Positions 1-64,000 of a stretch of DNA of 64,000 nt are shown here, piece by piece (the first letter of the stretch is position 1; every line of letters begins with the position of its first letter). The position numbers and the translations under genes were made by a program. The notes under the pieces were generated by a model, which worked only from the letters and a program-made list of their open reading frames with translations, was not told the DNA's origin and did no database searches. This DNA is from Ancylobacter sp. Lp-2 (GTDB taxonomy: Bacteria; Pseudomonadota; Alphaproteobacteria; Rhizobiales; Xanthobacteraceae): the NCBI RefSeq assembly GCF_020523795.1, contig NZ_JAJALI010000002.1:431690-495689 (forward strand). The letters run 5' to 3'.

Positions 1-728
1 ATCGCGGCGCCGCCCGCTCGGTCACCGCGCTCGCCTCCATGCTGGCGCACGAGATCAAGAACCCGCTGTCGGGCATTCGCGGCGCGGCGCAGTTGCTGGA
101 GCTCAACGCCAGCGACGACGACCGCTCGCTGACCCGGCTGATCACCGACGAGGCCGACCGCATCGTCAAGCTGGTCGACCGCATGGAGGTGTTCTCCGAC
201 GAGCGGCCGATCGAGCGCGAGCCGGTGAACATTCACGCGGTGCTGGAGCATGTGCGCACGCTGGCTTCCACCGGCTTCGCGCGCAACATCCGCTTCGTCG
301 AGGAGTACGATCCTTCGCTGCCGCCGGTGCTGGCCAATCGCGACCAGCTCATCCAGATCTTCCTCAATCTGGTGAAGAACGCCGCCGAAGCCATTGGCGA
401 CAGCCCGGATGGCGAGATCATGCTCACCACCGCCTTCCGTCCCGGCGTGCGGCTTACCGTGCCCGGCTCGGCGACGCGCGTCAGCCTGCCGCTGGAATTC
501 TGCGTGCGCGACAACGGTCCCGGCGTGCCGGAGGACCTGATGCAGCATTTGTTCGACCCCTTCGTCACCACCAAGCCAACCGGCACCGGCCTCGGCCTCG
601 CTTTGGTCGCCAAGATCGTCGGCGACCATGGCGGCATCATCGAATGCGACAGCCAGCCCCGCCGCACCATCTTCCGAGTCCTCATGCCCATGTATCGCGG
701 CGCTGCCCGCGGCACTGAGAAGAATTGA
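1..728 (+). CDS. ntrB: Nitrogen regulation sensor kinase NtrB (5' truncated by window)
   Basis: This is the C-terminal 240 or so residues of the PII-controlled histidine kinase/phosphatase that acts on NtrC. The reading frame is open from the first bases of the window, so the gene starts upstream and the PAS sensor domain is missing here. Visible are the H-box ([13 protein letters not shown], phosphoacceptor His), the N-box ([10 protein letters not shown]) and the G1/G2 ATP-binding boxes ([17 protein letters not shown]). There is no membrane segment, as expected for cytosolic NtrB. The stop lies 7 nt before ntrC, so the two are co-transcribed. The NtrB assignment over another HisKA kinase rests on the tight pairing with ntrC and the H-box sequence. 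Confidence 0.95.
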
Positions 729-735
729 GAGCGCC

Positions 736-2178
<1,443 letters not shown>

Positions 2179-2253
2179 GGGGCGTCGCCCACATTCAAGT
2201 GATGTGGATGCCAGCCGATTAAATGCGGCTGGGTCTGGCGCGTGTCACATTTT

Positions 2254-2270
2254 TGCACCAGTGTCGTTTC
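2254..2270 (+). promoter_or_regulatory. Possible NtrC half-site in the ntrC-ntrY gap
   Basis: The 144-base gap between ntrC and ntrY contains a perfect left half (TGCACCA, 2254-2260) of the enteric NtrC consensus TGCACCA-N3-TGGTGCA. The right half at 2264-2270 (TCGTTTC) matches poorly. The position just upstream of ntrY would suit cross-control of ntrYX by NtrC, but a single half-site is weak evidence. Confidence 0.3.
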
Positions 2271-2322
2271 ACTGCATCAGTTGCGCCGGTTCGAATCGAA
2301 CCGGCCGGTGCCGTGGTGAGAC

Positions 2323-4587
2323 ATGAGCGATAGTGGCCGAACACGAGAGACCGAAAGCCGCGACACTCCCGACCTCGGGGGCATGGGCTTTCGTTTCTCG
2401 TTCTGGGGGCTGGCCCCACTGGCCGTTCTGGCCGCACTGGTCACCTCACTGGTCAGCTTCGTCGTCCTGATCGGCATCACCCCGCTGGTGCCGTCGCACG
2501 AAATCGTCATCGTCGTGCTCTGCATCAACGGCGTGATGTCGCTGACCCTGCTCGGCATCATCGGCCGCGAGGTCTGGCGCATCGTCAAGGCCCGTCGCAG
2601 GGGCCGCGCCGCCGCCCGGCTGCATGTCCGCATCGTCGGGCTGTTCGGCGTCGTCGCCGTCGTCCCGGCACTACTGGTAGCGCTTCTGGCGAGCATCACA
2701 CTAGATCGTGGGCTGGATCGCTGGTTCTCGGTGCGCACCCGCGCCATCGTCGACAATGCCGTGTCGGTGGCGCAGACCTATGTGCGGGAGCACGCCTATT
2801 CGATCCGCGGCGACATCCTCGGCATGGCGCGCGACCTGCAGCGTATCCGGCCGCTCTGGGACAGCGACCGCAGTCGCTTCCGTCAGGCGATGACCGCCCA
2901 GGCCGTGGTGCGCGGGCTACCGGGGGCGATGGTGATCCAGCGCGACCTGTCGGTGGTCGACCGCACGACCATCCGCACCGGCCGGGAATTCGTGGTGCCC
3001 TCCAATCTCGCGGTGAAGGACGCCACCGAAGAGCAGCCACTGATCTACTTGCCGACCGATGCCGATTTCGTCGGAGCGGTCATCCCCTTGAAAGATTTCG
3101 GAGATTTGTTTCTGTACGTGGCGCGTCCCATCGATGCGCGCGTGATCAACTATCTCAAGGAAACCCAAGCGGCGGTCGCTGATTACCGCAACCTCGAGCA
3201 GCAACGCATCGGCGTGCAGGTCGCTTTCGCTCTGCTCTACGCGGTGATCTCGCTGACCGTCCTGCTCTGCGCGGTATGGCTCGGCATCCATTTCGCCAAC
3301 CACCTCGTCGCCCCGATCCGCCGGCTGATCGGAGCGGCCGACTTGGTCGCCGCCGGCAATCTTTATGTCGAGGTGCCGGTACGGCGAGCCGAGGGCGACC
3401 TGTCGAGCCTCGCCGAGACCTTCAACAAGATGACGCAGGAACTGCGCACCCAGCAGAACGACCTCGTGCAGGCGCGTGACCAGATCGACACCCGCCGTCG
3501 CTTCACCGAGGCGGTGCTGTCCGGCGTGGGAGCCGGCGTCATCGGTGTCGGTTCCTCCGGTTCCGTCACCATCATCAACCGCCCGGCGGAGAAGATGCTG
3601 GGCGTGAGCGAGGACGACGCGCTCGGAAAACCGCTCGGCGATATCGTGCCGGAGATCGCCCCGATGCTGGCCGAGGCGGTGGGCGCGGGCCCGCGCTCGG
3701 TGCAGGGCAACACCACGCTGTCGCGCAACGGCCGCGACCGGGTGATCGCCGTCCGCTTCACCACCGAGCAGTCGCGCGAGGCCGATCACGGCTGGGTCGT
3801 CACGCTGGACGACATCACCGAGCTCGTTGTCGCCCAGCGCTCGTCCGCCTGGGCCGACATCGCCCGGCGCATCGCCCATGAAATCAAGAATCCGCTGACC
3901 CCGATCCAGCTTTCCGCCGAACGTCTCCGCCGGCGCTATGGCAAGGTGATCGGCGAGGATCGCGAGGTGTTCGACCAATGCACCGACACCATTATCCGGC
4001 AGGTCGGCGACATCGGCCGCATGGTGGACGAGTTCTCTTCCTTCGCCCGCATGCCCAAGCCGGTGGTGGAGGAGCAGGATGTCGCCGAGACGGTGCGCCA
4101 GGTGGTCTTCCTGATGCGGGTCGGCAATCCGGAGATCGACATCCAGTTCGCGTCTCCGGAAGGTCCCGTGACGGCACGCTTCGATCGACGGCTTATCTCC
4201 CAGGCGCTCACAAATATCGTGAAGAACGCCACCGAAGCGCTTGCCGCCGTTGAGCCGGGGGAGCAGATCGAGCCTCCGCGTATCGCGGTGGAACTCTCGG
4301 CCGACGAGCGGACCATCACCATCGACATCATCGACAACGGCAAGGGCCTGCCGACAGAGAACCGGGCTCGGTTGCTCGAGCCCTATGTGACGACGCGTGA
4401 GAAGGGCACCGGCCTTGGCCTCGCCATCGTCGGAAAGATCATGGAGGAGCACGGCGGCGGGATCGAACTCGCCGACGCGCCGGAAGGGCGGGGCGCCTGG
4501 ATCCGCCTGCGCTTCCAGCGTGCGGGCGCCGGGCTTCCTCATCTCGTAACCAGCGAAAAGGCCGCGCCTGTACCGCAGGCCGGATAA
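2323..4587 (+). CDS. ntrY: Nitrogen regulation membrane sensor kinase NtrY
   Basis: Membrane histidine kinase, 754 aa, partner of NtrX in nitrogen and redox-related control in alphaproteobacteria. Several hydrophobic segments lie in the first 130 residues. An extracytoplasmic sensing region follows, then another membrane segment near 310-330, a HAMP linker (LVAPIRRLIGAADLVAAGN), a PAS domain, the H-box with His519 ([20 protein letters not shown]), the N-box (NIVKNATEAL) and ATP-binding boxes (DNGKGLP, GTGLGLAIVGKI). It is close upstream of ntrX (12 nt), so the pair forms one operon. Length and domain order match family members. Confidence 0.96.
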   Translation: MSDSGRTRETESRDTPDLGGMGFRFSFWGLAPLAVLAALVTSLVSFVVLIGITPLVPSHEIVIVVLCINGVMSLTLLGIIGREVWRIVKARRRGRAAARLHVRIVGLFGVVAVVPALLVALLASITLDRGLDRWFSVRTRAIVDNAVSVAQTYVREHAYSIRGDILGMARDLQRIRPLWDSDRSRFRQAMTAQAVVRGLPGAMVIQRDLSVVDRTTIRTGREFVVPSNLAVKDATEEQPLIYLPTDADFVGAVIPLKDFGDLFLYVARPIDARVINYLKETQAAVADYRNLEQQRIGVQVAFALLYAVISLTVLLCAVWLGIHFANHLVAPIRRLIGAADLVAAGNLYVEVPVRRAEGDLSSLAETFNKMTQELRTQQNDLVQARDQIDTRRRFTEAVLSGVGAGVIGVGSSGSVTIINRPAEKMLGVSEDDALGKPLGDIVPEIAPMLAEAVGAGPRSVQGNTTLSRNGRDRVIAVRFTTEQSREADHGWVVTLDDITELVVAQRSSAWADIARRIAHEIKNPLTPIQLSAERLRRRYGKVIGEDREVFDQCTDTIIRQVGDIGRMVDEFSSFARMPKPVVEEQDVAETVRQVVFLMRVGNPEIDIQFASPEGPVTARFDRRLISQALTNIVKNATEALAAVEPGEQIEPPRIAVELSADERTITIDIIDNGKGLPTENRARLLEPYVTTREKGTGLGLAIVGKIMEEHGGGIELADAPEGRGAWIRLRFQRAGAGLPHLVTSEKAAPVPQAG

Positions 4588-4599
4588 GGGAGTGCCGAC

Positions 4600-5967
4600 A
4601 TGGCGACCGACATTCTGATTGTCGACGACGAGGCCGATATTCGCGGGCTGGTCGCCGGCATTCTCGAAGACGAGGGGTATGGCGCCCGTACCGCCAAGGA
4701 CAGCGACGAGGCGCTCGCCGCCATCGAAGCGCGCCGCCCGCACCTCATCTTCCTCGACATCTGGATCGAGCGCTCCAAGCTCGACGGCCTCCAACTGCTG
4801 GAAGTGATCAAGCGTCACCATCCGGAAGTGCCGGTGGTGATGATCTCCGGCCATGGCACCGTCGAAACCGCCGTGGCGGCGATCAAGCAGGGGGCCTACG
4901 ACTTCATCGAGAAGCCGTTCAATTCCGACCGGCTGATCCTCGTCGCCAATCGGGCGCTGGAGACGCTGCGACTGAAGCGGGAAGTGCGCGACCTCAAGCA
5001 GCGCGCCCCGCTCGCCCAGCACCTGATCGGCAAATCCTCGGTCATGAACCAGCTGCGCCAGACCATCGAGCGGGTGGCGCCGACCAACAGCCGCATCATG
5101 ATCGTCGGCCCCTCCGGTTCCGGCAAGGAGCTGACCGCCCGCATGCTCCACGCGGCCTCGGCGCGCGCCAACGGGCCGTTCGTGGTGATCAACGCCGCGG
5201 CCATCACCCCCGAGCGCATGGAAGTGGAGCTGTTCGGCGTCGAGGCGACGACGGGGCAGGGGCGGCAGGTCGGTGCGCTCGAGGAGGCGCATGGCGGCAC
5301 GCTGTTCATCGACGAAATCGCCGACATGCCGCGCGAAACCCAGAACCGCATCCTCCGGGTGCTGGTCGACCAGAATTTCATGCGGGTCGGTGGCGCCACG
5401 CGCGTGTCGGTGGATGTGCGGATCATCTCCTCCACCGCCCGAAACCTGGAGAAGGAGATCGCCGAAGGGCGTTTTCGCGAGGACCTCTATCACCGCCTGG
5501 GCGTGGTACCGATCCGTGTACCGCCGCTCGCCGAGCGCCGCGACGATGTGCCCGAGCTGGTCGAATTCTTCCTCGAGCAGATCTCGCAGGGCACCGGCCT
5601 GCCGCGCCGACGCATCGCCGACGACGCGCTGGCTGTGCTGCAGTCGCACGATTGGCCGGGCAATGTCCGCCAGTTGCGCAACAACATCGAACGGCTGCTG
5701 ATCCTTGCGAGCGGCGAGCCCGATGCGCCGGTGACGGCCGACATGCTGCCGCCGGACGTAGGCTCCCTGGTACCCAACCTGCCCAACGGCAATGGCGGCG
5801 AGCATCTCATGGGGCTGCCGCTGCGCGATGCCCGCGAGGTGTTCGAGCGCGAATATCTGGTGGCGCAGATCAGCCGCTTCGGCGGCAACATCTCGCGCAC
5901 AGCCGAATTTGTCGGCATGGAGCGCTCGGCACTGCACCGCAAGCTCAAGGCGCTCGGCATCGGCTGA
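4600..5967 (+). CDS. ntrX: Response regulator NtrX
   Basis: Partner regulator of NtrY, 455 aa. The receiver has phosphoacceptor Asp53 (LIFLDIW). The AAA+ domain has Walker A GPSGSGKE and Walker B LFIDEIADMP, and a Fis-type HTH ends the protein. Where NtrC carries GAFTGA, this protein reads GVEATTGQGRQ, so the sigma-54 contact loop is missing. That is typical of alphaproteobacterial NtrX and suggests it does not activate sigma-54 promoters the way NtrC does. After the stop there is only a weak 6-bp hairpin (5968-5982) without a T-tract. Confidence 0.96.
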   Translation: MATDILIVDDEADIRGLVAGILEDEGYGARTAKDSDEALAAIEARRPHLIFLDIWIERSKLDGLQLLEVIKRHHPEVPVVMISGHGTVETAVAAIKQGAYDFIEKPFNSDRLILVANRALETLRLKREVRDLKQRAPLAQHLIGKSSVMNQLRQTIERVAPTNSRIMIVGPSGSGKELTARMLHAASARANGPFVVINAAAITPERMEVELFGVEATTGQGRQVGALEEAHGGTLFIDEIADMPRETQNRILRVLVDQNFMRVGGATRVSVDVRIISSTARNLEKEIAEGRFREDLYHRLGVVPIRVPPLAERRDDVPELVEFFLEQISQGTGLPRRRIADDALAVLQSHDWPGNVRQLRNNIERLLILASGEPDAPVTADMLPPDVGSLVPNLPNGNGGEHLMGLPLRDAREVFEREYLVAQISRFGGNISRTAEFVGMERSALHRKLKALGIG

Positions 5968-6065
5968 GCCGGGATCCCCGGCCCACAGTCGCGCGACACC
6001 TCCGCCCTCGATCGGACGACTATCGCCCGATCGTCAGGAAAGTGCTCTAATATCAATAGGCTGGC

Positions 6066-6110
6066 GCATGTTGCCTTTCGCGAAAGTCTTTCAGCTTTTG
6101 CGGAACATGC
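6066..6110. repeat. Rhizobial-type palindromic intergenic element
   Basis: An imperfect palindrome in the ntrX-trkA gap, with outer arms GCATGTT (6066-6072) and AACATGC (6104-6110). The interior holds TTTCGCGAAA and a purine/pyrimidine-rich stretch ending TTTTGCGG, followed by TCTAG. The layout resembles the abundant elements with 'AGAGCATG...CATGCTCT' ends found between genes in Rhizobiales. Only one copy lies in this window, so the repeat nature is inferred from that resemblance. Confidence 0.5.
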
Positions 6111-6143
6111 TCTAGTCTCCCGCGTAAGGGTTTGGGGGTAGCG

Positions 6144-7520
6144 ATGAAGGTCGTGATCTGCGGCGCGGGCCAGGTGGGTTTCGGCATCGCCGAGCGATTG
6201 GCGGCCGAACAGAACGACGTGTCGATCATCGACACCTCGCCCCGGCTCATCCAGGCCGTGACCGACACGCTGGACGTGCGCGGCTTCGTCGGCCACGGCT
6301 CGCATCCCGACGTGCTGGAGCGCGCCGGCCTTGAGGCGGCCGACATGCTCATCGCCGTCACCCTGCACGACGAGGTCAACATGGTGGCCTGCCAGGTCGG
6401 CCATGCGCTGTTCGACGTGCCGACCAAGATCGCCCGCGTCCGTGCCCAGAGCTACCTGCAGGGCCATTGGCGCGACCTGTTCTCGCGCGACCACCTGCCC
6501 ATCGATGTGGTGATCTCGCCGGAGATCGAGGTCGGCGAGATGGTACTTCGCCGCCTGTCGCTGCCCGGCGCGGTCGATACGGTGAGCTTCGCCGACGGCG
6601 CCGCGGTGGTGGTCGGCGTGCGCTGCGCCGATGATTGCCCGGTGCTCGATACGCCGCTGCGCCAGCTTACCGATCTGTTCCCCGACCTCCGCGCCGTGGT
6701 GGTGGCGGTCAACCGAAAGGGGCGGGTGTTCGTGCCGCGCAGCGCGGACGCACTGATCGCCGGCGATCTCGTCTATTTCGTCGCCGGCGCCGATCAGGTG
6801 ACGCGCACCTTGTCGATTTTCGGTCATGACGAGCCGCCGGCGCAGCGCGTGGTCATCGGCGGCGGCGGCAATATCGGCCTTTATGTCGCCCGCGAGCTGG
6901 AACGGCGTAATCCGCGTGCCCGCGTCAAGATCATCGAGGACAATGCCGAGCGCGCGGAGGCCATCGCGCAGGAATTGTCCAAGACGGTGGTGTTGCGGGG
7001 CAGCGCCCTCGACCGACTGATCCTGGAAGAGGCGGCGGTTGGCGATGCCGACACCATGATCGCGGTGACCAACGACGATCGCGTCAACATCCTGTCGTGC
7101 CTGCTGTCGCGCGAGCTCGGCGCGTCGGGCATGCTGTCGCTGCTGAACGATCCCAACTATCCGGCCTTCGCGCGCGGGCTCGGCATCGACGCTTATGTCA
7201 ATCCGCGGCAGATCACCGTCTCGAAGATCCTGCAATATGTCCGCAAGGGCCGTATCCGCGGCGTGCATTCGCTGTTGAACGGCGCCGGCGAGGTGATCGA
7301 GGCTGAAGCACTGGAAACCTCGCCGCTGGTCGGCAAGCCGCTGCGTAGCCTCGACCTGTTCGACGGCATGCGCATCGGTGCCATTCTGCGGGGCGGACAG
7401 TTGATCCTGCCGCGCGGCGATGTGGTCATCCATGCCCGCGACCGGGTGATCATCTTCGCGCTGGCCGACCGGGTGAAGCGGGTGGAGCAGATGTTCCGGG
7501 TCAGCCTGGAATTCTTTTGA
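6144..7520 (+). CDS. trkA: Trk system potassium uptake protein TrkA
   Basis: Peripheral NAD(H)-binding regulator of the Trk K+ channel, 458 aa. It contains two RCK_N/RCK_C units. The first begins at the N-terminus with the Rossmann motif CGAGQVGFGIAE, and the second near residue 235 with GGGNIGLYVARELE. The start is ATG 6144; an in-frame TTG four codons upstream is possible but gives no better N-terminus. The gene lies between ntrX and trkH, a common arrangement in Rhizobiales. Confidence 0.95.
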   Translation: MKVVICGAGQVGFGIAERLAAEQNDVSIIDTSPRLIQAVTDTLDVRGFVGHGSHPDVLERAGLEAADMLIAVTLHDEVNMVACQVGHALFDVPTKIARVRAQSYLQGHWRDLFSRDHLPIDVVISPEIEVGEMVLRRLSLPGAVDTVSFADGAAVVVGVRCADDCPVLDTPLRQLTDLFPDLRAVVVAVNRKGRVFVPRSADALIAGDLVYFVAGADQVTRTLSIFGHDEPPAQRVVIGGGGNIGLYVARELERRNPRARVKIIEDNAERAEAIAQELSKTVVLRGSALDRLILEEAAVGDADTMIAVTNDDRVNILSCLLSRELGASGMLSLLNDPNYPAFARGLGIDAYVNPRQITVSKILQYVRKGRIRGVHSLLNGAGEVIEAEALETSPLVGKPLRSLDLFDGMRIGAILRGGQLILPRGDVVIHARDRVIIFALADRVKRVEQMFRVSLEFF

Positions 7521-7550
7521 GAGACGAGTTCGTCTGAAAGGCGCTTGCCT

Positions 7551-8999
7551 ATGATCGCGCTCGCCCGCTACGGAGCCGCCGCCGCCTGCGTGCTGGCAGC
7601 TTTCCTTTTCGCCGCCGCAATGGACGCATTGCTGCGCGGCGAAGACGGAGCCGCAGCGTTCCTGGCGACCGCCCTGCTTACCGTGTTCGGTGCCGGTGCC
7701 GTCTATCTCGGGCTACGCAATGTGAAGGCGAAGCTCGAACGCCTGTCGTCCTTTGCGCTGCTGCTGGTACTCTGGCTGGGCATCCCCACGCTCGCTGCTC
7801 TTCCTATCGCGGCGACGACGCCACTCACCTTTGCTCAATCCTGGTTCGAGGCGACCTCGGCCTTCACCACCAGCGGCGGCGGACTGATCCACAGCGTCGA
7901 TGGCTTGCCGCGAGCGACGCTCGGCTGGCTGCTGACCCTGCAATGGACGGGCGGCCTGCTCACCCTGGTCGGCTTCGTCGCCGTGCTCGGCCCTGCAGGA
8001 GTGGGCGGCCTGCCCGACCACGCCGAACGCAGCCATCTGCTCCGGCGCAGCGGAGCAACCTCGATCTCCGACGCCTTGCGACAGGTGCTGCCGGTCTATC
8101 TCGGCGCCACCGTGCTGTGCACGGTCATGCTCTACATTGTCGGCGTGCGGATGTTCGACGCGCTCGGCCTCGCCGGCGCCGCCTTGTCGACCGGCAGCCT
8201 GCTACCGGATGCCGACGGCATGACCGCCTATGGCCCCTTCGCCGTGAAACTGGTGATGATGCTGTTCATGCTGGTCGGCGGAACCAGCATTCTGTGGCAT
8301 CGCATGATCCTTACCCGTCGCTTTCGCCTCGCCCTTGGGCAGCAGGAGAATCTCGGCGTCGTGGTGGTGAGCCTGCTTATCGGCGTGCTCGCCGCCGCCG
8401 GCTGGTACGCGACCCCGATCGGCGGCCAATCGTTGGTACTGGCGTTGGAGGACGGGTTGTTCACCGGCATCGCGCTGGTGACGACCACGGCCATCGAGCC
8501 GCATGCCGGTGCCTTCGGGGCCTTGCCCCTGGCTCTGGTGCTGGTGGTCATCTTCGTCGGAGGGGCGAGCTTTTCCTCGGCCGGCGGCATCAAGATGTAC
8601 CGGGCCGCGGCCATGGCCGTGCAGGCCTCGCTGGAGCTGGAGAGGCTCGTGCATCCCAACGCCGTGCATCCGCGCCGCCTCGGGCAGCAGAGCATCTCGA
8701 TGCAGATGATGAAGGCGATCTGGCTGTGTTTCGGCGTCGCCTGCTGCGGCATCGCGCTCCTGACCATCGCCATTGCACCGGCCATGCCGAGTTTCGACGC
8801 CGCGCTCGTCGCCATCGTTGCCGCCATCAGCAATGCCGCGCCGGTCTATTACGCTGGCTGGGGGGAAGCCGTCGTCTGGCCGGATTGGATCGCGCTACCA
8901 ATCTACGCCCAGCTTATACTGGCCCTCGCCATGATTCTTGGACGGCTCGAAATCCTCGTCGCCCTCGGTCTGGTGCATTTCGCCTTCTGGCGGCGGTAA
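7551..8999 (+). CDS. trkH: Trk/Ktr potassium transporter membrane subunit TrkH
   Basis: Polytopic inner-membrane K+ uptake channel subunit, 482 aa, with about ten hydrophobic segments. The selectivity-filter loops of the Trk/Ktr family are visible: FTTSGGG near 105 and TTTAIEPHAG near 315, plus GGASFSSAGGIKMYR near 345, which matches the conserved Trk segment. The start is ATG 7551 with a GAAAGG ribosome site about 10 bases ahead, 30 nt after trkA. It works with TrkA in potassium homeostasis. Confidence 0.93.
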   Translation: MIALARYGAAAACVLAAFLFAAAMDALLRGEDGAAAFLATALLTVFGAGAVYLGLRNVKAKLERLSSFALLLVLWLGIPTLAALPIAATTPLTFAQSWFEATSAFTTSGGGLIHSVDGLPRATLGWLLTLQWTGGLLTLVGFVAVLGPAGVGGLPDHAERSHLLRRSGATSISDALRQVLPVYLGATVLCTVMLYIVGVRMFDALGLAGAALSTGSLLPDADGMTAYGPFAVKLVMMLFMLVGGTSILWHRMILTRRFRLALGQQENLGVVVVSLLIGVLAAAGWYATPIGGQSLVLALEDGLFTGIALVTTTAIEPHAGAFGALPLALVLVVIFVGGASFSSAGGIKMYRAAAMAVQASLELERLVHPNAVHPRRLGQQSISMQMMKAIWLCFGVACCGIALLTIAIAPAMPSFDAALVAIVAAISNAAPVYYAGWGEAVVWPDWIALPIYAQLILALAMILGRLEILVALGLVHFAFWRR

Positions 9000-9021
9000 C
9001 GAAAGACGGCTCGAGGAAACC

Positions 9022-9882
9022 ATGTCGCGCGTGGCTTATGTGAACGGTCTCTATGTCCCGCATGCCGACGCGGCCGTGCATGTCGAGGACCGTGGCTACC
9101 AGTTCGCCGACGGGGTCTACGAGGTCTGCGAGGTGCGCGGCGGACGGATGGTCGACGAACGCCGCCACATGGAGCGGCTACAGCGCTCGCTACGCGAACT
9201 GCGTATCGCCATGCCGATGCCGCCGGCCGCGCTCGGCGTGGTGCTGCGCGAGACGATCCGGCGCAACCGGGTGCGCGAGGGCATCGTCTATCTCCAGGTG
9301 ACGCGCGGCGTCGCTCGGCGCGACCATTATTTCCCGTCGCCCGACACGCTGCCGTCCATCGTCGTCACTGCACGCGCCACCGACCAGGCGAAGGCCGCCG
9401 CCTCGGTGGCGAGTGGGGCCGCCATCATCACCGTGCCGGACAATCGGTGGGATCGCGTCGACATCAAGACGGTCGGCCTGCTGCCCAACGTGCTCGCCAA
9501 GCAGGCGGCCAAGGAGGCCGGGGCGCGGGAGGCGTGGTTCGTACGGGATGGCGTGGTCACCGAGGGCGGCTCCACCAATGCGTGGATCGTCACGCAAGCG
9601 GGCGCCATCGTCACCCGGCCCGCCGAATCGGGCATATTGCGCGGCATAACCCGCACCGTGCTGTTCGAGGTGGCGAATCGCCTCGGCCTGACGGTGGAGG
9701 AGCGCGGATTCACGCTCGACGAGGCGCTAGCCGCCCGCGAGGCCTTCATTTCCTCGGCCAGCAACGTGGTGGTGCCGATCGTGAGCATAGACGGAAAGAC
9801 GATTGGCGACGGCAAACCGGGACCTGTCGCCCGCTCGCTGCGCGATTCTTTCTACGATGTTGCGGAATTTGCCCGCAAATAG
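9022..9882 (+). CDS. dat: D-amino-acid transaminase
   Basis: PLP-dependent fold-type IV aminotransferase, 286 aa, making D-alanine or D-glutamate for peptidoglycan. The N-terminal motif is the family's (YVNG.Y.P...A.V.VEDRGYQFADGVYEV). The Schiff-base Lys is in RVDIKTVGLLPN, and VTEGGSTNAWIV is the PLP phosphate-binding segment. I chose ATG 9022, preceded by GAGGA at 9014-9018. The branched-chain aminotransferase family shares the fold, but the DRGYQFADGVYEV N-terminus favours Dat. Confidence 0.88.
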   Translation: MSRVAYVNGLYVPHADAAVHVEDRGYQFADGVYEVCEVRGGRMVDERRHMERLQRSLRELRIAMPMPPAALGVVLRETIRRNRVREGIVYLQVTRGVARRDHYFPSPDTLPSIVVTARATDQAKAAASVASGAAIITVPDNRWDRVDIKTVGLLPNVLAKQAAKEAGAREAWFVRDGVVTEGGSTNAWIVTQAGAIVTRPAESGILRGITRTVLFEVANRLGLTVEERGFTLDEALAAREAFISSASNVVVPIVSIDGKTIGDGKPGPVARSLRDSFYDVAEFARK

Positions 9883-10030
9883 CGCAAAACCCCTTCACAG
9901 ACGAAGGCATCTTGCGCGATAGGCTTGGTGTGCGATGCTAAATGAGCACGTCACCGTTGCCGATCCCCGGACGGGAAAGGCAGAGGTGGCGGCCGCGCCG
10001 GCGCACCACACAAACAACGGATCAAAAAAC

Positions 10031-10282
10031 ATGGCCGCGGAACGTACCCAAAACCTTCAGGACACCTTTCTCAATCACGTCCGCAAGAACAAGACGCCAC
10101 TTACGATTTTCCTCGTTAATGGCGTGAAGCTGCAAGGGGTTGTCACCTGGTTCGACAATTTCTGCGTCCTGCTGCGGCGGGACGGGCATTCGCAGCTGGT
10201 CTACAAGCACGCGATCTCCACCATCATGCCCGGTCATCCCGTCCAACTGTTCGAGCCTGACGAGACCGGCGAGAAGGGTTGA
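10031..10282 (+). CDS. hfq: RNA chaperone Hfq
   Basis: Sm-like hexameric RNA chaperone for sRNA-mRNA pairing, 83 aa. Sm1 ([29 protein letters not shown]) and Sm2 ([12 protein letters not shown]) motifs are complete, and the C-tail is short as in other alphaproteobacteria. The frame is open further upstream (to 9935), but the family begins at [10 protein letters not shown], so ATG 10031 is used even though its ribosome site is weak. It overlaps the start region of hflX. The 148-base gap after dat presumably carries its promoter. Confidence 0.97.
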
Positions 10283-10284
10283 GC

Positions 10285-11685
10285 TTGGAAAGCAGGAATT
10301 CCCGGCGCTCGCCCGCCGGTTCCGGCGAGAGCCTCGCACCGACCGACGAACCGACCGGCGACGCCACGCGTGTCGTCGTATTGGTTCCGCATGTCACCCG
10401 CAGGCCGGGGGAGGAGGGCGAGCGTCGTCGCTCGCCGGAAGCCCGGCTGGACGAGGCGGTCGGACTCGCCCGCGCCATCGATCTCGATGTGGTGTCGGCC
10501 CATGTGATCGGCCTCTCGGCCGTGCGGCCGGCTACCTATCTCGGCAGCGGCAAGGTCGAGGAGATCGGCGAGGACGTGAAGGCTCATGAAGCCGGCCTCG
10601 TCTTTGTCGACGCGCCTCTCAGCCCCGTCCAGCAGCGCAACCTCGAAAAGGCGTGGTCGGCCAAGGTGATCGACCGGACGGCTCTCATCCTGGAGATCTT
10701 CGGCCAGCGCGCCCGCACCAAGGAAGGCGTGCTGCAGGTCGAGCTCGCGCATTTGAACTACCAGAAGAGCCGGCTGGTTCGCTCCTGGACCCATCTGGAA
10801 CGCCAGCGCGGCGGCTTCGGCTTCCTCGGCGGTCCCGGCGAAACCCAGATCGAGGCGGACCGCCGCGTCATCGGCGAGCGCATCTACAAGATCGAGCGCG
10901 AGCTTGAGCAGGTGAAGCGCACACGCGCGTTGCATCGAGCCAGCCGCAAGAAGGTGCCTTACCCGGTCGTCGCGCTGGTCGGGTACACCAACGCCGGCAA
11001 GTCGACGCTGTTCAATCGGCTGACCGCCGCCAGCGTGATGGCGCAGGACCTGCTGTTCGCCACGCTCGATCCGACGCTGCGCTCGGTGAAGCTCGACACC
11101 GGCGACCAGATCATCCTCTCCGACACGGTGGGCTTCATCTCCGACCTGCCGACGCAGCTCGTCGCCGCCTTCCGCGCGACTCTGGAAGAGGTGATCGAGG
11201 CCGACATCATCCTGCATGTGCGCGACGTCTCGCACGAGGACACGGCGGCACAGGCGGCCGACGTCGCCGACGTGCTGCGCGGCCTCGGAGTCGATCCCGA
11301 TGACGACCATCGGCTGATCGAGGTGTGGAACAAGATCGACAGCCTCGATGAGGAAGGTCGCACCCGCATCTTCAATGCCGCCGCGCGGCTCGCCGGCGAT
11401 GCCCGGCCCATTCCGGTCTCGGCGCTGACCGGCGAGGGGCTCGACGAGCTCAAGCTCGCTATCGGCCGCCGGTTGTCGCGTGACCGGGTGACACTGGCGC
11501 TCGATCTCAGTCCGGCGGACGGGGAGGGGCTCAGCTGGCTCTATCGCCACAGCGAGGTGCTGGACCGCAGGAACGGCGACAGCGGCACCCTGCACCTGGT
11601 GGTGCGGGTGGCGCCAGACCGGGCCGAGAACATCGAGAAGCGCTTCGGCGCCCGCCGCACCGCCGGACGGCGCGGCGCCGCCTGA
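10285..11685 (+). CDS. hflX: Ribosome-associated GTPase HflX
   Basis: Obg-family GTPase that binds and splits stalled ribosomes, about 466 aa. An N-terminal HflX domain ([11 protein letters not shown]) and a coiled segment are followed by the G domain: G1 [10 protein letters not shown]3 DTVGF, G4 [23 protein letters not shown] is the family signature. No ATG is available. TTG 10285 sits six bases after GAGAAGGG, the best-spaced start, and TTG 10279 (overlapping the hfq stop) is the alternative. Coupling to hfq is conserved across proteobacteria. Confidence 0.95.
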
Positions 11686-11727
11686 GCAACGACCCGCCTC
11701 ATCGACACCCCGGCCCGGATCCCAGAC

Positions 11728-13065
11728 ATGACCACGCCCACTTTTGCCGAGCTCGACACGCTGTTTCGCACGCGCCGGGCGAAGATCGGCATCATCGGCC
11801 TCGGCTATGTCGGCCTGCCGCTGGCGCTGGTGGCGACAGAGGCGGGCTTTCCGGTGATCGGCTTCGACATCAATCCGCGCCGCGTGGAAGCGATCAACGC
11901 CGGCGAGCAGGTGATCCGCTATATCCCCGCCGCCCGCATGGAGGCGGCACTGACCGGCGGCCGCTTCCGGGCCACGGTTGATTTCTCCGGCCTCGGCTCG
12001 TGCGACGCCATCGTCATCTGCGTGCCCACGCCGCTGACGCGCCAGCGCGAGCCGGACCTCTCCTTCGTCGCCGACACGACGAGGACTATCGCCGGAACGC
12101 TGCGGCCGGGACAGCTCATCGTGCTGGAATCGACCACCTGGCCCGGCACCACCGTCGAGCTGGTGAGGCCGATCCTGGAGGCCACCGGCCTCGCCTCCGG
12201 CCGGGACTTCTTCCTCGCCTTCTCGCCGGAGCGCGAAGATCCGGGCAACGCCCACTACTCCACCGCCACCATTCCCAAGGTGGTCGGCGGCGACGGGCCG
12301 GAGGCGGGTGCGCTGGCGCAACTGCTGTACGGACAGTTGATCAGTTCCGTGGTGCCGGTCTCGTCCACCCAGGCGGCCGAGGCGGTGAAGCTCACGGAGA
12401 ACATCTTCCGCTCGGTCAATATCGCCCTGGTGAACGAGCTGAAGACCGTCTACGCCGCCATGGGCGTCGACATCTGGGAGGTGATCGAGGCGGCCAGCAG
12501 CAAGCCTTTCGGCTTCATGCCCTTCTATCCCGGCCCCGGCCTCGGCGGGCACTGCATTCCGATCGATCCGTTCTACCTGACGTGGAAGGCGCGGGAATTC
12601 GACATCGAGACGCGGTTCATCGAGCTCGCCGGCCAGATCAACACCCGCATGCCCTATCTGGTGGTCGACCAGCTGGCAGAGGCGCTGGACCGGCATTTCG
12701 GTCGCGGCCTTGCCGGCGCGCGCGTGCTGGTGCTCGGCGCCGCCTACAAGAAGAACGTCGACGACGTGCGCGAGAGTCCGGCGCTGAAGCTGATGGAACT
12801 GATCGACGAGCGCGGCGGGCTCTGCGAATTCCACGACCCGCAGGTCACAGCGCTGCCGCCGACCCGGCGTCATCCACGCCTCAGCGGCAAGCCGTCGATC
12901 CCGCTGGATGCGGCGACGCTCGCCGGCTTCGACGCCGTACTGGTCGCTACCGACCATGACGATGTCGACTATGCCCTGGTGGCCGAGGAGGCCCGCCTCG
13001 TGGTCGACACGCGCAACGTCTTCGCCCGGCTCGGCCTGACGCCGGCGCGGCTGGTCAAGGCCTGA
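11728..13065 (+). CDS. Nucleotide-sugar dehydrogenase (WbpA/TviB type)
   Basis: NAD-dependent oxidation of a UDP-hexose or UDP-N-acetylhexosamine C6 to the uronic acid, for surface polysaccharide, 445 aa. It has the N-terminal Rossmann motif [13 protein letters not shown], the middle-domain SPEREDPGN and the catalytic cysteine near residue 276 in [16 protein letters not shown]. The C-terminal UDP-binding domain has [13 protein letters not shown]. These fit UDP-N-acetylglucosamine/mannosamine 6-dehydrogenases better than UDP-glucose dehydrogenase (Ugd). It stands alone here, without adjacent sugar-modifying genes. The nearest glycosyltransferases begin about 12.6 kb away. Confidence 0.88.
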
Positions 13066-13076
13066 GGCTCCCCGGT

Positions 13077-14048
13077 TCAGTCGGCGATTTTCGCGCAGAT
13101 GGCGGCGTCGGCGACATCGGTGCAGGCCGGTCCACGCCGAAAATCGTCGTAGTAGATGCGCCAGACATTGCCATCGCCGCCGCGATACGGACCGAACTTA
13201 AAATACATGTGCTCGCCGAGCTGTGGCCCCTCATGGCCGATCTTGCCTTCGACGGTGACGATCCACTTGCCATTGGCGACGACGTCGATTCGCCCATCGC
13301 CAGTGGGGCCCGGCTTCACGCTGAAGACATAGTCGACCCAGCCTGATCCGGCAGCTGGCAGCGCTCCGCGCGGCGTCACCCGGATATCCGGGGTGCAGCC
13401 GGTGAATCCGGCCTCCTCCGGCCCCATGACGCCCGGCTCGATGGCCACCAGCGTGCGGAACTGGTTGTATTCGTCCGGGGGGCTCGCCATGGCCTCGCCC
13501 GGCTTGCAGCCAGTAGGGCGCTCCGACGTGCCGATGGGAGCGAAGGTGCCGGTGTCGGTATCCACGGTAACGGCGATGCGCCCCTCCATCAGGCGCAACG
13601 CGAGCAGGGGACTGTAGTCGCCCATCGCACCGGGATCGATCTCGCGCTTCCACTGCATCATCACATAGCGATGACGCTCGGTGGAAACCGGCTGTGCCAG
13701 CTGCATCGAAAGCGCATACCAGGTCTGCCGCCCGTACGGCACCAGCACGTCGGGCTTCTCCCAGATCTCCGCCCGCTCACTGCACAGCTCACTCTCCGGC
13801 GGACACAGCGGCCGGACCGACAGATCGAGCGACTGTCGACCGCTGCGGACCACCTGGGACTGAAACACAACGGTTCCAGCGCTCTGCTCGTGATTATGCT
13901 TGTAGAAAAGCCCCCCTCCGGGAGCGAAGTCGTCCCCCTCGAACCCGTCGGCCAGCGGAGTAGCGGACGTGTCCGCCCGCCCCGGAGAGGGCAGCATCGC
14001 GGCGGTCAGGAAGGCGACGAGCAGGGCAGCGGTCGGGGCAGCGCGCAT
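13077..14048 (-). CDS. Secreted polysaccharide lyase-like protein (heparin lyase I fold)
   Basis: 323 aa with a classical signal peptide (about 1-25, ending PGRADTS). The body looks like the beta-jelly-roll family named after heparin lyase I: GFEGDDF near the N-terminus, RAEIWEK mid-protein, and the C-terminal YFKFGPYRG...[10 protein letters not shown] that ends the domain. It probably acts in the periplasm or outside the cell on an acidic polysaccharide. Substrate and activity cannot be read from sequence. It is convergent with the sugar dehydrogenase (11-nt gap) and divergent from the ABC-like gene at 14170 (121-nt gap). Confidence 0.65.
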
Positions 14049-14169
14049 ATCACCGGGACTCGATTGTCATGCTAGGATCATAAAAAGGTGAGGCACCCGG
14101 CGAATGGGCGCCTCGCATACTATCTGATGCCGTTAGAGTAGCTTTGAGCGAGAAAAGGCGCCACGCGCG

Positions 14170-16887
14170 TTGTCGGTCAATTTTTTTCGTTACGTCTGGA
14201 TGTACAGCCGGCGTGAGCAGCTCATCGTGCTGTTCTACGTGGTGGCCTCGTTGCCCTTCTATTGGTGGTCGCTCGACGTTCCCAAGCGGATCGTCAACGA
14301 GGGCATCCAGGGCAGCGTCTTCGAACATGGCGTCACCCAGGCTCGCCTGTTCGCCTTCACGGTGTCACTGCCCGACTTCCTCGGCGGAGGCAGCTATGTG
14401 ATCTCCGATGGGCTGCTGCTGGCGCAGCTGCCCTACCTGTTCGCGCTCAGCCTGGTCTTTCTCGCCCTCACGCTGGTCAACGGCTGGTTCAAGTACGTCA
14501 TCAATATCCGCAAGGGTGTGCTCGGCGAGCGCATGCTGCGGCGCCTCCGCTTCGACCTATTCGGTCTGGTCATGCGCTTCCGGCCGGAAGACATGCGCAC
14601 GACCAAGTCGGCGGAAGTGACCAGCATGATCAAGGACGAAGTCGAACCGATCGGCGGTTTCTTCGGCGAGGCGTTCATCACCCCGGCCTTTCTCGGCACC
14701 CAGGCGCTCACCGCTATGGCGTTCATCCTGGCCCAGAACATGTGGCTCGGCACGCTCGCCATCGGCCTGATCCTGGTGCAGGGCGTGGTCATTCCGCATC
14801 TGCGCCGCGAGCAGATCCGCCTCGGACGGGAACGGCAGATCGAATCGCGCATTCTCGCCGGTCGCATCGGCGAGATGATCGAAGCGGCACCGGCGCTGCA
14901 CAATTACGGCGTCACCGGCCATTCCTCGTCCGAGATCGGTCATCGTCTCGGGACGTTGTTCGACATCCGGCTGCGGCTCTATCGCCGCAAATTCGCGGTC
15001 AAGTATCTCAACAACCTGTTGGCCCAGCTCACGCCGTTCGTCTTCTACACGGTGGGCGGCTATCTCGCTCTCAAGGGCCAGCTCGACATAGGCCAGTTGG
15101 TCGCCGTCATCGCCGCCTATCGCGATCTGCCGACGCCGATCAAGGAGCTGATCGACTGGGACCAGCAGCGGGCCGACGTGACGGTCAAGTACGAGCAGGT
15201 CGTCAGCCAGTTCTCCAAGGACACGCTACTGCCCAAGGAAACCAACGAGCCGCCGCCGGCGTTCGCCGCCGACGCGCCGATCACGGTGGTGGGCCTGCGC
15301 GTGATCAATGGGCGCGGCCTCGTCCAGCTCGATCGCATGTCGGTCGCCATCGATCGGCCCGCACGCATTGCTTTTGCCGGCCCCACCGGGGGCGGACGCG
15401 ACATTCTAGCGAAGGTAATCGGCCGCCAGATCACCGATTATCAGGGCAGCGTGACGATCGGCGGTCACGAGATCGCCACCATGTCCGACCGCGAGGCGAG
15501 CAGCATCATGCTCTACGCCTCGAGCGAGCCCTACATCATGTCGGGTTCGATCCGCGAAAACCTGACCCTCGCGCTGCGCCGGGCGACGCCGCGCCTCGAC
15601 GAGCGGGCGCCCCTCACGCCCCAGCAGCGCTACTGGCTCGATGAAGCGCGCATGACCGACAATCCGCTGGTGTCGCCCGATGCCGACTGGATCGACTACG
15701 ACGCCATCGGAGCTTCGAGCCCCGCCGAAGTCGACGTAGCCATCAGCAACGCGCTGCGCATCGTGCGCGGCTATGACGAGATCTTTCGCGTCGGCATGTC
15801 GAGCCGCCTCGGCGACAATCTTCCTCCCGACACCGCCGAGCGGCTACTCGCTGCGCGGCCGGCGATGATCGAGCGTTTCAGGGACCGGGGGCTCGAGCAA
15901 TATGTCGAGGCATTCCAGCCCGACACCTTCAATACCAGCGCAAGCATCGGCGAAAACCTGCTCTACGGCGTCGCCGTCGGCGAGCGCTTCGCTGCGGAAC
16001 ACATGGCGGCGGACCCGTTCATGCGTTCGATCATCGCCGCCGAAGCTCTCACCGCTCCGCTTACCGCGATTGGTATCAAGATGGTGGAGACGGTGGCCGA
16101 CGTCTTCCAGGATCTCGCTCCCGACAACCCATTGCGGGAACGCTATTCCTTCATCGACAATGCCGAAATCGAGGCGGTATGGCCCGAGGTCCGCTCGGCC
16201 TGGAACCGCGGCCAACGCCGGCACCTCAGCGCCCAGGTACGCGACAAGCTGATCGGCTACGCGCTGATGTATGTCGAGCCGCGCCACCGCCTGAACCTGA
16301 TCGACGATCGCCTGGTGGCCCGCATCCTGCGGGCCCGGGTCAGCTTCCGGCAATTTCTTCCGGCGTCGGAAGCCAAGGACGTGGAGTTCTATGACGAAGG
16401 CCGGCTGATGCCGGCGGCGTCGATCCGCGACAATCTGATCTTCGGCCGCATCCGCTACGGCAAGACGCATATGCGCGACAAGCTGCTCGCCGTGGTCGGC
16501 GAGGTGCTGAACGAGCATGGGCTGGAGAGCTTCGTGGTTTCCAAGGGGCTCGACCAGGAGGTGGGTCCGGGCGGGCGGCTGATCTCGATCCAGCAGCGCG
16601 TGACGGTGCAGCTGGCGCGCGCGATGCTGCGGCGGCCGGATATTCTCGTGCTAGACGATGCGCTATCTAGCTTCGCACCGTCGGAAGGCCATATGATCCT
16701 TCAGGATATAATGGAAGCCATGCAGGGGCGTACCGTCATCGTCACCCAGGCGGGAGACGATGACTTCTCGCCCTTCGACATGGTGCTGAAATTCGAGGGT
16801 GGTAAGTTCACTGGCTTGGAGCGCAAAGACAGTGCAAAGCCCCCCTCCGAAGCGCCGGCGTCGGTGCCCGCAGCGGCGTCTGCATAA
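14170..16887 (+). CDS. Aberrant ABC-exporter-like membrane protein with degenerate ATPase and internal repeats
   Basis: 905 aa. An ABC-exporter-like membrane domain (about 1-330, six hydrophobic stretches) is followed by an ABC nucleotide-binding domain split by an insertion of about 270 residues. Catalytic motifs are abnormal. Walker A (about 403) reads GPTGGGRD, with Arg for the invariant Lys. The signature (about 800-810) reads GPGGRLISIQQ instead of LSGGQ. Walker B (about 825) ends LDD instead of LDE, and the H-loop (about 858) reads VTQAG instead of AHR. A Q-loop-distal motif occurs three times: SGSIRENL (~458), SASIGENLLYG (~590) and AASIRDNLIFG (~750). The start is TTG 14170, 11 bases after AGAAAAGG; no ATG is in frame nearby. 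It is first gene of a run extending to 25673. Function unknown; ATP hydrolysis is doubtful. Confidence 0.75.
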   Translation: MSVNFFRYVWMYSRREQLIVLFYVVASLPFYWWSLDVPKRIVNEGIQGSVFEHGVTQARLFAFTVSLPDFLGGGSYVISDGLLLAQLPYLFALSLVFLALTLVNGWFKYVINIRKGVLGERMLRRLRFDLFGLVMRFRPEDMRTTKSAEVTSMIKDEVEPIGGFFGEAFITPAFLGTQALTAMAFILAQNMWLGTLAIGLILVQGVVIPHLRREQIRLGRERQIESRILAGRIGEMIEAAPALHNYGVTGHSSSEIGHRLGTLFDIRLRLYRRKFAVKYLNNLLAQLTPFVFYTVGGYLALKGQLDIGQLVAVIAAYRDLPTPIKELIDWDQQRADVTVKYEQVVSQFSKDTLLPKETNEPPPAFAADAPITVVGLRVINGRGLVQLDRMSVAIDRPARIAFAGPTGGGRDILAKVIGRQITDYQGSVTIGGHEIATMSDREASSIMLYASSEPYIMSGSIRENLTLALRRATPRLDERAPLTPQQRYWLDEARMTDNPLVSPDADWIDYDAIGASSPAEVDVAISNALRIVRGYDEIFRVGMSSRLGDNLPPDTAERLLAARPAMIERFRDRGLEQYVEAFQPDTFNTSASIGENLLYGVAVGERFAAEHMAADPFMRSIIAAEALTAPLTAIGIKMVETVADVFQDLAPDNPLRERYSFIDNAEIEAVWPEVRSAWNRGQRRHLSAQVRDKLIGYALMYVEPRHRLNLIDDRLVARILRARVSFRQFLPASEAKDVEFYDEGRLMPAASIRDNLIFGRIRYGKTHMRDKLLAVVGEVLNEHGLESFVVSKGLDQEVGPGGRLISIQQRVTVQLARAMLRRPDILVLDDALSSFAPSEGHMILQDIMEAMQGRTVIVTQAGDDDFSPFDMVLKFEGGKFTGLERKDSAKPPSEAPASVPAAASA

Positions 16888-16917
16888 AGGGGATCGTGCT
16901 CCTCAGGAGGGTGGCAA

Positions 16918-17427
16918 ATGACCATCGAGGACGAAGTCAGGTCGATGCAGAAATTCCGCATGTTCCATCATGTGGAAGTGTCCAAGCTGAAACTGCTTGC
17001 CATGGTCAGCGACCGGATCACCTTCCAGCCGGGCGAGGTGATCTACGAGCAGGGCGCTGCATCGGATGCGGTATATATCGTGCTGGAAGGCGAGTTTACC
17101 GTGTCGCTGCGCACGCCTGCGGGGGTGATCAACTTCGCCGAACATGTGCGTGGCGCCATTCTTGGCGAGGCGGGGGTCTTGTGCGATCAGGTCCGCATGG
17201 TAACGATCACCGCCGAAAGCCCGGTGGTGGCGCTGCGCATCGACCGTGACGTCTTCCTGCAGTTGCTGAAAGAATCGCCGCCGTTCAATTTTGCCGTCAT
17301 GCGTGAGCTGGGACGACAGATCATGGATCTCAACAACATCTGCGCCCAACTTGTACAGCAGCTGCCGAAGGGGGCGCCGGCGGTGGATGCCGGCCACCGT
17401 CTCGGCGAGCCGCAGCACACGCACTGA
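16918..17427 (+). CDS. Stand-alone cyclic-nucleotide-binding domain protein
   Basis: 169 aa, essentially one Crp-type cNMP-binding domain (about 15-135) plus a short helix and a loose tail. There is no helix-turn-helix, so it is not a DNA-binding CRP/FNR regulator. The phosphate-binding cassette keeps Glu84 and Arg93 (LGEAGVLCDQVRMVTI), so it may still bind a cyclic nucleotide. The ribosome site AGGAGG (16905-16910) is strong, with ATG at 16918. It lies 30 nt after the ABC-like gene and 9 nt before the cyclase gene, which suggests it reads the cyclase product or couples cyclase and ABC protein by contact. Confidence 0.85.
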   Translation: MTIEDEVRSMQKFRMFHHVEVSKLKLLAMVSDRITFQPGEVIYEQGAASDAVYIVLEGEFTVSLRTPAGVINFAEHVRGAILGEAGVLCDQVRMVTITAESPVVALRIDRDVFLQLLKESPPFNFAVMRELGRQIMDLNNICAQLVQQLPKGAPAVDAGHRLGEPQHTH

Positions 17428-17436
17428 TCCACTCCG

Positions 17437-19179
17437 ATGTCCTCCGTCGGCACGACGACTGGATCGCCGGCTTCGGGGAAGCTCCAGCAGGATTTTCGCG
17501 ACCATCCCTGGTCGTGCCACGCGCGGCTATGGTCGGGCGTCGTCCTGTTCACTTTCGTGCTGACGCATCTGATCAACCACGCGCTCGGCATTTTCGGAAT
17601 CGAGGCGATGGAGGTGGCGCAGCAATGGCGCTGGCTGCTGTGGAAATCCCTTCCCGGCAGCGTGTTGCTCTATGGCTGCTTCCTGACCCATATGATCCTC
17701 GCCAGCCTGCGCATCCTGCGCCGCCATACCTGGCGGATGCCGCGGGACGAAGCCTGGCAGATCGTCTCGGGGCTCGCGATTCCGTTGCTCGCGGCCGGCC
17801 ATGTGCTGGAAACGCGGGTAGGTGGCACCTGGTTCGGCGCCGACGAGAGCTATCACGCGGTGCTCGCGAGGATGTGGCCGGCGGTGGCCACCTGGCAGAC
17901 GGTGCTGCTTCTCGTGGCGTGGACGCATGGCGTGGTCGGCATCCACCATTCGTTGCGCTACCAGAACTGGTACCCTCACTGGCGCACCACATTGCGGATG
18001 GTGGCGATCATCGTGCCGCTATTGGCGCTGGCCGGCTTCGTCGCCTCGGGGCGGGAGGCGGGGACCAGATTTGCCAATCCCAAGCCGATGACCGAGGAGC
18101 AGCGTGCCGGTCTCGACAAGGCACGAATGATGCTCGACAGCGGGCTCGGCGCCTTCGGGATCGGACTCGCCGGCCTGATCGGCTTCGCCTATGTGCGACG
18201 GCGTTCGCGCGCCACGGTGACCATCACCTATCGCGGCTACGGCCCGGTGCAGGTGCCGCGGGGCATCTCGGTGCTGGAAGCCAGCCGCATGCACGGCATT
18301 CCGCATCCCTCCACCTGTCGGGGGCGAGGGCGCTGCTCGACGTGCCGCGTGCACATCCTCTCCGGCGCGAAGGGCCTGCCCGACGCATCGGGTCCGGAGC
18401 GTATGCTGCTGTCCCATATCGGCGCGCCGGAAAACGTACGGCTCGGCTGCCAGCTGCGCCCCACTCACGATATCGGCGTGCGGGTGCTGATGCCGGTGCT
18501 CGGTCGCCCCACGGCCGATGCCGACAGCGAGGCGAATGAATGGGCGCTGGAGCGGAACGCCACCGTGCTGTGCCTCGACCTCCGGGCATTCAGCACCCTG
18601 ACCCAGAACCGGCTGCCTTATGAAATCGCGGTTCTGATCAATCGCTTCGCCGCCGAGATGACGCAGGCGGTGGAAAGTCATGGCGGGCATATCGACCTGA
18701 TGTACGGGGACGGCCTGCTGGCGGTCTTCGATGCCGACGAACACCATGTCGGTGCCGGCGCACGAGCCGCACTGAGTGCGGCGCGGGACATGAGCCGGGT
18801 GCTCGACCTGCTCAACTCAGAAATGCGTGGAGCTCTTCCGATTCCGATCCGCGCCGGTATCGGCATCCACACCGGGCCAGTGGTGCTCGCCCGCATCGGC
18901 GACGGATTGCAGAACTCGGTCATGCGCGCCATCGGCACCACCGTGGCGTTCTCGGTCGGCCTTGAGGCCGCCTCCAAGGAATTCCTCGCGGACTACGTGG
19001 TCGCCGTTTCGACCGCCGAAGCTTCAGGGTATGACTTTACCGATCACAGCGTCCGTGACGTCGTGGTCGATGCTCACAACACGACGGTGCCGGCCTTCGC
19101 CATTTCCGATCGTGCAGCGCTGGACAAGATCATGGCGCGCCCTGCTATGCTGAGAGTATTGAACAAGGCCGGAGTATAG
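17437..19179 (+). CDS. Membrane haem anchor / [2Fe-2S] ferredoxin / class III nucleotide cyclase fusion
   Basis: 580 aa in three parts. Residues about 25-210 form a six-helix membrane domain like the SdhC/D cytochrome b anchor, with His in each expected helix (THLINH, LTHMI, AGHVL, WTHGVVGIHHS). Residues about 260-350 form an adrenodoxin-like [2Fe-2S] domain with Cys294, Cys300, Cys303 and Cys338 (C-x5-C-x2-C...C). Residues about 375-560 form a class III cyclase domain with metal ligands Asp381 and Asp425. The substrate Lys position is Leu421. The D/T-x2-N-x3-R segment reads Thr501, Ala504, Gly508, so the transition-state Asn and Arg are absent. The architecture recalls the quinone-responsive cyclase CyaC of Sinorhizobium. 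Whether this copy makes cAMP is uncertain. Confidence 0.85.
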   Translation: MSSVGTTTGSPASGKLQQDFRDHPWSCHARLWSGVVLFTFVLTHLINHALGIFGIEAMEVAQQWRWLLWKSLPGSVLLYGCFLTHMILASLRILRRHTWRMPRDEAWQIVSGLAIPLLAAGHVLETRVGGTWFGADESYHAVLARMWPAVATWQTVLLLVAWTHGVVGIHHSLRYQNWYPHWRTTLRMVAIIVPLLALAGFVASGREAGTRFANPKPMTEEQRAGLDKARMMLDSGLGAFGIGLAGLIGFAYVRRRSRATVTITYRGYGPVQVPRGISVLEASRMHGIPHPSTCRGRGRCSTCRVHILSGAKGLPDASGPERMLLSHIGAPENVRLGCQLRPTHDIGVRVLMPVLGRPTADADSEANEWALERNATVLCLDLRAFSTLTQNRLPYEIAVLINRFAAEMTQAVESHGGHIDLMYGDGLLAVFDADEHHVGAGARAALSAARDMSRVLDLLNSEMRGALPIPIRAGIGIHTGPVVLARIGDGLQNSVMRAIGTTVAFSVGLEAASKEFLADYVVAVSTAEASGYDFTDHSVRDVVVDAHNTTVPAFAISDRAALDKIMARPAMLRVLNKAGV

Positions 19180-19183
19180 ACGC

Positions 19184-21055
<1,872 letters not shown>

Positions 21056-21064
21056 AGGGACATC

Positions 21065-22978
21065 ATGCGGCGAAGGACATTCCTGGCTCTGATGATGGCG
21101 CTGGCAGGGGAGCGGGTCGCAAGCGCGGCGCCGGGACGCTACCCACCCGAGCCGCCACTGCTGCGCACCGAGGTCGATATCAATCAGATGCCGGCTTTGC
21201 CGGATCGTCTGCCGGATCATCCGCGCGTGATCGACGTCGCCGGTATGGGCCGGGAGCCCGGCCGCTATGGCGGCACCATGCGCATGCTCATGGGCGACCA
21301 GCGCGATATCCGGTCCATCAGCATTTATGGCTACACACGGCTGGTGGTGTTCGACACCTCCGGCAGGATCGTGCCCGACATCCTGGAGAGCGTCGACGTC
21401 GAAGGCGGCCGCATCTTCACCCTGCACCTGCGCAAGGGGCATAAATGGTCGGATGGCTGGCCCTTCACCAGCGAGGACTTCCGCTACTGGTGGGAGGACA
21501 TGGCCAATAATGACCGGCTGAGTCCGGGAGGACCGCCGTTCCAGCTGTTCGTCGACGGCGAGGTCGCCAAATTCGAGATGATCGACGAGACGACCGTACG
21601 CTTCAGCTGGAGCAAGCCCAATCCTGCCTTCCTGCCGGCGCTGGCCGGTGCGCAGCCGCTGGAGATCTTCGTACCCGCGCATTATCTGCGGCAGTTTCAC
21701 CAGCGCTACGCCGATCCGATCCGGCTGGGTGCGCGGATCCGGCAGGAACGCGTGAAGGACTGGGGCGCGTTGCACGACCGGATGGCCCGCTCCTACCGGC
21801 CGGAAAACCCCGAACTGCCGATGCTCGGCCCGTGGATCCCGCGCACCAAGCCGCCGGCCGAATTCTTCGTGTTCGACCGCAATCCCTATTTCCACCGCGT
21901 CGACGAGCGCGGCTGGCAGTTGCCCTATGTCGATCGCATCACCATCGCCATCGGCACCGCCTCGCTCATTCCGGCCAAGGTGGGTGCCGGAGGCGCCGAT
22001 CTGCAGGCGCGTTATCTGCGCTTCGACAACTACACCTTCCTGAAAGAGGGCGAACAGCGCGGCAACTACACGGTACGTCTGTGGGAGCGGGGGGAGGGCG
22101 CCTATGTCGCCATTTTCCCCAATCTCAATGTGAAGGATCCTGTCTGGCGCACCGTGCTGCGCGACGCGAATGTCCGGCGCGCCCTGTCGGTCGGCATCAA
22201 CCGGCGCGACATCAACCAGGTCATCTTCTTCGGGCTTGCCCATGAGGGCGCAAACACCATCCTCCCCGGCAGCGCGCTCTACGATTCCAAATATGACAAC
22301 GCCTGGTCCCAGTACGATCCGGCGCTGGCGAACAAATTGCTGGATGCCGCAGGCCTGTCGAAGCGCGACGACGATGGCATCCGCCTGCTGCCCGACGGAC
22401 GGCGCGCCGAGATCACCATCGAGACAGCGGGCAACAGCACCGAGGAAACCGACGTCCTCGAACTCGTGGCCTATGACTGGGAAAAGATCGGCATCAAGCT
22501 GTACGTACGGGCGACGCAGACAGACCTGCTCCGGCGCAGCGTCAGCTCCGGCAATGCGATGATGTCGGTGTGGCCGGGCTTGGACAATGCCATCCCGAGC
22601 CCCGACATGGCCCCGGACGGCCTCGCCCCGACCAACTCCATGCAGTTCCAATGGCCGCAATGGGGGCAGTTCGTCGAGACCGGCGGCATGGCCGGAGAAA
22701 AACCCGACATGCCCGCGGCGCAGGAACTCATCGACCTGCAGAACCGGTGGCGCCAGTCGGTGACCACCGAGGAACGGCAGGAAATCTGGCGACGCATATT
22801 GCAGATCAACGCCGACGAGGTCTTCACCATCGGCATCGTCAACCGGGCCTCGCAGCCGGTCGTGGTCTCGAACCACCTGAAGAATGTGCCGGAGACCGGC
22901 ATCTTCAGCTTTGAACCCGGCGCCTATTTCGGCGTCTACATGCCCGACACATTCTGGTTCGACGACGGGAAGGAATAA
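21065..22978 (+). CDS. ABC importer periplasmic substrate-binding protein (peptide/oligosaccharide family 5)
   Basis: 637 aa, extracytoplasmic solute-binding protein of the peptide/nickel (SBP_bac_5) family. A signal peptide with twin Arg (MRRRTFLALMM...ASA) covers about residues 1-22. Family landmarks are ILESVDVEGG, FTLHLRKGHKWSDGWPFTSEDF and DANVRRALSVGINRRDINQ. Family members carry di/oligopeptides but also plant- or cell-wall-derived oligosaccharides, so the ligand cannot be assigned. Spacing of 9 nt from the ATPase gene and 3 nt to the first permease indicates one transcript. Confidence 0.88.
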   Translation: MRRRTFLALMMALAGERVASAAPGRYPPEPPLLRTEVDINQMPALPDRLPDHPRVIDVAGMGREPGRYGGTMRMLMGDQRDIRSISIYGYTRLVVFDTSGRIVPDILESVDVEGGRIFTLHLRKGHKWSDGWPFTSEDFRYWWEDMANNDRLSPGGPPFQLFVDGEVAKFEMIDETTVRFSWSKPNPAFLPALAGAQPLEIFVPAHYLRQFHQRYADPIRLGARIRQERVKDWGALHDRMARSYRPENPELPMLGPWIPRTKPPAEFFVFDRNPYFHRVDERGWQLPYVDRITIAIGTASLIPAKVGAGGADLQARYLRFDNYTFLKEGEQRGNYTVRLWERGEGAYVAIFPNLNVKDPVWRTVLRDANVRRALSVGINRRDINQVIFFGLAHEGANTILPGSALYDSKYDNAWSQYDPALANKLLDAAGLSKRDDDGIRLLPDGRRAEITIETAGNSTEETDVLELVAYDWEKIGIKLYVRATQTDLLRRSVSSGNAMMSVWPGLDNAIPSPDMAPDGLAPTNSMQFQWPQWGQFVETGGMAGEKPDMPAAQELIDLQNRWRQSVTTEERQEIWRRILQINADEVFTIGIVNRASQPVVVSNHLKNVPETGIFSFEPGAYFGVYMPDTFWFDDGKE

Positions 22979-22981
22979 GCG

Positions 22982-23980
22982 ATGCTTCGCTATATCGCCC
23001 GCCGCATCCTCATCATGATCCCGACGCTGCTGATCACCAGCGCGCTGATCTTCACGGTGATGCAGCTGCCGCCAAGCGACTATTTCGAAACCTATGTCGC
23101 GGAGATGGCGGCGCAGGGCGAAAAGGCGGATATGAGCCGCGTCGAATTCCTCAAGAAGGAATACGGCTTCGACAAACCGCTGATCGAACGCTACTTCCTG
23201 TGGGTTACCGGCTTCGTCCGCGGCGATTTCGGCTATTCGTTCGAGTACGAGATGCCGGTGAGCGACGTGGTGGGCGAGCGCCTTGCGCTCACCGTGCTGG
23301 TATCGTTCTGTACGATCCTGATGACCTGGATCGTCGCTTTCCCGATCGGCATCTATTCCGCGACCCACCAGTATAGCTGGGCGGATTACGGCCTGACCTT
23401 CATCGGCCTGCTCGGCATCGCCGTGCCGCACTTCCTGCTGGCGCTGATCTTCATGTATTTCGCCAATGTGTGGTTCGGCCTGTCCATCGGCGGCTTGATG
23501 GATCCGATCTATTTCAACCAGCCGTGGAACTGGGCCAAGGTACAGTCGGTGCTCGCCCATCTGTGGATCCCGGTGCTGATCATCGGTGCCGGCGGCACCG
23601 GCAGCATGGTGCGCGCCATTCGCGCCAACCTGCTGGACGAGCTGCAAAAGCAGTACTACGTCACCGCCAAGGCCAAGGGCCTGCCGCCGGGCAAGGCGCT
23701 GGTGAAATATCCGCTGCGCATGTCGCTGAACTTCTTCGTGTCGCATATCGGCGACGTGCTGCCCTCCATCGTATCGGGTTCGGAACTCACCGCCGTCGTA
23801 CTGTCGCTGCAGACCACCGGCCCGCTGCTTTTGCGGGCCCTGCAAAGCCAGGACATGTATCTCGCCGGCTCCTTCCTGTTGTTCCTTTCCTGCCTCACCG
23901 TGGTCGGCGTGCTGATCTCCGACATCCTGCTCGGCTTCCTCGATCCGCGCATCCGCCTGCAAGGGGGACGCACGAAGTGA
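22982..23980 (+). CDS. ABC importer permease (DppB/YejB family)
   Basis: 332-aa inner-membrane subunit. An N-terminal anchor helix (RRILIMIPTLLITSALIF) is followed by the Dpp-type periplasmic loop with EYGFDKPLIERYFLWV, then five further hydrophobic segments. The EAA loop is near residue 230 (YYVTAKAKGLPPGKALVKY), which couples to the ATPase. It overlaps the next permease gene by 4 nt (GTGA), so the two are translationally coupled. Confidence 0.92.
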   Translation: MLRYIARRILIMIPTLLITSALIFTVMQLPPSDYFETYVAEMAAQGEKADMSRVEFLKKEYGFDKPLIERYFLWVTGFVRGDFGYSFEYEMPVSDVVGERLALTVLVSFCTILMTWIVAFPIGIYSATHQYSWADYGLTFIGLLGIAVPHFLLALIFMYFANVWFGLSIGGLMDPIYFNQPWNWAKVQSVLAHLWIPVLIIGAGGTGSMVRAIRANLLDELQKQYYVTAKAKGLPPGKALVKYPLRMSLNFFVSHIGDVLPSIVSGSELTAVVLSLQTTGPLLLRALQSQDMYLAGSFLLFLSCLTVVGVLISDILLGFLDPRIRLQGGRTK

Positions 23981-25158
23981 ACCAGCCGGTCTCCCTGCCG
24001 CCGTCCGGCGCGCCGCTGTCGCATTTCATCGCCGAAGGCGTGTTCGACCCCCACCAGGCCGACAAGCTGACCAAGGCGCAGGAACGGGTCTATCTCGCCT
24101 CGCAGCTGACACTGATGTGGTGGAAGTTCCGCAAGCACCGGCTGGCGGTCATTTCCGGCGTCTTCCTGATGGTGCTCTACGCCTCCATCCTGATCAGCGA
24201 ATTCCTCGCGCCTTACAATTACCAGTCGCGGCACACTGACTTCATCCGCACCCCGCCACAGAGCGTCCACCTGTTCCACGACGGGCGGTTCGTCGGCCCC
24301 TTCACCTATGGGCTGACCTCCACGCTCGACATGAACAATTTGAAGCGGAACTACAGCGAGAACACGCAACAGATTTTTCCGATACGGTTTTTCTGCCGCG
24401 GTGACGGCTACCGCTTCTGGGGAATGTTCGAGGGCGACCTCCATCTCGTCTGCCCGGGCGAGGGAGGCACGATGTTCCTGCTCGGCACCGACCGGCTGGG
24501 CCGCGACATGCTCTCGCGCATCATCTACGGCGCCCGCATCTCGCTCACCATCGGCCTGATCGGCATCTCCGTCAGCTTCGCGCTCGGCATCGTGATCGGC
24601 GGCCTCGCCGGCTATTATGGCGGCCTGTTCGACCTTCTCGTGCAGCGCACCATCGAGGTGGTCCAATCGCTGCCGACCATCCCGCTCTGGCTGGCGCTGT
24701 CAGCGATCATGCCGCCGAGCTGGAGCCCGATTCTGGTCTATTTCGGCATCACCGTGATTCTCGGGCTGATGGACTGGACCGGGCTCGCCCGCGCCGTGCG
24801 CTCCAAGCTGCTGTCGCTGCGCGAGGACGACTACGTCGTTGCGGCACAGCTGATGGGGGCGGGCACGCCGCGCGTGGTGTTCCGCCATCTTGTGCCGGGC
24901 TTCATGAGCCATCTGATCGCCTCGGCGACCATCGCCATCCCCAGCATGATCCTCGGCGAGACGGCGCTGAGCTTTCTCGGCCTCGGCTTGCGCCCGCCGA
25001 TCACCAGCTGGGGCGTCATGCTCAACGAGGCGCAGAACATCAACATCGTTGTGCTCTATCCCTGGCTCATCCTGCCGGTGGTACCGGTGATCGCGGTGAT
25101 CCTCGCCTTCAACTTCCTTGGCGATGGGCTGCGCGACGCCGCCGATCCCTATCGATGA
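23977..25158 (+). CDS. ABC importer permease (DppC/YejE family)
   Basis: 393-aa second permease. An N-terminal cytoplasmic stretch of about 55 residues precedes the first membrane helix (LAVISGVFLMVLYASILISEF). A periplasmic insertion of about 110 residues precedes the core (LGTDRLGRDMLSRIIYGARISL). The EAA loop is DDYVVAAQLMGAGTPRVVFRH, and ETALSFLGLGLRPP near the end is typical. I chose GTG 23977, overlapping the previous stop, because the family N-terminus begins there. Pairs with the permease at 22982. Confidence 0.91.
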   Translation: MNQPVSLPPSGAPLSHFIAEGVFDPHQADKLTKAQERVYLASQLTLMWWKFRKHRLAVISGVFLMVLYASILISEFLAPYNYQSRHTDFIRTPPQSVHLFHDGRFVGPFTYGLTSTLDMNNLKRNYSENTQQIFPIRFFCRGDGYRFWGMFEGDLHLVCPGEGGTMFLLGTDRLGRDMLSRIIYGARISLTIGLIGISVSFALGIVIGGLAGYYGGLFDLLVQRTIEVVQSLPTIPLWLALSAIMPPSWSPILVYFGITVILGLMDWTGLARAVRSKLLSLREDDYVVAAQLMGAGTPRVVFRHLVPGFMSHLIASATIAIPSMILGETALSFLGLGLRPPITSWGVMLNEAQNINIVVLYPWLILPVVPVIAVILAFNFLGDGLRDAADPYR

Positions 25159-25673
25159 GCCCTGCCACGCCCATGACCAGCCCGTCCCGCCTGGAAAAGA
25201 CGCTGTTCCGACTGCAATCGCAGCAGGCCTGCCTTGCCTGGGCCTTCAGGGAAATCGTCGATCGTCCCGGCCCGGTGATCGAGCTCGGCCTCGGTCTCGG
25301 CCGGACCTTCGATCACCTGCACCGGCATCTGCCCGATCGCGAGATATATGTGTTCGACCGGGTGAACGGCGCCTATGCCGATTGCCAGCCCGATCCCGCT
25401 TTCCTGTTTCTGGGAGAGATCGAGCAGACGCTACCGGCCTTGCATGATCGGCTCGAGGGACGGGTCGTACTTGCCAATTCCGACCTCGGCTCCTTCGATC
25501 GCGATTCCAACCGTCGCGTCGCGGAAATGTCGAGCCGCCTGCTGCCGCCGATCATGGCGCCGGGCGGGATCGTCATGTCAGACCTGCCGCTGAGCCTCGC
25601 CGGCTTCGACGAGGTGCCGCTGCCGCCCGGCGCCCTGGAAGGCCGCTACTATCTCTATCGCCGCGCGGGCTGA
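25155..25673 (+). CDS. Small class I SAM-dependent methyltransferase
   Basis: 172 aa. The SAM-binding motif I is VIELGLGLGRTFDHL (about 37-51), with motif II EIYVFDR and a motif IV-like VLANSDLGS. It lacks an extra substrate domain, so the acceptor is unknown. The ATG overlaps the stop of the permease gene (ATGA), making this the last gene of the + strand run. Its 3' end overlaps the convergent glycosyltransferase/deacetylase gene by 19 nt. Its operon position suggests modification of the transported compound or of a surface glycan. Confidence 0.75.
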   Translation: MSPATPMTSPSRLEKTLFRLQSQQACLAWAFREIVDRPGPVIELGLGLGRTFDHLHRHLPDREIYVFDRVNGAYADCQPDPAFLFLGEIEQTLPALHDRLEGRVVLANSDLGSFDRDSNRRVAEMSSRLLPPIMAPGGIVMSDLPLSLAGFDEVPLPPGALEGRYYLYRRAG

Positions 25674-27604
25674 AGGTCGGCCACATCACCGGCGCCGAGA
25701 ACTTCCCGCACCCCGACGAAGTTGGCCACGCCGGAATCGAGCAGACGGTCGACCAGTTCATCGAGGAAACGGTCGATCCAGCCGTCATGCACCAGATGAT
25801 GGGTGAGCAGGCCGATCGGCTCCAATACGCCGGGCGCGGCCGCCAGCTCCTCCTCGATGAGCCTTGCGAGATTGTCCAGCAGCTCGCCCTCGTCAGCGAG
25901 GCCACCGCCTTGACGCCAGGCGATCGGATCGAGATGGGTGTTCAACTGCAGCAGACCGGGGGCGGCGTAGCGCGCCTTGCGCCGCTGGAAGGTCGACACC
26001 GCCCGGAAGCCACAGCCGGGCAGGGCGGCCAGGAGAGCCGGGTCCACCCGGTTCCACGGCGGCACGAAGACCGGCACCGCCTGGCCGCCGAACAGCGATG
26101 TCACCCGCTCCAGTCCCTCCACCGCCTCCGCCGTCATGGTGGAAAGCGGACGATGCGCCCCGAACTCCGCCTTCTTCGCATCGGCCGGGGCGTGGTTCGC
26201 GTGCCCCCAGCCATGCACCAGCATATCGACGCCGCCGAGGGTTGAGAGACGGCGGGCCAGTTCCGGCGTCGCGCGCGCGGGTATCGTCGCCAGCGCGAGA
26301 GGAATGCCGCGGCCGACGGTGCGGTCGAGCAGGCGGTCCAGCGCCGCGCTCGGCATCACGGCGTCGTCGTCGCGCCACCAGAAGTGCAGCTGCCGCTGCA
26401 TCGCCCGCGCGCGGGCCAGCGCGGCGTCGAGCCGGTCGCGTCCTTCGGCGCGGCCGGCGGCGCGCCCGGCGAACTCGCCGACCAGCCGTGCCGCACGGAC
26501 GGCGCCGTCACGGGTAATGCCGGACCAGTCCGGACGCGGCCGCTCCAGCAGGGCGGTCGCAGCCGTCGCCAACCGATCGCCGTCGATCTCCACGGTGGGG
26601 ATGACACGCGCCAGCCCCCGACGCTCCAGCTCGGCCGCGCGCAGCGTCTGCTCGCGCTCGCCGCCCTCGGCGAAGGGCACCAGCAACGCCCTCGCCCCCG
26701 CCGCGGCAAGGTCCATGACGGTATTATAGCCGGCCTGGCTGATGGACAGCGCCGCTCGCCGCAGCAGCAGCGGAAAGTCCGGCCGCGCCCGCTCGACGAT
26801 CAGGTTCGACGGTGCTGCCGTTACGAGAGCCGCGAAATCAGCTTCCGGAACCCCCTGGCCGACCAGCAGGCGCCAACGATGTGCTGGCAGCTTCGCGGCG
26901 GCGGCGAGGGTGGCGCGCGCTAGTGGCAGGCTAGCGGTCGAACCACCGCCCGATACCACGATCTCATCCCGGCCATCGATTCTTCCATCGTCTGAAACTC
27001 GATTTCCATCATGGAGATAGCCGGTATCTTTTACACGGCGAATCAGCGCTGGCGTCGTCGGCCAGGACGCCGACAGCGGCACGATGTCGGCATCGCCATG
27101 AAACAGCACGCCATCGTAATAGGCCGCCAGCCGCGCCAGCGCGCTTTCCGCCTTTTCCGGCCGCGACGGCGGGTTGAGCACGTCGCGGATCGAGCACAGC
27201 ACCGCAGGTCGCGGATGCCGGATATGTGCGCGTTGCAGCAACGCCTCGAATTCGCCCGCCAGGCTGCGGCGGCCGAAGGGGAAGAGCTCCGTGATCAGCA
27301 CATCCGGTCGCGCATGATCGAAGGCATCGACGAGTTCCTGCGTCCGGCGGGCAAGGTAGGCATCGTCGACCGGTTGTCCATTCGGCATCAGCAGGGTAGC
27401 GAAATCCGCTCCGACGCAATGAAGCGGCGGCAACTGCACGAGCTCGCAGCCGTCGAGCCGCACTGTGGGATTAGGCCGGCCACCCGACGCCAACACCACG
27501 CGCCAACCTTCGGCGGCCAGGATGCGGCCCAGCGCCGCCATGCGCGCCAGATGACCGACGCCCAGCAGATGCGTGACCGCGATGAAGACCGAGCGGTCAC
27601 TCAT
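25655..27604 (-). CDS. Fused MurG-like glycosyltransferase and NodB-type polysaccharide deacetylase
   Basis: 649 aa. Residues about 1-370 resemble GT28/MurG-like glycosyltransferases: GVGHLARM at the N-terminus, and the sugar-nucleotide segment ISQAGYNTVMDLAAAG with a downstream GEREQ...RAAEL. Residues about 405-645 form a NodB-fold deacetylase. Its metal motif 1 is WWRDDDA (~410) and motif 2 is HGWGHANH (~462), with FVPPWNR further on. A two-domain protein that adds and deacetylates a sugar is implied, but acceptor and donor are unknown. It is the last gene of a four-gene - strand cluster, overlapping the upstream gene by 4 nt. Confidence 0.82.
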   Translation of the reverse strand: MSDRSVFIAVTHLLGVGHLARMAALGRILAAEGWRVVLASGGRPNPTVRLDGCELVQLPPLHCVGADFATLLMPNGQPVDDAYLARRTQELVDAFDHARPDVLITELFPFGRRSLAGEFEALLQRAHIRHPRPAVLCSIRDVLNPPSRPEKAESALARLAAYYDGVLFHGDADIVPLSASWPTTPALIRRVKDTGYLHDGNRVSDDGRIDGRDEIVVSGGGSTASLPLARATLAAAAKLPAHRWRLLVGQGVPEADFAALVTAAPSNLIVERARPDFPLLLRRAALSISQAGYNTVMDLAAAGARALLVPFAEGGEREQTLRAAELERRGLARVIPTVEIDGDRLATAATALLERPRPDWSGITRDGAVRAARLVGEFAGRAAGRAEGRDRLDAALARARAMQRQLHFWWRDDDAVMPSAALDRLLDRTVGRGIPLALATIPARATPELARRLSTLGGVDMLVHGWGHANHAPADAKKAEFGAHRPLSTMTAEAVEGLERVTSLFGGQAVPVFVPPWNRVDPALLAALPGCGFRAVSTFQRRKARYAAPGLLQLNTHLDPIAWRQGGGLADEGELLDNLARLIEEELAAAPGVLEPIGLLTHHLVHDGWIDRFLDELVDRLLDSGVANFVGVREVLGAGDVADLQPARR

Positions 27605-28737
27605 GAAGGAACTCCAGGCGGGGGAACGGGTGCCAAGATGCCGGCTTCGGCGAAAGCCTGCCCGACAATGGCCGAGGCGGCCGCCAGATCCCGCTCCGAC
27701 GCGACGAAACGGAAGGCGGCGGCAGCCATGGCCGCACGGCCGGCGGCATCCTCGATCAGGCCGTCCAGATTGGCTGCCAACGCCGCGATATCGCCCGGCG
27801 GCGACAGTTGGCCGGTCTCGCCATCGCGGATGACATCGGGAATGCCACCATAGCCGGCCGCGACGCAGGGCAGGCCATGTGCCTGCGCCTCCAGATACAC
27901 CGCGCCAAAGGCCTCGTTCACGCCCGGCCAGACGAACAGGTCCGCATCGGCCAACAGACGACTGAGCACGGCTCGCTCAGAAACCGCACCCATGAAACGC
28001 ACGCGCTCGCCGAACCGCGAGAAAAGCGCTTCCACCTCGCCGCGCGCCGGTCCGTCGCCGATCACCGTCAGCTGCCAGAGCTGCTCCGCAAGGCAGCCGA
28101 GCGTCTCCGCCAGTTGGCGGTAGGAGGCCAGCTTGTCGCCCGCGCGCATCATCGCCACGGTGACCAGCCGAATGTCGCGCCTGGTGGAAACCGTACGCGA
28201 GGACCCGGCCGACGGCCATTCGCTGAGGTCTAGAAAGGGGCGCAGATCGACGAGACGCTGATGCGGCGGCCGCAGCGCCTCCAGCATCTCGCGGTCGTGG
28301 CGGGTCGGCGTGAGCACCAGATCGGCGCGCGCAATGGCCGCCTCGCTGAGACGGTGCCCCTCGGCATAGGGGCCGCTGGCTCGCTTGGGGGCACGTGACG
28401 CCTCGGCGATCACGTAGGGCACGCCCAGCGCCTCGGCGAGGGCAGGGCCGATCAGGTCCGGTGCCTTGTAATAGACGTGATAGGTGAAGACGCAGGCGAT
28501 CGGGCCGAGGCCGGCCTGCCGAGCCACGATGCACTCGACCTCGCCACGCGCCGCCGCGCGCAGGTCGGCCCACGCAGCTATCGATGGCGCGAGGGTCAAG
28601 CTCCGCAAACGGGACGCCAGCTCCACCTCATAGCCAAGCCGCCCGAGCAGCTTCTGAAACAGCAGCGCCATGGTCCTCTCGCCGGAAGGAACCGGATGGT
28701 CCGGCGGCTTCAGCGGCGCGAGGTACAGAACCCTCAT
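27601..28737 (-). CDS. Glycosyltransferase, GT4 family
   Basis: 378 aa, GT-B fold. The N-terminus (RVLYLAPLKPPDHPVPSGERTMA) is the donor-independent Rossmann half. The C-terminal half has VTVAMMRAGDK, the segment DLFVWPGVNEAFGAVYLEAQAHGLP with the GT4 E-x7-E motif, and GETGQLSPPGD. The start is ATG 28737, overlapping the upstream gene by 4 nt. Together with its neighbours it probably builds a surface saccharide. The linkage and sugar cannot be assigned. Confidence 0.85.
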   Translation of the reverse strand: MRVLYLAPLKPPDHPVPSGERTMALLFQKLLGRLGYEVELASRLRSLTLAPSIAAWADLRAAARGEVECIVARQAGLGPIACVFTYHVYYKAPDLIGPALAEALGVPYVIAEASRAPKRASGPYAEGHRLSEAAIARADLVLTPTRHDREMLEALRPPHQRLVDLRPFLDLSEWPSAGSSRTVSTRRDIRLVTVAMMRAGDKLASYRQLAETLGCLAEQLWQLTVIGDGPARGEVEALFSRFGERVRFMGAVSERAVLSRLLADADLFVWPGVNEAFGAVYLEAQAHGLPCVAAGYGGIPDVIRDGETGQLSPPGDIAALAANLDGLIEDAAGRAAMAAAAFRFVASERDLAAASAIVGQAFAEAGILAPVPPPGVPS

Positions 28738-30044
28738 GGGCGCGGGCGAGGGGCGGCGAGGGGGCGCATCAGCGCATCCAGCCGCGAAACGCCCGCCTCG
28801 AAGGAAAAAGCCGAGATCAATCGCCGATAAGCCGCCTCGCCTAGCCGCTGCCGCTCCGCCGGTTCGGCGATCAGCCTCCCGAGCGCCTCGGCAAGCTCCA
28901 CCGGCGCCTTTGGCGGCACCAGCAGCCCGCTGACGCCGTTCTCGATGAATTCCGGCACGCCGGCGAAATCGGTCGAGACGGCCGGTAGCGCCTGCGTCGC
29001 CGCTTCCATCAGCACATTGGGCAGGCCGTCCCGGTCTCCATCGCCGGCAGGACGACTGGGCAGCACGAACAGGTCGGCCTGTCGCATCGCCTCGACCACG
29101 GCGCCCTGCGCCTGGCTGCCGCGCCACTCGATGCGGTCGGCAAGACCGAGCGCGGCAGCCTGCGACTTCAGCGCGTCGAGCAGCTCGCCGCCGCCGATAT
29201 GGACAAGCCGCCAGTGCAGGGCAGGTGGCAGGCGCCCCAGGGCGGCGAGCAGATCGTCGAACCCCTTCTTTTCCACTGCGCGGCCAACCGCCAGCAGCCG
29301 CACCGGGCGCAAGGGGTCGCTGCCGTCCGCCGGCTCGCGCCGCTCCGGGGGCAGGGGAAAGCGGGCGAGGTCGAGCCCGTGATAGACGAGCTCCACCCGT
29401 TCGCCCTCTCCGGGCTCGGCCACCCGCCGCAGCTCCGACCAACCGTCACGCGTGCAGGTCACCCCCCACCGCGCCGCGCCGATCTTCTCGCGGCGCTCCC
29501 ATTCAGGCGTGGTCCAGATATCCTTGGCATGGGCGGAGAAGGAGAAGGAGCGGCCGGTCAGCAGCGCCGCGTAGCGGGTCACCGAGGCCGGCGTGTGCAG
29601 GAAATGCACATGCAGGTGGCGAATGGCAGGATCGACCTCGCGCGCCAGCACCAGTGCCTGGCCGAAGCGCCGCACACGGCTGGCCGAGAAGTCGCGGCGG
29701 AGGTCGCGCAGAAAAACCGACAGCGCCGCCCGCAGATTCAACCGCCGCAGCGCGTGGAATAGTCCACCCGCGACCCGGCGCGGATCGTCGTGCAGATATT
29801 CCGGCAGGTAGAACAGCCGGGCCGTGATCTGCTCATGCATCGGATGTCGGTAGCGGTCGGTCGGCCGGCGGAGCGACCAGATGTCGAAGACGTAGCCCGC
29901 CCGCTCCAGTGCCAGGATTTCCTGCGCGATGAAGGTCTCCGACAAGCGCGGATACCCCTTGAGCACGATGGCGAGGCGAGGGGAGGTACCCTCCCCGGGC
30001 TTGACCGGCGCAAAGGTGCCGCCATCGCGGAGCGGTAGCGTCAT
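28734..30044 (-). CDS. Glycosyltransferase, GT4 family (colanic-acid WcaL/exopolysaccharide type)
   Basis: 436 aa. The N-terminus LAIVLKGYPRLSETFIAQEILALERAG is typical of WcaL-like exopolysaccharide transferases. It is followed by HLHVHFLHTPASVTRYAALLTGRSFSFSAHAKDIW and a C-terminal GT4 domain (VGRAVEKKGFDDLLAALG, GDRDGLPNVLMEAATQALP, NGVSGLLVPPK). It overlaps the downstream gene by 4 nt and lies 3 nt after the gene at 30048, so all are one transcript. Confidence 0.87.
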   Translation of the reverse strand: MTLPLRDGGTFAPVKPGEGTSPRLAIVLKGYPRLSETFIAQEILALERAGYVFDIWSLRRPTDRYRHPMHEQITARLFYLPEYLHDDPRRVAGGLFHALRRLNLRAALSVFLRDLRRDFSASRVRRFGQALVLAREVDPAIRHLHVHFLHTPASVTRYAALLTGRSFSFSAHAKDIWTTPEWERREKIGAARWGVTCTRDGWSELRRVAEPGEGERVELVYHGLDLARFPLPPERREPADGSDPLRPVRLLAVGRAVEKKGFDDLLAALGRLPPALHWRLVHIGGGELLDALKSQAAALGLADRIEWRGSQAQGAVVEAMRQADLFVLPSRPAGDGDRDGLPNVLMEAATQALPAVSTDFAGVPEFIENGVSGLLVPPKAPVELAEALGRLIAEPAERQRLGEAAYRRLISAFSFEAGVSRLDALMRPLAAPRPRP

Positions 30045-30047
30045 GCG

Positions 30048-31328
30048 TCAGATTCCGATGCCGATGGCCGGCCCACTATCGAGATCCGCCTTGCGGATAT
30101 GCGGTTCCAGATGCTGGCAAATCCGGCCCAACCCGTCGAGCAATCCCGTCATCGGCACCTTGGAGGGCGAAGGCTGATCGCACAGATTGGTCAACGCCGC
30201 CGCCATCTGGAGCGGGTCGCGGGCGTCCGCCCCGTACTCCATCGGGTCTTCGAGCATCCTCATCAATCCGAGTTCGGCGGCACGGGCGGCGCGGATGGTC
30301 TGCTCGAGCCGGGGCCGCGCACGCGGCACCAGCAGGGCCGGTTTGTCGAAGGACAGAATCTCGCAGAACGTGTTGTAACCGCCCATGGCGACCACGGCGG
30401 CGGCACGGTTCATCAACCGCTCGATCTTCGGATCGAACACGATGGCGTCGACCTTCGCGAGCCGCTCGATACGCTCCAGGAAATGCCCCCGCTGGGTATT
30501 GGACAGGAACGGCCCGAAGGCGATCACCGCGGGGAGGGGGATATAGGGGTCCGCCTCATAGGCGGAGATCACCCAGTCGATCAGCCCCGCCCCGTCGGCG
30601 CCGCCGCCGGTGGTGACGAGGATGAACGGCCCCTTGGTCGAGCGCGGATAGCGCATGGTGGCGAGGCCGCCCGGCACCGAGCGGCGCAGATAACCGGTAT
30701 AGACGAGGCGCGAGCGCAACTCCGCCGGCAGCGGGATGCCGTCCAGCGGGCGGTAGAACTCCTCGAGCCCGTAGACGAGCACGTCGTCATAATACTCGGT
30801 GAGCGCACGGATCGCTCCCTTGTCGTGCCACTCCACCCGGATGGCTTCCGGTCCGTCGAGCACGTCGCGGATGCCGACCACGCGCCGCGTGCCCATATGG
30901 CCCATCAGCTTAAGCGTCGGGAGCAGCTCGCCGCGAAACCCGGCCGGCTCCTTGTCGGCGATGAAGATATCCGGGCGGAACGCCTCGGCAGTCTGGCGGA
31001 TCAGCGCCTCGCGAATATTGGTGACCTGCGGCAGGCTGAGGCGAAGATTGGCGCTGGCATATTCGCCGTCCTCGCTCTTGGCGACGCTCGGCACATGCAC
31101 GAAATCAATGCCCGGCGCGAAATTGAAGCTGCCGGCGAGGGCGGAGCCACAGATGATCAGGATGGACAGGTTGTCATGCGCGCCCACCAGCGCATTGGCG
31201 ATGGCTCGCGTACGGCGGATATGCCCCAGCCCATAGGTGTCGTGGCTGTACATCAGGATGCGTGGCGTGGCCTTGCCCGGCCGGCCGGCCTCCGCGATCG
31301 ATGGCACCGGCATACGAGGAACTTCCAT
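30048..31328 (-). CDS. MurG-like glycosyltransferase
   Basis: About 426 aa. The body begins with ILMYSHDTYGLGHIRRTRAIANAL, the glycine-rich loop of GT28-like enzymes. The C-terminal half carries ILVTTGGGADG and MGGYNTFCEILSFDKPALLVPR, then EQTIRAARAAELG. It therefore resembles the first half of the fusion protein at 25655, and the two may be paralogues. The start is ATG 31328 or ATG 31313; the latter has GGAAG eight bases ahead. It is first gene of the four-gene cluster. Confidence 0.8.
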   Translation of the reverse strand: MEVPRMPVPSIAEAGRPGKATPRILMYSHDTYGLGHIRRTRAIANALVGAHDNLSILIICGSALAGSFNFAPGIDFVHVPSVAKSEDGEYASANLRLSLPQVTNIREALIRQTAEAFRPDIFIADKEPAGFRGELLPTLKLMGHMGTRRVVGIRDVLDGPEAIRVEWHDKGAIRALTEYYDDVLVYGLEEFYRPLDGIPLPAELRSRLVYTGYLRRSVPGGLATMRYPRSTKGPFILVTTGGGADGAGLIDWVISAYEADPYIPLPAVIAFGPFLSNTQRGHFLERIERLAKVDAIVFDPKIERLMNRAAAVVAMGGYNTFCEILSFDKPALLVPRARPRLEQTIRAARAAELGLMRMLEDPMEYGADARDPLQMAAALTNLCDQPSPSKVPMTGLLDGLGRICQHLEPHIRKADLDSGPAIGIGI

Positions 31329-31490
31329 CAAATCATCCACTTGCGAGCGTCCGCCAAGCCTGTGCGAGGCAAGGCTTTCGCCCTGCGCCATCCCCGGTGG
31401 CCTACCGGGGAAATCGTAGGGCTGAGATGCCCGTTCTGTCGAGCGGACTCGATTATGCCTAGCCGAGATTCGATCAAAAGTAGAGGCCCC

Positions 31491-31538
31491 AAAAACCACG
31501 CTCCCGATCTTGTTCGCCGTGCGGCGTCCGGGAGCGTG
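31491..31538 (-). terminator. Rho-independent terminator downstream of mazG
   Basis: A perfect 10-bp stem, CACGCTCCCG (31497-31506) with CGGGAGCGTG (31529-31538). Read on the - strand it is followed by TTTTT (31495-31491). The 22-base loop contains a second small stem (CGCC/GGCG). It lies 33 bases after the mazG stop and separates mazG from the glycosyltransferase cluster. Confidence 0.8.
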
Positions 31539-31570
31539 CCGATCGAAAATTTCCGTCGCCGTTGAACCAC

Positions 31571-32395
31571 TTAGCCGAGTGATTTGGCCTCCTGCCACAA
31601 GGCCTCCATCTCGGCGAGACTGGCGTCGGCCGGACGGCGCTCCTCTCGGGCCAGCGCATCCTCGATATGAGCGAAGCGCCGGATAAACTTGTCGTTGGTG
31701 CCGCGCAGCGCCGCTTCGGGATCGACGCCGAGGTGACGGGCGAGGTTGGCAACCGCGAATAACAGGTCCCCGACCTCGGCGGCCGCCGCGGCACGGTCGC
31801 CGGTCGCGATCTCCGCCTCGACCTCCGCGATCTCCTCGCGGATCTTGTCGATCACCGGGCCGGCATCCGGCCAGTCGAAACCGACGGTCGCGGCCTTCTG
31901 CTGGAGCTTGACCGCGCGGGTGAGGGCAGGCGCCCCCACCGGAATGCCCGACAGCACCCGCTCACCCTCGCCGTCCGCCGGCAGGCCTCGCCGTGCCCGC
32001 CGTTCGGCCCGCAGGCGTTTCTCTTCCGCCTTGATCTCGGCCCAGGCCTGGTTGACCGCCGCGACATCGCGGCCCTGATCAGCACCGAACACGTGCGGAT
32101 GGCGCCGGATCATCTTGGCGGTGATCGCCGTCACCACGTCACCGAAATCGAACAGCTGCTGCTCGCGCGCCATCTGCGCGTGAAACACGACCTGCAGCAG
32201 CAGGTCGCCAAGCTCGTCGCACAGATCCTCGGGATCCTGGCGCGCAATGGCATCGGCAACCTCGTAGGCCTCCTCGATGGTGTAGGGCGCGATGGAGGCG
32301 AAGTCCTGCTCGAGGTCCCATGGGCAGCCGGTGACCGGGGTGCGCAGCGCCGTCATGATCTCGATGAGGCGTTCAATGTCGCGGGAGGGCGTCAC
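31571..32395 (-). CDS. mazG: Nucleoside triphosphate pyrophosphohydrolase MazG
   Basis: 274-aa all-alpha NTP pyrophosphatase that hydrolyses (d)NTPs to monophosphates. The first MazG domain has CPWDLEQDFASIAPYTIEEAYEVADAI and the metal motif DELGDLLLQVVFHAQM. The second half repeats it with VGDLLFAVANLARHLGVDPE. Full length for the family. It is last gene of the - strand housekeeping run that starts with rlpA, followed by the terminator at 31491. Confidence 0.93.
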   Translation of the reverse strand: MTPSRDIERLIEIMTALRTPVTGCPWDLEQDFASIAPYTIEEAYEVADAIARQDPEDLCDELGDLLLQVVFHAQMAREQQLFDFGDVVTAITAKMIRRHPHVFGADQGRDVAAVNQAWAEIKAEEKRLRAERRARRGLPADGEGERVLSGIPVGAPALTRAVKLQQKAATVGFDWPDAGPVIDKIREEIAEVEAEIATGDRAAAAAEVGDLLFAVANLARHLGVDPEAALRGTNDKFIRRFAHIEDALAREERRPADASLAEMEALWQEAKSLG

Positions 32396-32491
32396 GATAT
32401 CGGGGCTCCGCGTTTATCTCAGGAAGTCGCAGAAGACATATTATGGAAAATATTTTGATAGTGCTTTGGGTGAAGCTTACCGTTCAAGCCT

Positions 32492-33304
32492 CTACCCAGG
32501 CGTCGCTAATGTGATCTGCATGCCGTCATGTGCCGGCACGATGTGGGACGGCAGTTCGGCGGCCAGCCGGCGATAATCCAGATCGGTGTGCAGATTAGTC
32601 AGCACGGCGCGACGCGGCTGCATCCGCTCGATCCAGTCCAATGCCTCGCTCACCGATAGATGCGTCGGGTGCGGCGTGTAGCGCAACGCATCGATGATCC
32701 AGGCGTCGAGCCCCTCCAGATAAGGAAGGCTCTCGGCCGGAAGGTCGTGCAGATCCGGGCAATAGGCGAGGTCGCCAAAGCGGAAACCGTAGGCAATGAT
32801 CGCCCCGTGGAACATGCGGAACGCCGTCGCCTCGATCGGGCCGCCGGGACCTTCGACACGGATGGTGTCGCCATGTCCGAAGCGGTGCTCGTCGAGGATG
32901 GGCGGGTAGTCGCTGCCGGGCGGCGACTGGAAGCAGTAGCTGAACCGATTGTTGAGGATCACCGAGGTTTCGGCGTCCAGGAACACGTTCATCCGCTTGC
33001 GATGCAGGATGGTGAGCGGGCGCAGATCGTCGATGCCATGCGTGTGATCGGCATGCTCATGGGTGAACAGCACTGCGTCGAGCCGGTCCACGCCGGCATC
33101 GATCAGCTGCTCGCGCAGGTCAGGGGAGGTATCGATCAGCAGCCGGGTGACCGGCCCGCCCTCCCCGTCGGAGCGCTCCACCAGCAGCGAGCAGCGCCGC
33201 CGCCGGTTGCGCGGCTCGGCCGGGTCGCAGGCACCCCAGCCCTGCCCCACCCGCGGCACGCCACCGGAAGAACCGCAGCCGAGGATGGTGAAGGTCAGGA
33301 CCAT
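32492..33304 (-). CDS. MBL-fold metallohydrolase (PhnP/RNase Z-like)
   Basis: 270 aa. The N-terminus LTFTILGCGSSGGVPRVG, the metal-binding FTHEHADHTHGIDDLR, and a later HLSVSEALDWIERMQPRRAVLTNLHTDLDY match the cyclic phosphodiesterase-like MBL branch often encoded next to tatD and metG in Rhizobiales. The GACDPAEPRNRRRRCS segment near residue 25 resembles the accessory region of PhnP relatives. The substrate is not known. It lies 19 nt after tatD. Confidence 0.85.
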   Translation of the reverse strand: MVLTFTILGCGSSGGVPRVGQGWGACDPAEPRNRRRRCSLLVERSDGEGGPVTRLLIDTSPDLREQLIDAGVDRLDAVLFTHEHADHTHGIDDLRPLTILHRKRMNVFLDAETSVILNNRFSYCFQSPPGSDYPPILDEHRFGHGDTIRVEGPGGPIEATAFRMFHGAIIAYGFRFGDLAYCPDLHDLPAESLPYLEGLDAWIIDALRYTPHPTHLSVSEALDWIERMQPRRAVLTNLHTDLDYRRLAAELPSHIVPAHDGMQITLATPG

Positions 33305-33323
33305 GGGCGCGGACGGCTCGCTC

Positions 33324-34097
33324 TCAATGGGCGCGGGAGAACAGGCGGAAGAAATTCTCGGTGGTCAGCTCGGCAAGGGCCTCCGGGGCGATCCCGCGAG
33401 CCTCGGCCAATATACGCGCCGTCTCGACGACATATGAAGGCTCGTTGCGCTTACCCCGCCACGGATTGGGCGCGAGATAGGGCGCGTCGGTCTCCACCAG
33501 CAGCCGCTCGGCCGGCAGGGTCGCCGCAATCTCGCGCAGCGGCGCGCCGCTCTTGAAGGTCAGGATGCCCGAGAACGACACATAGCCGCCAATGGCGACC
33601 GCCCGGCGCGCCAGTTCGGCGCCGGCGGTGAAGCAGTGCAGCACGAAGGAAAAAGCGCCCTTGGCGTATTCCTTCTCCAGCACCTGCGCGACATCGTCAT
33701 CCGCCTCGCGCGCATGGATGACGAGGGGCAGGCCGGTCTGCCGCGCAGCGGCGATGTGCAGGCGGAAGCCGGCCATCTGATCGTCGCGCGGCGCGGTATC
33801 GTAGTGATAGTCCAGCCCGGCTTCGCCGATGGCCACCACCTTGGGATGGTCGGCGGCGGCGAGAAGCTCGGGGAGGGTGACGTCGCGCTCCTCACCGGCA
33901 TTGTGCGGGTGCGTGCCGACCGAGCAGAACACGTCGTGGAAGCGCTCGGCGATCGCCCTCACCTCGCCCGAACGGCGCACCCGCGTGCCGATGGTCACCA
34001 TGCGGCCGACGCCCGCTGCGCGGGCACGCTCCACTACCGCGTCGAGCTCTGAGGCGAAGTCCGGGAAATCGAGATGACAGTGGCTGTCGACGATCAT
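33324..34097 (-). CDS. tatD: TatD family metal-dependent deoxyribonuclease
   Basis: 257-aa TIM-barrel hydrolase. Metal ligands are visible in [13 protein letters not shown] (HxH), GEAGLDYHY (Glu), IHAREADDD (His), VLHCFTAG (His) and [12 protein letters not shown] (Asp). Family members act as 3'-5' DNA/RNA exonucleases in repair and quality control, and some edit D-aminoacyl-tRNA. It overlaps the metG stop by 4 nt, so the two are translationally coupled. Confidence 0.92.
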
Positions 34098-35647
34098 GCG
34101 CTCGGCGCTTCCGGCTCGACGTAGCGCGGGAACACCGGCGCCGGGGCGGGCAGGAGGGTACCGGCGACCAGACGCCCGCCCTCCCCCAGTGTGGCGAAAT
34201 CGCGGGTCTCAGCCGGAACGGCGAGCAGATCCAGCAGCTTGGCCGCGCTGTCGGGAATGAAGGACTGAGCAAGCACCGCCACCTGCCGGATCACCTCCGC
34301 GGTGGTCCACAGCACGGTGCCGAAGCGCTCCGGCGCGCTCTTGCGCAGTTCCCACGGCGCCGAGGCGGCGAAATAGCGGTTGGCATCCGCCACCACTGCC
34401 CAGATGACGGCCAGCGCCTGGTGGATCTGCTGCTCGTCCATGGCATTGCGCGCGGCCGACAGCATACCGTCGGCGCTGGCCAGCATGGTCGCGTCCTCGG
34501 CCGACAGCACGCCGCGCTCGGGCAGCACACCGCCGAGGTTCTTGGCGATCATCGACAGCGAGCGCTGGGCGAGGTTGCCGAGATCGTTGGCGAGATCGGC
34601 ATTGGTGCGGGCGACGATCGCCTCGTGGCTGTAGGAGCCGTCCTGGCCGAACGGAATCTCGCGCAGCAGGAAATAGCGCAGCTGATCGACGCCGTAGGCG
34701 GCAGCGAGATCGAAGGGGTCGATGACGTTGCCGACCGACTTCGACATCTTCTCCCCGCGATTATGGATGAAGCCGTGCGCGAACACGGTCTTCGGCACCG
34801 CAAGGCCCGCCGACATCAGGAAGGCCGGCCAGTACACCGCGTGGAAGCGGATGATATCCTTGCCGATGACGTGCAGGTCGGCCGGCCAGAACCGCTTGAA
34901 CAGTTCGCTGGCGTCGTCGGGAAAGCCGACGCCGGTGATGTAGTTGGTGAGGGCATCGACCCACACATACATCACATGCGCGTCGTCCCCGGGCACCGGC
35001 ACGCCCCAGGAGAAGGTGGTGCGGCTGATCGAGAGGTCCTGAAGACCGCCCTTCACGAAGCTCAGCACCTCGTTGCGCCGACTCTCCGGCCGGATGAAGT
35101 CGGGGTGCGCCTCGTACCAGGCCAGCAGCTTGTCCTGATAGGCGGAGAGGCGGAAGAAATAGCTCTTCTCCTCGGTCCACTCGACCGGCGTACCCTGCGG
35201 GCCGAGGCGCACGCCATCGGCGTTCACCGTGGTCTCATCCTCGGCGTAATAGGCCTCGTCGCGCACCGAATACCAGCCGGAATAGGCGCTGAGATAGATG
35301 TCGCCACTATCAGCCATGCGCCGCCAGATGTCCTGGCTCGCGGCGATGTGGTCGGCATCGGTGGTGCGAATGAAGCGGTCATAGTCGACGCGCAGCAGCG
35401 CATCCATCGCCTTGAAGCGATCGGAGTTCTTCGTCGCCCACTCGAACGGCGTCAGCCCCTGCTTTTCCGCCGTCTGCGCCATCTTCAGCCCGTGCTCGTC
35501 CGTGCCGGTGAGGAAGCGCACGTCGTAGCCGTCCAGTTTCTTGAAGCGGGCGATGGCATCGGTGGCGATCTTCTCATAGGCATGGCCGATATGCGGCGCG
35601 CCGTTCGGGTAGTCGATGGCCGTGGTGATGTAGAAGGCGGGTTTCAC
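34094..35647 (-). CDS. metG: Methionyl-tRNA synthetase
   Basis: Class I aminoacyl-tRNA synthetase, about 517 aa. The nucleotide motif is [21 protein letters not shown] and the second motif is [14 protein letters not shown]. It is the short form without the C-terminal EMAP-like tRNA-binding domain. There is no ATG at the start. GTG 35647 places FYITTAIDY right at the N-terminus, as in relatives; GTG 35665 is six codons earlier. It precedes tatD with a 4-nt overlap. Confidence 0.95.
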
Positions 35648-35718
35648 GAGGCGTAATCCTGGCACGATCTGGCGGCGGCCGGACCGACAGGCTGCCTCGT
35701 GCAGGCGGTGCCGAAAGC

Positions 35719-36753
35719 TTATGGCCCTACCGCCTCGTGGAGCGATGCGAAGATCCGGAAGACGAACGTCTTGCGATCGAGATTATAGACATCCGCGTCG
35801 ATCGCAGCGCGGCGAACCTTCTCCCACACCTCCGGCAGGCGTGCAAGGCGCACGCCCGGGCTTTGCACCCTCCCCGTGGCGCGGTCGGATATCCAGTTGT
35901 CCACGGCGGCGATGAAGCTCTCGGCGCCGCCCTCACGGTCCGCCTGCAGCTTGTCGCCGAGGCTGTGAAGCGCCTTTGGATCGATACGCGGCAGCTGCGC
36001 CAGCAACTCATTGGTGGCGCGGCGCACGGCCAGGCGGTCGGCGGAGAGCAGGGCCAGCGCCTCGCGCACGCTGCCTTCGCTCGCCTCCGCCGCCTCGGCG
36101 AAGCGTTCGCGCACCAGATCGGGCATCCGGCCGGCGAGATGGTCGAGCGCCTCCGTCACCTGTTCCGGCGATAGGGCCCGCAGGGACAAGGCACGGCAAC
36201 GCGAGCGGATGGTCGGCAACAGCCGCCCCGGCGCGTGGCTGACCAGCAGGAACAGCGCGTTGTCCGGCGGCTCCTCCAGCGTCTTCAAAAGGGCATTGGC
36301 GCCCTGCGCGTTCATCTCGTCGAGCGTGTCGACGACGCAGACCCGCCAGCCTCCCAAAGCCGCCGTCGAACCGAAGAAGCTCCGCACCCGCCGCACCGTC
36401 TCGGCCGGAATGGCGGTCGGCAGCTTGCCGGCATCGTTCGGCATCCTTCGCAGGACCAGCAAATCGGGATGCGACAGCGCCGTCACCTGCCGCGACACCG
36501 GATGATCGGCGCCGATCTCCAGCGTGCCGGCCGGCGCGCGGCCGCCGGAAAGCACAAAGCGCGCAAGGCGATAGGCAAATGTCGCCTTGCCGACGCCCTC
36601 CGGCCCGCCGATCAGCAGCGCGTGCGGCAGCCGGCCAGCATCCCAGGCCTCACGCATGGCGGCCTCCGCCTCGGCATGGCCGATCAGCAGATGATTGGCG
36701 CGCGGCGTCGGCGCGGTGCCGAAGCGGTCGGCCTCGATGATGGCGTCGCTCAT
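35719..36753 (-). CDS. holB: DNA polymerase III delta' subunit
   Basis: Clamp-loader subunit, 344 aa. The AAA+ domain has Walker [11 protein letters not shown], and a RFC-box-like region follows ([19 protein letters not shown], ending [14 protein letters not shown]). The start is ATG 36753 ([12 protein letters not shown]); extensions upstream would run into tmk. The start overlaps the tmk stop by 4 nt, the usual tmk-holB arrangement. Confidence 0.93.
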
Positions 36754-37466
36754 GATGTCTTCCTGGACCGGCTCCGGCCTGCCGGCAAGGGCAGGCGTTC
36801 GCCGACGACGCGCCAGATGTCGGCCGCGACGACTTCGATGTCGCGAAGGCCGTCGATCACGGCGCAACGCTCAGGCTCAGCGCGCGCGAGATCGATGAAT
36901 GCCTCGCGCAAGTGCTGGTGAAAGCTCAGGCTTTCGCTCTCGAAACGGTCGGCGGCCGCGCCGGAACGGGCGGCCGCGCGGCTGAGCCCGGCCTCAGCCG
37001 GTACGTCGAGGATCAGGGTGAGATCGGGCCGCGTCTCGCCCACCGTCACCACCTCGAGCTCGCGCAGCAGGCCGGCATCGACCTGGCCAAGCGCCCCCTG
37101 GTAGACGCGGGTGGAGTCGGCGAAGCGGTCGCAGATCACCCAGCGTCCGGCGGCGAGTGCGGGGCGGATGGTGGCGTCGAGATGATCGGCGCGGGCGGCG
37201 GCGAACAGGGTCGCTTCCGCCAATGGTCCCAAGGGCTTGGCGGCACCCGACAGGATGACGTGGCGCAGGATTTCCGCTCCCGCCGAGCCGCCGGGCTCGC
37301 GGGTGGTGACGACATCGAGCCCGGCCTGCCGCAGGCGTTCGGCAAGCAGGCGCACCTGCGTGGACTTGCCGGCGCCCTCGCCGCCCTCGAAGGTGACGAA
37401 CCGCCCCGAGACCGGCGGCCGCACGGTGCGGCGGCGTGGCGCGCGCGGCTTAAGTGGCTCTGGCAT
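36750..37466 (-). CDS. tmk: Thymidylate kinase
   Basis: dTMP to dTDP kinase, 238 aa. The P-loop is TFEGGEGAGKSTQ (about 24-36). The TMP-binding DR motif is CDRFADSTRVYQG, with TREPGGS before it. A basic Pro/Arg-rich N-terminal tail of about 20 residues precedes the domain. ATG 37466 is used; GTG 37472 is two codons earlier. The 5' end overlaps the dac gene's 3' end. Confidence 0.94.
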   Translation of the reverse strand: MPEPLKPRAPRRRTVRPPVSGRFVTFEGGEGAGKSTQVRLLAERLRQAGLDVVTTREPGGSAGAEILRHVILSGAAKPLGPLAEATLFAAARADHLDATIRPALAAGRWVICDRFADSTRVYQGALGQVDAGLLRELEVVTVGETRPDLTLILDVPAEAGLSRAAARSGAAADRFESESLSFHQHLREAFIDLARAEPERCAVIDGLRDIEVVAADIWRVVGERLPLPAGRSRSRKTS

Positions 37467-38727
37467 AAGCACTCTTCAGCTTGCTGAATCCCTCGCGGGC
37501 AAGGCCGACCACGAGTTCATAGGCGCCGTCCAGCGCCCGGCGCCAGAGCGGGCCCTCCGGCACATCCTCGGCCGCGACCAGCGGAACTTCCAGCGCCAGC
37601 TGGTCGCCGCGCATCACCCGCAGCCGGGCGAGCTCGGTCCCGGCCTTGACCGGCGCGTCGATCGGGCCCTCGTAGAGGATGCGGGCATTGATCCGCTCGC
37701 CGCCGCTGCGCGGTACCAGAAGGCGGATCGGCGCGGTGCCGACCAGAGGGATGCCGGCACGCGCGCCGCCATAAAGCGTCGCTTCGCCAACCACTTGGCC
37801 CTTATCGAACAGCAGCTGCGACTCGAAGGAACGGAAGCCCCATTCGAGCAGCTTGCGCGCGTCCTCGGCCCGTTCCTTGTCGGTCTTGGCGCCGAGCAGC
37901 ACCAGAATCAGCCGCTGCTCGCCCTGCACCGCCGAGCCGACCAGATTGAAGCCGGATTCCTTCAGATAGCCGGTCTGGAAGCCGTCCGCGCCCAAGCTCA
38001 TGCTCAGCAACGGGTTGCGGTTGTTCTGACGGATCTTGTTCCACAGGAAGTCGCTCTCGGAGTAGACCTTGTAGTTCTCCGGGAACGTGCGGATGATGTA
38101 GGCCGCCAGCCGCATCATGTCGCGCGCGGTAGTGAGTTGCGAGGGGTCCGACAGCCCGCTGGAATTGGCGAATACCGAATTTGTGAGGCCGATTTTCTTG
38201 GCCTCTTCATTCATCTTCTGCGCGAAAGCGAGCTCGTTGCCGGAAATGCCTTCGGCCAGAATCATCGTTGCGTCGTTGCCGGAGGGGATGATGGCGCCGC
38301 GCAGCAGGTCGGAAACCTTGATCGAGGTGTTGAGGCCGGCAAACATGGTGGCGCCGCCCGCGGGCGCACCGCCACGCCGCCACGCGTATTCACTGACCTT
38401 GAACTCGCTGTCGAGCGTCACCCGCCCTTCCGCAAGTTCTTGAAAAACCACGGCTACCGCCATCATCTTGGCGATGCTGCCAGGGGCGACGGGGGTATCG
38501 GCCCCTCGCTCGAACAGCACGGTGCCGCTGTCATAGTCGACCAGAATCGCCTGCGGCGTGGCGATAGCCGGCGGCTGGACCTGCGCGCTCGCGGGAACGC
38601 AAATCAGCCCGGCAACCAGAGCAGCGCCGAGGCCGATGAGGTGTACGATGAGAGCGAAACGTAGGCCGATCCGGCCGATCAGGCCAGATTCGGTGGCGAC
38701 AGGTGATGACAGCTTGCCCGACGACAT
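37450..38727 (-). CDS. D-alanyl-D-alanine carboxypeptidase (PBP5/6 family) with altered KTG motif
   Basis: Peptidase S11 of about 425 aa that trims peptidoglycan pentapeptides. A signal/anchor helix (about 16-45) is followed by LVDYDSGTVLFERGADTPVAPGSIAKMM with nucleophile Ser84 and Lys87 (SxxK). SGN is present in IIPSGNDATMI. The third motif reads DGFQTGY, with Gln251 where PBP5 homologues have Lys (KTG). The C-terminal beta domain and amphipathic anchor region are present. I chose ATG 38727; the frame stays open to 38784. Start of tmk overlaps the 3' end. Confidence 0.88.
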   Translation of the reverse strand: MSSGKLSSPVATESGLIGRIGLRFALIVHLIGLGAALVAGLICVPASAQVQPPAIATPQAILVDYDSGTVLFERGADTPVAPGSIAKMMAVAVVFQELAEGRVTLDSEFKVSEYAWRRGGAPAGGATMFAGLNTSIKVSDLLRGAIIPSGNDATMILAEGISGNELAFAQKMNEEAKKIGLTNSVFANSSGLSDPSQLTTARDMMRLAAYIIRTFPENYKVYSESDFLWNKIRQNNRNPLLSMSLGADGFQTGYLKESGFNLVGSAVQGEQRLILVLLGAKTDKERAEDARKLLEWGFRSFESQLLFDKGQVVGEATLYGGARAGIPLVGTAPIRLLVPRSGGERINARILYEGPIDAPVKAGTELARLRVMRGDQLALEVPLVAAEDVPEGPLWRRALDGAYELVVGLAREGFSKLKSAYARAT

Positions 38728-38825
38728 GGCCGACGACCCTCCGCGCAGGCCGGAAGAGTTAGCAGCCGACGCCCCGAGGAGCAATCAGCGCCTCCGGCGA
38801 CGCGCCGAACCGGTCGTCGAATGTG

Positions 38826-40013
38826 TCAGTACAGACCCTGGCCGGTGGCTGCGCCCTGCGACGGGGAGTAGCTCATGACCGGCTGCGCACCGACCACCCA
38901 GCCGGCAGCGGCAAGCGACTGCTGCTGAGTCGGCTGCGGGGCGGGCTTGGGCGCCATCTGGGCGACCGCCGCCGGCGCATTGGCCGGGACCGGACGGGCG
39001 GCGACGGGAGCGGGCCTGGCCGCCGGAGCGACCGCGACGGCGGCCGGCCGGGCAGCGGGAGCCGCGGCGACGGGCGCCGCCACCGGCTTGCTCGCCGGCT
39101 TGGGCGGCAGCGGGGCGAAGGCGACCTGCTGCGGCGCGGGAGCGGGCGGAGCCACCACGGCGGCGGCCTGCTGCGCCGGACGGGCGACGCGCACCGGACT
39201 GACGGCATAGGCGCTCGCCACCACCGGACCGGCGACCGGCGCTTCGGCGACGTCCTCGGCGCTGGGCTCGCCGAGCTCGAACGGACGGCTCGGCGGCAGC
39301 GGCACATTGGCCGCGACGGCGGCAGTGGCAGGCTTACCACCGGCCGAGGCGAACAGGCCGGAGGACAGCGCCGGCAGGCGCGGCAGCTTCGGCGCGGCCG
39401 AGGCAAGCATGGTGGTCGGGATGACCTGCTTGCCGTTCTCGCGCAGCGTGGAGGCGAGCTGGATGTCGTCCGACCCCTCAAGCGGGGCGCGGCCGACATA
39501 TTCCACCCGCACGCGGGCGGTGCCGACACGCTTGAAGCCGAGCAGATCGGCGGCGCGCGAGGAGACGTCGATGACGCGGTTGCCGTGATACGGCCCACGA
39601 TCATTGACGCGCACCACCATCGAGCGGCCATTGCTGATATTGGTGACCTTGACGTAGCAGGGCATCGGCAGGGTCGGGTGCGCGGCGGCGATCGACTGCA
39701 TGTCGAACACTTCGCCATTCGCCGTCAGGCGACCGTGGAAATCATCGCCATACCAGGAGGCGAGGCCCTCGGCGCGGTAATTGGTGTTCTCGTAGGGCGT
39801 ATAGACCTTGCCGGCCACCGTATACGGCTTGCCGACGCGATAGGTACCGCCGCCCTTGGGAACCGGATCGCCCGGCTTCACCACGCGCGGGCTCGCCGCC
39901 ACGCCGTATTTGGGATCGATCTTGCTGGTGAGCTTGTTGTCACCCGTGCAGTTGGCGACCATCAGGCCGACACCGACAAGAACCGCGACACGGCAGACCC
40001 CCGAGAGGTCCAT
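38826..40013 (-). CDS. rlpA: RlpA-like septal-ring lytic transglycosylase (lipoprotein)
   Basis: About 395 aa. The N-terminal signal ends in VANC, a lipobox-like sequence with an unusual Asn before Cys. The double-psi beta-barrel domain (about 70-165) keeps the RlpA catalytic residues: Glu in TANGEVFD, His in AAAHPTLP, Asp in VNDRGPYHG. The rest (about 200-395) is a long Ala/Pro/Val low-complexity tail. The SPOR domain that targets RlpA to denuded septal glycan is not evident. ATG 40013 gives a clean signal sequence; the frame stays open to 40073. Confidence 0.87.
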   Translation of the reverse strand: MDLSGVCRVAVLVGVGLMVANCTGDNKLTSKIDPKYGVAASPRVVKPGDPVPKGGGTYRVGKPYTVAGKVYTPYENTNYRAEGLASWYGDDFHGRLTANGEVFDMQSIAAAHPTLPMPCYVKVTNISNGRSMVVRVNDRGPYHGNRVIDVSSRAADLLGFKRVGTARVRVEYVGRAPLEGSDDIQLASTLRENGKQVIPTTMLASAAPKLPRLPALSSGLFASAGGKPATAAVAANVPLPPSRPFELGEPSAEDVAEAPVAGPVVASAYAVSPVRVARPAQQAAAVVAPPAPAPQQVAFAPLPPKPASKPVAAPVAAAPAARPAAVAVAPAARPAPVAARPVPANAPAAVAQMAPKPAPQPTQQQSLAAAGWVVGAQPVMSYSPSQGAATGQGLY

Positions 40014-40242
40014 CGAAATCAACCGCGCCGATTTTTTGCCGGCAACCCGACCTCGAGCCGTTTCCTGCCCCATGCACCCGACCGTTCCGTTGGCATCCGT
40101 CGCGGCACCTTGAACGCTGGTACCGAAATTCTAGCGGATGCGAACCCACATTCGGGACATCGGGCCACCCACCCGATCCCCCACTCCTTATGTCACAGGA
40201 GGCCGCCCAAGTGCGGCAAAAATGCGACGCACATTACAATAT

Positions 40243-40258
40243 GGTAAACAAACGGTAA
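40243..40258 (-). promoter_or_regulatory. CtrA-like box upstream of rlpA
   Basis: On the - strand the sequence reads TTACCGTTTGTTTACC, i.e. TTAC-N7-TTACC. This is one mismatch per half from the CtrA consensus TTAA-N7-TTAAC. It sits 230 bases upstream of the rlpA start in the only AT-rich patch of that gap. Cell-division genes are common CtrA targets in alphaproteobacteria, so the placement is sensible, but the match is imperfect. Confidence 0.35.
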
Positions 40259-40271
40259 GCCGACGTTCAGG

Positions 40272-40295
40272 AAAGCCCAGTCGCGACAGGGCTTT
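40272..40295 (-). terminator. Possible terminator downstream of the L,D-transpeptidase gene
   Basis: Inverted repeat AAAGCCC (40272-40278) / GGGCTTT (40289-40295) with a 10-base loop. It has the A/T ends common in bidirectional terminators but no long T-tract. It lies about 250 bases after the transpeptidase stop, further than usual. Confidence 0.35.
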
Positions 40296-40546
40296 GGGCA
40301 TGCTGAGCCGGCGCTCCAAGGCAGCCGGCCGGCGCGCCGGTGGCGGGAATACGGCAGCAATCTGGGACAGGCCGAGACCGTTGCCAACGGGATTCCGTCG
40401 GCATCCACAGGGACGATATGGCAGGCGGAAGACCCGGCCGGCCGAGCGGCGAGGACCCTGCGTAAGCGCCGCGTCGCGGGCGTCAGGAGCGCCGTGAGCC
40501 CCCTGCCCCGCCCGCCAACGGCGCGATCAGCGCTCAGGCCGCCGTG

Positions 40547-41224
40547 TCAGGCAACACCCGGAGCGCCGGCCGGCAGCACGATCACCTTCGAGCCGGTGGG
40601 AACCCGGCGATAGAGATCGATGATGTCCTGGTTGAGCAGCCGGATGCAGCCGGAGGACACCATGGTGCCGATCGACCACGGCTCGGTGGTGCCGTGCAGG
40701 CGGTAGAGCGTGTCGCGGCCATCCTTGTAGAGGTAGAGCGCGCGCGGCCCGAGCGGGTTGGTCGGGCCGCCGGGCAGGCCGTCGCGATAGGGGCCGTAGC
40801 GCTCCGGCTCGCGGGCGATCATGCTCGGGGTCGGCGTCCAACGCGGCCACTGCGCCTTGCGGGCGATGATCGCCTCGCCCTGGAAATTGAAGCCTTCCTG
40901 CTTGCCGACGCCGACGCCGTAGCGGATCGCCCGGCCGTTCTCGCGCACCAGATAGAGAAAGCGCCGGTTGGGATCGACCACCAGCGTGCCGGTCGGTTCG
41001 GCGCCGCGATAGGCAACCTCCTGGCGCAGGAACTGCGGGTCGATCTCGGAGATGTCCACCGCCGGCACCGGGAAGGGCTCGCCATCCACCGGGCCATACA
41101 TCGCCGCCCAGCGCGGATCGACCGTCGGGGTCGCGGCGGTCGGGGCCGGGAGGCGGCCCTGCGTCGCGCAGCCGGCCAGAAAAAGCGGGGCACCGATGAG
41201 CGCGGCACGACGGGTAAGCAGCAT
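40547..41224 (-). CDS. L,D-transpeptidase (YkuD) lipoprotein
   Basis: 225 aa. The N-terminus MLLTRRAALIGAPLFLAGC is a lipoprotein signal with a good LAGC lipobox. The YkuD domain (about 90-220) has the catalytic His in RLHGTTEPWSIG and the catalytic Cys in SSGCIRLLNQD. It would form 3-3 peptidoglycan cross-links or attach outer-membrane proteins. The start is ATG 41224; the frame stays open to 41656 across the divergent lysR gene. The gap to lysR (41225-41345) holds both promoters. Confidence 0.9.
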   Translation of the reverse strand: MLLTRRAALIGAPLFLAGCATQGRLPAPTAATPTVDPRWAAMYGPVDGEPFPVPAVDISEIDPQFLRQEVAYRGAEPTGTLVVDPNRRFLYLVRENGRAIRYGVGVGKQEGFNFQGEAIIARKAQWPRWTPTPSMIAREPERYGPYRDGLPGGPTNPLGPRALYLYKDGRDTLYRLHGTTEPWSIGTMVSSGCIRLLNQDIIDLYRRVPTGSKVIVLPAGAPGVA

Positions 41225-41345
41225 GATTCTCCAGAGCCTCAAATGAGCGAATGCGCGGCAGCAAGCCTCATGGCCGCAGCCATGTCCATATGGCATAATG
41301 TGATTGTGATCATAACTTTGAGATATGACACTTCCCGGGAGAACC

Positions 41346-42248
41346 ATGGACCTGTCGCTGGCGCTGCGCGCCTTCATCCGCACGGTGGAAAAGGGATCGG
41401 TGACCGGCGCGGCCCGCGATCTCGACATTTCGCAGCCGGCGGTCACCAAGCATCTGCGCAATCTCGAACGCCATGTGAACGCACGATTGCTTGAGCGTTC
41501 GGCGCGGGCGGTGCGCCCGACCGCGCAGGGACAGGCGCTGTTCGAGGCCTCGCGCGCGGCACTCGCTTCCATCGACGCGGCGCTGGAAGGGGTGCGGCGC
41601 GACAGCGGCCGGATCGAAGGTACGCTGCGGCTGTTCGCACCCGCCTGCATCGGCACCCAGTGCCTGCACCCGCTGCTGGTCGAGTTCCAGCGCGATCATC
41701 CCGGCGTCGTCGCCGACCTGGTGCTGGATGGCCGGACGGTCGACCTCGTCTATGAGAATTTCGACCTTGCCTTGCGCTATGGCCGACCGGAGGGAAGCGA
41801 CATCGTCAGCCGCCGGATCGGCATGGTGCGCCGGGTGCTGGTCGCCTCCCCCGCCTATCTCGCCGAGGCCGGACCGATCGACACCCCGGAGGATCTCGCC
41901 GCGCGGCCGCTGGTGGCGACCACCGGAGCGCTCTCCGAGCGCGACCGGCTGGTGCTTGTGCGCGACGGCGAGACCTCCGAGCTGGCGGCCAACCTGAAGC
42001 TGCGCACCAATGTGGCGCAGGTGCTGGTGCGCAGCCTGAGGGAAGGGCACGGGCCGGGGCCGGTGCAGAAGCTGCTGGTGGCCGACGAACTGGCGCGCGG
42101 CGAGCTGGTGCGCATCCTGCCGGACTATGAGGCGAAACCGAGCGAGCTGTTCCTCGCCCTCCCCTCGACGCGCTTCCTGCGTCCCGCGGTGCGCGCCTTC
42201 GTCGACTTCATCGTGCCGCGGCTGAAGGCGATTGATGGCATCGACTGA
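41346..42248 (+). CDS. LysR-family transcriptional regulator
   Basis: About 300 aa. The N-terminal winged helix (SLALRAFIRTVEKGSVTGAARDLDISQPAVTKHLRNLE) is followed by a co-inducer-binding domain starting near residue 90. ATG 41346 with GGGAGA just upstream is preferred to ATG 41325. It is divergent from the L,D-transpeptidase gene, so that gene may be a target, though LysR targets cannot be read directly. No ligand is suggested. Confidence 0.88.
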   Translation: MDLSLALRAFIRTVEKGSVTGAARDLDISQPAVTKHLRNLERHVNARLLERSARAVRPTAQGQALFEASRAALASIDAALEGVRRDSGRIEGTLRLFAPACIGTQCLHPLLVEFQRDHPGVVADLVLDGRTVDLVYENFDLALRYGRPEGSDIVSRRIGMVRRVLVASPAYLAEAGPIDTPEDLAARPLVATTGALSERDRLVLVRDGETSELAANLKLRTNVAQVLVRSLREGHGPGPVQKLLVADELARGELVRILPDYEAKPSELFLALPSTRFLRPAVRAFVDFIVPRLKAIDGID

Positions 42249-42266
42249 GCGCAGGGTGGCGTCCGT

Positions 42267-42965
42267 TCAGGGCGCCCCCTTCCCTGCCCGCTCCCGCGCC
42301 GTCGGGCAGGTGAGGTGCAGCGTGCCGCCGACGGTGACCGTGGTGGCGAGGCCGAGATAATCCGGCACGGTGACGTGCGGGGTTTCCAGCGGATGGGAAT
42401 GGGTGTGGCCGATCACCAGCACCGCGCCGCCGGACGCCTCCCCGGCGGCGATGCCGGCCGGCGCGTCCTCGAACACCAGGCAATCCTGCGGACGCACGCC
42501 CAGCCGCTCGGCGGCGAGCAGATAGCCGTCCGGCGCCGGCTTGCCGCGCACTATGTCCTCGGCGCAGACCATCCGCGCCGGCGGCGTCAGGCCGGCCGCG
42601 CGCAGCCGGGCTTGCGCCAGATCGCGGGTCGCCGAGGTGACGATGGTCCAGCGCTCGGCCGGCAGCGCCTCAAGGAAGGCGACGGCGCCGGGAATGGGCG
42701 CGATGCCGCCGACATCCTCGATCTCCGCCCGCGTCACCCAGGCGGCTTCCGCCTCGATGTCGAGGCCGGGAATGTTGGGCGCCTGCCGGCGGATGGTGTC
42801 GATCGCCTGCACGCCGTGAATGGTCGGCAGGAAGCGCGCGACATCGAGGCCGTGCCGCTGCGCCCAGCGGGTCCATACCCGCTCGGCCGCCGCGATGGAG
42901 GTGAGCACGGTGCCGTCCATGTCGAAGAGGAAGGCGGCGAAATCCCGGTCGAACAATCCAGGCAC
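42267..42965 (-). CDS. HAD-superfamily hydrolase (beta-phosphoglucomutase/phosphatase-like)
   Basis: 232 aa. Motif I FLFDMDGTVLTS carries the nucleophile Asp. Motif II is VTSAT, motif III is the Lys in VRGKPAPDGYL, and motif IV is CLVFEDAPAGIAAGEASG. The cap domain is inserted after motif I. This matches sugar-phosphate phosphatases of the YqaB/GS1 class, but the substrate is not determinable. It is convergent with lysR. Confidence 0.87.
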   Translation of the reverse strand: MPGLFDRDFAAFLFDMDGTVLTSIAAAERVWTRWAQRHGLDVARFLPTIHGVQAIDTIRRQAPNIPGLDIEAEAAWVTRAEIEDVGGIAPIPGAVAFLEALPAERWTIVTSATRDLAQARLRAAGLTPPARMVCAEDIVRGKPAPDGYLLAAERLGVRPQDCLVFEDAPAGIAAGEASGGAVLVIGHTHSHPLETPHVTVPDYLGLATTVTVGGTLHLTCPTARERAGKGAP

Positions 42966-43032
42966 TCCCCGTGCGGGCCGTCTCGCACGATCAAGATGAG
43001 ACGCGCACCGGACGGCGCCGGTGCGGAAGGGG

Positions 43033-43119
43033 TGGTGCGGACGACGGGACTCGAACCCGTAAGCCTTTAAGGGCGCAAGATTTTAAGTCTCGTGCGTCTA
43101 CCAGTTTCGCCACGTCCGC
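43033..43119 (-). tRNA. tRNA-Leu (anticodon TAA)
   Basis: An 87-nt cloverleaf including an encoded CCA (43033-43035). The acceptor stem GCGGACG (43113-43119) pairs with CGTCCGC (43037-43043), discriminator A at 43036. The D-arm region is TGGCGAAACTGGTAGACGCA, the anticodon loop CTTAAAA gives TAA, and the long variable arm is typical of tRNA-Leu. The T-arm is GGGTTCGAGTCCC. Confidence 0.96.
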
Positions 43120-43199
43120 CGAAAGATCGACTTACCACCGGAGCGTGCCGCGCCGGTGCGGGCCGTGCAACCCAGACTATAGGATCTCGCCGGGCGCCC

Positions 43200-44894
43200 T
43201 CAGCTCAGGCCGGCGATGAAGCCGGTCTCGTCGACATAGATGTTCTCCGCCGCCGGATGCGAGGGCAGGCCGGGCATGGTCATGACGTCGCCGCACAGCG
43301 CGACGACGAAGCCGGCGCCGGCCGAGAGCCGCACGTCCCGCACCGGCAGCACGAAGCCGGACGGCGTGCCGCGCAGGCCGGGATCGGCGGAGAAGCTGTA
43401 CTGCGTCTTGGCCATGCAGACCGGCAGGTCGCCATAGCCGAGCCCCTCGAAATCCGCGAGCTTCTTCAGCGCCCCGCTGTCGAAGGCCACCGAGCCGGCA
43501 CGGTAGATGTGGCGGGCGATCGACTCGATCTTCTGCACCAGCGGCAGATCGTCGTGATAGAGCACCTTGAAGTCGGACGGGCCGTCGGCGAGCCGCACCA
43601 CCGCCTCGGCGAGGCCGGTGGCGCCGGCCGAGCCCTCGGCCCAGTGGTTGCACAGATGCACCTCGGCGCCGACCGCGGCGCAGGCCTTCTCGATCTCGGC
43701 GATCTCGGCCGGCGTGTCGGAGGTGAAGCGGTTGATCGCCACCACCACCGGCAGGCCGTAGGACTTCATGTTCTCGATGTGGCGCACCAGGTTGCCGGAG
43801 CCGGCGCGCACCGCCGCCGGGTTTTCCGGGCCGAGATCCTTCTGAGCGATGCCGCCATGCATCTTCAGCGCCCGCACCGTGGCGACGATCACCACCGCCG
43901 AGGGGGCGATCTCGCCCTGCCGGCACTTGATGTCGAGGAACTTCTCCGCGCCGAGATCGGCGCCGAAGCCGGCCTCGGTCACCACGTAATCGGCGAGGCC
44001 GAGCGCGGTGCGCGTCGCCACCACCGAATTGCAGCCATGGGCGATATTGGCGAACGGCCCGCCATGGACGAGGGCGGGCGTGCCCTCCAGCGTCTGCACG
44101 AGGTTGGGCTGGAAGGCGTCGCGCAGCAGCGCCACCATCGAACCGGTAACCTTCAGCTGGGCGGCGGTGACCGGATGGCGGGCGCGGGTATGCGCCACCA
44201 CCATGCGGCCGAGCCGCTCCTCCAGATCGTCGAAGGAACGGGCGAGGCAGAAGATCGCCATCACCTCGGAGGCGACGGTGATGTCGAAGCCGTCCTCGCG
44301 CGGGAAGCCGTTGGGCGGGCCGCCGAGGCCGACGGTGACATGGCGCAGCGCGCGGTCGTTGAGGTCGACGACGCGGCGCCAGTTGATGCGGCGGGCGTCG
44401 ATGTCGAGCGCGTTGCCCCAGTAGATGTGGTTGTCGATGGCGGCGGCGAGCAGATTGTGCGCGGCGCTGATGGCGTGGAAGTCACCGGTGAAGTGCAGGT
44501 TGATGTCCTGCATCGGGATGATCTGCGCCCGTCCGCCGCCGGTGGCGCCGCCCTTGGAGCCGAACACCGGACCGAGGCTCGGCTCGCGCAGCGCGATGGC
44601 GACCTTCTTGCCGATGCGCGCCAGCGCGTCGCCCAGCCCGATGGTGGTGGTGGTCTTGCCCTCGCCGGCCGGCGTCGGGTTGATGGCGGTGACGAGGATG
44701 AGCTTGCCGTCGGCCTTCGCCTCGGCCGGATGCACCGCCTCGAGCGCGATCTTGGCCTTGATGTGCCCGTAGCGGAACAGCACCTGCGGATCGAGCCCCA
44801 GCTGGGCGCCGATCTCCTCGATCGGCCGCGGGGTCACCGTGGCGGCGATCGCCGCATCGCTGTTCGGATCGATCTTGCGCGCGCCGCGATCCAT
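43200..44894 (-). CDS. fhs: Formate-tetrahydrofolate ligase
   Basis: ATP-dependent synthesis of 10-formyl-THF, 564 aa. The P-loop is [20 protein letters not shown], and [20 protein letters not shown] and [19 protein letters not shown] are family signatures. ATG 44894 has TCAGGA six bases ahead; upstream ATGs at 44909 and 44924 are possible. It feeds one-carbon units to purine and fMet-tRNA synthesis, and in methylotrophic alphaproteobacteria into formate assimilation. Confidence 0.96.
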
Positions 44895-44987
44895 CGCCGT
44901 TCCTGACATTCCCATTCCCGTCATTCCGTTCCGCGCCGCCTTAGAGCACGCCGGGGCCGGCCTGCTCAAGGCCCGACGCGAACCGCC

Positions 44988-45398
44988 TCAGGCGCTGCGG
45001 GTGCGCTCGCCGAGGATGGCGACCAGGATCATGCCGCCGATGACCGCCATGTGCTCGACCGCGAAGAAGAATTCGAGCTGGGCGATCTCGCCCTGCATGG
45101 TCCAGAAATGATGGGCGATCGGAATGGTCAGCGCGGTGAAGATGGCGCAGGCGCCGGCGCCGAGCCAGGCGGCGCGGTTGAGGAGAATCAGCGCCGAGCC
45201 GACTAGCTGGGTGATGATGGTGGCCACCGCGTAGAAGGCCGGCGGGCTGAGGCCGAAATGCGCCATCTCCGCCACCGCGCCGGGGAAATCCACCAGCTTG
45301 GAGATGCCGCTGCCGAGGAACGGCACCACCAGCAGCACGCGGGCGAACAGGAAGGTGGCCGGCGACCGGAGGATCGCGGAAATAATGCGAGGCGTCAT
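44988..45398 (-). CDS. DoxX-family membrane protein
   Basis: 136 aa with four hydrophobic helices. FLFARVLLVVPFLGSGISKLVDF is the DoxX N-terminal motif, and a later HHFW...FFFAVEHMAVIGGMI segment follows. Family members are small inner-membrane proteins often tied to redox stress. The start is ATG 45398; the frame is open 14 codons further. Confidence 0.82.
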   Translation of the reverse strand: MTPRIISAILRSPATFLFARVLLVVPFLGSGISKLVDFPGAVAEMAHFGLSPPAFYAVATIITQLVGSALILLNRAAWLGAGACAIFTALTIPIAHHFWTMQGEIAQLEFFFAVEHMAVIGGMILVAILGERTRSA

Positions 45399-45479
45399 GG
45401 GAGAGGCCTTGTCGCGAGGGTTGTGGAAACACCCTCGCATACCGCAGCCGGCTGTCCTTTGCGAGGCCCCCCGCCGGCT

Positions 45480-45941
45480 TTATTGACGCCGGGGAAACGC
45501 CCGCGCCGCGATGAGCGCGGCGTTCTTCTCCGACGGCTCGTCGGCCGACGGCTCGGCGACGGGCGCGACGGCTTCGTCGGCCGCGGCAGCCTCACCCTCC
45601 TCGGCGGCCTCCGCCTCGCGCGCGGCCTTGGCCTCGGCGATGAACTCGCCGGCGCCCTTCTTGGCCTCGCGCACCGATTCGCCCATCTCGCGGGCGTAGC
45701 GGTCGAGGTCGAGCCGGAGCCCGCCGACCGACGGCTTTTCGGTTTCCGCCGCATAGGCGACCATGCGCAGCGACAGGCCGAGATCGGAGACGAGATCCGA
45801 CAGGAAGCCGTCGGCGAGGTCGTGCTCGTCGGCATAGGTCATCAGCATGTCCCACAGCGCGGCGCGATGGGTCTCGTAGGCCTCGTCATACGCCTCGTCG
45901 CCATCCTCGGGCGGGTTGCCGTGAAAATCGTTGCCACTCAT
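45480..45941 (-). CDS. Hypothetical acidic protein
   Basis: 153 aa, not recognised. The first 90 residues look folded and helical (HRAALWDMLMTYADEHDLADGFLSDLVSDLGLSLRMVAYA). From about 95 to 145 the sequence is an Ala/Glu-rich low-complexity tail. No signal peptide or membrane helix. It sits 20 nt upstream of... i.e. transcribed after gpt on the same strand (11-nt gap), so the two may be co-transcribed. Confidence 0.7.
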   Translation of the reverse strand: MSGNDFHGNPPEDGDEAYDEAYETHRAALWDMLMTYADEHDLADGFLSDLVSDLGLSLRMVAYAAETEKPSVGGLRLDLDRYAREMGESVREAKKGAGEFIAEAKAAREAEAAEEGEAAAADEAVAPVAEPSADEPSEKNAALIAARAFPRRQ

Positions 45942-45952
45942 CGCAAATCTCC

Positions 45953-46459
45953 TCAGGCGACGCCGTCGCGGATGGGCGGCTGGAAGGACAGGCCCATGTC
46001 CCAGGGGAAGTAGATCCAGGTATCCTGACTCACTTCGGTGATGAAGGTGTCGATGACATCACGTCCGGCCGGCTTGGCATAGACGGTGGCGAAATGCGCG
46101 TTGGGCAGCATCGCCCGTACCTGCCGCGCCGTGGTGCCGGTATCGACGAGATCGTCGATCACCAAAAGCCCCTGCCCGCCCTCGCCCGCCGCCTCGATGA
46201 CCGAGGGGGCGATGGGCTTGAGCACCAGGGTTTCGCCCTGGTTCTTGTAGTCATGATAGGAGGCGATGGACACGGTCTCGATGACCCGCAGGCCGAGCTC
46301 GCGCGCCACGATCGCCGCTGGCACCAGACCGCCGCGAGTGATGCAGATCAGCCCCTGAAACGGGCCGAAGCCGTGCAGCCGCCAGGCGAGCGCGCGCGCG
46401 TCGCGATGGAACTGGTCCCACGAGACGGGAAACGCCTTCTGCTGATGCGGATCGGACAT
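45953..46459 (-). CDS. gpt: Xanthine/guanine phosphoribosyltransferase
   Basis: 168-aa purine salvage enzyme. The PRPP-binding motif is [50 protein letters not shown] is the hood/loop I region, and [14 protein letters not shown] is the C-terminus. ATG 46459 fits the E. coli Gpt length of about 152 aa; the open frame runs further upstream but into repeat-bearing non-coding DNA. Confidence 0.92.
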
Positions 46460-46909
46460 GGTCGGGCCTCCTTCCGGCGGACGTACGCGCCGTCGCTTGC
46501 GCGGATCAATAGCGGGTGTGGCCGCGCGGATGAAGGGGGCCGTGATGGAAATCGCGGGAGGTTCGACAGGATAGGCGGACAGGATAGCCGAGGCACCGGC
46601 CAGCGGGGGCCGATCCGGGGGCGATCGTCGCGTCGCGGCTCTGTCAGCTGCGGTCGAGGGTGGAGCGGAGGATGACGCCGCTCCGGACCTCGGACGCTGG
46701 CACCGCTGGCCGCAGGGACCGTGTCGGAGCGTCGGCCGTGGCGATCCACCCTTGGCCCGGCAAGCGCCGGCCATGGCGACCCATCCTTGGCCCGGCAAGC
46801 GCGGGCCATGGCGACGAATGTCCGACGACCCGGCCCTCTTGCCCGCGCCCCGGCCTGCGCCATGATGGAGGGCGGGTCACCCGACCGCCCTCCTCTTCCG
46901 GGGCCGCCC
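46460..46909. other. 450-base gap with short tandem repeat
   Basis: No gene is supported here: open frames run through the tandem repeat at 46734-46815 in several phases with no domain signal. The stretch is GC-rich and carries the gpt leader and the leader of the small membrane protein at 46910. Confidence 0.6.
46734..46815. repeat. 35-bp direct tandem repeat, 2.3 copies
   Basis: Units start at 46734, 46769 and 46804 (partial). Each reads GGCCRTGGCGAYCCAYCCTT followed by GGCCCGGCAAGCG and two more bases. Each contains an inverted repeat (GGCCCG...CGGGCC-like), so transcripts could fold. The third copy breaks off after GGCCATGGCGAC. It could be a local duplication of a larger dispersed family, but no other copy is in this window. 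Confidence 0.8.
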
Positions 46910-47224
46910 ATGCAGCACTTTCTCTCCGCGTTTTTCGCCCTCGACCCGTTCATCGCGCTCGGCGTGTTCGTCGCCACGGCGGCGACCGATGCCTGCTATG
47001 TCGCCTTCACCTCCGCCGTGGTGGCGCGCAGGCGGCTCTCCGCCGCCAACTGGTCGAGCGTCTGGTACCTGCTCTCCTCCTTCGCCGTGATCAGCTACAC
47101 GGAGAACTGGGTGTATGTGGTGTTCGCGGCCGTGGGGTCCTGGGTCGGCGCGTTCCTGTCGCTGACCCTGCTGCACCGGCCGGGAAAGACGCCCGCGCCC
47201 CTCGGCTCCTCGCCGCCAGAGTAG
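46910..47224 (+). CDS. Small membrane protein of unknown function
   Basis: 104 aa with about three hydrophobic helices: DPFIALGVFVATAATDACYVAF, WYLLSSFAVISY and VYVVFAAVGSWVGAFLSLTLL. The short cytoplasmic tail is Pro-rich. Not recognised. ATG 46910 is chosen because hydrophobic sequence begins there; ATG 46862 would add a 16-residue Pro-rich tail. Confidence 0.65.
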   Translation: MQHFLSAFFALDPFIALGVFVATAATDACYVAFTSAVVARRRLSAANWSSVWYLLSSFAVISYTENWVYVVFAAVGSWVGAFLSLTLLHRPGKTPAPLGSSPPE

Positions 47225-47254
47225 CGTGGCGAGGAGAGTCGAACGGGACCGAAG

Positions 47255-47587
47255 CTATTTGCCGGGCGGCTTGTATTTCTTCGCCGCCTTACCGGCGGCG
47301 GCGAAGACCTCCTTGGCCTCGGCGGCGGTGAACGCTTCCGTCGTCTCGTTGTCCGTGACACCGCCGGCGGCGGCCGCCGCCAGGATGAAGGCCGACGCCT
47401 CCTTGGCGTTGGCCGCCTCGGTGATCACCAGGAAATCGTAGCGACCGAGGGTGACATAGAAGTGCAGCAGCTTCGCACCGCTGGCCTCGACCAGATTGCG
47501 GACGGCTGACGAGCGATCCTCGGGGTTGGCGACGAGGTTCTTGATGGACTCGGCCGAGTAGCGGCCGCGCGTGATGTAGATCGGCAT
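47255..47587 (-). CDS. GYD-domain protein
   Basis: 110 aa, small alpha/beta domain. The family signature is YVTLGRYDFLVITEAANAKEASAFILAAAAAGGVTDNETTEAFT, the N-terminus is MPIYITRGRYSAESIKNL, and a basic C-terminus ends KKYKPPGK. GYD proteins are small, of unknown function, and ferredoxin-like in fold. I chose ATG 47587, where the family begins. A decayed copy of its 3' part lies at 47794-47915. Confidence 0.85.
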   Translation of the reverse strand: MPIYITRGRYSAESIKNLVANPEDRSSAVRNLVEASGAKLLHFYVTLGRYDFLVITEAANAKEASAFILAAAAAGGVTDNETTEAFTAAEAKEVFAAAGKAAKKYKPPGK

Positions 47588-47944
47588 CCGACTTCCTCCC
47601 AAGTTTGATCGGGTTCTCAAGCGCCGGTAGAGCTTTCGACGGTGATCCCCGACACGGCGTACGTCAGCCGCTGATTGCGCCCAGTGCGCAGGTCGGGAGC
47701 CCTAGGTGGCTGGTCTGAACGTAATGGCGGACTGGCCGAAGATGGCCCGGCACGCGTCCGGCCGGCGGCCCGGCGGGTCTCGACCCGGGCCTGTTTGCCG
47801 GGCGGCTTGTATTCTTCGCCACCTTGCCTTGCCGGCGGCGAAGACCTCCTTGGCCTACGCGGCGGTGAACGCTGCCGTCGTCTCGTTGTCCGTGACGCCG
47901 CCGGCGGCCGCCAGCCGAGGAGGGCAAAGCACACGCTGCCGGCC
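47588..47944. other. 357-base gap holding a broken gene copy
   Basis: Between the GYD gene start and the soxR stop. No intact gene. The only recognisable content is the GYD fragment at 47794-47915. Confidence 0.6.
47794..47915 (-). pseudogene. Decayed partial copy of the neighbouring GYD gene
   Basis: About 120 bases closely match the 3' end of the intact GYD gene at 47258-47380 in the same orientation. For example TTTGCCGGGCGGCTTGTAT occurs at both 47258 and 47794, and GTCGTCTCGTTGTCCGTGAC occurs in both. The copy has indels (TTCTTCGCC for TTTCTTCGCC; a shortened GCGGC run), lost its stop (CTG for CTA on the + strand) and has no 5' half. It is therefore non-coding debris of a duplication. 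Confidence 0.85.
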
Positions 47945-48418
47945 TCACCTCCCCGGGGATCGACCGCGGCGGGTCGCCCGCAGCAGCAGGCGCGGCCCCG
48001 CCCCCTCCTTCGCGAGCGTGTCGTCGGGATTGCGCAGCGGACAGTCGTGCAGGGAGAGGCATCCGCAACCGATGCAGGTCTCAAGCTGGTTGCGCAGTTG
48101 CAGCAGGCTTTCTATCCGCTCGTCGAGAAGCGCCTTCCAGGATGTAGTGAGCCGTCTCCAGTCCTCGGCGGTGAGAGGCCCCACGGGGATGGTGTCGAGA
48201 TAACCTTTCAAAGTAGCCAGCGGGATGCCGGCGCGCTGGGCGATCCGGATGATGGCGATTCGGCGAAGCACGGCGCGCGGGTAGCGCCGCTGGTTTCCCC
48301 CCGTGCGCGCCGCCTCGATCAGCCCCTTCGCCTCGTAGAAATGCAGCGTCGAAACCGCGACGCCGCTGCGCTGCGCCACCTCGCCCACCGTCAATCCACC
48401 GCTGCTTTCCACGGGCAT
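47945..48418 (-). CDS. soxR: Redox-sensitive transcriptional activator SoxR
   Basis: MerR-family [2Fe-2S] sensor, 157 aa. The winged helix is [26 protein letters not shown], then a dimerisation helix, then the cluster motif [12 protein letters not shown] (C-x2-C-x-C-x5-C). ATG 48418 is 37 bases from the end of the divergent SoxR promoter. The C-tail is longer and more basic than E. coli SoxR. The divergent gene at 48527 has a perfect SoxR-type promoter. Confidence 0.95.
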
Positions 48419-48429
48419 GCCCGCACCTC

Positions 48430-48460
48430 TTGACCTCAACCATGCTTGAGGTTTTATGAA
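48430..48460 (+). promoter_or_regulatory. SoxR-type promoter and operator of the DoxX-like gene
   Basis: The operator CCTCAACCATGCTTGAGG (48434-48451) is an 18-bp palindrome with the arms of the E. coli soxS box (CCTCAA...TTGAGG). It sits inside a promoter with -35 TTGACC (48430-48435) and -10 TATGAA (48455-48460) separated by 19 bp. That over-long spacer is the hallmark of MerR/SoxR-activated promoters. It drives the gene at 48527, and may also autoregulate soxR. Confidence 0.92.
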
Positions 48461-48526
48461 GCGGTCGGCTTGCCCCCGCAAGCTCTCGGAGCCGTCACCC
48501 GCTCCGAGCCAACGGAGGGAAACGAC

Positions 48527-48901
48527 ATGCTCACCTATTGGCGTTCAAGGGCGGCCGAGATCGGCGCCTGGCTATTGGCCGGCTTCTTCATTCTCGGCAG
48601 CTTCGGCAACGCCTTCGCCTCCGATGCCATCATCTCCGACTATGTCCGGTGGGGCTATCCCGCTTATTTCCGCTTCGTCACGGCCACACTGGAACTGGCG
48701 GCGGCGGTGCTGATCATGCGCCGGGCAACGCGGCTCGCCGGTCTCGCCTTGGGGGCGGCGGTGATGGCGGCGGCCCTCGGCACGGTGCTTCTTCACGGTG
48801 AGTACACGCACGCCTTGGCACCGCTGGTGGTGCTGATGCTCCTCACCGCCGTGGCGACGCCGGCGATCCGGCGTGTCCGGTCCGCGCAACCCGTCCGCTA
48901 A
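48527..48901 (+). CDS. DoxX-like membrane protein, SoxR target
   Basis: 124 aa with four hydrophobic helices ([78 protein letters not shown]). GGAGGG at 48514-48519 fits ATG 48527. The helix pattern is DoxX-like; the exact family is uncertain. The SoxR promoter makes it a predicted redox-cycling-drug response gene. Confidence 0.75.
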
Positions 48902-48983
48902 TCCGGGAGCAGCCTTTCCGACGACACGCGCCTCATCGGCCCGGCGGTGGCCAGGCTGCCAAATCCAATGCCGATCAGAGGTT

Positions 48984-49016
48984 GGAAGTCCCTGCTTCGC
49001 AGGCGAAGCAGGCTTC
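48984..49016. repeat. Inverted repeat downstream of the DoxX-like gene
   Basis: GGAAG-TC-CCTGCTTCG / CGAAGCAGG-C-TTCC forms a long interrupted stem with a 4-base loop. It is followed at 49027-49079 by a second stem (CGCTCTCCC/GGGAGCG) and a direct repeat of GTCGTCGCGAC. No T-tract, so termination is unproven; it fills the gap before the convergent molybdopterin-binding gene. Confidence 0.5.
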
Positions 49017-49088
49017 CATCCGCGACGGCCCGCTCTCCCGCCAGGGAGCGGGTCGTCGCGACATGACGTCGTCGCGACTTGAGAGTCC

Positions 49089-49826
49089 TCAGCCCGCCCG
49101 CGCGGCCAGCATCGCCTTGACATCCGCCATGGCGGCGGCGAGCCGCTCGGCATCGCGGGCGCGCACCACCAGATTGGTGTTGGGACGGCCGAGCTCGTCG
49201 GCGAAGGGGTAGGAGCCGATCGACACCTCGGGATGGGCCTTGGCGATCTCGCCGAGCGGGCCGCCGACATCGCCCTCCTTGGCGTCCGCCCGCACCGTCT
49301 CCGACAGCATCACCCGGCCGGTCTTCAGCTGCGGCGCCACCTCGTCCAGCATCGCCTGCATGATCGAGGGCACGCCGGCCATGACGATGACGTTGCCGAT
49401 CCAGAAGCCCGGCGCCTTGGAGATCTTGTTGGCGACCAGCGCCGCGCCGTGCGGAATGCGCGCCATGCGCAGCCGCGCCTCGTTGAGGTCGGCCTCGGGA
49501 ATGCGCTCCAGCAGCATGGCGCGGGCCTCGGCGTTCACCGAGATGTCGACGCCGAACGCCTTGGCCACGCTGTCGGCGGTGATGTCGTCATGGGTCGGCC
49601 CGATGCCGCCGGTGGTGAACACATAGGTGTAGCGGGCGCGCAGCGCGTTCAGCGCGGCGACGATCTCGTCCTCGATGTCCGGCACCACCCGCACCTCGGC
49701 GACGTCGACGCCGATGGCGGTGAGATATTCGGCGATGTAGCCGATGTTCTTGTCCTTGGTGCGCCCCGAGAGGATCTCGTCGCCGATGACCAGAATACCT
49801 GCCGTGACCGCGTCCTGCGTGCTCAT
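49089..49826 (-). CDS. CinA-type molybdopterin-binding protein
   Basis: 245 aa, only the N-terminal MoCF-biosynthesis-like domain of CinA (COG1058). Motifs: ILVIGDEILSGRTKDKNIGYIAEYL, VFTTGGIGPTHDDITADSVAKAF and PGFWIGNVIVMAGVPSIMQ. The C-terminal CinA deamidase/pyrophosphatase half is absent, which is usual in alphaproteobacteria. ATG 49826 is used; GTG 49829 precedes it. The role is uncertain; related proteins are nicotinamide-nucleotide or ADP-ribose processing enzymes. Confidence 0.88.
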   Translation of the reverse strand: MSTQDAVTAGILVIGDEILSGRTKDKNIGYIAEYLTAIGVDVAEVRVVPDIEDEIVAALNALRARYTYVFTTGGIGPTHDDITADSVAKAFGVDISVNAEARAMLLERIPEADLNEARLRMARIPHGAALVANKISKAPGFWIGNVIVMAGVPSIMQAMLDEVAPQLKTGRVMLSETVRADAKEGDVGGPLGEIAKAHPEVSIGSYPFADELGRPNTNLVVRARDAERLAAAMADVKAMLAARAG

Positions 49827-49980
49827 CACCCGATTCCCCGTCGCTGGCGCCGCACCGGCCGGCGCTTATGCCGCACATGCGCGCAAAGCTCGCTTGAGGC
49901 AAGGGCACGACGCCTGCGTTTTGAGCAAAATGAAACCATTCCACGCAATATCGGCCTAGGTACTCCACCCCCTCTTCCGC

Positions 49981-49995
49981 TGGCACGGCGTTTGT
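49981..49995 (+). promoter_or_regulatory. Sigma-54 (-24/-12) promoter of the ATP-grasp/Anbu operon
   Basis: TGGCACG-GCGT-TTGT matches the sigma-54 consensus TGGCACG-N4-TTGC at ten of eleven fixed positions, with the exact GG-N10-G spacing. Transcription would start near 50007, about 25 bases ahead of ATG 50033, with the ribosome site between. NtrC, the usual nitrogen-limitation activator, is encoded in this same window. No clear NtrC site was found in 49830-49980. Confidence 0.7.
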
Positions 49996-50032
49996 AGCTA
50001 ACTTGCCGTAGTTGGGGAGTGAACCTGCCACG

Positions 50033-51454
50033 ATGACCGTCGCGTTCGACGAAATGACCAATGCGGACGGCTCGGTCCGCGCCGCGTACACCGCCCTCGC
50101 CCGCTGGCTGAGCAACGTTCCGCCCGACGTGCTTGATCATCGCCGCAAGGAAGCGGAGTTCATCTTCCGCAAGATCGGCATCACCTTCGCCGTCTATGGC
50201 GACAGCGATGCCCAGGAGCGGCTGATCCCCTTCGACATCATCCCGCGCGTGCTGACCGGCGGCGAGTGGAGCCGGCTCTCCAAGGGGCTGGAGCAGCGCA
50301 CCAAGGCGCTGAACCTCTACATCAAGGACGTCTACTCCAAGCGCGAGATCCTGCGCGCCGGCATCGTGCCGGAGGACCTCGTCTACCAGAACCCGGTGTT
50401 TCGCCCGGAGATGAACGGCCAGAAGGTGCCGCACGACCTCTACGTGCACATCGCCGGCATCGACGTGGTGCGCATCGATTCCGAGACGTTCTACGTGCTC
50501 GAGGACAATGCCCGCACGCCCTCCGGCGTCTCCTACATGCTGGAGAACCGCGAGATCATGATGCGGCTGTTCCCCGAGCTGTTCGCGGAGAACCGCGTCG
50601 CGCCGGTGGAGAACTACGCCGACGAATTGCTGGCGACGCTGAAATCGCTCGCCCCGACCACCGCCACCAGCGACCCGGTGGTGGTGGTGCTCACCCCCGG
50701 CATCTTCAACTCGGCCTATTACGAGCACTCCTTCCTCGCCGACAAGCTGGGCGTGGAACTGGTGGAGGGGCGCGACCTCTTCATCAAGAACGACATCGTC
50801 TATATGCGCACCACCGAGGGGCCCAAGCGCGTCGACGTGATCTATCGCCGGCTCGACGACGACTTCATCGACCCCCTCGCCTTCCGTCCCGACAGCGTGC
50901 TCGGCGTGCCCGGGCTGATGAGCGCCTACCACGCCGGCAACGTCACGCTGACCAACGCGGTCGGCACCGGCGTCGCCGACGACAAGGCGGTCTACAGCTA
51001 CATGCCGGAGATCGTCCGCTTCTATCTCGGCGAGGAGCCGATCCTGAAGAACGTGCCGACCTGGCGCTGCCGCGAGGCCGACCACCTGAAATACGTGCTC
51101 GACAATCTGCACGAGCTCGTCGTGAAGGAAGTGCACGGCTCGGGCGGCTACGGCATGCTGATCGGCCCGCGGGCGGACAAGGCGCAGATCGAACTGTTCC
51201 GCGCCAAGCTGAAGCAGGATCCCACCAACTTCATCGCCCAGCCGACGCTGGCGCTGTCCACCTGCCCGACCTTCGTCGAGGAAGGCATCGCGCCGCGCCA
51301 TGTCGATCTGCGTCCCTTCGTGCTGACCGGTTCCGACCGGGTGCGCATCGTGCCGGGCGGGCTGACGCGGGTGGCGCTGCAGGCGGGTTCGCTGGTGGTG
51401 AATTCCAGCCAGGGCGGCGGGACCAAGGACACCTGGGTGCTGGAGGAGAACTGA
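50033..51454 (+). CDS. Circularly permuted ATP-grasp type 2 ligase
   Basis: About 473 aa. Characteristic segments: FDIIPRVLTGGEWSRLSKGLEQR, IDVVRIDSETFYVLEDNARTPSGVSYMLENREIM, VKEVHGSGGYGMLIGP and FIAQPTLALSTCPTF. The permuted ATP-grasp family is predicted to make amide bonds, joining amino acids or glutamate-like units to a peptide or acceptor. ATG 50033 lies about 12 bases after GGGGAGTG; TTG 50012 is in frame upstream. It is first gene of the alpha-E/transglutaminase/Anbu group. Confidence 0.9.
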   Translation: MTVAFDEMTNADGSVRAAYTALARWLSNVPPDVLDHRRKEAEFIFRKIGITFAVYGDSDAQERLIPFDIIPRVLTGGEWSRLSKGLEQRTKALNLYIKDVYSKREILRAGIVPEDLVYQNPVFRPEMNGQKVPHDLYVHIAGIDVVRIDSETFYVLEDNARTPSGVSYMLENREIMMRLFPELFAENRVAPVENYADELLATLKSLAPTTATSDPVVVVLTPGIFNSAYYEHSFLADKLGVELVEGRDLFIKNDIVYMRTTEGPKRVDVIYRRLDDDFIDPLAFRPDSVLGVPGLMSAYHAGNVTLTNAVGTGVADDKAVYSYMPEIVRFYLGEEPILKNVPTWRCREADHLKYVLDNLHELVVKEVHGSGGYGMLIGPRADKAQIELFRAKLKQDPTNFIAQPTLALSTCPTFVEEGIAPRHVDLRPFVLTGSDRVRIVPGGLTRVALQAGSLVVNSSQGGGTKDTWVLEEN

Positions 51455-51471
51455 GGCAGGATGGGATAAAG

Positions 51472-51493
51472 CCCTCTCCCCCAAGGGAGAGGG
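51472..51493. other. Hairpin between ATP-grasp gene and lysE-like gene
   Basis: A perfect 9-bp stem CCCTCTCCC / GGGAGAGGG with loop CCAA. It lies 18 bases after the ATP-grasp stop and 25 before the LysE start. There is no T-tract, so it may be an attenuator or mRNA-stability element rather than a full terminator. Confidence 0.6.
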
Positions 51494-51518
51494 TCGGCAG
51501 GTTCAGGGAGAGTCTGAC

Positions 51519-52142
51519 ATGAGCATCGAGACCTGGCTGGCCTTCGTCGCCGCTTCGGCGGTGCTGCTGCTCATCCCCGGGCCGACCATCCTGCTCGTCG
51601 TCTCCTATGCGCTCGGACAGGGGCGCAAGGTCGCCCTGCCGGTCGCCGCCGGCGTGGCGCTCGGCGACTTCACGGCGATGACGTTCTCCATGCTCGGGCT
51701 CGGGGCGCTACTCGCCACCTCCGCCGCGCTGTTCACCGTGCTGAAATGGATCGGCGCTCTCTACCTGATCTGGCTCGGCATCAAGCTGTGGCGCGCCGGC
51801 GCCAGCCCGCTGGTCGCTCCCGCGCAGGGGAACGGGCGGGCGATCAAGATGCTGGCGCATGCGTGGCTGGTGACGGCGCTCAACCCCAAGAGCCTCACCT
51901 TCTTCGTGGCGTTCCTGCCGCAGTTCCTCGACACCTCCCGGCCGATGCTCGGCCAGATGGTGGTGTTCGAGACCACCTTCCTGGTGCTGGCGGCGGCGAA
52001 TGCCTTCACCTACGCGCTGGTGGCCGGCAGGCTGCGCGGCGCCATCAGCAATTCCTCGGTCGTCGTCGCGGTGAACCGCATCGGCGGCTCCCTTCTCATC
52101 GGGGCGGGCCTTGCCACGCTCGCCTGGCGCAACGCCAAATAA
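51519..52142 (+). CDS. LysE/RhtB-family amino acid exporter
   Basis: 207 aa with six hydrophobic helices. The N-terminus SIETWLAFVAASAVLLLIPGPTILLVVSYALGQGRK is the LysE signature, and NPKSLTFFVAFLPQF is the second. Family members export amino acids and derivatives such as homoserine lactones. It sits between the ATP-grasp and alpha-E genes, 14 nt before the latter. GGGAGA precedes ATG 51519. Confidence 0.92.
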   Translation: MSIETWLAFVAASAVLLLIPGPTILLVVSYALGQGRKVALPVAAGVALGDFTAMTFSMLGLGALLATSAALFTVLKWIGALYLIWLGIKLWRAGASPLVAPAQGNGRAIKMLAHAWLVTALNPKSLTFFVAFLPQFLDTSRPMLGQMVVFETTFLVLAAANAFTYALVAGRLRGAISNSSVVVAVNRIGGSLLIGAGLATLAWRNAK

Positions 52143-52155
52143 GGCGCGGGTTCTC

Positions 52156-53100
52156 ATGCTGTCACGTACCGCCGACAATCTTTACTGGCTCGCCCGCTAC
52201 ATGGAGCGGGCCGACTGCCTCGCGCGCCTGCTCGACGTCACCCAGCGCCTCGCCCAGCTGCCGGTCGCCTATGGCGGCTCCACCAATGAATGGCGCTCGG
52301 CGCTGCTGACCGCCGGCTGCGCCGACCAGTTCAAGCAGCTCCACGGCGACGACGCCACCGAACAGAACGTCATCAACTTCCTCGCCTTCGCGCCGGAAAA
52401 CCCCTCCTCGATCCGCAACTGCTTCGAGATCGCCCGCACCAATGCCCGCTCGGTGCGCACCGCGCTCACCATCGAGATGTGGGAGACCATCAACTCCTCC
52501 TGGCTGGAGCTGAAGCGCTATTCCACCAAGGACATGACCCGCGAGGAGCTGGCGCGCTTCCTCTCCTTCGTGAAGGAGACCTCGCTGCGCTTCGACGGCG
52601 CCGCCTACCGCACCATGCTGCGCAACGACGCCTTCTGGTTCTCCCGCGTCGGCATGTATGTCGAGCGGGCCGACAACACCGCGCGCATCCTCGACGTGAA
52701 GTATCACGTGCTGCTGCCCGACTCGGAGCACATCGGCGGGCCGCTCGACTACTTCCAGTGGTCGTCGATCCTGCGCTCGGTGTCGGCGCTGACCTCGTTC
52801 CACTGGGTGTACCGCGAGAGCGTGAAGCCGTGGCTGGTGGCCGACCTGCTGATCCTCAACGCGCAGATGCCGCGCTCGCTGACCAGTTGCTACCAGAACA
52901 TCTCGCGTTATCTCGATGACATCGCCGCCTATTATGGACGGCAGGGAACCGCGCAACGGCTGGCCCGTTCCACCTTCACGCGGCTGTCCAACAGCCGGAT
53001 GGACGACGTGTTCCAGACCGGGCTGCACGAATATATCGAGACCTTCGTCTCCGAGAACAACCGGCTCGGCGCCACGGTGACCGAGCAGTATCTTCTGTAA
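52156..53100 (+). CDS. Alpha-E domain protein
   Basis: 314 aa, almost all helical. Signature MLSRTADNLYWLARYMERADCLARLLDV at the N-terminus, YVERADNTARILDVKY mid-protein. The alpha-E domain is found only with circularly permuted ATP-grasp and transglutaminase partners and is thought to join them in a peptide-tagging or ligation complex. Biochemical role not established. ATG 52156. Confidence 0.9.
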   Translation: MLSRTADNLYWLARYMERADCLARLLDVTQRLAQLPVAYGGSTNEWRSALLTAGCADQFKQLHGDDATEQNVINFLAFAPENPSSIRNCFEIARTNARSVRTALTIEMWETINSSWLELKRYSTKDMTREELARFLSFVKETSLRFDGAAYRTMLRNDAFWFSRVGMYVERADNTARILDVKYHVLLPDSEHIGGPLDYFQWSSILRSVSALTSFHWVYRESVKPWLVADLLILNAQMPRSLTSCYQNISRYLDDIAAYYGRQGTAQRLARSTFTRLSNSRMDDVFQTGLHEYIETFVSENNRLGATVTEQYLL

Positions 53101-53170
53101 CGGGCGCGCGCCTCCAGACCGGCCGTGCCCGCCGCCCTCTACCGCCTTCCGCGCCGCCAACGGTGTTCCC

Positions 53171-54007
53171 ATGCGTATCCATGTCAGCCACGCGACCGTC
53201 TACCGCTACGACCCGCCGGCCAAGGGCGCCATCCAGATCCTGCGGCTGACCCCGCGCAGCCATGACGGGCAATATGTCGTCGCCTGGCGCATCGACGTCT
53301 CCGAGAGCTGCCGGCTGCAGGCGCATGAGGACGCCTTCGGCAACCTCTCCCACACCTTCGCCATTGACGGGCCGCTGTCCGAGCTGCGCGTCACCGTCGA
53401 GGGCGAGGTGGAGACGCAGGACACCTCCGGCGTGGTGCGCGGCACGGTGGAGCGCTTCCCGCCCAGCCTGTTCCTGCGCGACAGCGAGTTGACCGCCTCC
53501 AGCGCCGAGATGCGGGAATTCGCGCAGGACGCCATCGCCGGCGAGGCCGACGGCCTGGCCCGGCTGCACCGGCTGATGGGCGGGCTGGCGAAGGGCATGA
53601 CCTACGATCCCGACCCGACCATCGTGTCCACCAAGGCGGCCGAGGCCTTCGCGCTGAAGCGCGGCGTCTGCCAGGACTTCGCGCATGTCTTCATCGGCTG
53701 CGCCCGCCATCTCGGCGTTCCCGCCCGCTATGTCAGCGGCTATCTGGTGGGCGACGGCGCCCATGCCGACCAGGGCGCCGGCCACCAGGCCGGGCACGCC
53801 TGGGCGGAGGCGTATGTCGAGGGATTCGGCTGGGTCGGCTTCGATGCGGCCAACGACGTCTGTCCGACCGACGCCTATGTCCGCGTCGCTGTCGGCCTCG
53901 ATTATCTCAGTGCCGCGCCGGTACGCGGAAACCGCTATGGCGGAGGTGACGAGGTGTTGTCGGTAGCGCTCACCGTCGACCAATCGAGCCGCCAGATCCA
54001 GGGCTGA
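53171..54007 (+). CDS. Transglutaminase-like cysteine protease
   Basis: 278 aa. The N-terminal beta domain (MRIHVSHATVYRYDPPAKGAIQILRLTPRSHDGQ) is the usual partner of this family. The catalytic core has Cys in KRGVCQDFAHVFIG, His in GHAWAEAYVEGFGWVGFDAAND with the Asp that completes the triad. In this operon type it is predicted to be a peptidase that cleaves, or transfers, the ATP-grasp product. 70 nt after the alpha-E gene. Confidence 0.92.
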   Translation: MRIHVSHATVYRYDPPAKGAIQILRLTPRSHDGQYVVAWRIDVSESCRLQAHEDAFGNLSHTFAIDGPLSELRVTVEGEVETQDTSGVVRGTVERFPPSLFLRDSELTASSAEMREFAQDAIAGEADGLARLHRLMGGLAKGMTYDPDPTIVSTKAAEAFALKRGVCQDFAHVFIGCARHLGVPARYVSGYLVGDGAHADQGAGHQAGHAWAEAYVEGFGWVGFDAANDVCPTDAYVRVAVGLDYLSAAPVRGNRYGGGDEVLSVALTVDQSSRQIQG

Positions 54008-54087
54008 TATTGCCCGCCCACGAAGCGTCCCGCTATAAGGACGCGCCATGAACATGCGCCATGCGCGCGCCGGGGGAAGTGCCTTCA

Positions 54088-54825
54088 ATGACCTATTGCT
54101 GCGGAATCCTGGTGCGCGACGGTCTCGTCATGATCGCCGACACCCGCACCAATGCGGGGCTCGACAATGTCTCGACCTTCCGCAAGCTGCACATCTTCGA
54201 GGAGCCGGGCCGGCATGTGATGGCGCTGGCCACCGCCGGCAACCTCTCGATCTCGCAGGCGGTGATCTCGACGCTGCAGGAAGGCCTCGACAACCCGGAG
54301 ACCGGCGAGAAGGAAACGCTGGTCGGCATGTCCAGCATGTTCCGCGCTACCCAGTTGGTGGGCCGTGCCATCCGCCACGTCCACGGCCTCTATGCCGAGG
54401 GGCTGAAGGACGCCGATCTGCGCTTCGACGTCTCCTTCCTGTTCGGCGGCCAGGTGAATGGCGGGCGGCTGCGGCTGTTCATGATCTATGCCGCCGGCAA
54501 TTTCATCGAATGCACCGCCGACACGCCGTTCCTGCAGATCGGCGAGCACAAATACGGCAAGCCGGTGCTGGACCGCTCGGTCACCTACAATACCGACCTC
54601 TATGACGCGCTGAAGCTCGGGCTGATCTCGATGGATTCGACCATGCGCTCGAATCTCGGGGTGGGCATGCCGATCGACATCCTGCTGGCGCGCCGCGATG
54701 CCGGGCAGTCCGAGCTCAATTATCGCATTGAGCCGGGCGAGCCCTATTTCCACGATCTGCGCGAGCGCTGGTCGGCGGCGCTCCGGGCGGCGCACAATAA
54801 TATTCCCCGCCCGCCCTATCGCTGA
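54088..54825 (+). CDS. Anbu (proteasome-type peptidase, BPH)
   Basis: 245 aa. Thr2, exposed after Met removal, is the presumed nucleophile (MTYCCGILVRDGLVMIADTRTNAG), with the Asp/Lys pair in ADTRTNAG and FRKLHIF. It is related to HslV and 20S beta subunits and forms ring-like assemblies without an encoded ATPase partner. ATG 54088 has GGGGGAAG nine bases upstream; a longer start would block Thr2. It is the last gene of the operon. Confidence 0.92.
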   Translation: MTYCCGILVRDGLVMIADTRTNAGLDNVSTFRKLHIFEEPGRHVMALATAGNLSISQAVISTLQEGLDNPETGEKETLVGMSSMFRATQLVGRAIRHVHGLYAEGLKDADLRFDVSFLFGGQVNGGRLRLFMIYAAGNFIECTADTPFLQIGEHKYGKPVLDRSVTYNTDLYDALKLGLISMDSTMRSNLGVGMPIDILLARRDAGQSELNYRIEPGEPYFHDLRERWSAALRAAHNNIPRPPYR

Positions 54826-54830
54826 GCGAA

Positions 54831-54868
54831 GAAGAGCCCGGAGGCACGCCGTACCATCCGGGCTCTTC
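54831..54868. terminator. Terminator-like hairpin after the Anbu gene
   Basis: A perfect 12-bp stem GAAGAGCCCGGA (54831-54842) / TCCGGGCTCTTC (54857-54868), 14-base loop, five bases after the Anbu stop. No T-tract. The position also suits the converging small gene at 54903. Confidence 0.65.
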
Positions 54869-54902
54869 GCAAGGCATTCGAAGCGGAGCTGCTCGCGCCC
54901 GA

Positions 54903-54974
54903 TCAGGTGAGCAGGTAAAGAAGAATGATGATCGGGATCGGAATGCCGATCAGCCACATAAGAATAGCAGGCAT
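54903..54974 (-). CDS. 23-residue hydrophobic membrane peptide
   Basis: Too short for routine gene calls. It reads MPAILMWLIGIPIPIIILLY and ends LLT. It is one Pro-kinked membrane helix (IPIPIIILLYLL). AGGGAGGA lies eight bases before ATG 54974, one of the best ribosome sites in the window. No partner gene; the product may associate with a larger membrane protein. Short peptides of this look occur in many Rhizobiales; function unknown. Confidence 0.65.
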   Translation of the reverse strand: MPAILMWLIGIPIPIIILLYLLT

Positions 54975-55118
54975 TTCTTGATTCCTCCCTGAGGTTCAGG
55001 ATCTCCTGCTGCAATAACGATGTCGTAGCCGTCCGGTTCCACGCTGCTCTTTCCACGCAGATCCTGGAGAACATCTCCGGGCGACAGGAACCCGGCTCCC
55101 GGCCGAACGAGGAACACC

Positions 55119-55880
55119 ATGAACGCCACACCCGACGCTTCCCGAAAGATCGCCCTCGTCACCGGCGCCGGCACCGGCATCGGCAAGGCCGCCGCCCTGG
55201 CGCTCGCCGCCGATGGCTGGACGCTGGCGCTGACCGGCCGCCGGCGCGAGCCGCTCGAGGCGCTGGCCGGCGAGATCGGCGCGGCGGCGCAGGTGCTGCC
55301 GGCCGATGTCAGCGACAAGGCGTCGATCGACGCGCTGTTCGCCGAGATCGCGGCGCGCTTCGGCCGGCTCGACCTGTTGTTCAACAATGCCGGCGGCTGG
55401 TCGCCCGGCGCGCCGATCGAGGACGTGTCGTTCGACGACTGGCAGCGCGTGGTGAACGTCAACCTGACCGGGGTGTTCCTGTGCTCGCAGGCGGCGATCC
55501 GGCTGATGAAGGCGCAGACGCCGAAGGGCGGGCGCATCATCAACAACGGCTCGATCTCGGCGCATGCGCCGCGCCCGCTGACCGCCCCCTACACCGCCAC
55601 CAAGCACGCGGTGAGCGGGCTGACCAAGCAGGTGGCGCTGGAAGGGCGGGCGCACAACATCGCCTGCGGCCAGATCGACATCGGCAATGCCGACACCGAC
55701 ATGGCGGCGAAGATGAAGACCGGCATCCTGCAGGCCAACGGCCAGATCATGGTCGAGCCGGTGTTCGACCCCGTCCATGCCGGAAGAGCGGTCGCCTACA
55801 TGGCGAGCCTGCCGCTCGACGCCAATGTGCTGACGATGACGGTGATGGCGAGCGCCGCCCCCTTCGTCGGGCGCGGCTGA
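55119..55880 (+). CDS. Short-chain dehydrogenase/reductase
   Basis: 253 aa, classical [19 protein letters not shown] binds NAD(P), NNAGG is the strand 4 motif, catalytic Ser in NGSISAH, and YTATKHA carries Tyr/Lys. The Arg residues after strand 2 ([11 protein letters not shown]) suggest NADP preference. The substrate is not predictable. It converges with the Lrp gene (7 nt between stops), so it is not in that operon. Confidence 0.9.
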
Positions 55881-55887
55881 AGCCGGC

Positions 55888-56415
55888 TCAGCCGCCGCGA
55901 CGCTGGCGCGGCGGCTCCTCGCTTTCCAGCGAGACATCCAGCAGCTCGGCGATCGGATAGCCCTCGAAACGCTTCACCGTCTTGGTCACCACATAGGTGA
56001 AATAGACGGAGATGCCGATCTCGCGGGTCAGCAGGTCGTCGACTATCTCCTGGTAATGGGTTATGTTGCGGGCTATGATCTGCAAGATGTAGTCGATACC
56101 ACCACCGACCGCATGGCAGGCCAGAACCTCGGGAATCGTCTTCACCACCTGCTCGAAGCGGGCGAAATGCGCGCTGGTATGGTGCTGCAGCGTCAGCGTG
56201 GTGAAGATCAGCTCAGTCTTGACCAGGCGGGCGAGATCGATCTCGCCGCGATAGCCGCGCACATAGCCGGCCTGCTCCATCTTCTGAAGCCGGTCCCAGC
56301 AGGAGCTCAGCGACAGGCCGATGGCGGAGGCCAGCTCGACCTTCTTGATGCGTCCGTTCTTCTGCAGCAGGGCGAGGATCCGCACATCCACCGCGTCCAG
56401 CCTGTCGCCTGCCAT
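55888..56415 (-). CDS. Lrp/AsnC-family regulator
   Basis: 175 aa. The N-terminal HTH (LDAVDVRILALLQKNGRIKKVELASAIGLSLSSCWDRLQKME) is followed by the RAM ligand domain. It is the last gene of the - strand Liv/peptidase operon, 47 nt after the P1 peptidase gene. It may bind an amino-acid-like substrate of the operon and control it. Confidence 0.9.
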   Translation of the reverse strand: MAGDRLDAVDVRILALLQKNGRIKKVELASAIGLSLSSCWDRLQKMEQAGYVRGYRGEIDLARLVKTELIFTTLTLQHHTSAHFARFEQVVKTIPEVLACHAVGGGIDYILQIIARNITHYQEIVDDLLTREIGISVYFTYVVTKTVKRFEGYPIAELLDVSLESEEPPRQRRGG

Positions 56416-56462
56416 CGGTCCGTCCTTTCGTTGGCGCCGCGTATAAGCACCGCGCGCCGCAA

Positions 56463-57572
56463 TCAGCCGTAACTACGCTTCAACCAATCCTTCGGCAGGG
56501 CCGGTACAAAATTACCGTCACGTCCGGTCATGTCGTCATTGGCGACCATCGCATTGAGGATGGCCTCCTCAACGCTATGCACCAATGCGTCGAAAAACCG
56601 ATCGATGTCGGCCTCGGGTACGAATTCCGCAGCGAGCCGCCGGCCTCTGGCGCCGGTGGCGGCCTCGGCATTGGCGGTCGAGAAGGCGAGGAAGATGTCG
56701 CCGGACGAGTGATAGCCGAGCCCGCCGGTCCAGGCGACGCCGAGCGGCACCCGGCGCGCCAGCCGCTTGAGCTGGTGCGGCAGGAAGGGGGCATCGGTGG
56801 CGATCACCGCGATGATCGAGCCCTTCTCCATGCGCGGCGTGCGCTCGATCATCGCCGGCTCGGCGAGTTCGGCGCCGACGCGACGGCCGCGAATCATCAG
56901 GTTGCGGCGCTGGCCGAAATTCGCCTGCACGAAGGCGCCGACAGTGAACGTCTCGCCGGCCCATTCGACGCGGCGCGAGGCGGTGCCGGACCCGCCCTTG
57001 AAGTTGAACACGATCATACCGGTGCCGCCGCCGACGCTGCCTTCCTCGATCGGCCCTTCCACCGCGCCATCGATGGCGGCGAAGACATGCTCCGGCTTCA
57101 CATGGAAGCCGTTGATGTCGTTTAGGAAGCCGTCATAGGTCTCGGCGGCGACCGGCAGGCCCCAGGCATCTTCCATCACCGACGGCGCGCGGGCGTTCAT
57201 CCAGCCGAGGGTGGCGTCGCGGGTGACGCCGCAGCTATGGGTGTTAGTGATGGTGATCGGGAAATTGAAGGCCCCGATCTCCTCGATGATGTGCGCGCCG
57301 CTCATCTCGCCATTGCCATTGGCGCTGAACAGGCCGGCGAAGACCGGGGCGGCGAGCTGATCGCGCGGGCGCGGCAGGATGGCGGTAACGCCGGTGCGCA
57401 CCGGCCCCTGCCCCACCGCCAGCGGTCCCTCGCCCTCGATGAGGGTGGTATAGCCCACGGCGACGCCGGGCACGTCGGTGATGGCGTTGTGCGGCCCCGG
57501 CACGCCTTCGAAGGGGATGCCGTAATGCCGCGCGCGCGGCCGGCCAGCCGGGGTGAAATGGTATGAATTCAT
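56463..57572 (-). CDS. P1-family aminopeptidase (DmpA/BapA type)
   Basis: 369 aa, self-processing Ntn-like aminopeptidase. VGYTTLIEGEG...GVTAILPR is the N-terminal region. The self-cleavage/nucleophile segment is GSIIAVIATDAPFLPHQLKRLARR, with Ser as the new N-terminus of the beta subunit; NTHSCGVTRDATLGW and GGTGMIVFNFKGG precede it. Family members cleave N-terminal D-Ala, beta-amino-acid or other unusual peptides. ATG 57572 (TTG 57578 is in frame). Its place in an importer operon suggests processing of an imported peptide or amide. Confidence 0.9.
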   Translation of the reverse strand: MNSYHFTPAGRPRARHYGIPFEGVPGPHNAITDVPGVAVGYTTLIEGEGPLAVGQGPVRTGVTAILPRPRDQLAAPVFAGLFSANGNGEMSGAHIIEEIGAFNFPITITNTHSCGVTRDATLGWMNARAPSVMEDAWGLPVAAETYDGFLNDINGFHVKPEHVFAAIDGAVEGPIEEGSVGGGTGMIVFNFKGGSGTASRRVEWAGETFTVGAFVQANFGQRRNLMIRGRRVGAELAEPAMIERTPRMEKGSIIAVIATDAPFLPHQLKRLARRVPLGVAWTGGLGYHSSGDIFLAFSTANAEAATGARGRRLAAEFVPEADIDRFFDALVHSVEEAILNAMVANDDMTGRDGNFVPALPKDWLKRSYG

Positions 57573-57630
57573 AGACAACTAGTAGACGAAATCTGCGCAA
57601 TATGGAATGCAGCGCACCATAAGAAACAAC

Positions 57631-57648
57631 TATCCTAACAATAGGATA
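57631..57648. promoter_or_regulatory. Perfect palindrome upstream of the P1 aminopeptidase gene
   Basis: TATCCTAACAATAGGATA: arms TATCCTA/TAGGATA, four-base centre. It lies in the AT-rich 84-base gap between the deacetylase-type gene and the peptidase gene, 58 bases before the peptidase start. Its size and AT-richness fit a regulator operator, possibly for the Lrp protein encoded downstream. Confidence 0.5.
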
Positions 57649-57656
57649 AGCCACGA

Positions 57657-58544
57657 TTAATCGAGAATCGTTCCAATATGGAAAGGAATTTTCTCGATGC
57701 GCGGCGTCCATCGGCCCTCCGCCTCCAGCGCCCGGACGTGGTCGGCAACCTGCGCGAGCGTCGCGAACCAGACGTCTCCCTTGGCCTGCATGTGCTCGAT
57801 CAGCGCGCGGATGGCAAGCGCCTGCGCCGGGCGCCCGCTCACCGCCGGGTGCCAGACCGGCACGAACAGGCCGCCGAACTCCCAGAACGCGTCGAACTCC
57901 TCGCGGAACACCGCCAGCGCCTGCGAGGGCGGCGAGATCGTCATAAGGTAATCGAAGGCGCGGGCCGACACGTACTGATTGTAGTCGTCCACCGAGGCCG
58001 GTATCGGCAGCTCGATCAGGCTACCGCGGCCATTGTCGAGCCGGAGCGGGATATCATCGGCGAAGAGGGACGAATCATAGGTGAACCCCTCCTCGATCAA
58101 GAGGTCGAAGGTGGAGCGGGACAGACCGTAATAGGGCGCGCGGTAGCCGCGCGGCTTCGCACCGCAAAAGCGTTCGATCACCTCGCTGCCGCGCCGCAGC
58201 GTGGCCAGCTCCTCGTCCCGCGTCTGCTTGCTCGGCCATTCGTGGAAATGGCCGTGATGGCCGATCTCGGCACCGGCCTTCAGCAGCGCCTCGATGGCGG
58301 CGGGATAGGTCTCGATCACCCAGCCCGGCACGAAGGCGGTCAGCGGCACGCCGGCGCGGGCGAACATATCGGCAAGGCGCGGCGTGCCGACGAAGGGATC
58401 GTAACGCATATGCGCCAGTGCCTGCGGCAGGTCGGCCGCGCCGGCGCGATGGGCGGCGTGTACGACGCTGTCGGCGTCGACATCGAAGCTGAAGGCGACG
58501 GCGCAGCGCGCGCCATTCGGCCAGGGCGGCGGATTGGCGATCAT
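57657..58544 (-). CDS. NodB-fold amide hydrolase (polysaccharide deacetylase/PuuE-like)
   Basis: 295 aa. Metal motif 1 FSFDVDADS has the Asp pair, motif 2 is HGHFHEWPS, and RAPYYGLSRSTFDLLIEEGFTYDSSLF and PVWHPAVSGR complete the barrel. It lacks a signal peptide, so it acts in the cytosol. This branch includes allantoinase PuuE and related amidases, so a small imported amide is more likely than a polysaccharide. Start ATG 58544, 10 nt after livF. Confidence 0.85.
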   Translation of the reverse strand: MIANPPPWPNGARCAVAFSFDVDADSVVHAAHRAGAADLPQALAHMRYDPFVGTPRLADMFARAGVPLTAFVPGWVIETYPAAIEALLKAGAEIGHHGHFHEWPSKQTRDEELATLRRGSEVIERFCGAKPRGYRAPYYGLSRSTFDLLIEEGFTYDSSLFADDIPLRLDNGRGSLIELPIPASVDDYNQYVSARAFDYLMTISPPSQALAVFREEFDAFWEFGGLFVPVWHPAVSGRPAQALAIRALIEHMQAKGDVWFATLAQVADHVRALEAEGRWTPRIEKIPFHIGTILD

Positions 58545-58554
58545 GGCGGCTCCC

Positions 58555-59286
58555 TCAGCTGGTGCGCACGCCGCCGTCGAGGAACAGCGCGTGCAGATCG
58601 TGGGTATCGACCGCGCCGACCGGCGCGTCCAGCGCCTCATGGCCGCGCACCAGCACGCAGACACGGCTTGCGAGGGCGAGCGCCTTGGTAACGTTCTGCT
58701 CGACCAGGAGGATCGGGATCGACAGGCGCTTGTGGACGTCGGCGATCGCCTCGAAGACGAGGTCGACGGTGGCCGGGGCGAGGTCGCTCGACGGCTCGTC
58801 GAGCAGCAGCACCGAGGGGTTGAGCAACAGCGTCGAGCCGATGGCGAGCATGCGCCGCTCGCCGCCGGACAGGTTGCCGGCCAGCGCCCGCCGCCGCTCC
58901 TTCAGGCGCGGGAACAGCGCGAACACCTTCTCCACCTCCTGCTCGAAGGTCTTCGGCCGGAGATAGGCGCCCATGCGCAGATTGTCGGCGACGCTCATGT
59001 CGCCGAACACGTTGCGAGTCTGCGGCACATAGCCGAGGCCGGCGGCGGCACGGCCATGCGCCGGCAGCTGGGTGACGTCGCGCGCGCCGAGCGCGATCGA
59101 GCCGGAACGCACGTGCGTCAGCCCCATGGCGGTCTTCAGCACCGTCGACTTGCCCGAGCCGTTGGCACCGAGCAGGGCGACCACCTCGCCGGCGCGCAGG
59201 GTGAGCGAGAGATCGTCCAGCACGGTGATCGGCCCGTAGCCGGCGGTGAGCTTGGAGAGCGTCAGCACATCGGTCATCGCGGTCAT
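58555..59286 (-). CDS. livF: Branched-chain amino acid-type ABC ATPase LivF
   Basis: 243 aa. Walker A GANGSGKST, signature LSGGERRM, Walker B LLLDEPS. LGYVPQTRNVFGDMSVADNLRMGAY is LivF-like. The start overlaps the livG stop by 4 nt. The transported solute may be an amino acid or amide, judged from its operon companions. Confidence 0.93.
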   Translation of the reverse strand: MTAMTDVLTLSKLTAGYGPITVLDDLSLTLRAGEVVALLGANGSGKSTVLKTAMGLTHVRSGSIALGARDVTQLPAHGRAAAGLGYVPQTRNVFGDMSVADNLRMGAYLRPKTFEQEVEKVFALFPRLKERRRALAGNLSGGERRMLAIGSTLLLNPSVLLLDEPSSDLAPATVDLVFEAIADVHKRLSIPILLVEQNVTKALALASRVCVLVRGHEALDAPVGAVDTHDLHALFLDGGVRTS

Positions 59287-60038
59287 GCCGGCATGCCGAG
59301 ATAGGAGCGCACCACCCGCTCGTCGGCGCGGATCTCCGCCGGGGTGCCGGCGGCGATCAGCTCGCCGGCGTCGAGCACGAACACCCGGTCGCAGACATTG
59401 GCGATCATTTCCATATTGTGCTCGATCAGCATGACGATGCGGCCTTCCGCCTTCAGCTCGTGCAGCAGCGCCGCCTGCTGCTCGATCAGCACCGGGTTGA
59501 CGCCGGCCGCTGGCTCATCGAGCAGCAGCACGGCGGGATCGGACATCAGCAGCATGCCCATGGTGAGCAGCTTCTGCTGGCCGCCGGAGAGCGAGCCGGC
59601 ATAGTCGTTGGCCTTGTGGGCGAGGCCGAGGCGCTTCAGCATCGCCTCGGCGCGCCCGGCGATCTCCGCCTCGCGCGAGGATACGGCGGCGGGGCGCAGG
59701 AACAGGTTGAACACGCCCTCCCCGGCCTGGTCGCGCTCGCCGGCCATCATGTTCTGGAACACGGTGAGCCGGTGCGCGAGGCGCGGCACCTGGAAGGTGC
59801 GGCCGATGCCGGCCGCCGCCACCTGCTCGGGCCGGCCATAGGCGAGCGGGCGGCCGTTCAGCGTCACCGCGCCGGAATCCGGCACATAGACGCCGGCGAC
59901 GACGTTGAGCAGCGTCGACTTGCCCGATCCGTTCGGCCCGATGATGCCGGTGATGCTGGCCGGCATCGCCACCAGCGACACCGCGCGAAGCGCCTGGAAG
60001 CCGCCGAAGGACAGCGAGACGTCATCGACGCTGAGCAT
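59283..60038 (-). CDS. livG: Branched-chain amino acid-type ABC ATPase LivG
   Basis: 251 aa. Walker A GPNGSGKST, signature LSGGQQKL, Walker B LLLDEPAAGVNP, and the longer Liv-specific helical region (GIGRTFQVPRLAHRLTVFQNMMAG). Overlaps livM by 17 nt and livF by 4 nt. Confidence 0.94.
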   Translation of the reverse strand: MLSVDDVSLSFGGFQALRAVSLVAMPASITGIIGPNGSGKSTLLNVVAGVYVPDSGAVTLNGRPLAYGRPEQVAAAGIGRTFQVPRLAHRLTVFQNMMAGERDQAGEGVFNLFLRPAAVSSREAEIAGRAEAMLKRLGLAHKANDYAGSLSGGQQKLLTMGMLLMSDPAVLLLDEPAAGVNPVLIEQQAALLHELKAEGRIVMLIEHNMEMIANVCDRVFVLDAGELIAAGTPAEIRADERVVRSYLGMPA

Positions 60039-60894
60039 CGCGGACCTCCTTCTTCTCGGGAACCAGCCCCTGCGGGCGGAACAGGAACATCAGCACCAGC
60101 ACCAGCCCGAACAAAGCGAGCCGGCCATTGGCCAGCACGTCGGCCGGCAGGTCGATCCAGGAGGCGACGAAGCGCGAGGACACGCTGAGCAGTTGCACCG
60201 CCGCCGCGCCGACAACGACGCCGAGATTGTTGCCGGGCCCGCCGAGGATCAGCGCCGTCCAGACGATGAAGGTCTCGGTGACGGTGAAGCTGCTCGGCGA
60301 GACATAGCCGACGATATGGGCGTAGAGCACGCCGCCCGCCGCCGCCATCGCCCAGGCGATGATCGACACGGTGCGCTGATAGGCGACCGGGTTGCGGCCG
60401 AGCGTGGCGGCCAGCACCTCGTCCTCGCGCAGCACCTTCAAGAGGCGGCCGAACGGCGAGTGGGCAATGCGGTGCGACATCAGCCACGCCACCGCCATCA
60501 GCGCCAGCGCCGCGCCCAGCGCCAGATGCGGATCGGCAAAGCGCGGCACGGTGAGGCCGTCGGCGCCGCCGAGGCTCGGCGCGTTGAGCGCGGTGAGGCG
60601 GAACAGTTCGCCGGCGCCCAGCGTGATCAGCGCCCAGTAATCCTGCGACAGCCGGCGCGCCGGCAGCAGCACCAGCAGCGAGACGGCCACCGCGACGACG
60701 AGGCCGAGCGCGGCGCCGGCCGGCCAGGGCAGGCCCGCCTGCGCGGCGAGCGCGGCGGCGTAGGCGCCGAGGCCGAAGGGCAGCACCTGGCCGAAATTGA
60801 CGAGGCCGGTCAGCCCGAACTGGATGTTGAGGCTGAGGCCGAGCACCGACCAGACGGCGATGATGGTCAGGCAGTAGATCGCGAAATCAAGCAT
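60022..60894 (-). CDS. livM: Branched-chain amino acid-type ABC permease LivM
   Basis: 290 aa with about eight hydrophobic helices. SLNIQFGLTGLVNFGQVLPFGLGAYAAA is the LivM signature and GRLLKVLREDEVLAATLGRNP the coupling loop. ATG 60894 lies 4 nt after livH; a longer frame to 61032 overlaps livH and lacks family similarity. Confidence 0.93.
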   Translation of the reverse strand: MLDFAIYCLTIIAVWSVLGLSLNIQFGLTGLVNFGQVLPFGLGAYAAALAAQAGLPWPAGAALGLVVAVAVSLLVLLPARRLSQDYWALITLGAGELFRLTALNAPSLGGADGLTVPRFADPHLALGAALALMAVAWLMSHRIAHSPFGRLLKVLREDEVLAATLGRNPVAYQRTVSIIAWAMAAAGGVLYAHIVGYVSPSSFTVTETFIVWTALILGGPGNNLGVVVGAAAVQLLSVSSRFVASWIDLPADVLANGRLALFGLVLVLMFLFRPQGLVPEKKEVRDAQRR

Positions 60895-60898
60895 CGCC

Positions 60899-61783
60899 TC
60901 ACCTCCCCGCCAGCGGCGACAGGCGCGGGCGCAGCAGCAGCACCACAACCAGCGCGAGGACGGCGACATAGTCGCGGAACTGGGTGGGGATCTGCCAGCT
61001 GTCGCCGCCGACCAGCGCGCCGAAGTCGACATAGATCAACAGGTTCTGCGCGAAGGACAGGATCAGCGCACCGAGGACCGCGCCGAACACGTTGGACAGG
61101 CCGCCAATGGTGACGGCGGCGAAGACCGGCAGGAGGATGATGAGGTCCATGTTCGGCTGCAGCCGGGTCTCGAAGGCGAGCAGCGTGCCGCCGATGGCGG
61201 CCAGCGCGCCGGAGAGGAACCACATCAGCCGGATCAGCCGCTCGCCGGGAATGCCGCGGGTGACCGCGAGGTCGGCGTTCGAGGCCAGCGCGCGCAGCCC
61301 CGAGCCGATGCGGGTGCGGTTGAGGAACAGGTGCAGCAGCAGCATCAGCACCGCCGCCACCGCGACCACCAGCGCGTCGAGGGTGGTGAACACCGCGTCG
61401 CCGACGATCACCGCCTCGGAGGAGATGTCGAAGGCGCGCCCGCCGCCGCCATAGATGATCGCCACCACCGAGCGGATGAACAGCGCGACGCCCCAGGAGA
61501 CGATCATCTTGCCCTCCGGCGTGATGTCCCGCAGGCGGCTGAAGACCAGTATGTCGACGAGGATGGCGATGAGGCCGGTGGCCACCGCGCTCAGCGCCAC
61601 GGCGGCGGGCAGCGGCAGGCCGGGAATGGCGGCGAAGCTATAGGTGAGATAGCCGCCGACCACCGCGAACTGGATATGCGCGAAATTGGCGAAGCGCAGG
61701 ATCGAGTAGCACAGCGCCACCCCGACCGCGATCACCGCGATCATGCTGGCATAGACGAGGGAATTGAACAGAACCTGGAGCAC
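60899..61783 (-). CDS. livH: Branched-chain amino acid-type ABC permease LivH
   Basis: 294 aa, eight or so helices. The signature is LCYSILRFANFAHIQFAVVGGYLTYSFA, with GLRALASNADLAVTRGI as coupling loop. The start is GTG 61783 with a weak ribosome site. Its gap to the binding-protein gene holds a hairpin. Confidence 0.93.
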   Translation of the reverse strand: MLQVLFNSLVYASMIAVIAVGVALCYSILRFANFAHIQFAVVGGYLTYSFAAIPGLPLPAAVALSAVATGLIAILVDILVFSRLRDITPEGKMIVSWGVALFIRSVVAIIYGGGGRAFDISSEAVIVGDAVFTTLDALVVAVAAVLMLLLHLFLNRTRIGSGLRALASNADLAVTRGIPGERLIRLMWFLSGALAAIGGTLLAFETRLQPNMDLIILLPVFAAVTIGGLSNVFGAVLGALILSFAQNLLIYVDFGALVGGDSWQIPTQFRDYVAVLALVVVLLLRPRLSPLAGR

Positions 61784-61862
61784 GGGCGGGGAAAGCTTCC
61801 CAAGGAGCGGACGGGCAAGGAACGGACGGACGAGGAGCGCACGGACCCGCCGGACAGGCGGA

Positions 61863-61893
61863 ACCGCCCGACGCGCAGGGCGCGCCGGGCGGT
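61863..61893 (-). other. Hairpin between the binding-protein gene and livH
   Basis: ACCGCCCG (61863-61870) / CGGGCGGT (61886-61893), 8-bp stem. Read on the - strand it begins 15 bases after the binding-protein stop. It lies in a 124-base gap, the largest in the operon, and likely stabilises or partly terminates the upstream message so that binding protein is made in excess. Confidence 0.5.
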
Positions 61894-61907
61894 GTTGGCA
61901 TCAGGCG

Positions 61908-63029
61908 TCAGTTGCGGGTGGCGGTGGTGACGAAGTCGCCGCCCTTGTACTCGATGACGTCGATCGGCGGGGAGACGCGCTGGCCGCGGGCGTCCCACAC
62001 GATCTTGCCGGTGGCGCCGTCATAGCTCGACACCACCTCGGGCAGCGCCTTGGCGATGGCGGCGGGCTCGGCGCTGCCGGCCTTCTTGATGGCGGCGGCG
62101 ATGACCATCAGCGCGTCATAGCCGTAATAGACATGCGCCATCAGGTCGGCGGTGCCGTTGAACTTGGCGCCGTACTTGTCGGCGACCGCCTTGCCGGCCG
62201 GCTGGGCGTAGCCGCCATTGTCGACGCCGAACAGCTTGCCTTCCACGAAGCCCTTGTTCTCGAGCTCGAGGATCGAGGGATAGGCGGCGTACCACTTGGC
62301 GGTGAGGCCGAGCTCGCGGGCGGCCTTCAGCATGGCGCGGGAATCATCGCCATAGCCGGCGGTGATGATCACGTCCGGCTTCGCCGGCACGACCGGCTGG
62401 ATGTCGGCGCGGTAGTCGGGCTGGCCCTCGGTGAAGGCGACCTTCTTGACGATCTTGCCGCCCTTCGCTTCGAAGGCGGCCGCCGCCGCCTCGGCGACGC
62501 CGAGGCCGAAGGTGGAGTTCGGCACCACGATGGCGGCGGTCTTGGCGCCGCTGTCGGAGATCAAGAGGCCGAGTTCCTTGCCGACAATGTCGTCGAGCGG
62601 CAGGATCGAGAACAGCGTGCCGGGATAATTGCCGAGCTTGGGCGAGGAGGACGAGGTGTTGACCAGCACCCGGCCCTTCTCCTTGGCCAGCTCCGCCACC
62701 GGGATCATCAGGCCGGAGCCGCCGAACATGATGGCAGCCGGCACCTTGTCGACATTGTAGAGCTTGTTGGCGGCGTTCAGCGCTTCCTGGGCGCGGTTCT
62801 CCGAATCCTCGACGATCAGCTTCACCGGCCGGCCATCGATGCCGCCGGCGGCATTGATGGCATCGGCGGCGAGCTCGACGCCGCGGGTCATCTGCACGCT
62901 GGTCTTCACCGCCGAACCGGTAAGGTTGGCGATCACGCCGATCTGGATGGGGTCGGCGGCGCGCGCCGGACCCTGCACCGCTGCGAGAGCGAGTGCACTG
63001 CAAAATGCCAGGGACAGAAAATTCTTCAT
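61908..63029 (-). CDS. Branched-chain amino acid-type ABC substrate-binding protein
   Basis: 373 aa. Signal peptide (about 1-24, MKNFLSLAFCSALALAAVQGPARA). Mature part starts DPIQIGVIANLTGSAVKTSVQMTRGVELAADAINAAGGIDGRPV, typical of LivJ/K. It is the first gene of the operon, reading away from the nucleoside hydrolase. The ligand is unknown; operon partners hint at an amide or peptide rather than leucine. Confidence 0.92.
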   Translation of the reverse strand: MKNFLSLAFCSALALAAVQGPARAADPIQIGVIANLTGSAVKTSVQMTRGVELAADAINAAGGIDGRPVKLIVEDSENRAQEALNAANKLYNVDKVPAAIMFGGSGLMIPVAELAKEKGRVLVNTSSSSPKLGNYPGTLFSILPLDDIVGKELGLLISDSGAKTAAIVVPNSTFGLGVAEAAAAAFEAKGGKIVKKVAFTEGQPDYRADIQPVVPAKPDVIITAGYGDDSRAMLKAARELGLTAKWYAAYPSILELENKGFVEGKLFGVDNGGYAQPAGKAVADKYGAKFNGTADLMAHVYYGYDALMVIAAAIKKAGSAEPAAIAKALPEVVSSYDGATGKIVWDARGQRVSPPIDVIEYKGGDFVTTATRN

Positions 63030-63282
63030 CGTCGTGCCTCTCTCCGGTCAGGTCGCTTACGGATTATTCTTTGGCACAAAGCCGGCCCCGGCGTCGCATT
63101 CGACGCGGAAAAGCCGACACTGCACATGACGTCCCCACGTTAATGGGCGCCGAGGGAAAGAAAACCCGACACGCGGCCGACCGTCCGAAGGATTTTCGGC
63201 GAAGCGAGCGGGTGTCGCCCGGCTTTTCTCCGGGGCGTCCGGCGTATCGTCTCCCTACCCGAACAGACGGACCTGAGGACCT
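63030..63282. promoter_or_regulatory. Divergent promoter region of the Liv operon and nucleoside hydrolase
   Basis: A 253-base gap between divergent starts must hold both promoters. GAGGA (63275-63279) is the hydrolase ribosome site. No strong operator, -10/-35 pair or riboswitch stands out. Confidence 0.5.
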
Positions 63283-64000
63283 ATGACGCGACGCAAGATC
63301 ATCATCGACACCGACCCCGGACAGGACGACGCCTTCGCGCTGCTGCTGGCGCTGGGCTCGCCCGACGAGTTGGAGGTGGTCGGTGTCACCTCGGTGCACG
63401 GCAATGTGCCGCTCGCCCGTACCACGGTGAATGCGCAGATGGTGATCGAGCTCGCCGGGCGCGCCGACATCCCGGTCTATCCCGGCTGCCCGCGCCCGAT
63501 GGTGAAGCCCGGCTTCACCGCCGAATATGTGCACGGGCCGAGTGGGCTCGACGGCTGCGACCTGCCCCCGCCCTCGGCGCCGGTCGGCGACAAGCACGGC
63601 GTCGACTTCATCATCGACACGGTGATGGCGGCGGCGCCCGGAGACATCACGGTCTGCACGCTCGGGCCGATGACCAATCTCGCCGTGGCGATGATCAAGG
63701 AGCCGGCGATCATCCCGCGCCTCGCCGAAGTGGTGTTCATGGGTGGCGGCTTCTTCGAGGGCGGCAACACCACCCCGGCCGCGGAGTTCAACATCTATGT
63801 CGATCCACATGCGGCGCATGTGGTGCTGGCCTCCGGCGCGCCGGTGACGATGGTGCCGATCGATGTCACCTACAAGGCGTTGATGACGCCGGACTGGTTG
63901 CGGCGGCTGCGCGCGGTCGGCACCCGCGCGGCGGTGGAGGCGGCCGGCATGGCCGAGTTCTACCAGGACTACGGCAACAAGAAATTCGGCACCGACAGCT
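63283..64000 (+). CDS. Inosine-uridine-type nucleoside hydrolase (3' truncated by window)
   Basis: At least 239 aa visible. The N-terminal calcium motif RKIIIDTDPGQDDAFALLLAL is the nucleoside-hydrolase signature, with HGNVPLARTTVNA and VCTLGPMTNLAVAM following and AEFNIYVDPHAAHVV near 170. It cleaves the N-glycosidic bond of ribonucleosides. ATG 63283 has GAGGA four bases ahead. Divergent from the Liv operon. Confidence 0.93.
   Translation, partial: MTRRKIIIDTDPGQDDAFALLLALGSPDELEVVGVTSVHGNVPLARTTVNAQMVIELAGRADIPVYPGCPRPMVKPGFTAEYVHGPSGLDGCDLPPPSAPVGDKHGVDFIIDTVMAAAPGDITVCTLGPMTNLAVAMIKEPAIIPRLAEVVFMGGGFFEGGNTTPAAEFNIYVDPHAAHVVLASGAPVTMVPIDVTYKALMTPDWLRRLRAVGTRAAVEAAGMAEFYQDYGNKKFGTDS

Follow-up and report, generated by a model that had tools for sequence, protein, structure and literature searches.

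A three-gene module

We analysed a window of 64,000 nt (the whole stretch of DNA under study) from Ancylobacter sp. Lp-2. It encodes a class III nucleotide cyclase domain that has lost its catalytic residues and is nevertheless maintained under selection. The domain is fused to a cytochrome-b-like anchor and a [2Fe-2S] domain, and its gene follows those of a degenerate ABC exporter-like protein and a stand-alone cyclic-nucleotide-binding (cNMP) protein. The best explanation seems to be a redox-sensing membrane unit in a glycan island, in which the cyclase has been silenced and the redox state would be passed on without cAMP or cGMP. We give this reading a probability of about 0.45, somewhat short of even odds.

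The initial annotation had described the trio and its spacing. Its position and domain order were confirmed by the ORF coordinates and Pfam matches, with all three ORFs on the forward strand and gaps of 30 nt (ABC-like to cNMP gene) and 9 nt (cNMP gene to fusion). The motif losses that it reported in both outer genes are real, affecting Walker and switch residues in the ABC-like protein and Lys, Asn and Arg in the cyclase. The ligand residues of the middle gene, Glu84 and Arg93, are indeed present. The operon extends past the fusion gene: a dipeptide-type ABC ATPase begins 4 nt on, and behind it are a substrate-binding protein and permeases (Table 1).

Table 1. Features of the module and of the genes on either side of it.
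Feature	Position	Strand	Details	Pfam
UDP-sugar dehydrogenase	11728..13065	+		PF03721, PF00984, PF03720
Polysaccharide lyase-like protein	13077..14048	-		PF14099
Pseudo-ABC half-exporter-like gene	14170..16887	+	TTG start, 905 aa	PF00664, PF00005
Approximate insert in the nucleotide-binding domain (NBD), between Q-loop region and signature region	15592..16404	+		
Stand-alone cNMP gene	16918..17427	+	ATG start, 169 aa	PF00027
Anchor/[2Fe-2S]/class III cyclase fusion gene	17437..19179	+	ATG start, 580 aa	PF00111, PF00211
Cytochrome-b-like membrane anchor	17509..18201	+	invariant His44, His85, His122, His164	
[2Fe-2S] ferredoxin domain	18208..18492	+	Cys 294, 300, 303, 338	
Cyclase homology domain	18544..19164	+	metal Asp present; Lys, Asn, Arg lost	
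Dipeptide-type ABC importer ATPase, next operon gene after fusion	19184..21055	+		
Substrate-binding protein, SBP_bac_5	21065..22978	+		
Importer permease	22982..23980	+		PF00528
Putative second importer permease	23977..25158	+	from its place and a relative in the L043 gene list	
Glycosyltransferase with family 28 C-terminal domain	25655..27604	-		PF04101
Glycosyltransferase, group 1	27601..28716	-	start not settled	PF00534, PF13692
Glycosyltransferase, group 1	28734..30044	-		PF00534
Glycosyltransferase with family 28 C-terminal domain	30048..31598	-		PF04101

Loci compared

Named loci were taken from the best 80 of at least 578 relatives. Further loci came from 60 genomes related to that of the window and from part of the matches in 397 genomes of Hyphomicrobiales, and all counts apply within the loci sampled. 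A table of 126 loci was reduced to 121 by removing L075, whose cyclase is cut by a contig end, and the duplicates L148, L152, L166 and L168; the ABC tree used for the cNMP changes still included these loci. Five cut rows (L173-L176 and L182) were removed from 132 cyclase rows, leaving 127. The 52 silenced cyclases were counted as ABC-linked mostly because the fusion lies in the same locus. L149-L151 were linked by genome coordinates, their fusion lying 1.6-2.1 kb from the cNMP gene, and L153 by near-identity to L262, as its contig begins 463 nt before the match.

Conservation of the trio and its neighbours

In 137 of 140 distinct loci, the ABC-like gene is followed by a cNMP gene in the same orientation, at a median distance of 24 nt, which excludes a chance neighbourhood of the two. 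The fusion lies downstream of the ABC gene in 66 of 121 loci, and 64 of those 66 have the full trio. The three genes thus form a conserved unit, as had been proposed; rare adjacency, named in advance as the outcome that would speak against the proposal, was not what we found.

In 52 of 80 loci, a glycosyltransferase of the island families lies no more than 8.5 kb from the ABC gene. For fusions located away from that gene the figure is 4 of 46 loci, these control loci being shorter (about 10 kb). The remaining 28 ABC loci have none within this distance. They include the locus of the window, whose four glycosyltransferases are found 8.8-14.7 kb past the ABC gene. A polysaccharide deacetylase had been suspected by eye at the C-terminus of the first of these four in Table 1, but Pfam shows GT28_C alone.

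Redox part of the fusion

The four Cys of the [2Fe-2S] domain and the four anchor His are invariant in 127 of 127 fusions, the window's included, and the His fall in four different predicted helices. PF00111 matched the fusion above its cut-off. PF00211 scored 19.7 bits against a cut-off of 21.9, and 22.5 bits in the genome search. When the anchor was compared with PDB sequences through a 12-row profile, one weak, unrelated match was returned; PF00033 was touched by two of 33 fusion members (best E 0.0069). The 50 fold matches listed for the fusion all concerned the cyclase domain and included no ferredoxin or cytochrome chain. In these searches, neither Pfam, PDB sequence nor fold linked the anchor to FRD/SDH, the fold matches being filled by the cyclase domain.

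One silencing of the cyclase domain, followed by constraint

In class III cyclases, Lys and Thr specify the purine, and Asn and Arg are catalytic. At these positions the window's cyclase has L, R, A and G, respectively. Both metal Asp (D381 and D425) are present, and the fold comparison recovered a cyclase homology domain. Among the 52 members of the silenced clade, Lys is gone in all, Asn in 50 and Arg in 42, while the two metal Asp are kept in 52 and 50 of them. All redox ligands are present in the 52 silenced fusions.

The variety of replacing residues raised the suspicion of repeated silencing. However, the 52 silenced cyclases form one clade in the cyclase tree (SH-aLRT 99), and the silencing had one origin. 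Of the fusions away from the ABC gene, 59 of 60 have an intact cyclase, compared with 15 of the 67 counted as ABC-linked.

When the window was compared with three relatives, dN/dS in the cyclase domain was 0.024, 0.028 and 0.050, compared with 0.059-0.118 in the transmembrane domain. The cyclase of the window's lineage has lost catalytic residues and kept its predicted fold, its metal Asp and selection; judged by the residues replaced, the window's enzyme is most likely silent. In some Bosea-like pairs dN/dS of the domain reached 0.30, which points to weaker selection, and plain decay is possible in those lineages.

Losses in the cNMP protein beside silenced cyclases

Glu and Arg serve the phosphate site in cyclic-nucleotide-binding domains. 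All 15 loci with an intact cyclase retain the ligand residues, as do all 55 without a downstream fusion. In the 51 loci with a silenced cyclase, they are lost in 27 and the cNMP gene itself is absent in two, where the fusion comes straight after the ABC gene. Losses of residues or gene were confined to loci with a silenced cyclase (29 of 51, versus 0 of the 70 others). On the ABC tree they map to four changes, each within the region that contains the silenced clade. As this region holds 34% of the branch length, the corresponding chance is 0.34^4 = 0.014, a value that depends on about four events in a quickly built, long-branched tree.

Both Glu and Arg are present in the cNMP protein of the Ancylobacter loci, so cyclic-nucleotide binding may persist there. 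In the window, Met stands directly after Arg93; S or T occupies the corresponding position in 68 of the 70 loci without an adjoining silenced cyclase, and I in the other two. The protein has no C-terminal DNA-binding domain of the CRP/FNR type, PF00027 being the sole Pfam match above cut-off in its 169 aa.

A family of ABC-like proteins without ATPase motifs

The product of the first gene has a transmembrane domain and an NBD fold, with both Pfam matches above cut-off. Its Walker A reads GPTGGGRD, its Walker B LDD, and Gln occupies the position of the switch His; the catalytic Glu is missing as well. In contrast to the ABC exporters MsbA, BmrA and PCAT1, no family member has GK[ST] in Walker A (0/133) or the switch His (0/133), and only 3 of 133 have the catalytic Glu. 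The protein belongs to a pseudo-ABC family in which the ATPase motifs are gone family-wide. By its motifs, it lacks the residues needed for ordinary ATP hydrolysis.

The family also differs from these exporters in having about 340 residues between the Q-loop region and the signature (341 in the window's protein, with a median of 339 among 133 relatives). Matches to exporters end near residue 482 and start again near 778. The two Pfam stretches had suggested two full NBDs, but model and PDB matches agree on one NBD split by an insert. The insert carries further NLLFG-like motif copies. Counted with a loose pattern over 133 proteins, there are three copies in 85, two in 34, one in 10 and four in four.

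Proposed mechanism and alternatives

The initial annotation had proposed that redox state is relayed through the cyclase to the cNMP protein. This part fits the ancestor: the redox ligands are invariant, and in all 15 loci where the neighbouring fusion has an intact cyclase the cNMP protein is ligand-competent, so the circuit was probably ancestral. It is not supported for the window, where Lys, Asn and Arg are gone. These losses, with eight relatives that have no other class III protein, make a relay through newly made cyclic nucleotide unlikely in the window, and the relay there most likely works without making one, as far as residues can tell.

Electrons of the quinone/quinol pool would pass through a diheme anchor resembling cytochrome b and determine the state of the [2Fe-2S] domain. 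Gene order, residues and co-occurrence suggest that in the ancestor this state gated a class III cyclase, whose product would have been read by the cNMP protein, which in turn would have controlled the pseudo-ABC protein. In the window's lineage, the silenced cyclase most likely relays the redox state instead by contact with the cNMP-fold protein, the pseudo-ABC protein or both, or else in a nucleotide-binding regulatory role, with no cAMP or cGMP produced. The pseudo-ABC protein would be the output of the relay, and what the adjoining glycosyltransferases make would most likely pass through it, as a gated conduit, or be regulated by it. A fuller version is possible though rather doubtful. In it, a quinone-linked diheme/[2Fe-2S] sensor would drive the pseudo-ABC protein by contact, through the dead cyclase and a cNMP-fold adaptor, and so adjust the export or synthesis of glycan to respiratory state, with neither a cyclic nucleotide nor ABC ATP hydrolysis involved. 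Only in part of the silenced lineage is the cNMP-fold adaptor without ligand residues.

It is unlikely, in our estimate, that the module is an ordinary relay, in which the fusion or a cyclase elsewhere makes a cyclic nucleotide that the cNMP protein reads in order to control the ABC-like protein. The intact cyclases in the same operon position, each with a ligand-competent partner, fit such a relay, as do the Glu and Arg of the window's cNMP protein. The window's genome also has two further class III proteins, one of which keeps Asn and Arg and adjoins a paralogous ABC-cNMP pair. However, the window's own cyclase lacks Lys, Asn and Arg, and its cNMP protein has Met where S or T is usual. Our genome searches for cyclases covered class III (PF00211), class I and CYTH, the latter two in eight genomes. 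The silenced fusion is the sole PF00211 match in 8 of 24 genomes searched, all eight at 99-100% completeness (seven of the window's genus and one Bosea-like). None of these eight has a class I enzyme. A CYTH protein, which may be either a class IV enzyme or a triphosphatase, is absent in five and present in three. The same eight genomes bear on the idea that the fusion is half of a heterodimeric cyclase, giving the metal Asp while a second class III protein gives Lys, Asn and Arg. In mammalian cyclases C1 supplies the metal Asp, and it is precisely the metal Asp that the silenced clade has kept. Without a second PF00211 protein the idea is refuted in those eight genomes, barring a partner so diverged that PF00211 misses it, and we consider it highly improbable overall.

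Constraint on the fusion bears on two further explanations. The cytochrome b and [2Fe-2S] parts could feed electrons to a partner enzyme, with the cyclase as a docking or structural tail and the ABC and cNMP proteins in a separate function. Invariant redox ligands beside dispensable cyclase chemistry would be expected of such a protein, and the two loci without a cNMP gene also agree with it. Yet those two loci still pair the ABC gene with the fusion, and in the window's lineage the cyclase domain is more constrained than the membrane domain, beyond what a mere tail would need. We regard this explanation as improbable. That the module is a relic heading for loss, held together by operon inertia, is very improbable. 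The stepwise loss of catalytic and ligand residues and the high dN/dS of some Bosea-like pairs suggest decay, but the loci used have full-length open frames, dN/dS in the window's lineage is low, and the redox ligands are invariant across a clade spanning several genera. A redox unit that signals without cAMP or cGMP remains our preferred reading.

Comparison with known systems

The ferredoxin-cyclase architecture is already described (eLife 2016, PMC4821796). In its passages on ferredoxin, ferredoxin-linked class IIIb adenylate cyclases with an FRD/SDH-like 6TM anchor form cluster 1 (e.g. R. palustris Q132R4); four intramembrane His are predicted to hold two haems, and the ferredoxin lies between membrane and catalytic domain. 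The window's fusion has the same domain order, the four anchor His and a four-Cys [2Fe-2S] domain. In contrast, its clade is without Lys, Asn and Arg and lies in an ABC-cNMP operon, whereas the proteins in those passages are treated as cyclases; neither the lost residues nor the operon appears in its treatment of the ferredoxin cyclases (PMC4821796).

Neither the trio nor the pseudo-ABC family nor the silencing turned up in the literature searched, which was mostly titles and abstract openings with thin coverage of subscription journals; there, PMC4821796 alone looked directly relevant. The unit combines an ABC family free of ATPase motifs with a cNMP protein and a redox cyclase. After a single silencing event the cyclase stayed under selection, while the cNMP protein beside it lost the ligand site or disappeared. 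The loci offer a natural series, from the intact form through a silenced enzyme and the silencing of both to the absence of the adaptor, for studying how a relay might shift from a diffusible messenger to contact between proteins. Cyclases of the ferredoxin type, whose sequences have been known since at least 2016, also gain a conserved genomic partner and a candidate output, surface glycan.

SUR and some other ABC proteins do not pump. SUR chains are among the fold matches of the window's ABC-like protein, and the two are alike in exporter fold and putative non-transport use. Unlike SUR, which keeps its nucleotide-binding motifs, the window's protein is without them, and its partner is a cNMP-fold protein. 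An ABC exporter and a cNMP-fold protein are also combined in export loci of the NHLP type. The window's proteins match both corresponding models (TIGR03896 and TIGR03796) weakly, but far under the curated cut-offs (30.6 versus 161.05 bits and 82.7 versus 853.3 bits).

Structure and conservation of the trio

The three genes of the trio are co-directional, with intergenic gaps of 30 and 9 nt. The gene of a dipeptide-type ABC ATPase begins 4 nt past the fusion gene, with those of a substrate-binding protein and of permeases behind it, so that transcription probably extends beyond the three genes described in the initial annotation. Orthologues with 91-93% identity place the genome in Ancylobacter. 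The frame that is open on the strand opposite the importers most likely results from high G+C content and does not represent a gene.

Features of the trio (14170..19179, + strand) and an antisense frame
Feature	Position in window	Length	Place
ABC-exporter-like protein		905 aa	First gene of trio
Stand-alone protein with cNMP-binding domain		169 aa	Second gene of trio
Fusion of membrane anchor, [2Fe-2S] domain and cyclase homology domain		580 aa	Third gene of trio
Open frame	19748-23962 (-)	1404 aa	Antisense to importer genes

By profile search, 137 of the 140 distinct sampled loci have a cNMP gene behind the ABC gene and on its strand (median gap 24 nt). Two of the exceptions, L073 and L117, have the fusion behind the ABC gene and no cNMP match anywhere in the locus; the third, L191, has just 1.3 kb of downstream sequence. 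Among 397 genomes of the order, 88 had the fusion and the ABC gene together, 23 the fusion alone, 36 the ABC gene alone and 250 neither (thresholds 1e-60 and 1e-80); because of the relatedness among these genomes, the Fisher value cannot be read as a true probability. In many Microvirga loci the cNMP gene is followed not by a cyclase but by a member of a family in which L131:3699-4787 has an SLT domain. In 8 of 80 loci (e.g. L078:8428-9339 and L102:4499-5413), an MBL-fold hydrolase of one family, possibly a phosphodiesterase, is encoded no more than 8.5 kb from the ABC gene; some of these loci also have a CHASE2 cyclase.

The fusion architecture has already been described for class IIIb ferredoxin cyclases: the source (eLife 2016, PMC4821796) gives a cluster of 30 class IIIb members that combine a ferredoxin with an FRD/SDH-like anchor, the latter predicted to have four intramembrane His and two haems. 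For the fusions sampled here, Pfam, PDB-sequence and fold searches gave no clear link between the anchor and FRD/SDH. Four Cys together with His44, His85, His122 and His164 were invariant in 127 distinct fusions, and a structure model placed each of the four anchor His in a different helix. Locus L215:3385-6906 (genome G335) carries two ferredoxin-type cyclase fusions in tandem with intact residues.

Silencing of the cyclase and decay of its partner

Both Asp, the Asn and the Arg of the cyclase domain were kept in 59 of 60 fusions away from the ABC gene and in 15 of the 67 counted as ABC-linked. The remaining 52 ABC-linked fusions formed a single clade (SH-aLRT 99) on a tree built without the scored columns, on which ABC-gene linkage changes six times. 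Within this silenced clade the Lys was lost in 52/52, the Asn in 50/52 and the Arg in 42/52, and the two metal Asp were kept in 52/52 and 50/52. By record titles among the best 80 of 578 relatives, the clade includes Ancylobacter, Bosea and Rhabdaerophilum, and MAGs labelled Methylocystis, Methylobacterium, Hyphomicrobiaceae and Asaia. Of the fusions away from the ABC gene, L243:3987-5720 is the single one whose active site is lost; it has N, K, D, R and E at the five positions.

Between the window and the loci L064, L063 and L071, dN/dS was 0.024, 0.028 and 0.050 for the cyclase domain, below the 0.059, 0.092 and 0.118 of the membrane domain; the window's lineage thus shows no drift of the cyclase domain. 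Over ten within-clade pairs the cyclase-domain values ranged from 0.024 to 0.296 and were highest in Bosea-like pairs.

The cNMP partner decays along with the silenced cyclase. Among 121 distinct loci, the Glu/Asp and Arg of the cNMP site were kept in 15/15 loci with an intact cyclase downstream and in 55/55 without a fusion downstream; beside a silenced cyclase they were kept in 22 and lost in 27, and the cNMP gene was absent in two. These losses correspond to four changes on the ABC tree, all in the part holding the silenced clade and one other row (L080). This part makes up 34% of the branch length, and four losses would fall there at random with a probability of 0.014, on a FastTree tree that has several long branches and includes five rows later dropped. 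Both residues are kept in the cNMP protein of the window, but its Arg is followed by Met; in 68 of 70 proteins lacking a silenced neighbour this position is S or T.

Signaling in the silenced lineage

The initial annotation had proposed that quinone or redox state is relayed through the cyclase-like domain to the cNMP protein, acting in turn on or with the ABC-like membrane protein. The unit is conserved, its ABC motifs are dead and its redox ligands invariant; the cyclase was silenced once, and cNMP-site residues were lost only beside silenced cyclases. The relay therefore fits the ancestor and relatives such as Chelatococcus well but is doubtful for the window itself. The ancestral circuit would have run from redox state through a cyclic nucleotide to the pseudo-ABC protein, and the silenced form may now work by contact.

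As a rival reading, the fusion could form a class III heterodimer with a second PF00211 protein. The window's genome has three such proteins, namely the fusion and two on contig C29, one with Asn and Arg, which flank a second, paralogous ABC-cNMP pair. However, the silenced fusion was the sole PF00211 match in 8 of the 24 genomes that carry it (seven of the window's genus and the Bosea-like G336; completeness 99-100%), and in a ninth, G158, which is 56% complete. Class I cyclases were found in none of the eight, and five had no match to a CYTH protein. These genomes therefore speak against the heterodimer and make a cyclic-nucleotide relay unlikely in those species, within a search that covered classes I and III and CYTH. 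The paralogous pair (L031, G000:C29:352000-371000) has YcaO (PF02624) and TfuA (PF07812) next to it, along with a cyclase/AAA protein and another cyclase protein; it is a pair of the same kind within a putative peptide-modification locus.

Genomic surroundings

The trio sits inside a glycan island, with genes for a UDP-sugar dehydrogenase and a polysaccharide lyase-like protein upstream and four glycosyltransferases downstream (25.6-31.6 kb of the window), and the output of the circuit may be surface glycan. Of the 80 distinct ABC loci flanked by 5 kb or more of sequence on either side, 52 had a glycosyltransferase of the island families at most 8.5 kb from the ABC gene. The window and other Ancylobacter loci had none inside this limit; all four of the window lie just outside it. 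The loci whose fusion lies away from the ABC gene are shorter (about 10 kb); 4 of the 46 had such a glycosyltransferase, and of those four, three share a contig with an ABC gene. Importer ATPases of the dipeptide type, resembling the window's own, were present in 62 of the 80 distinct ABC loci.
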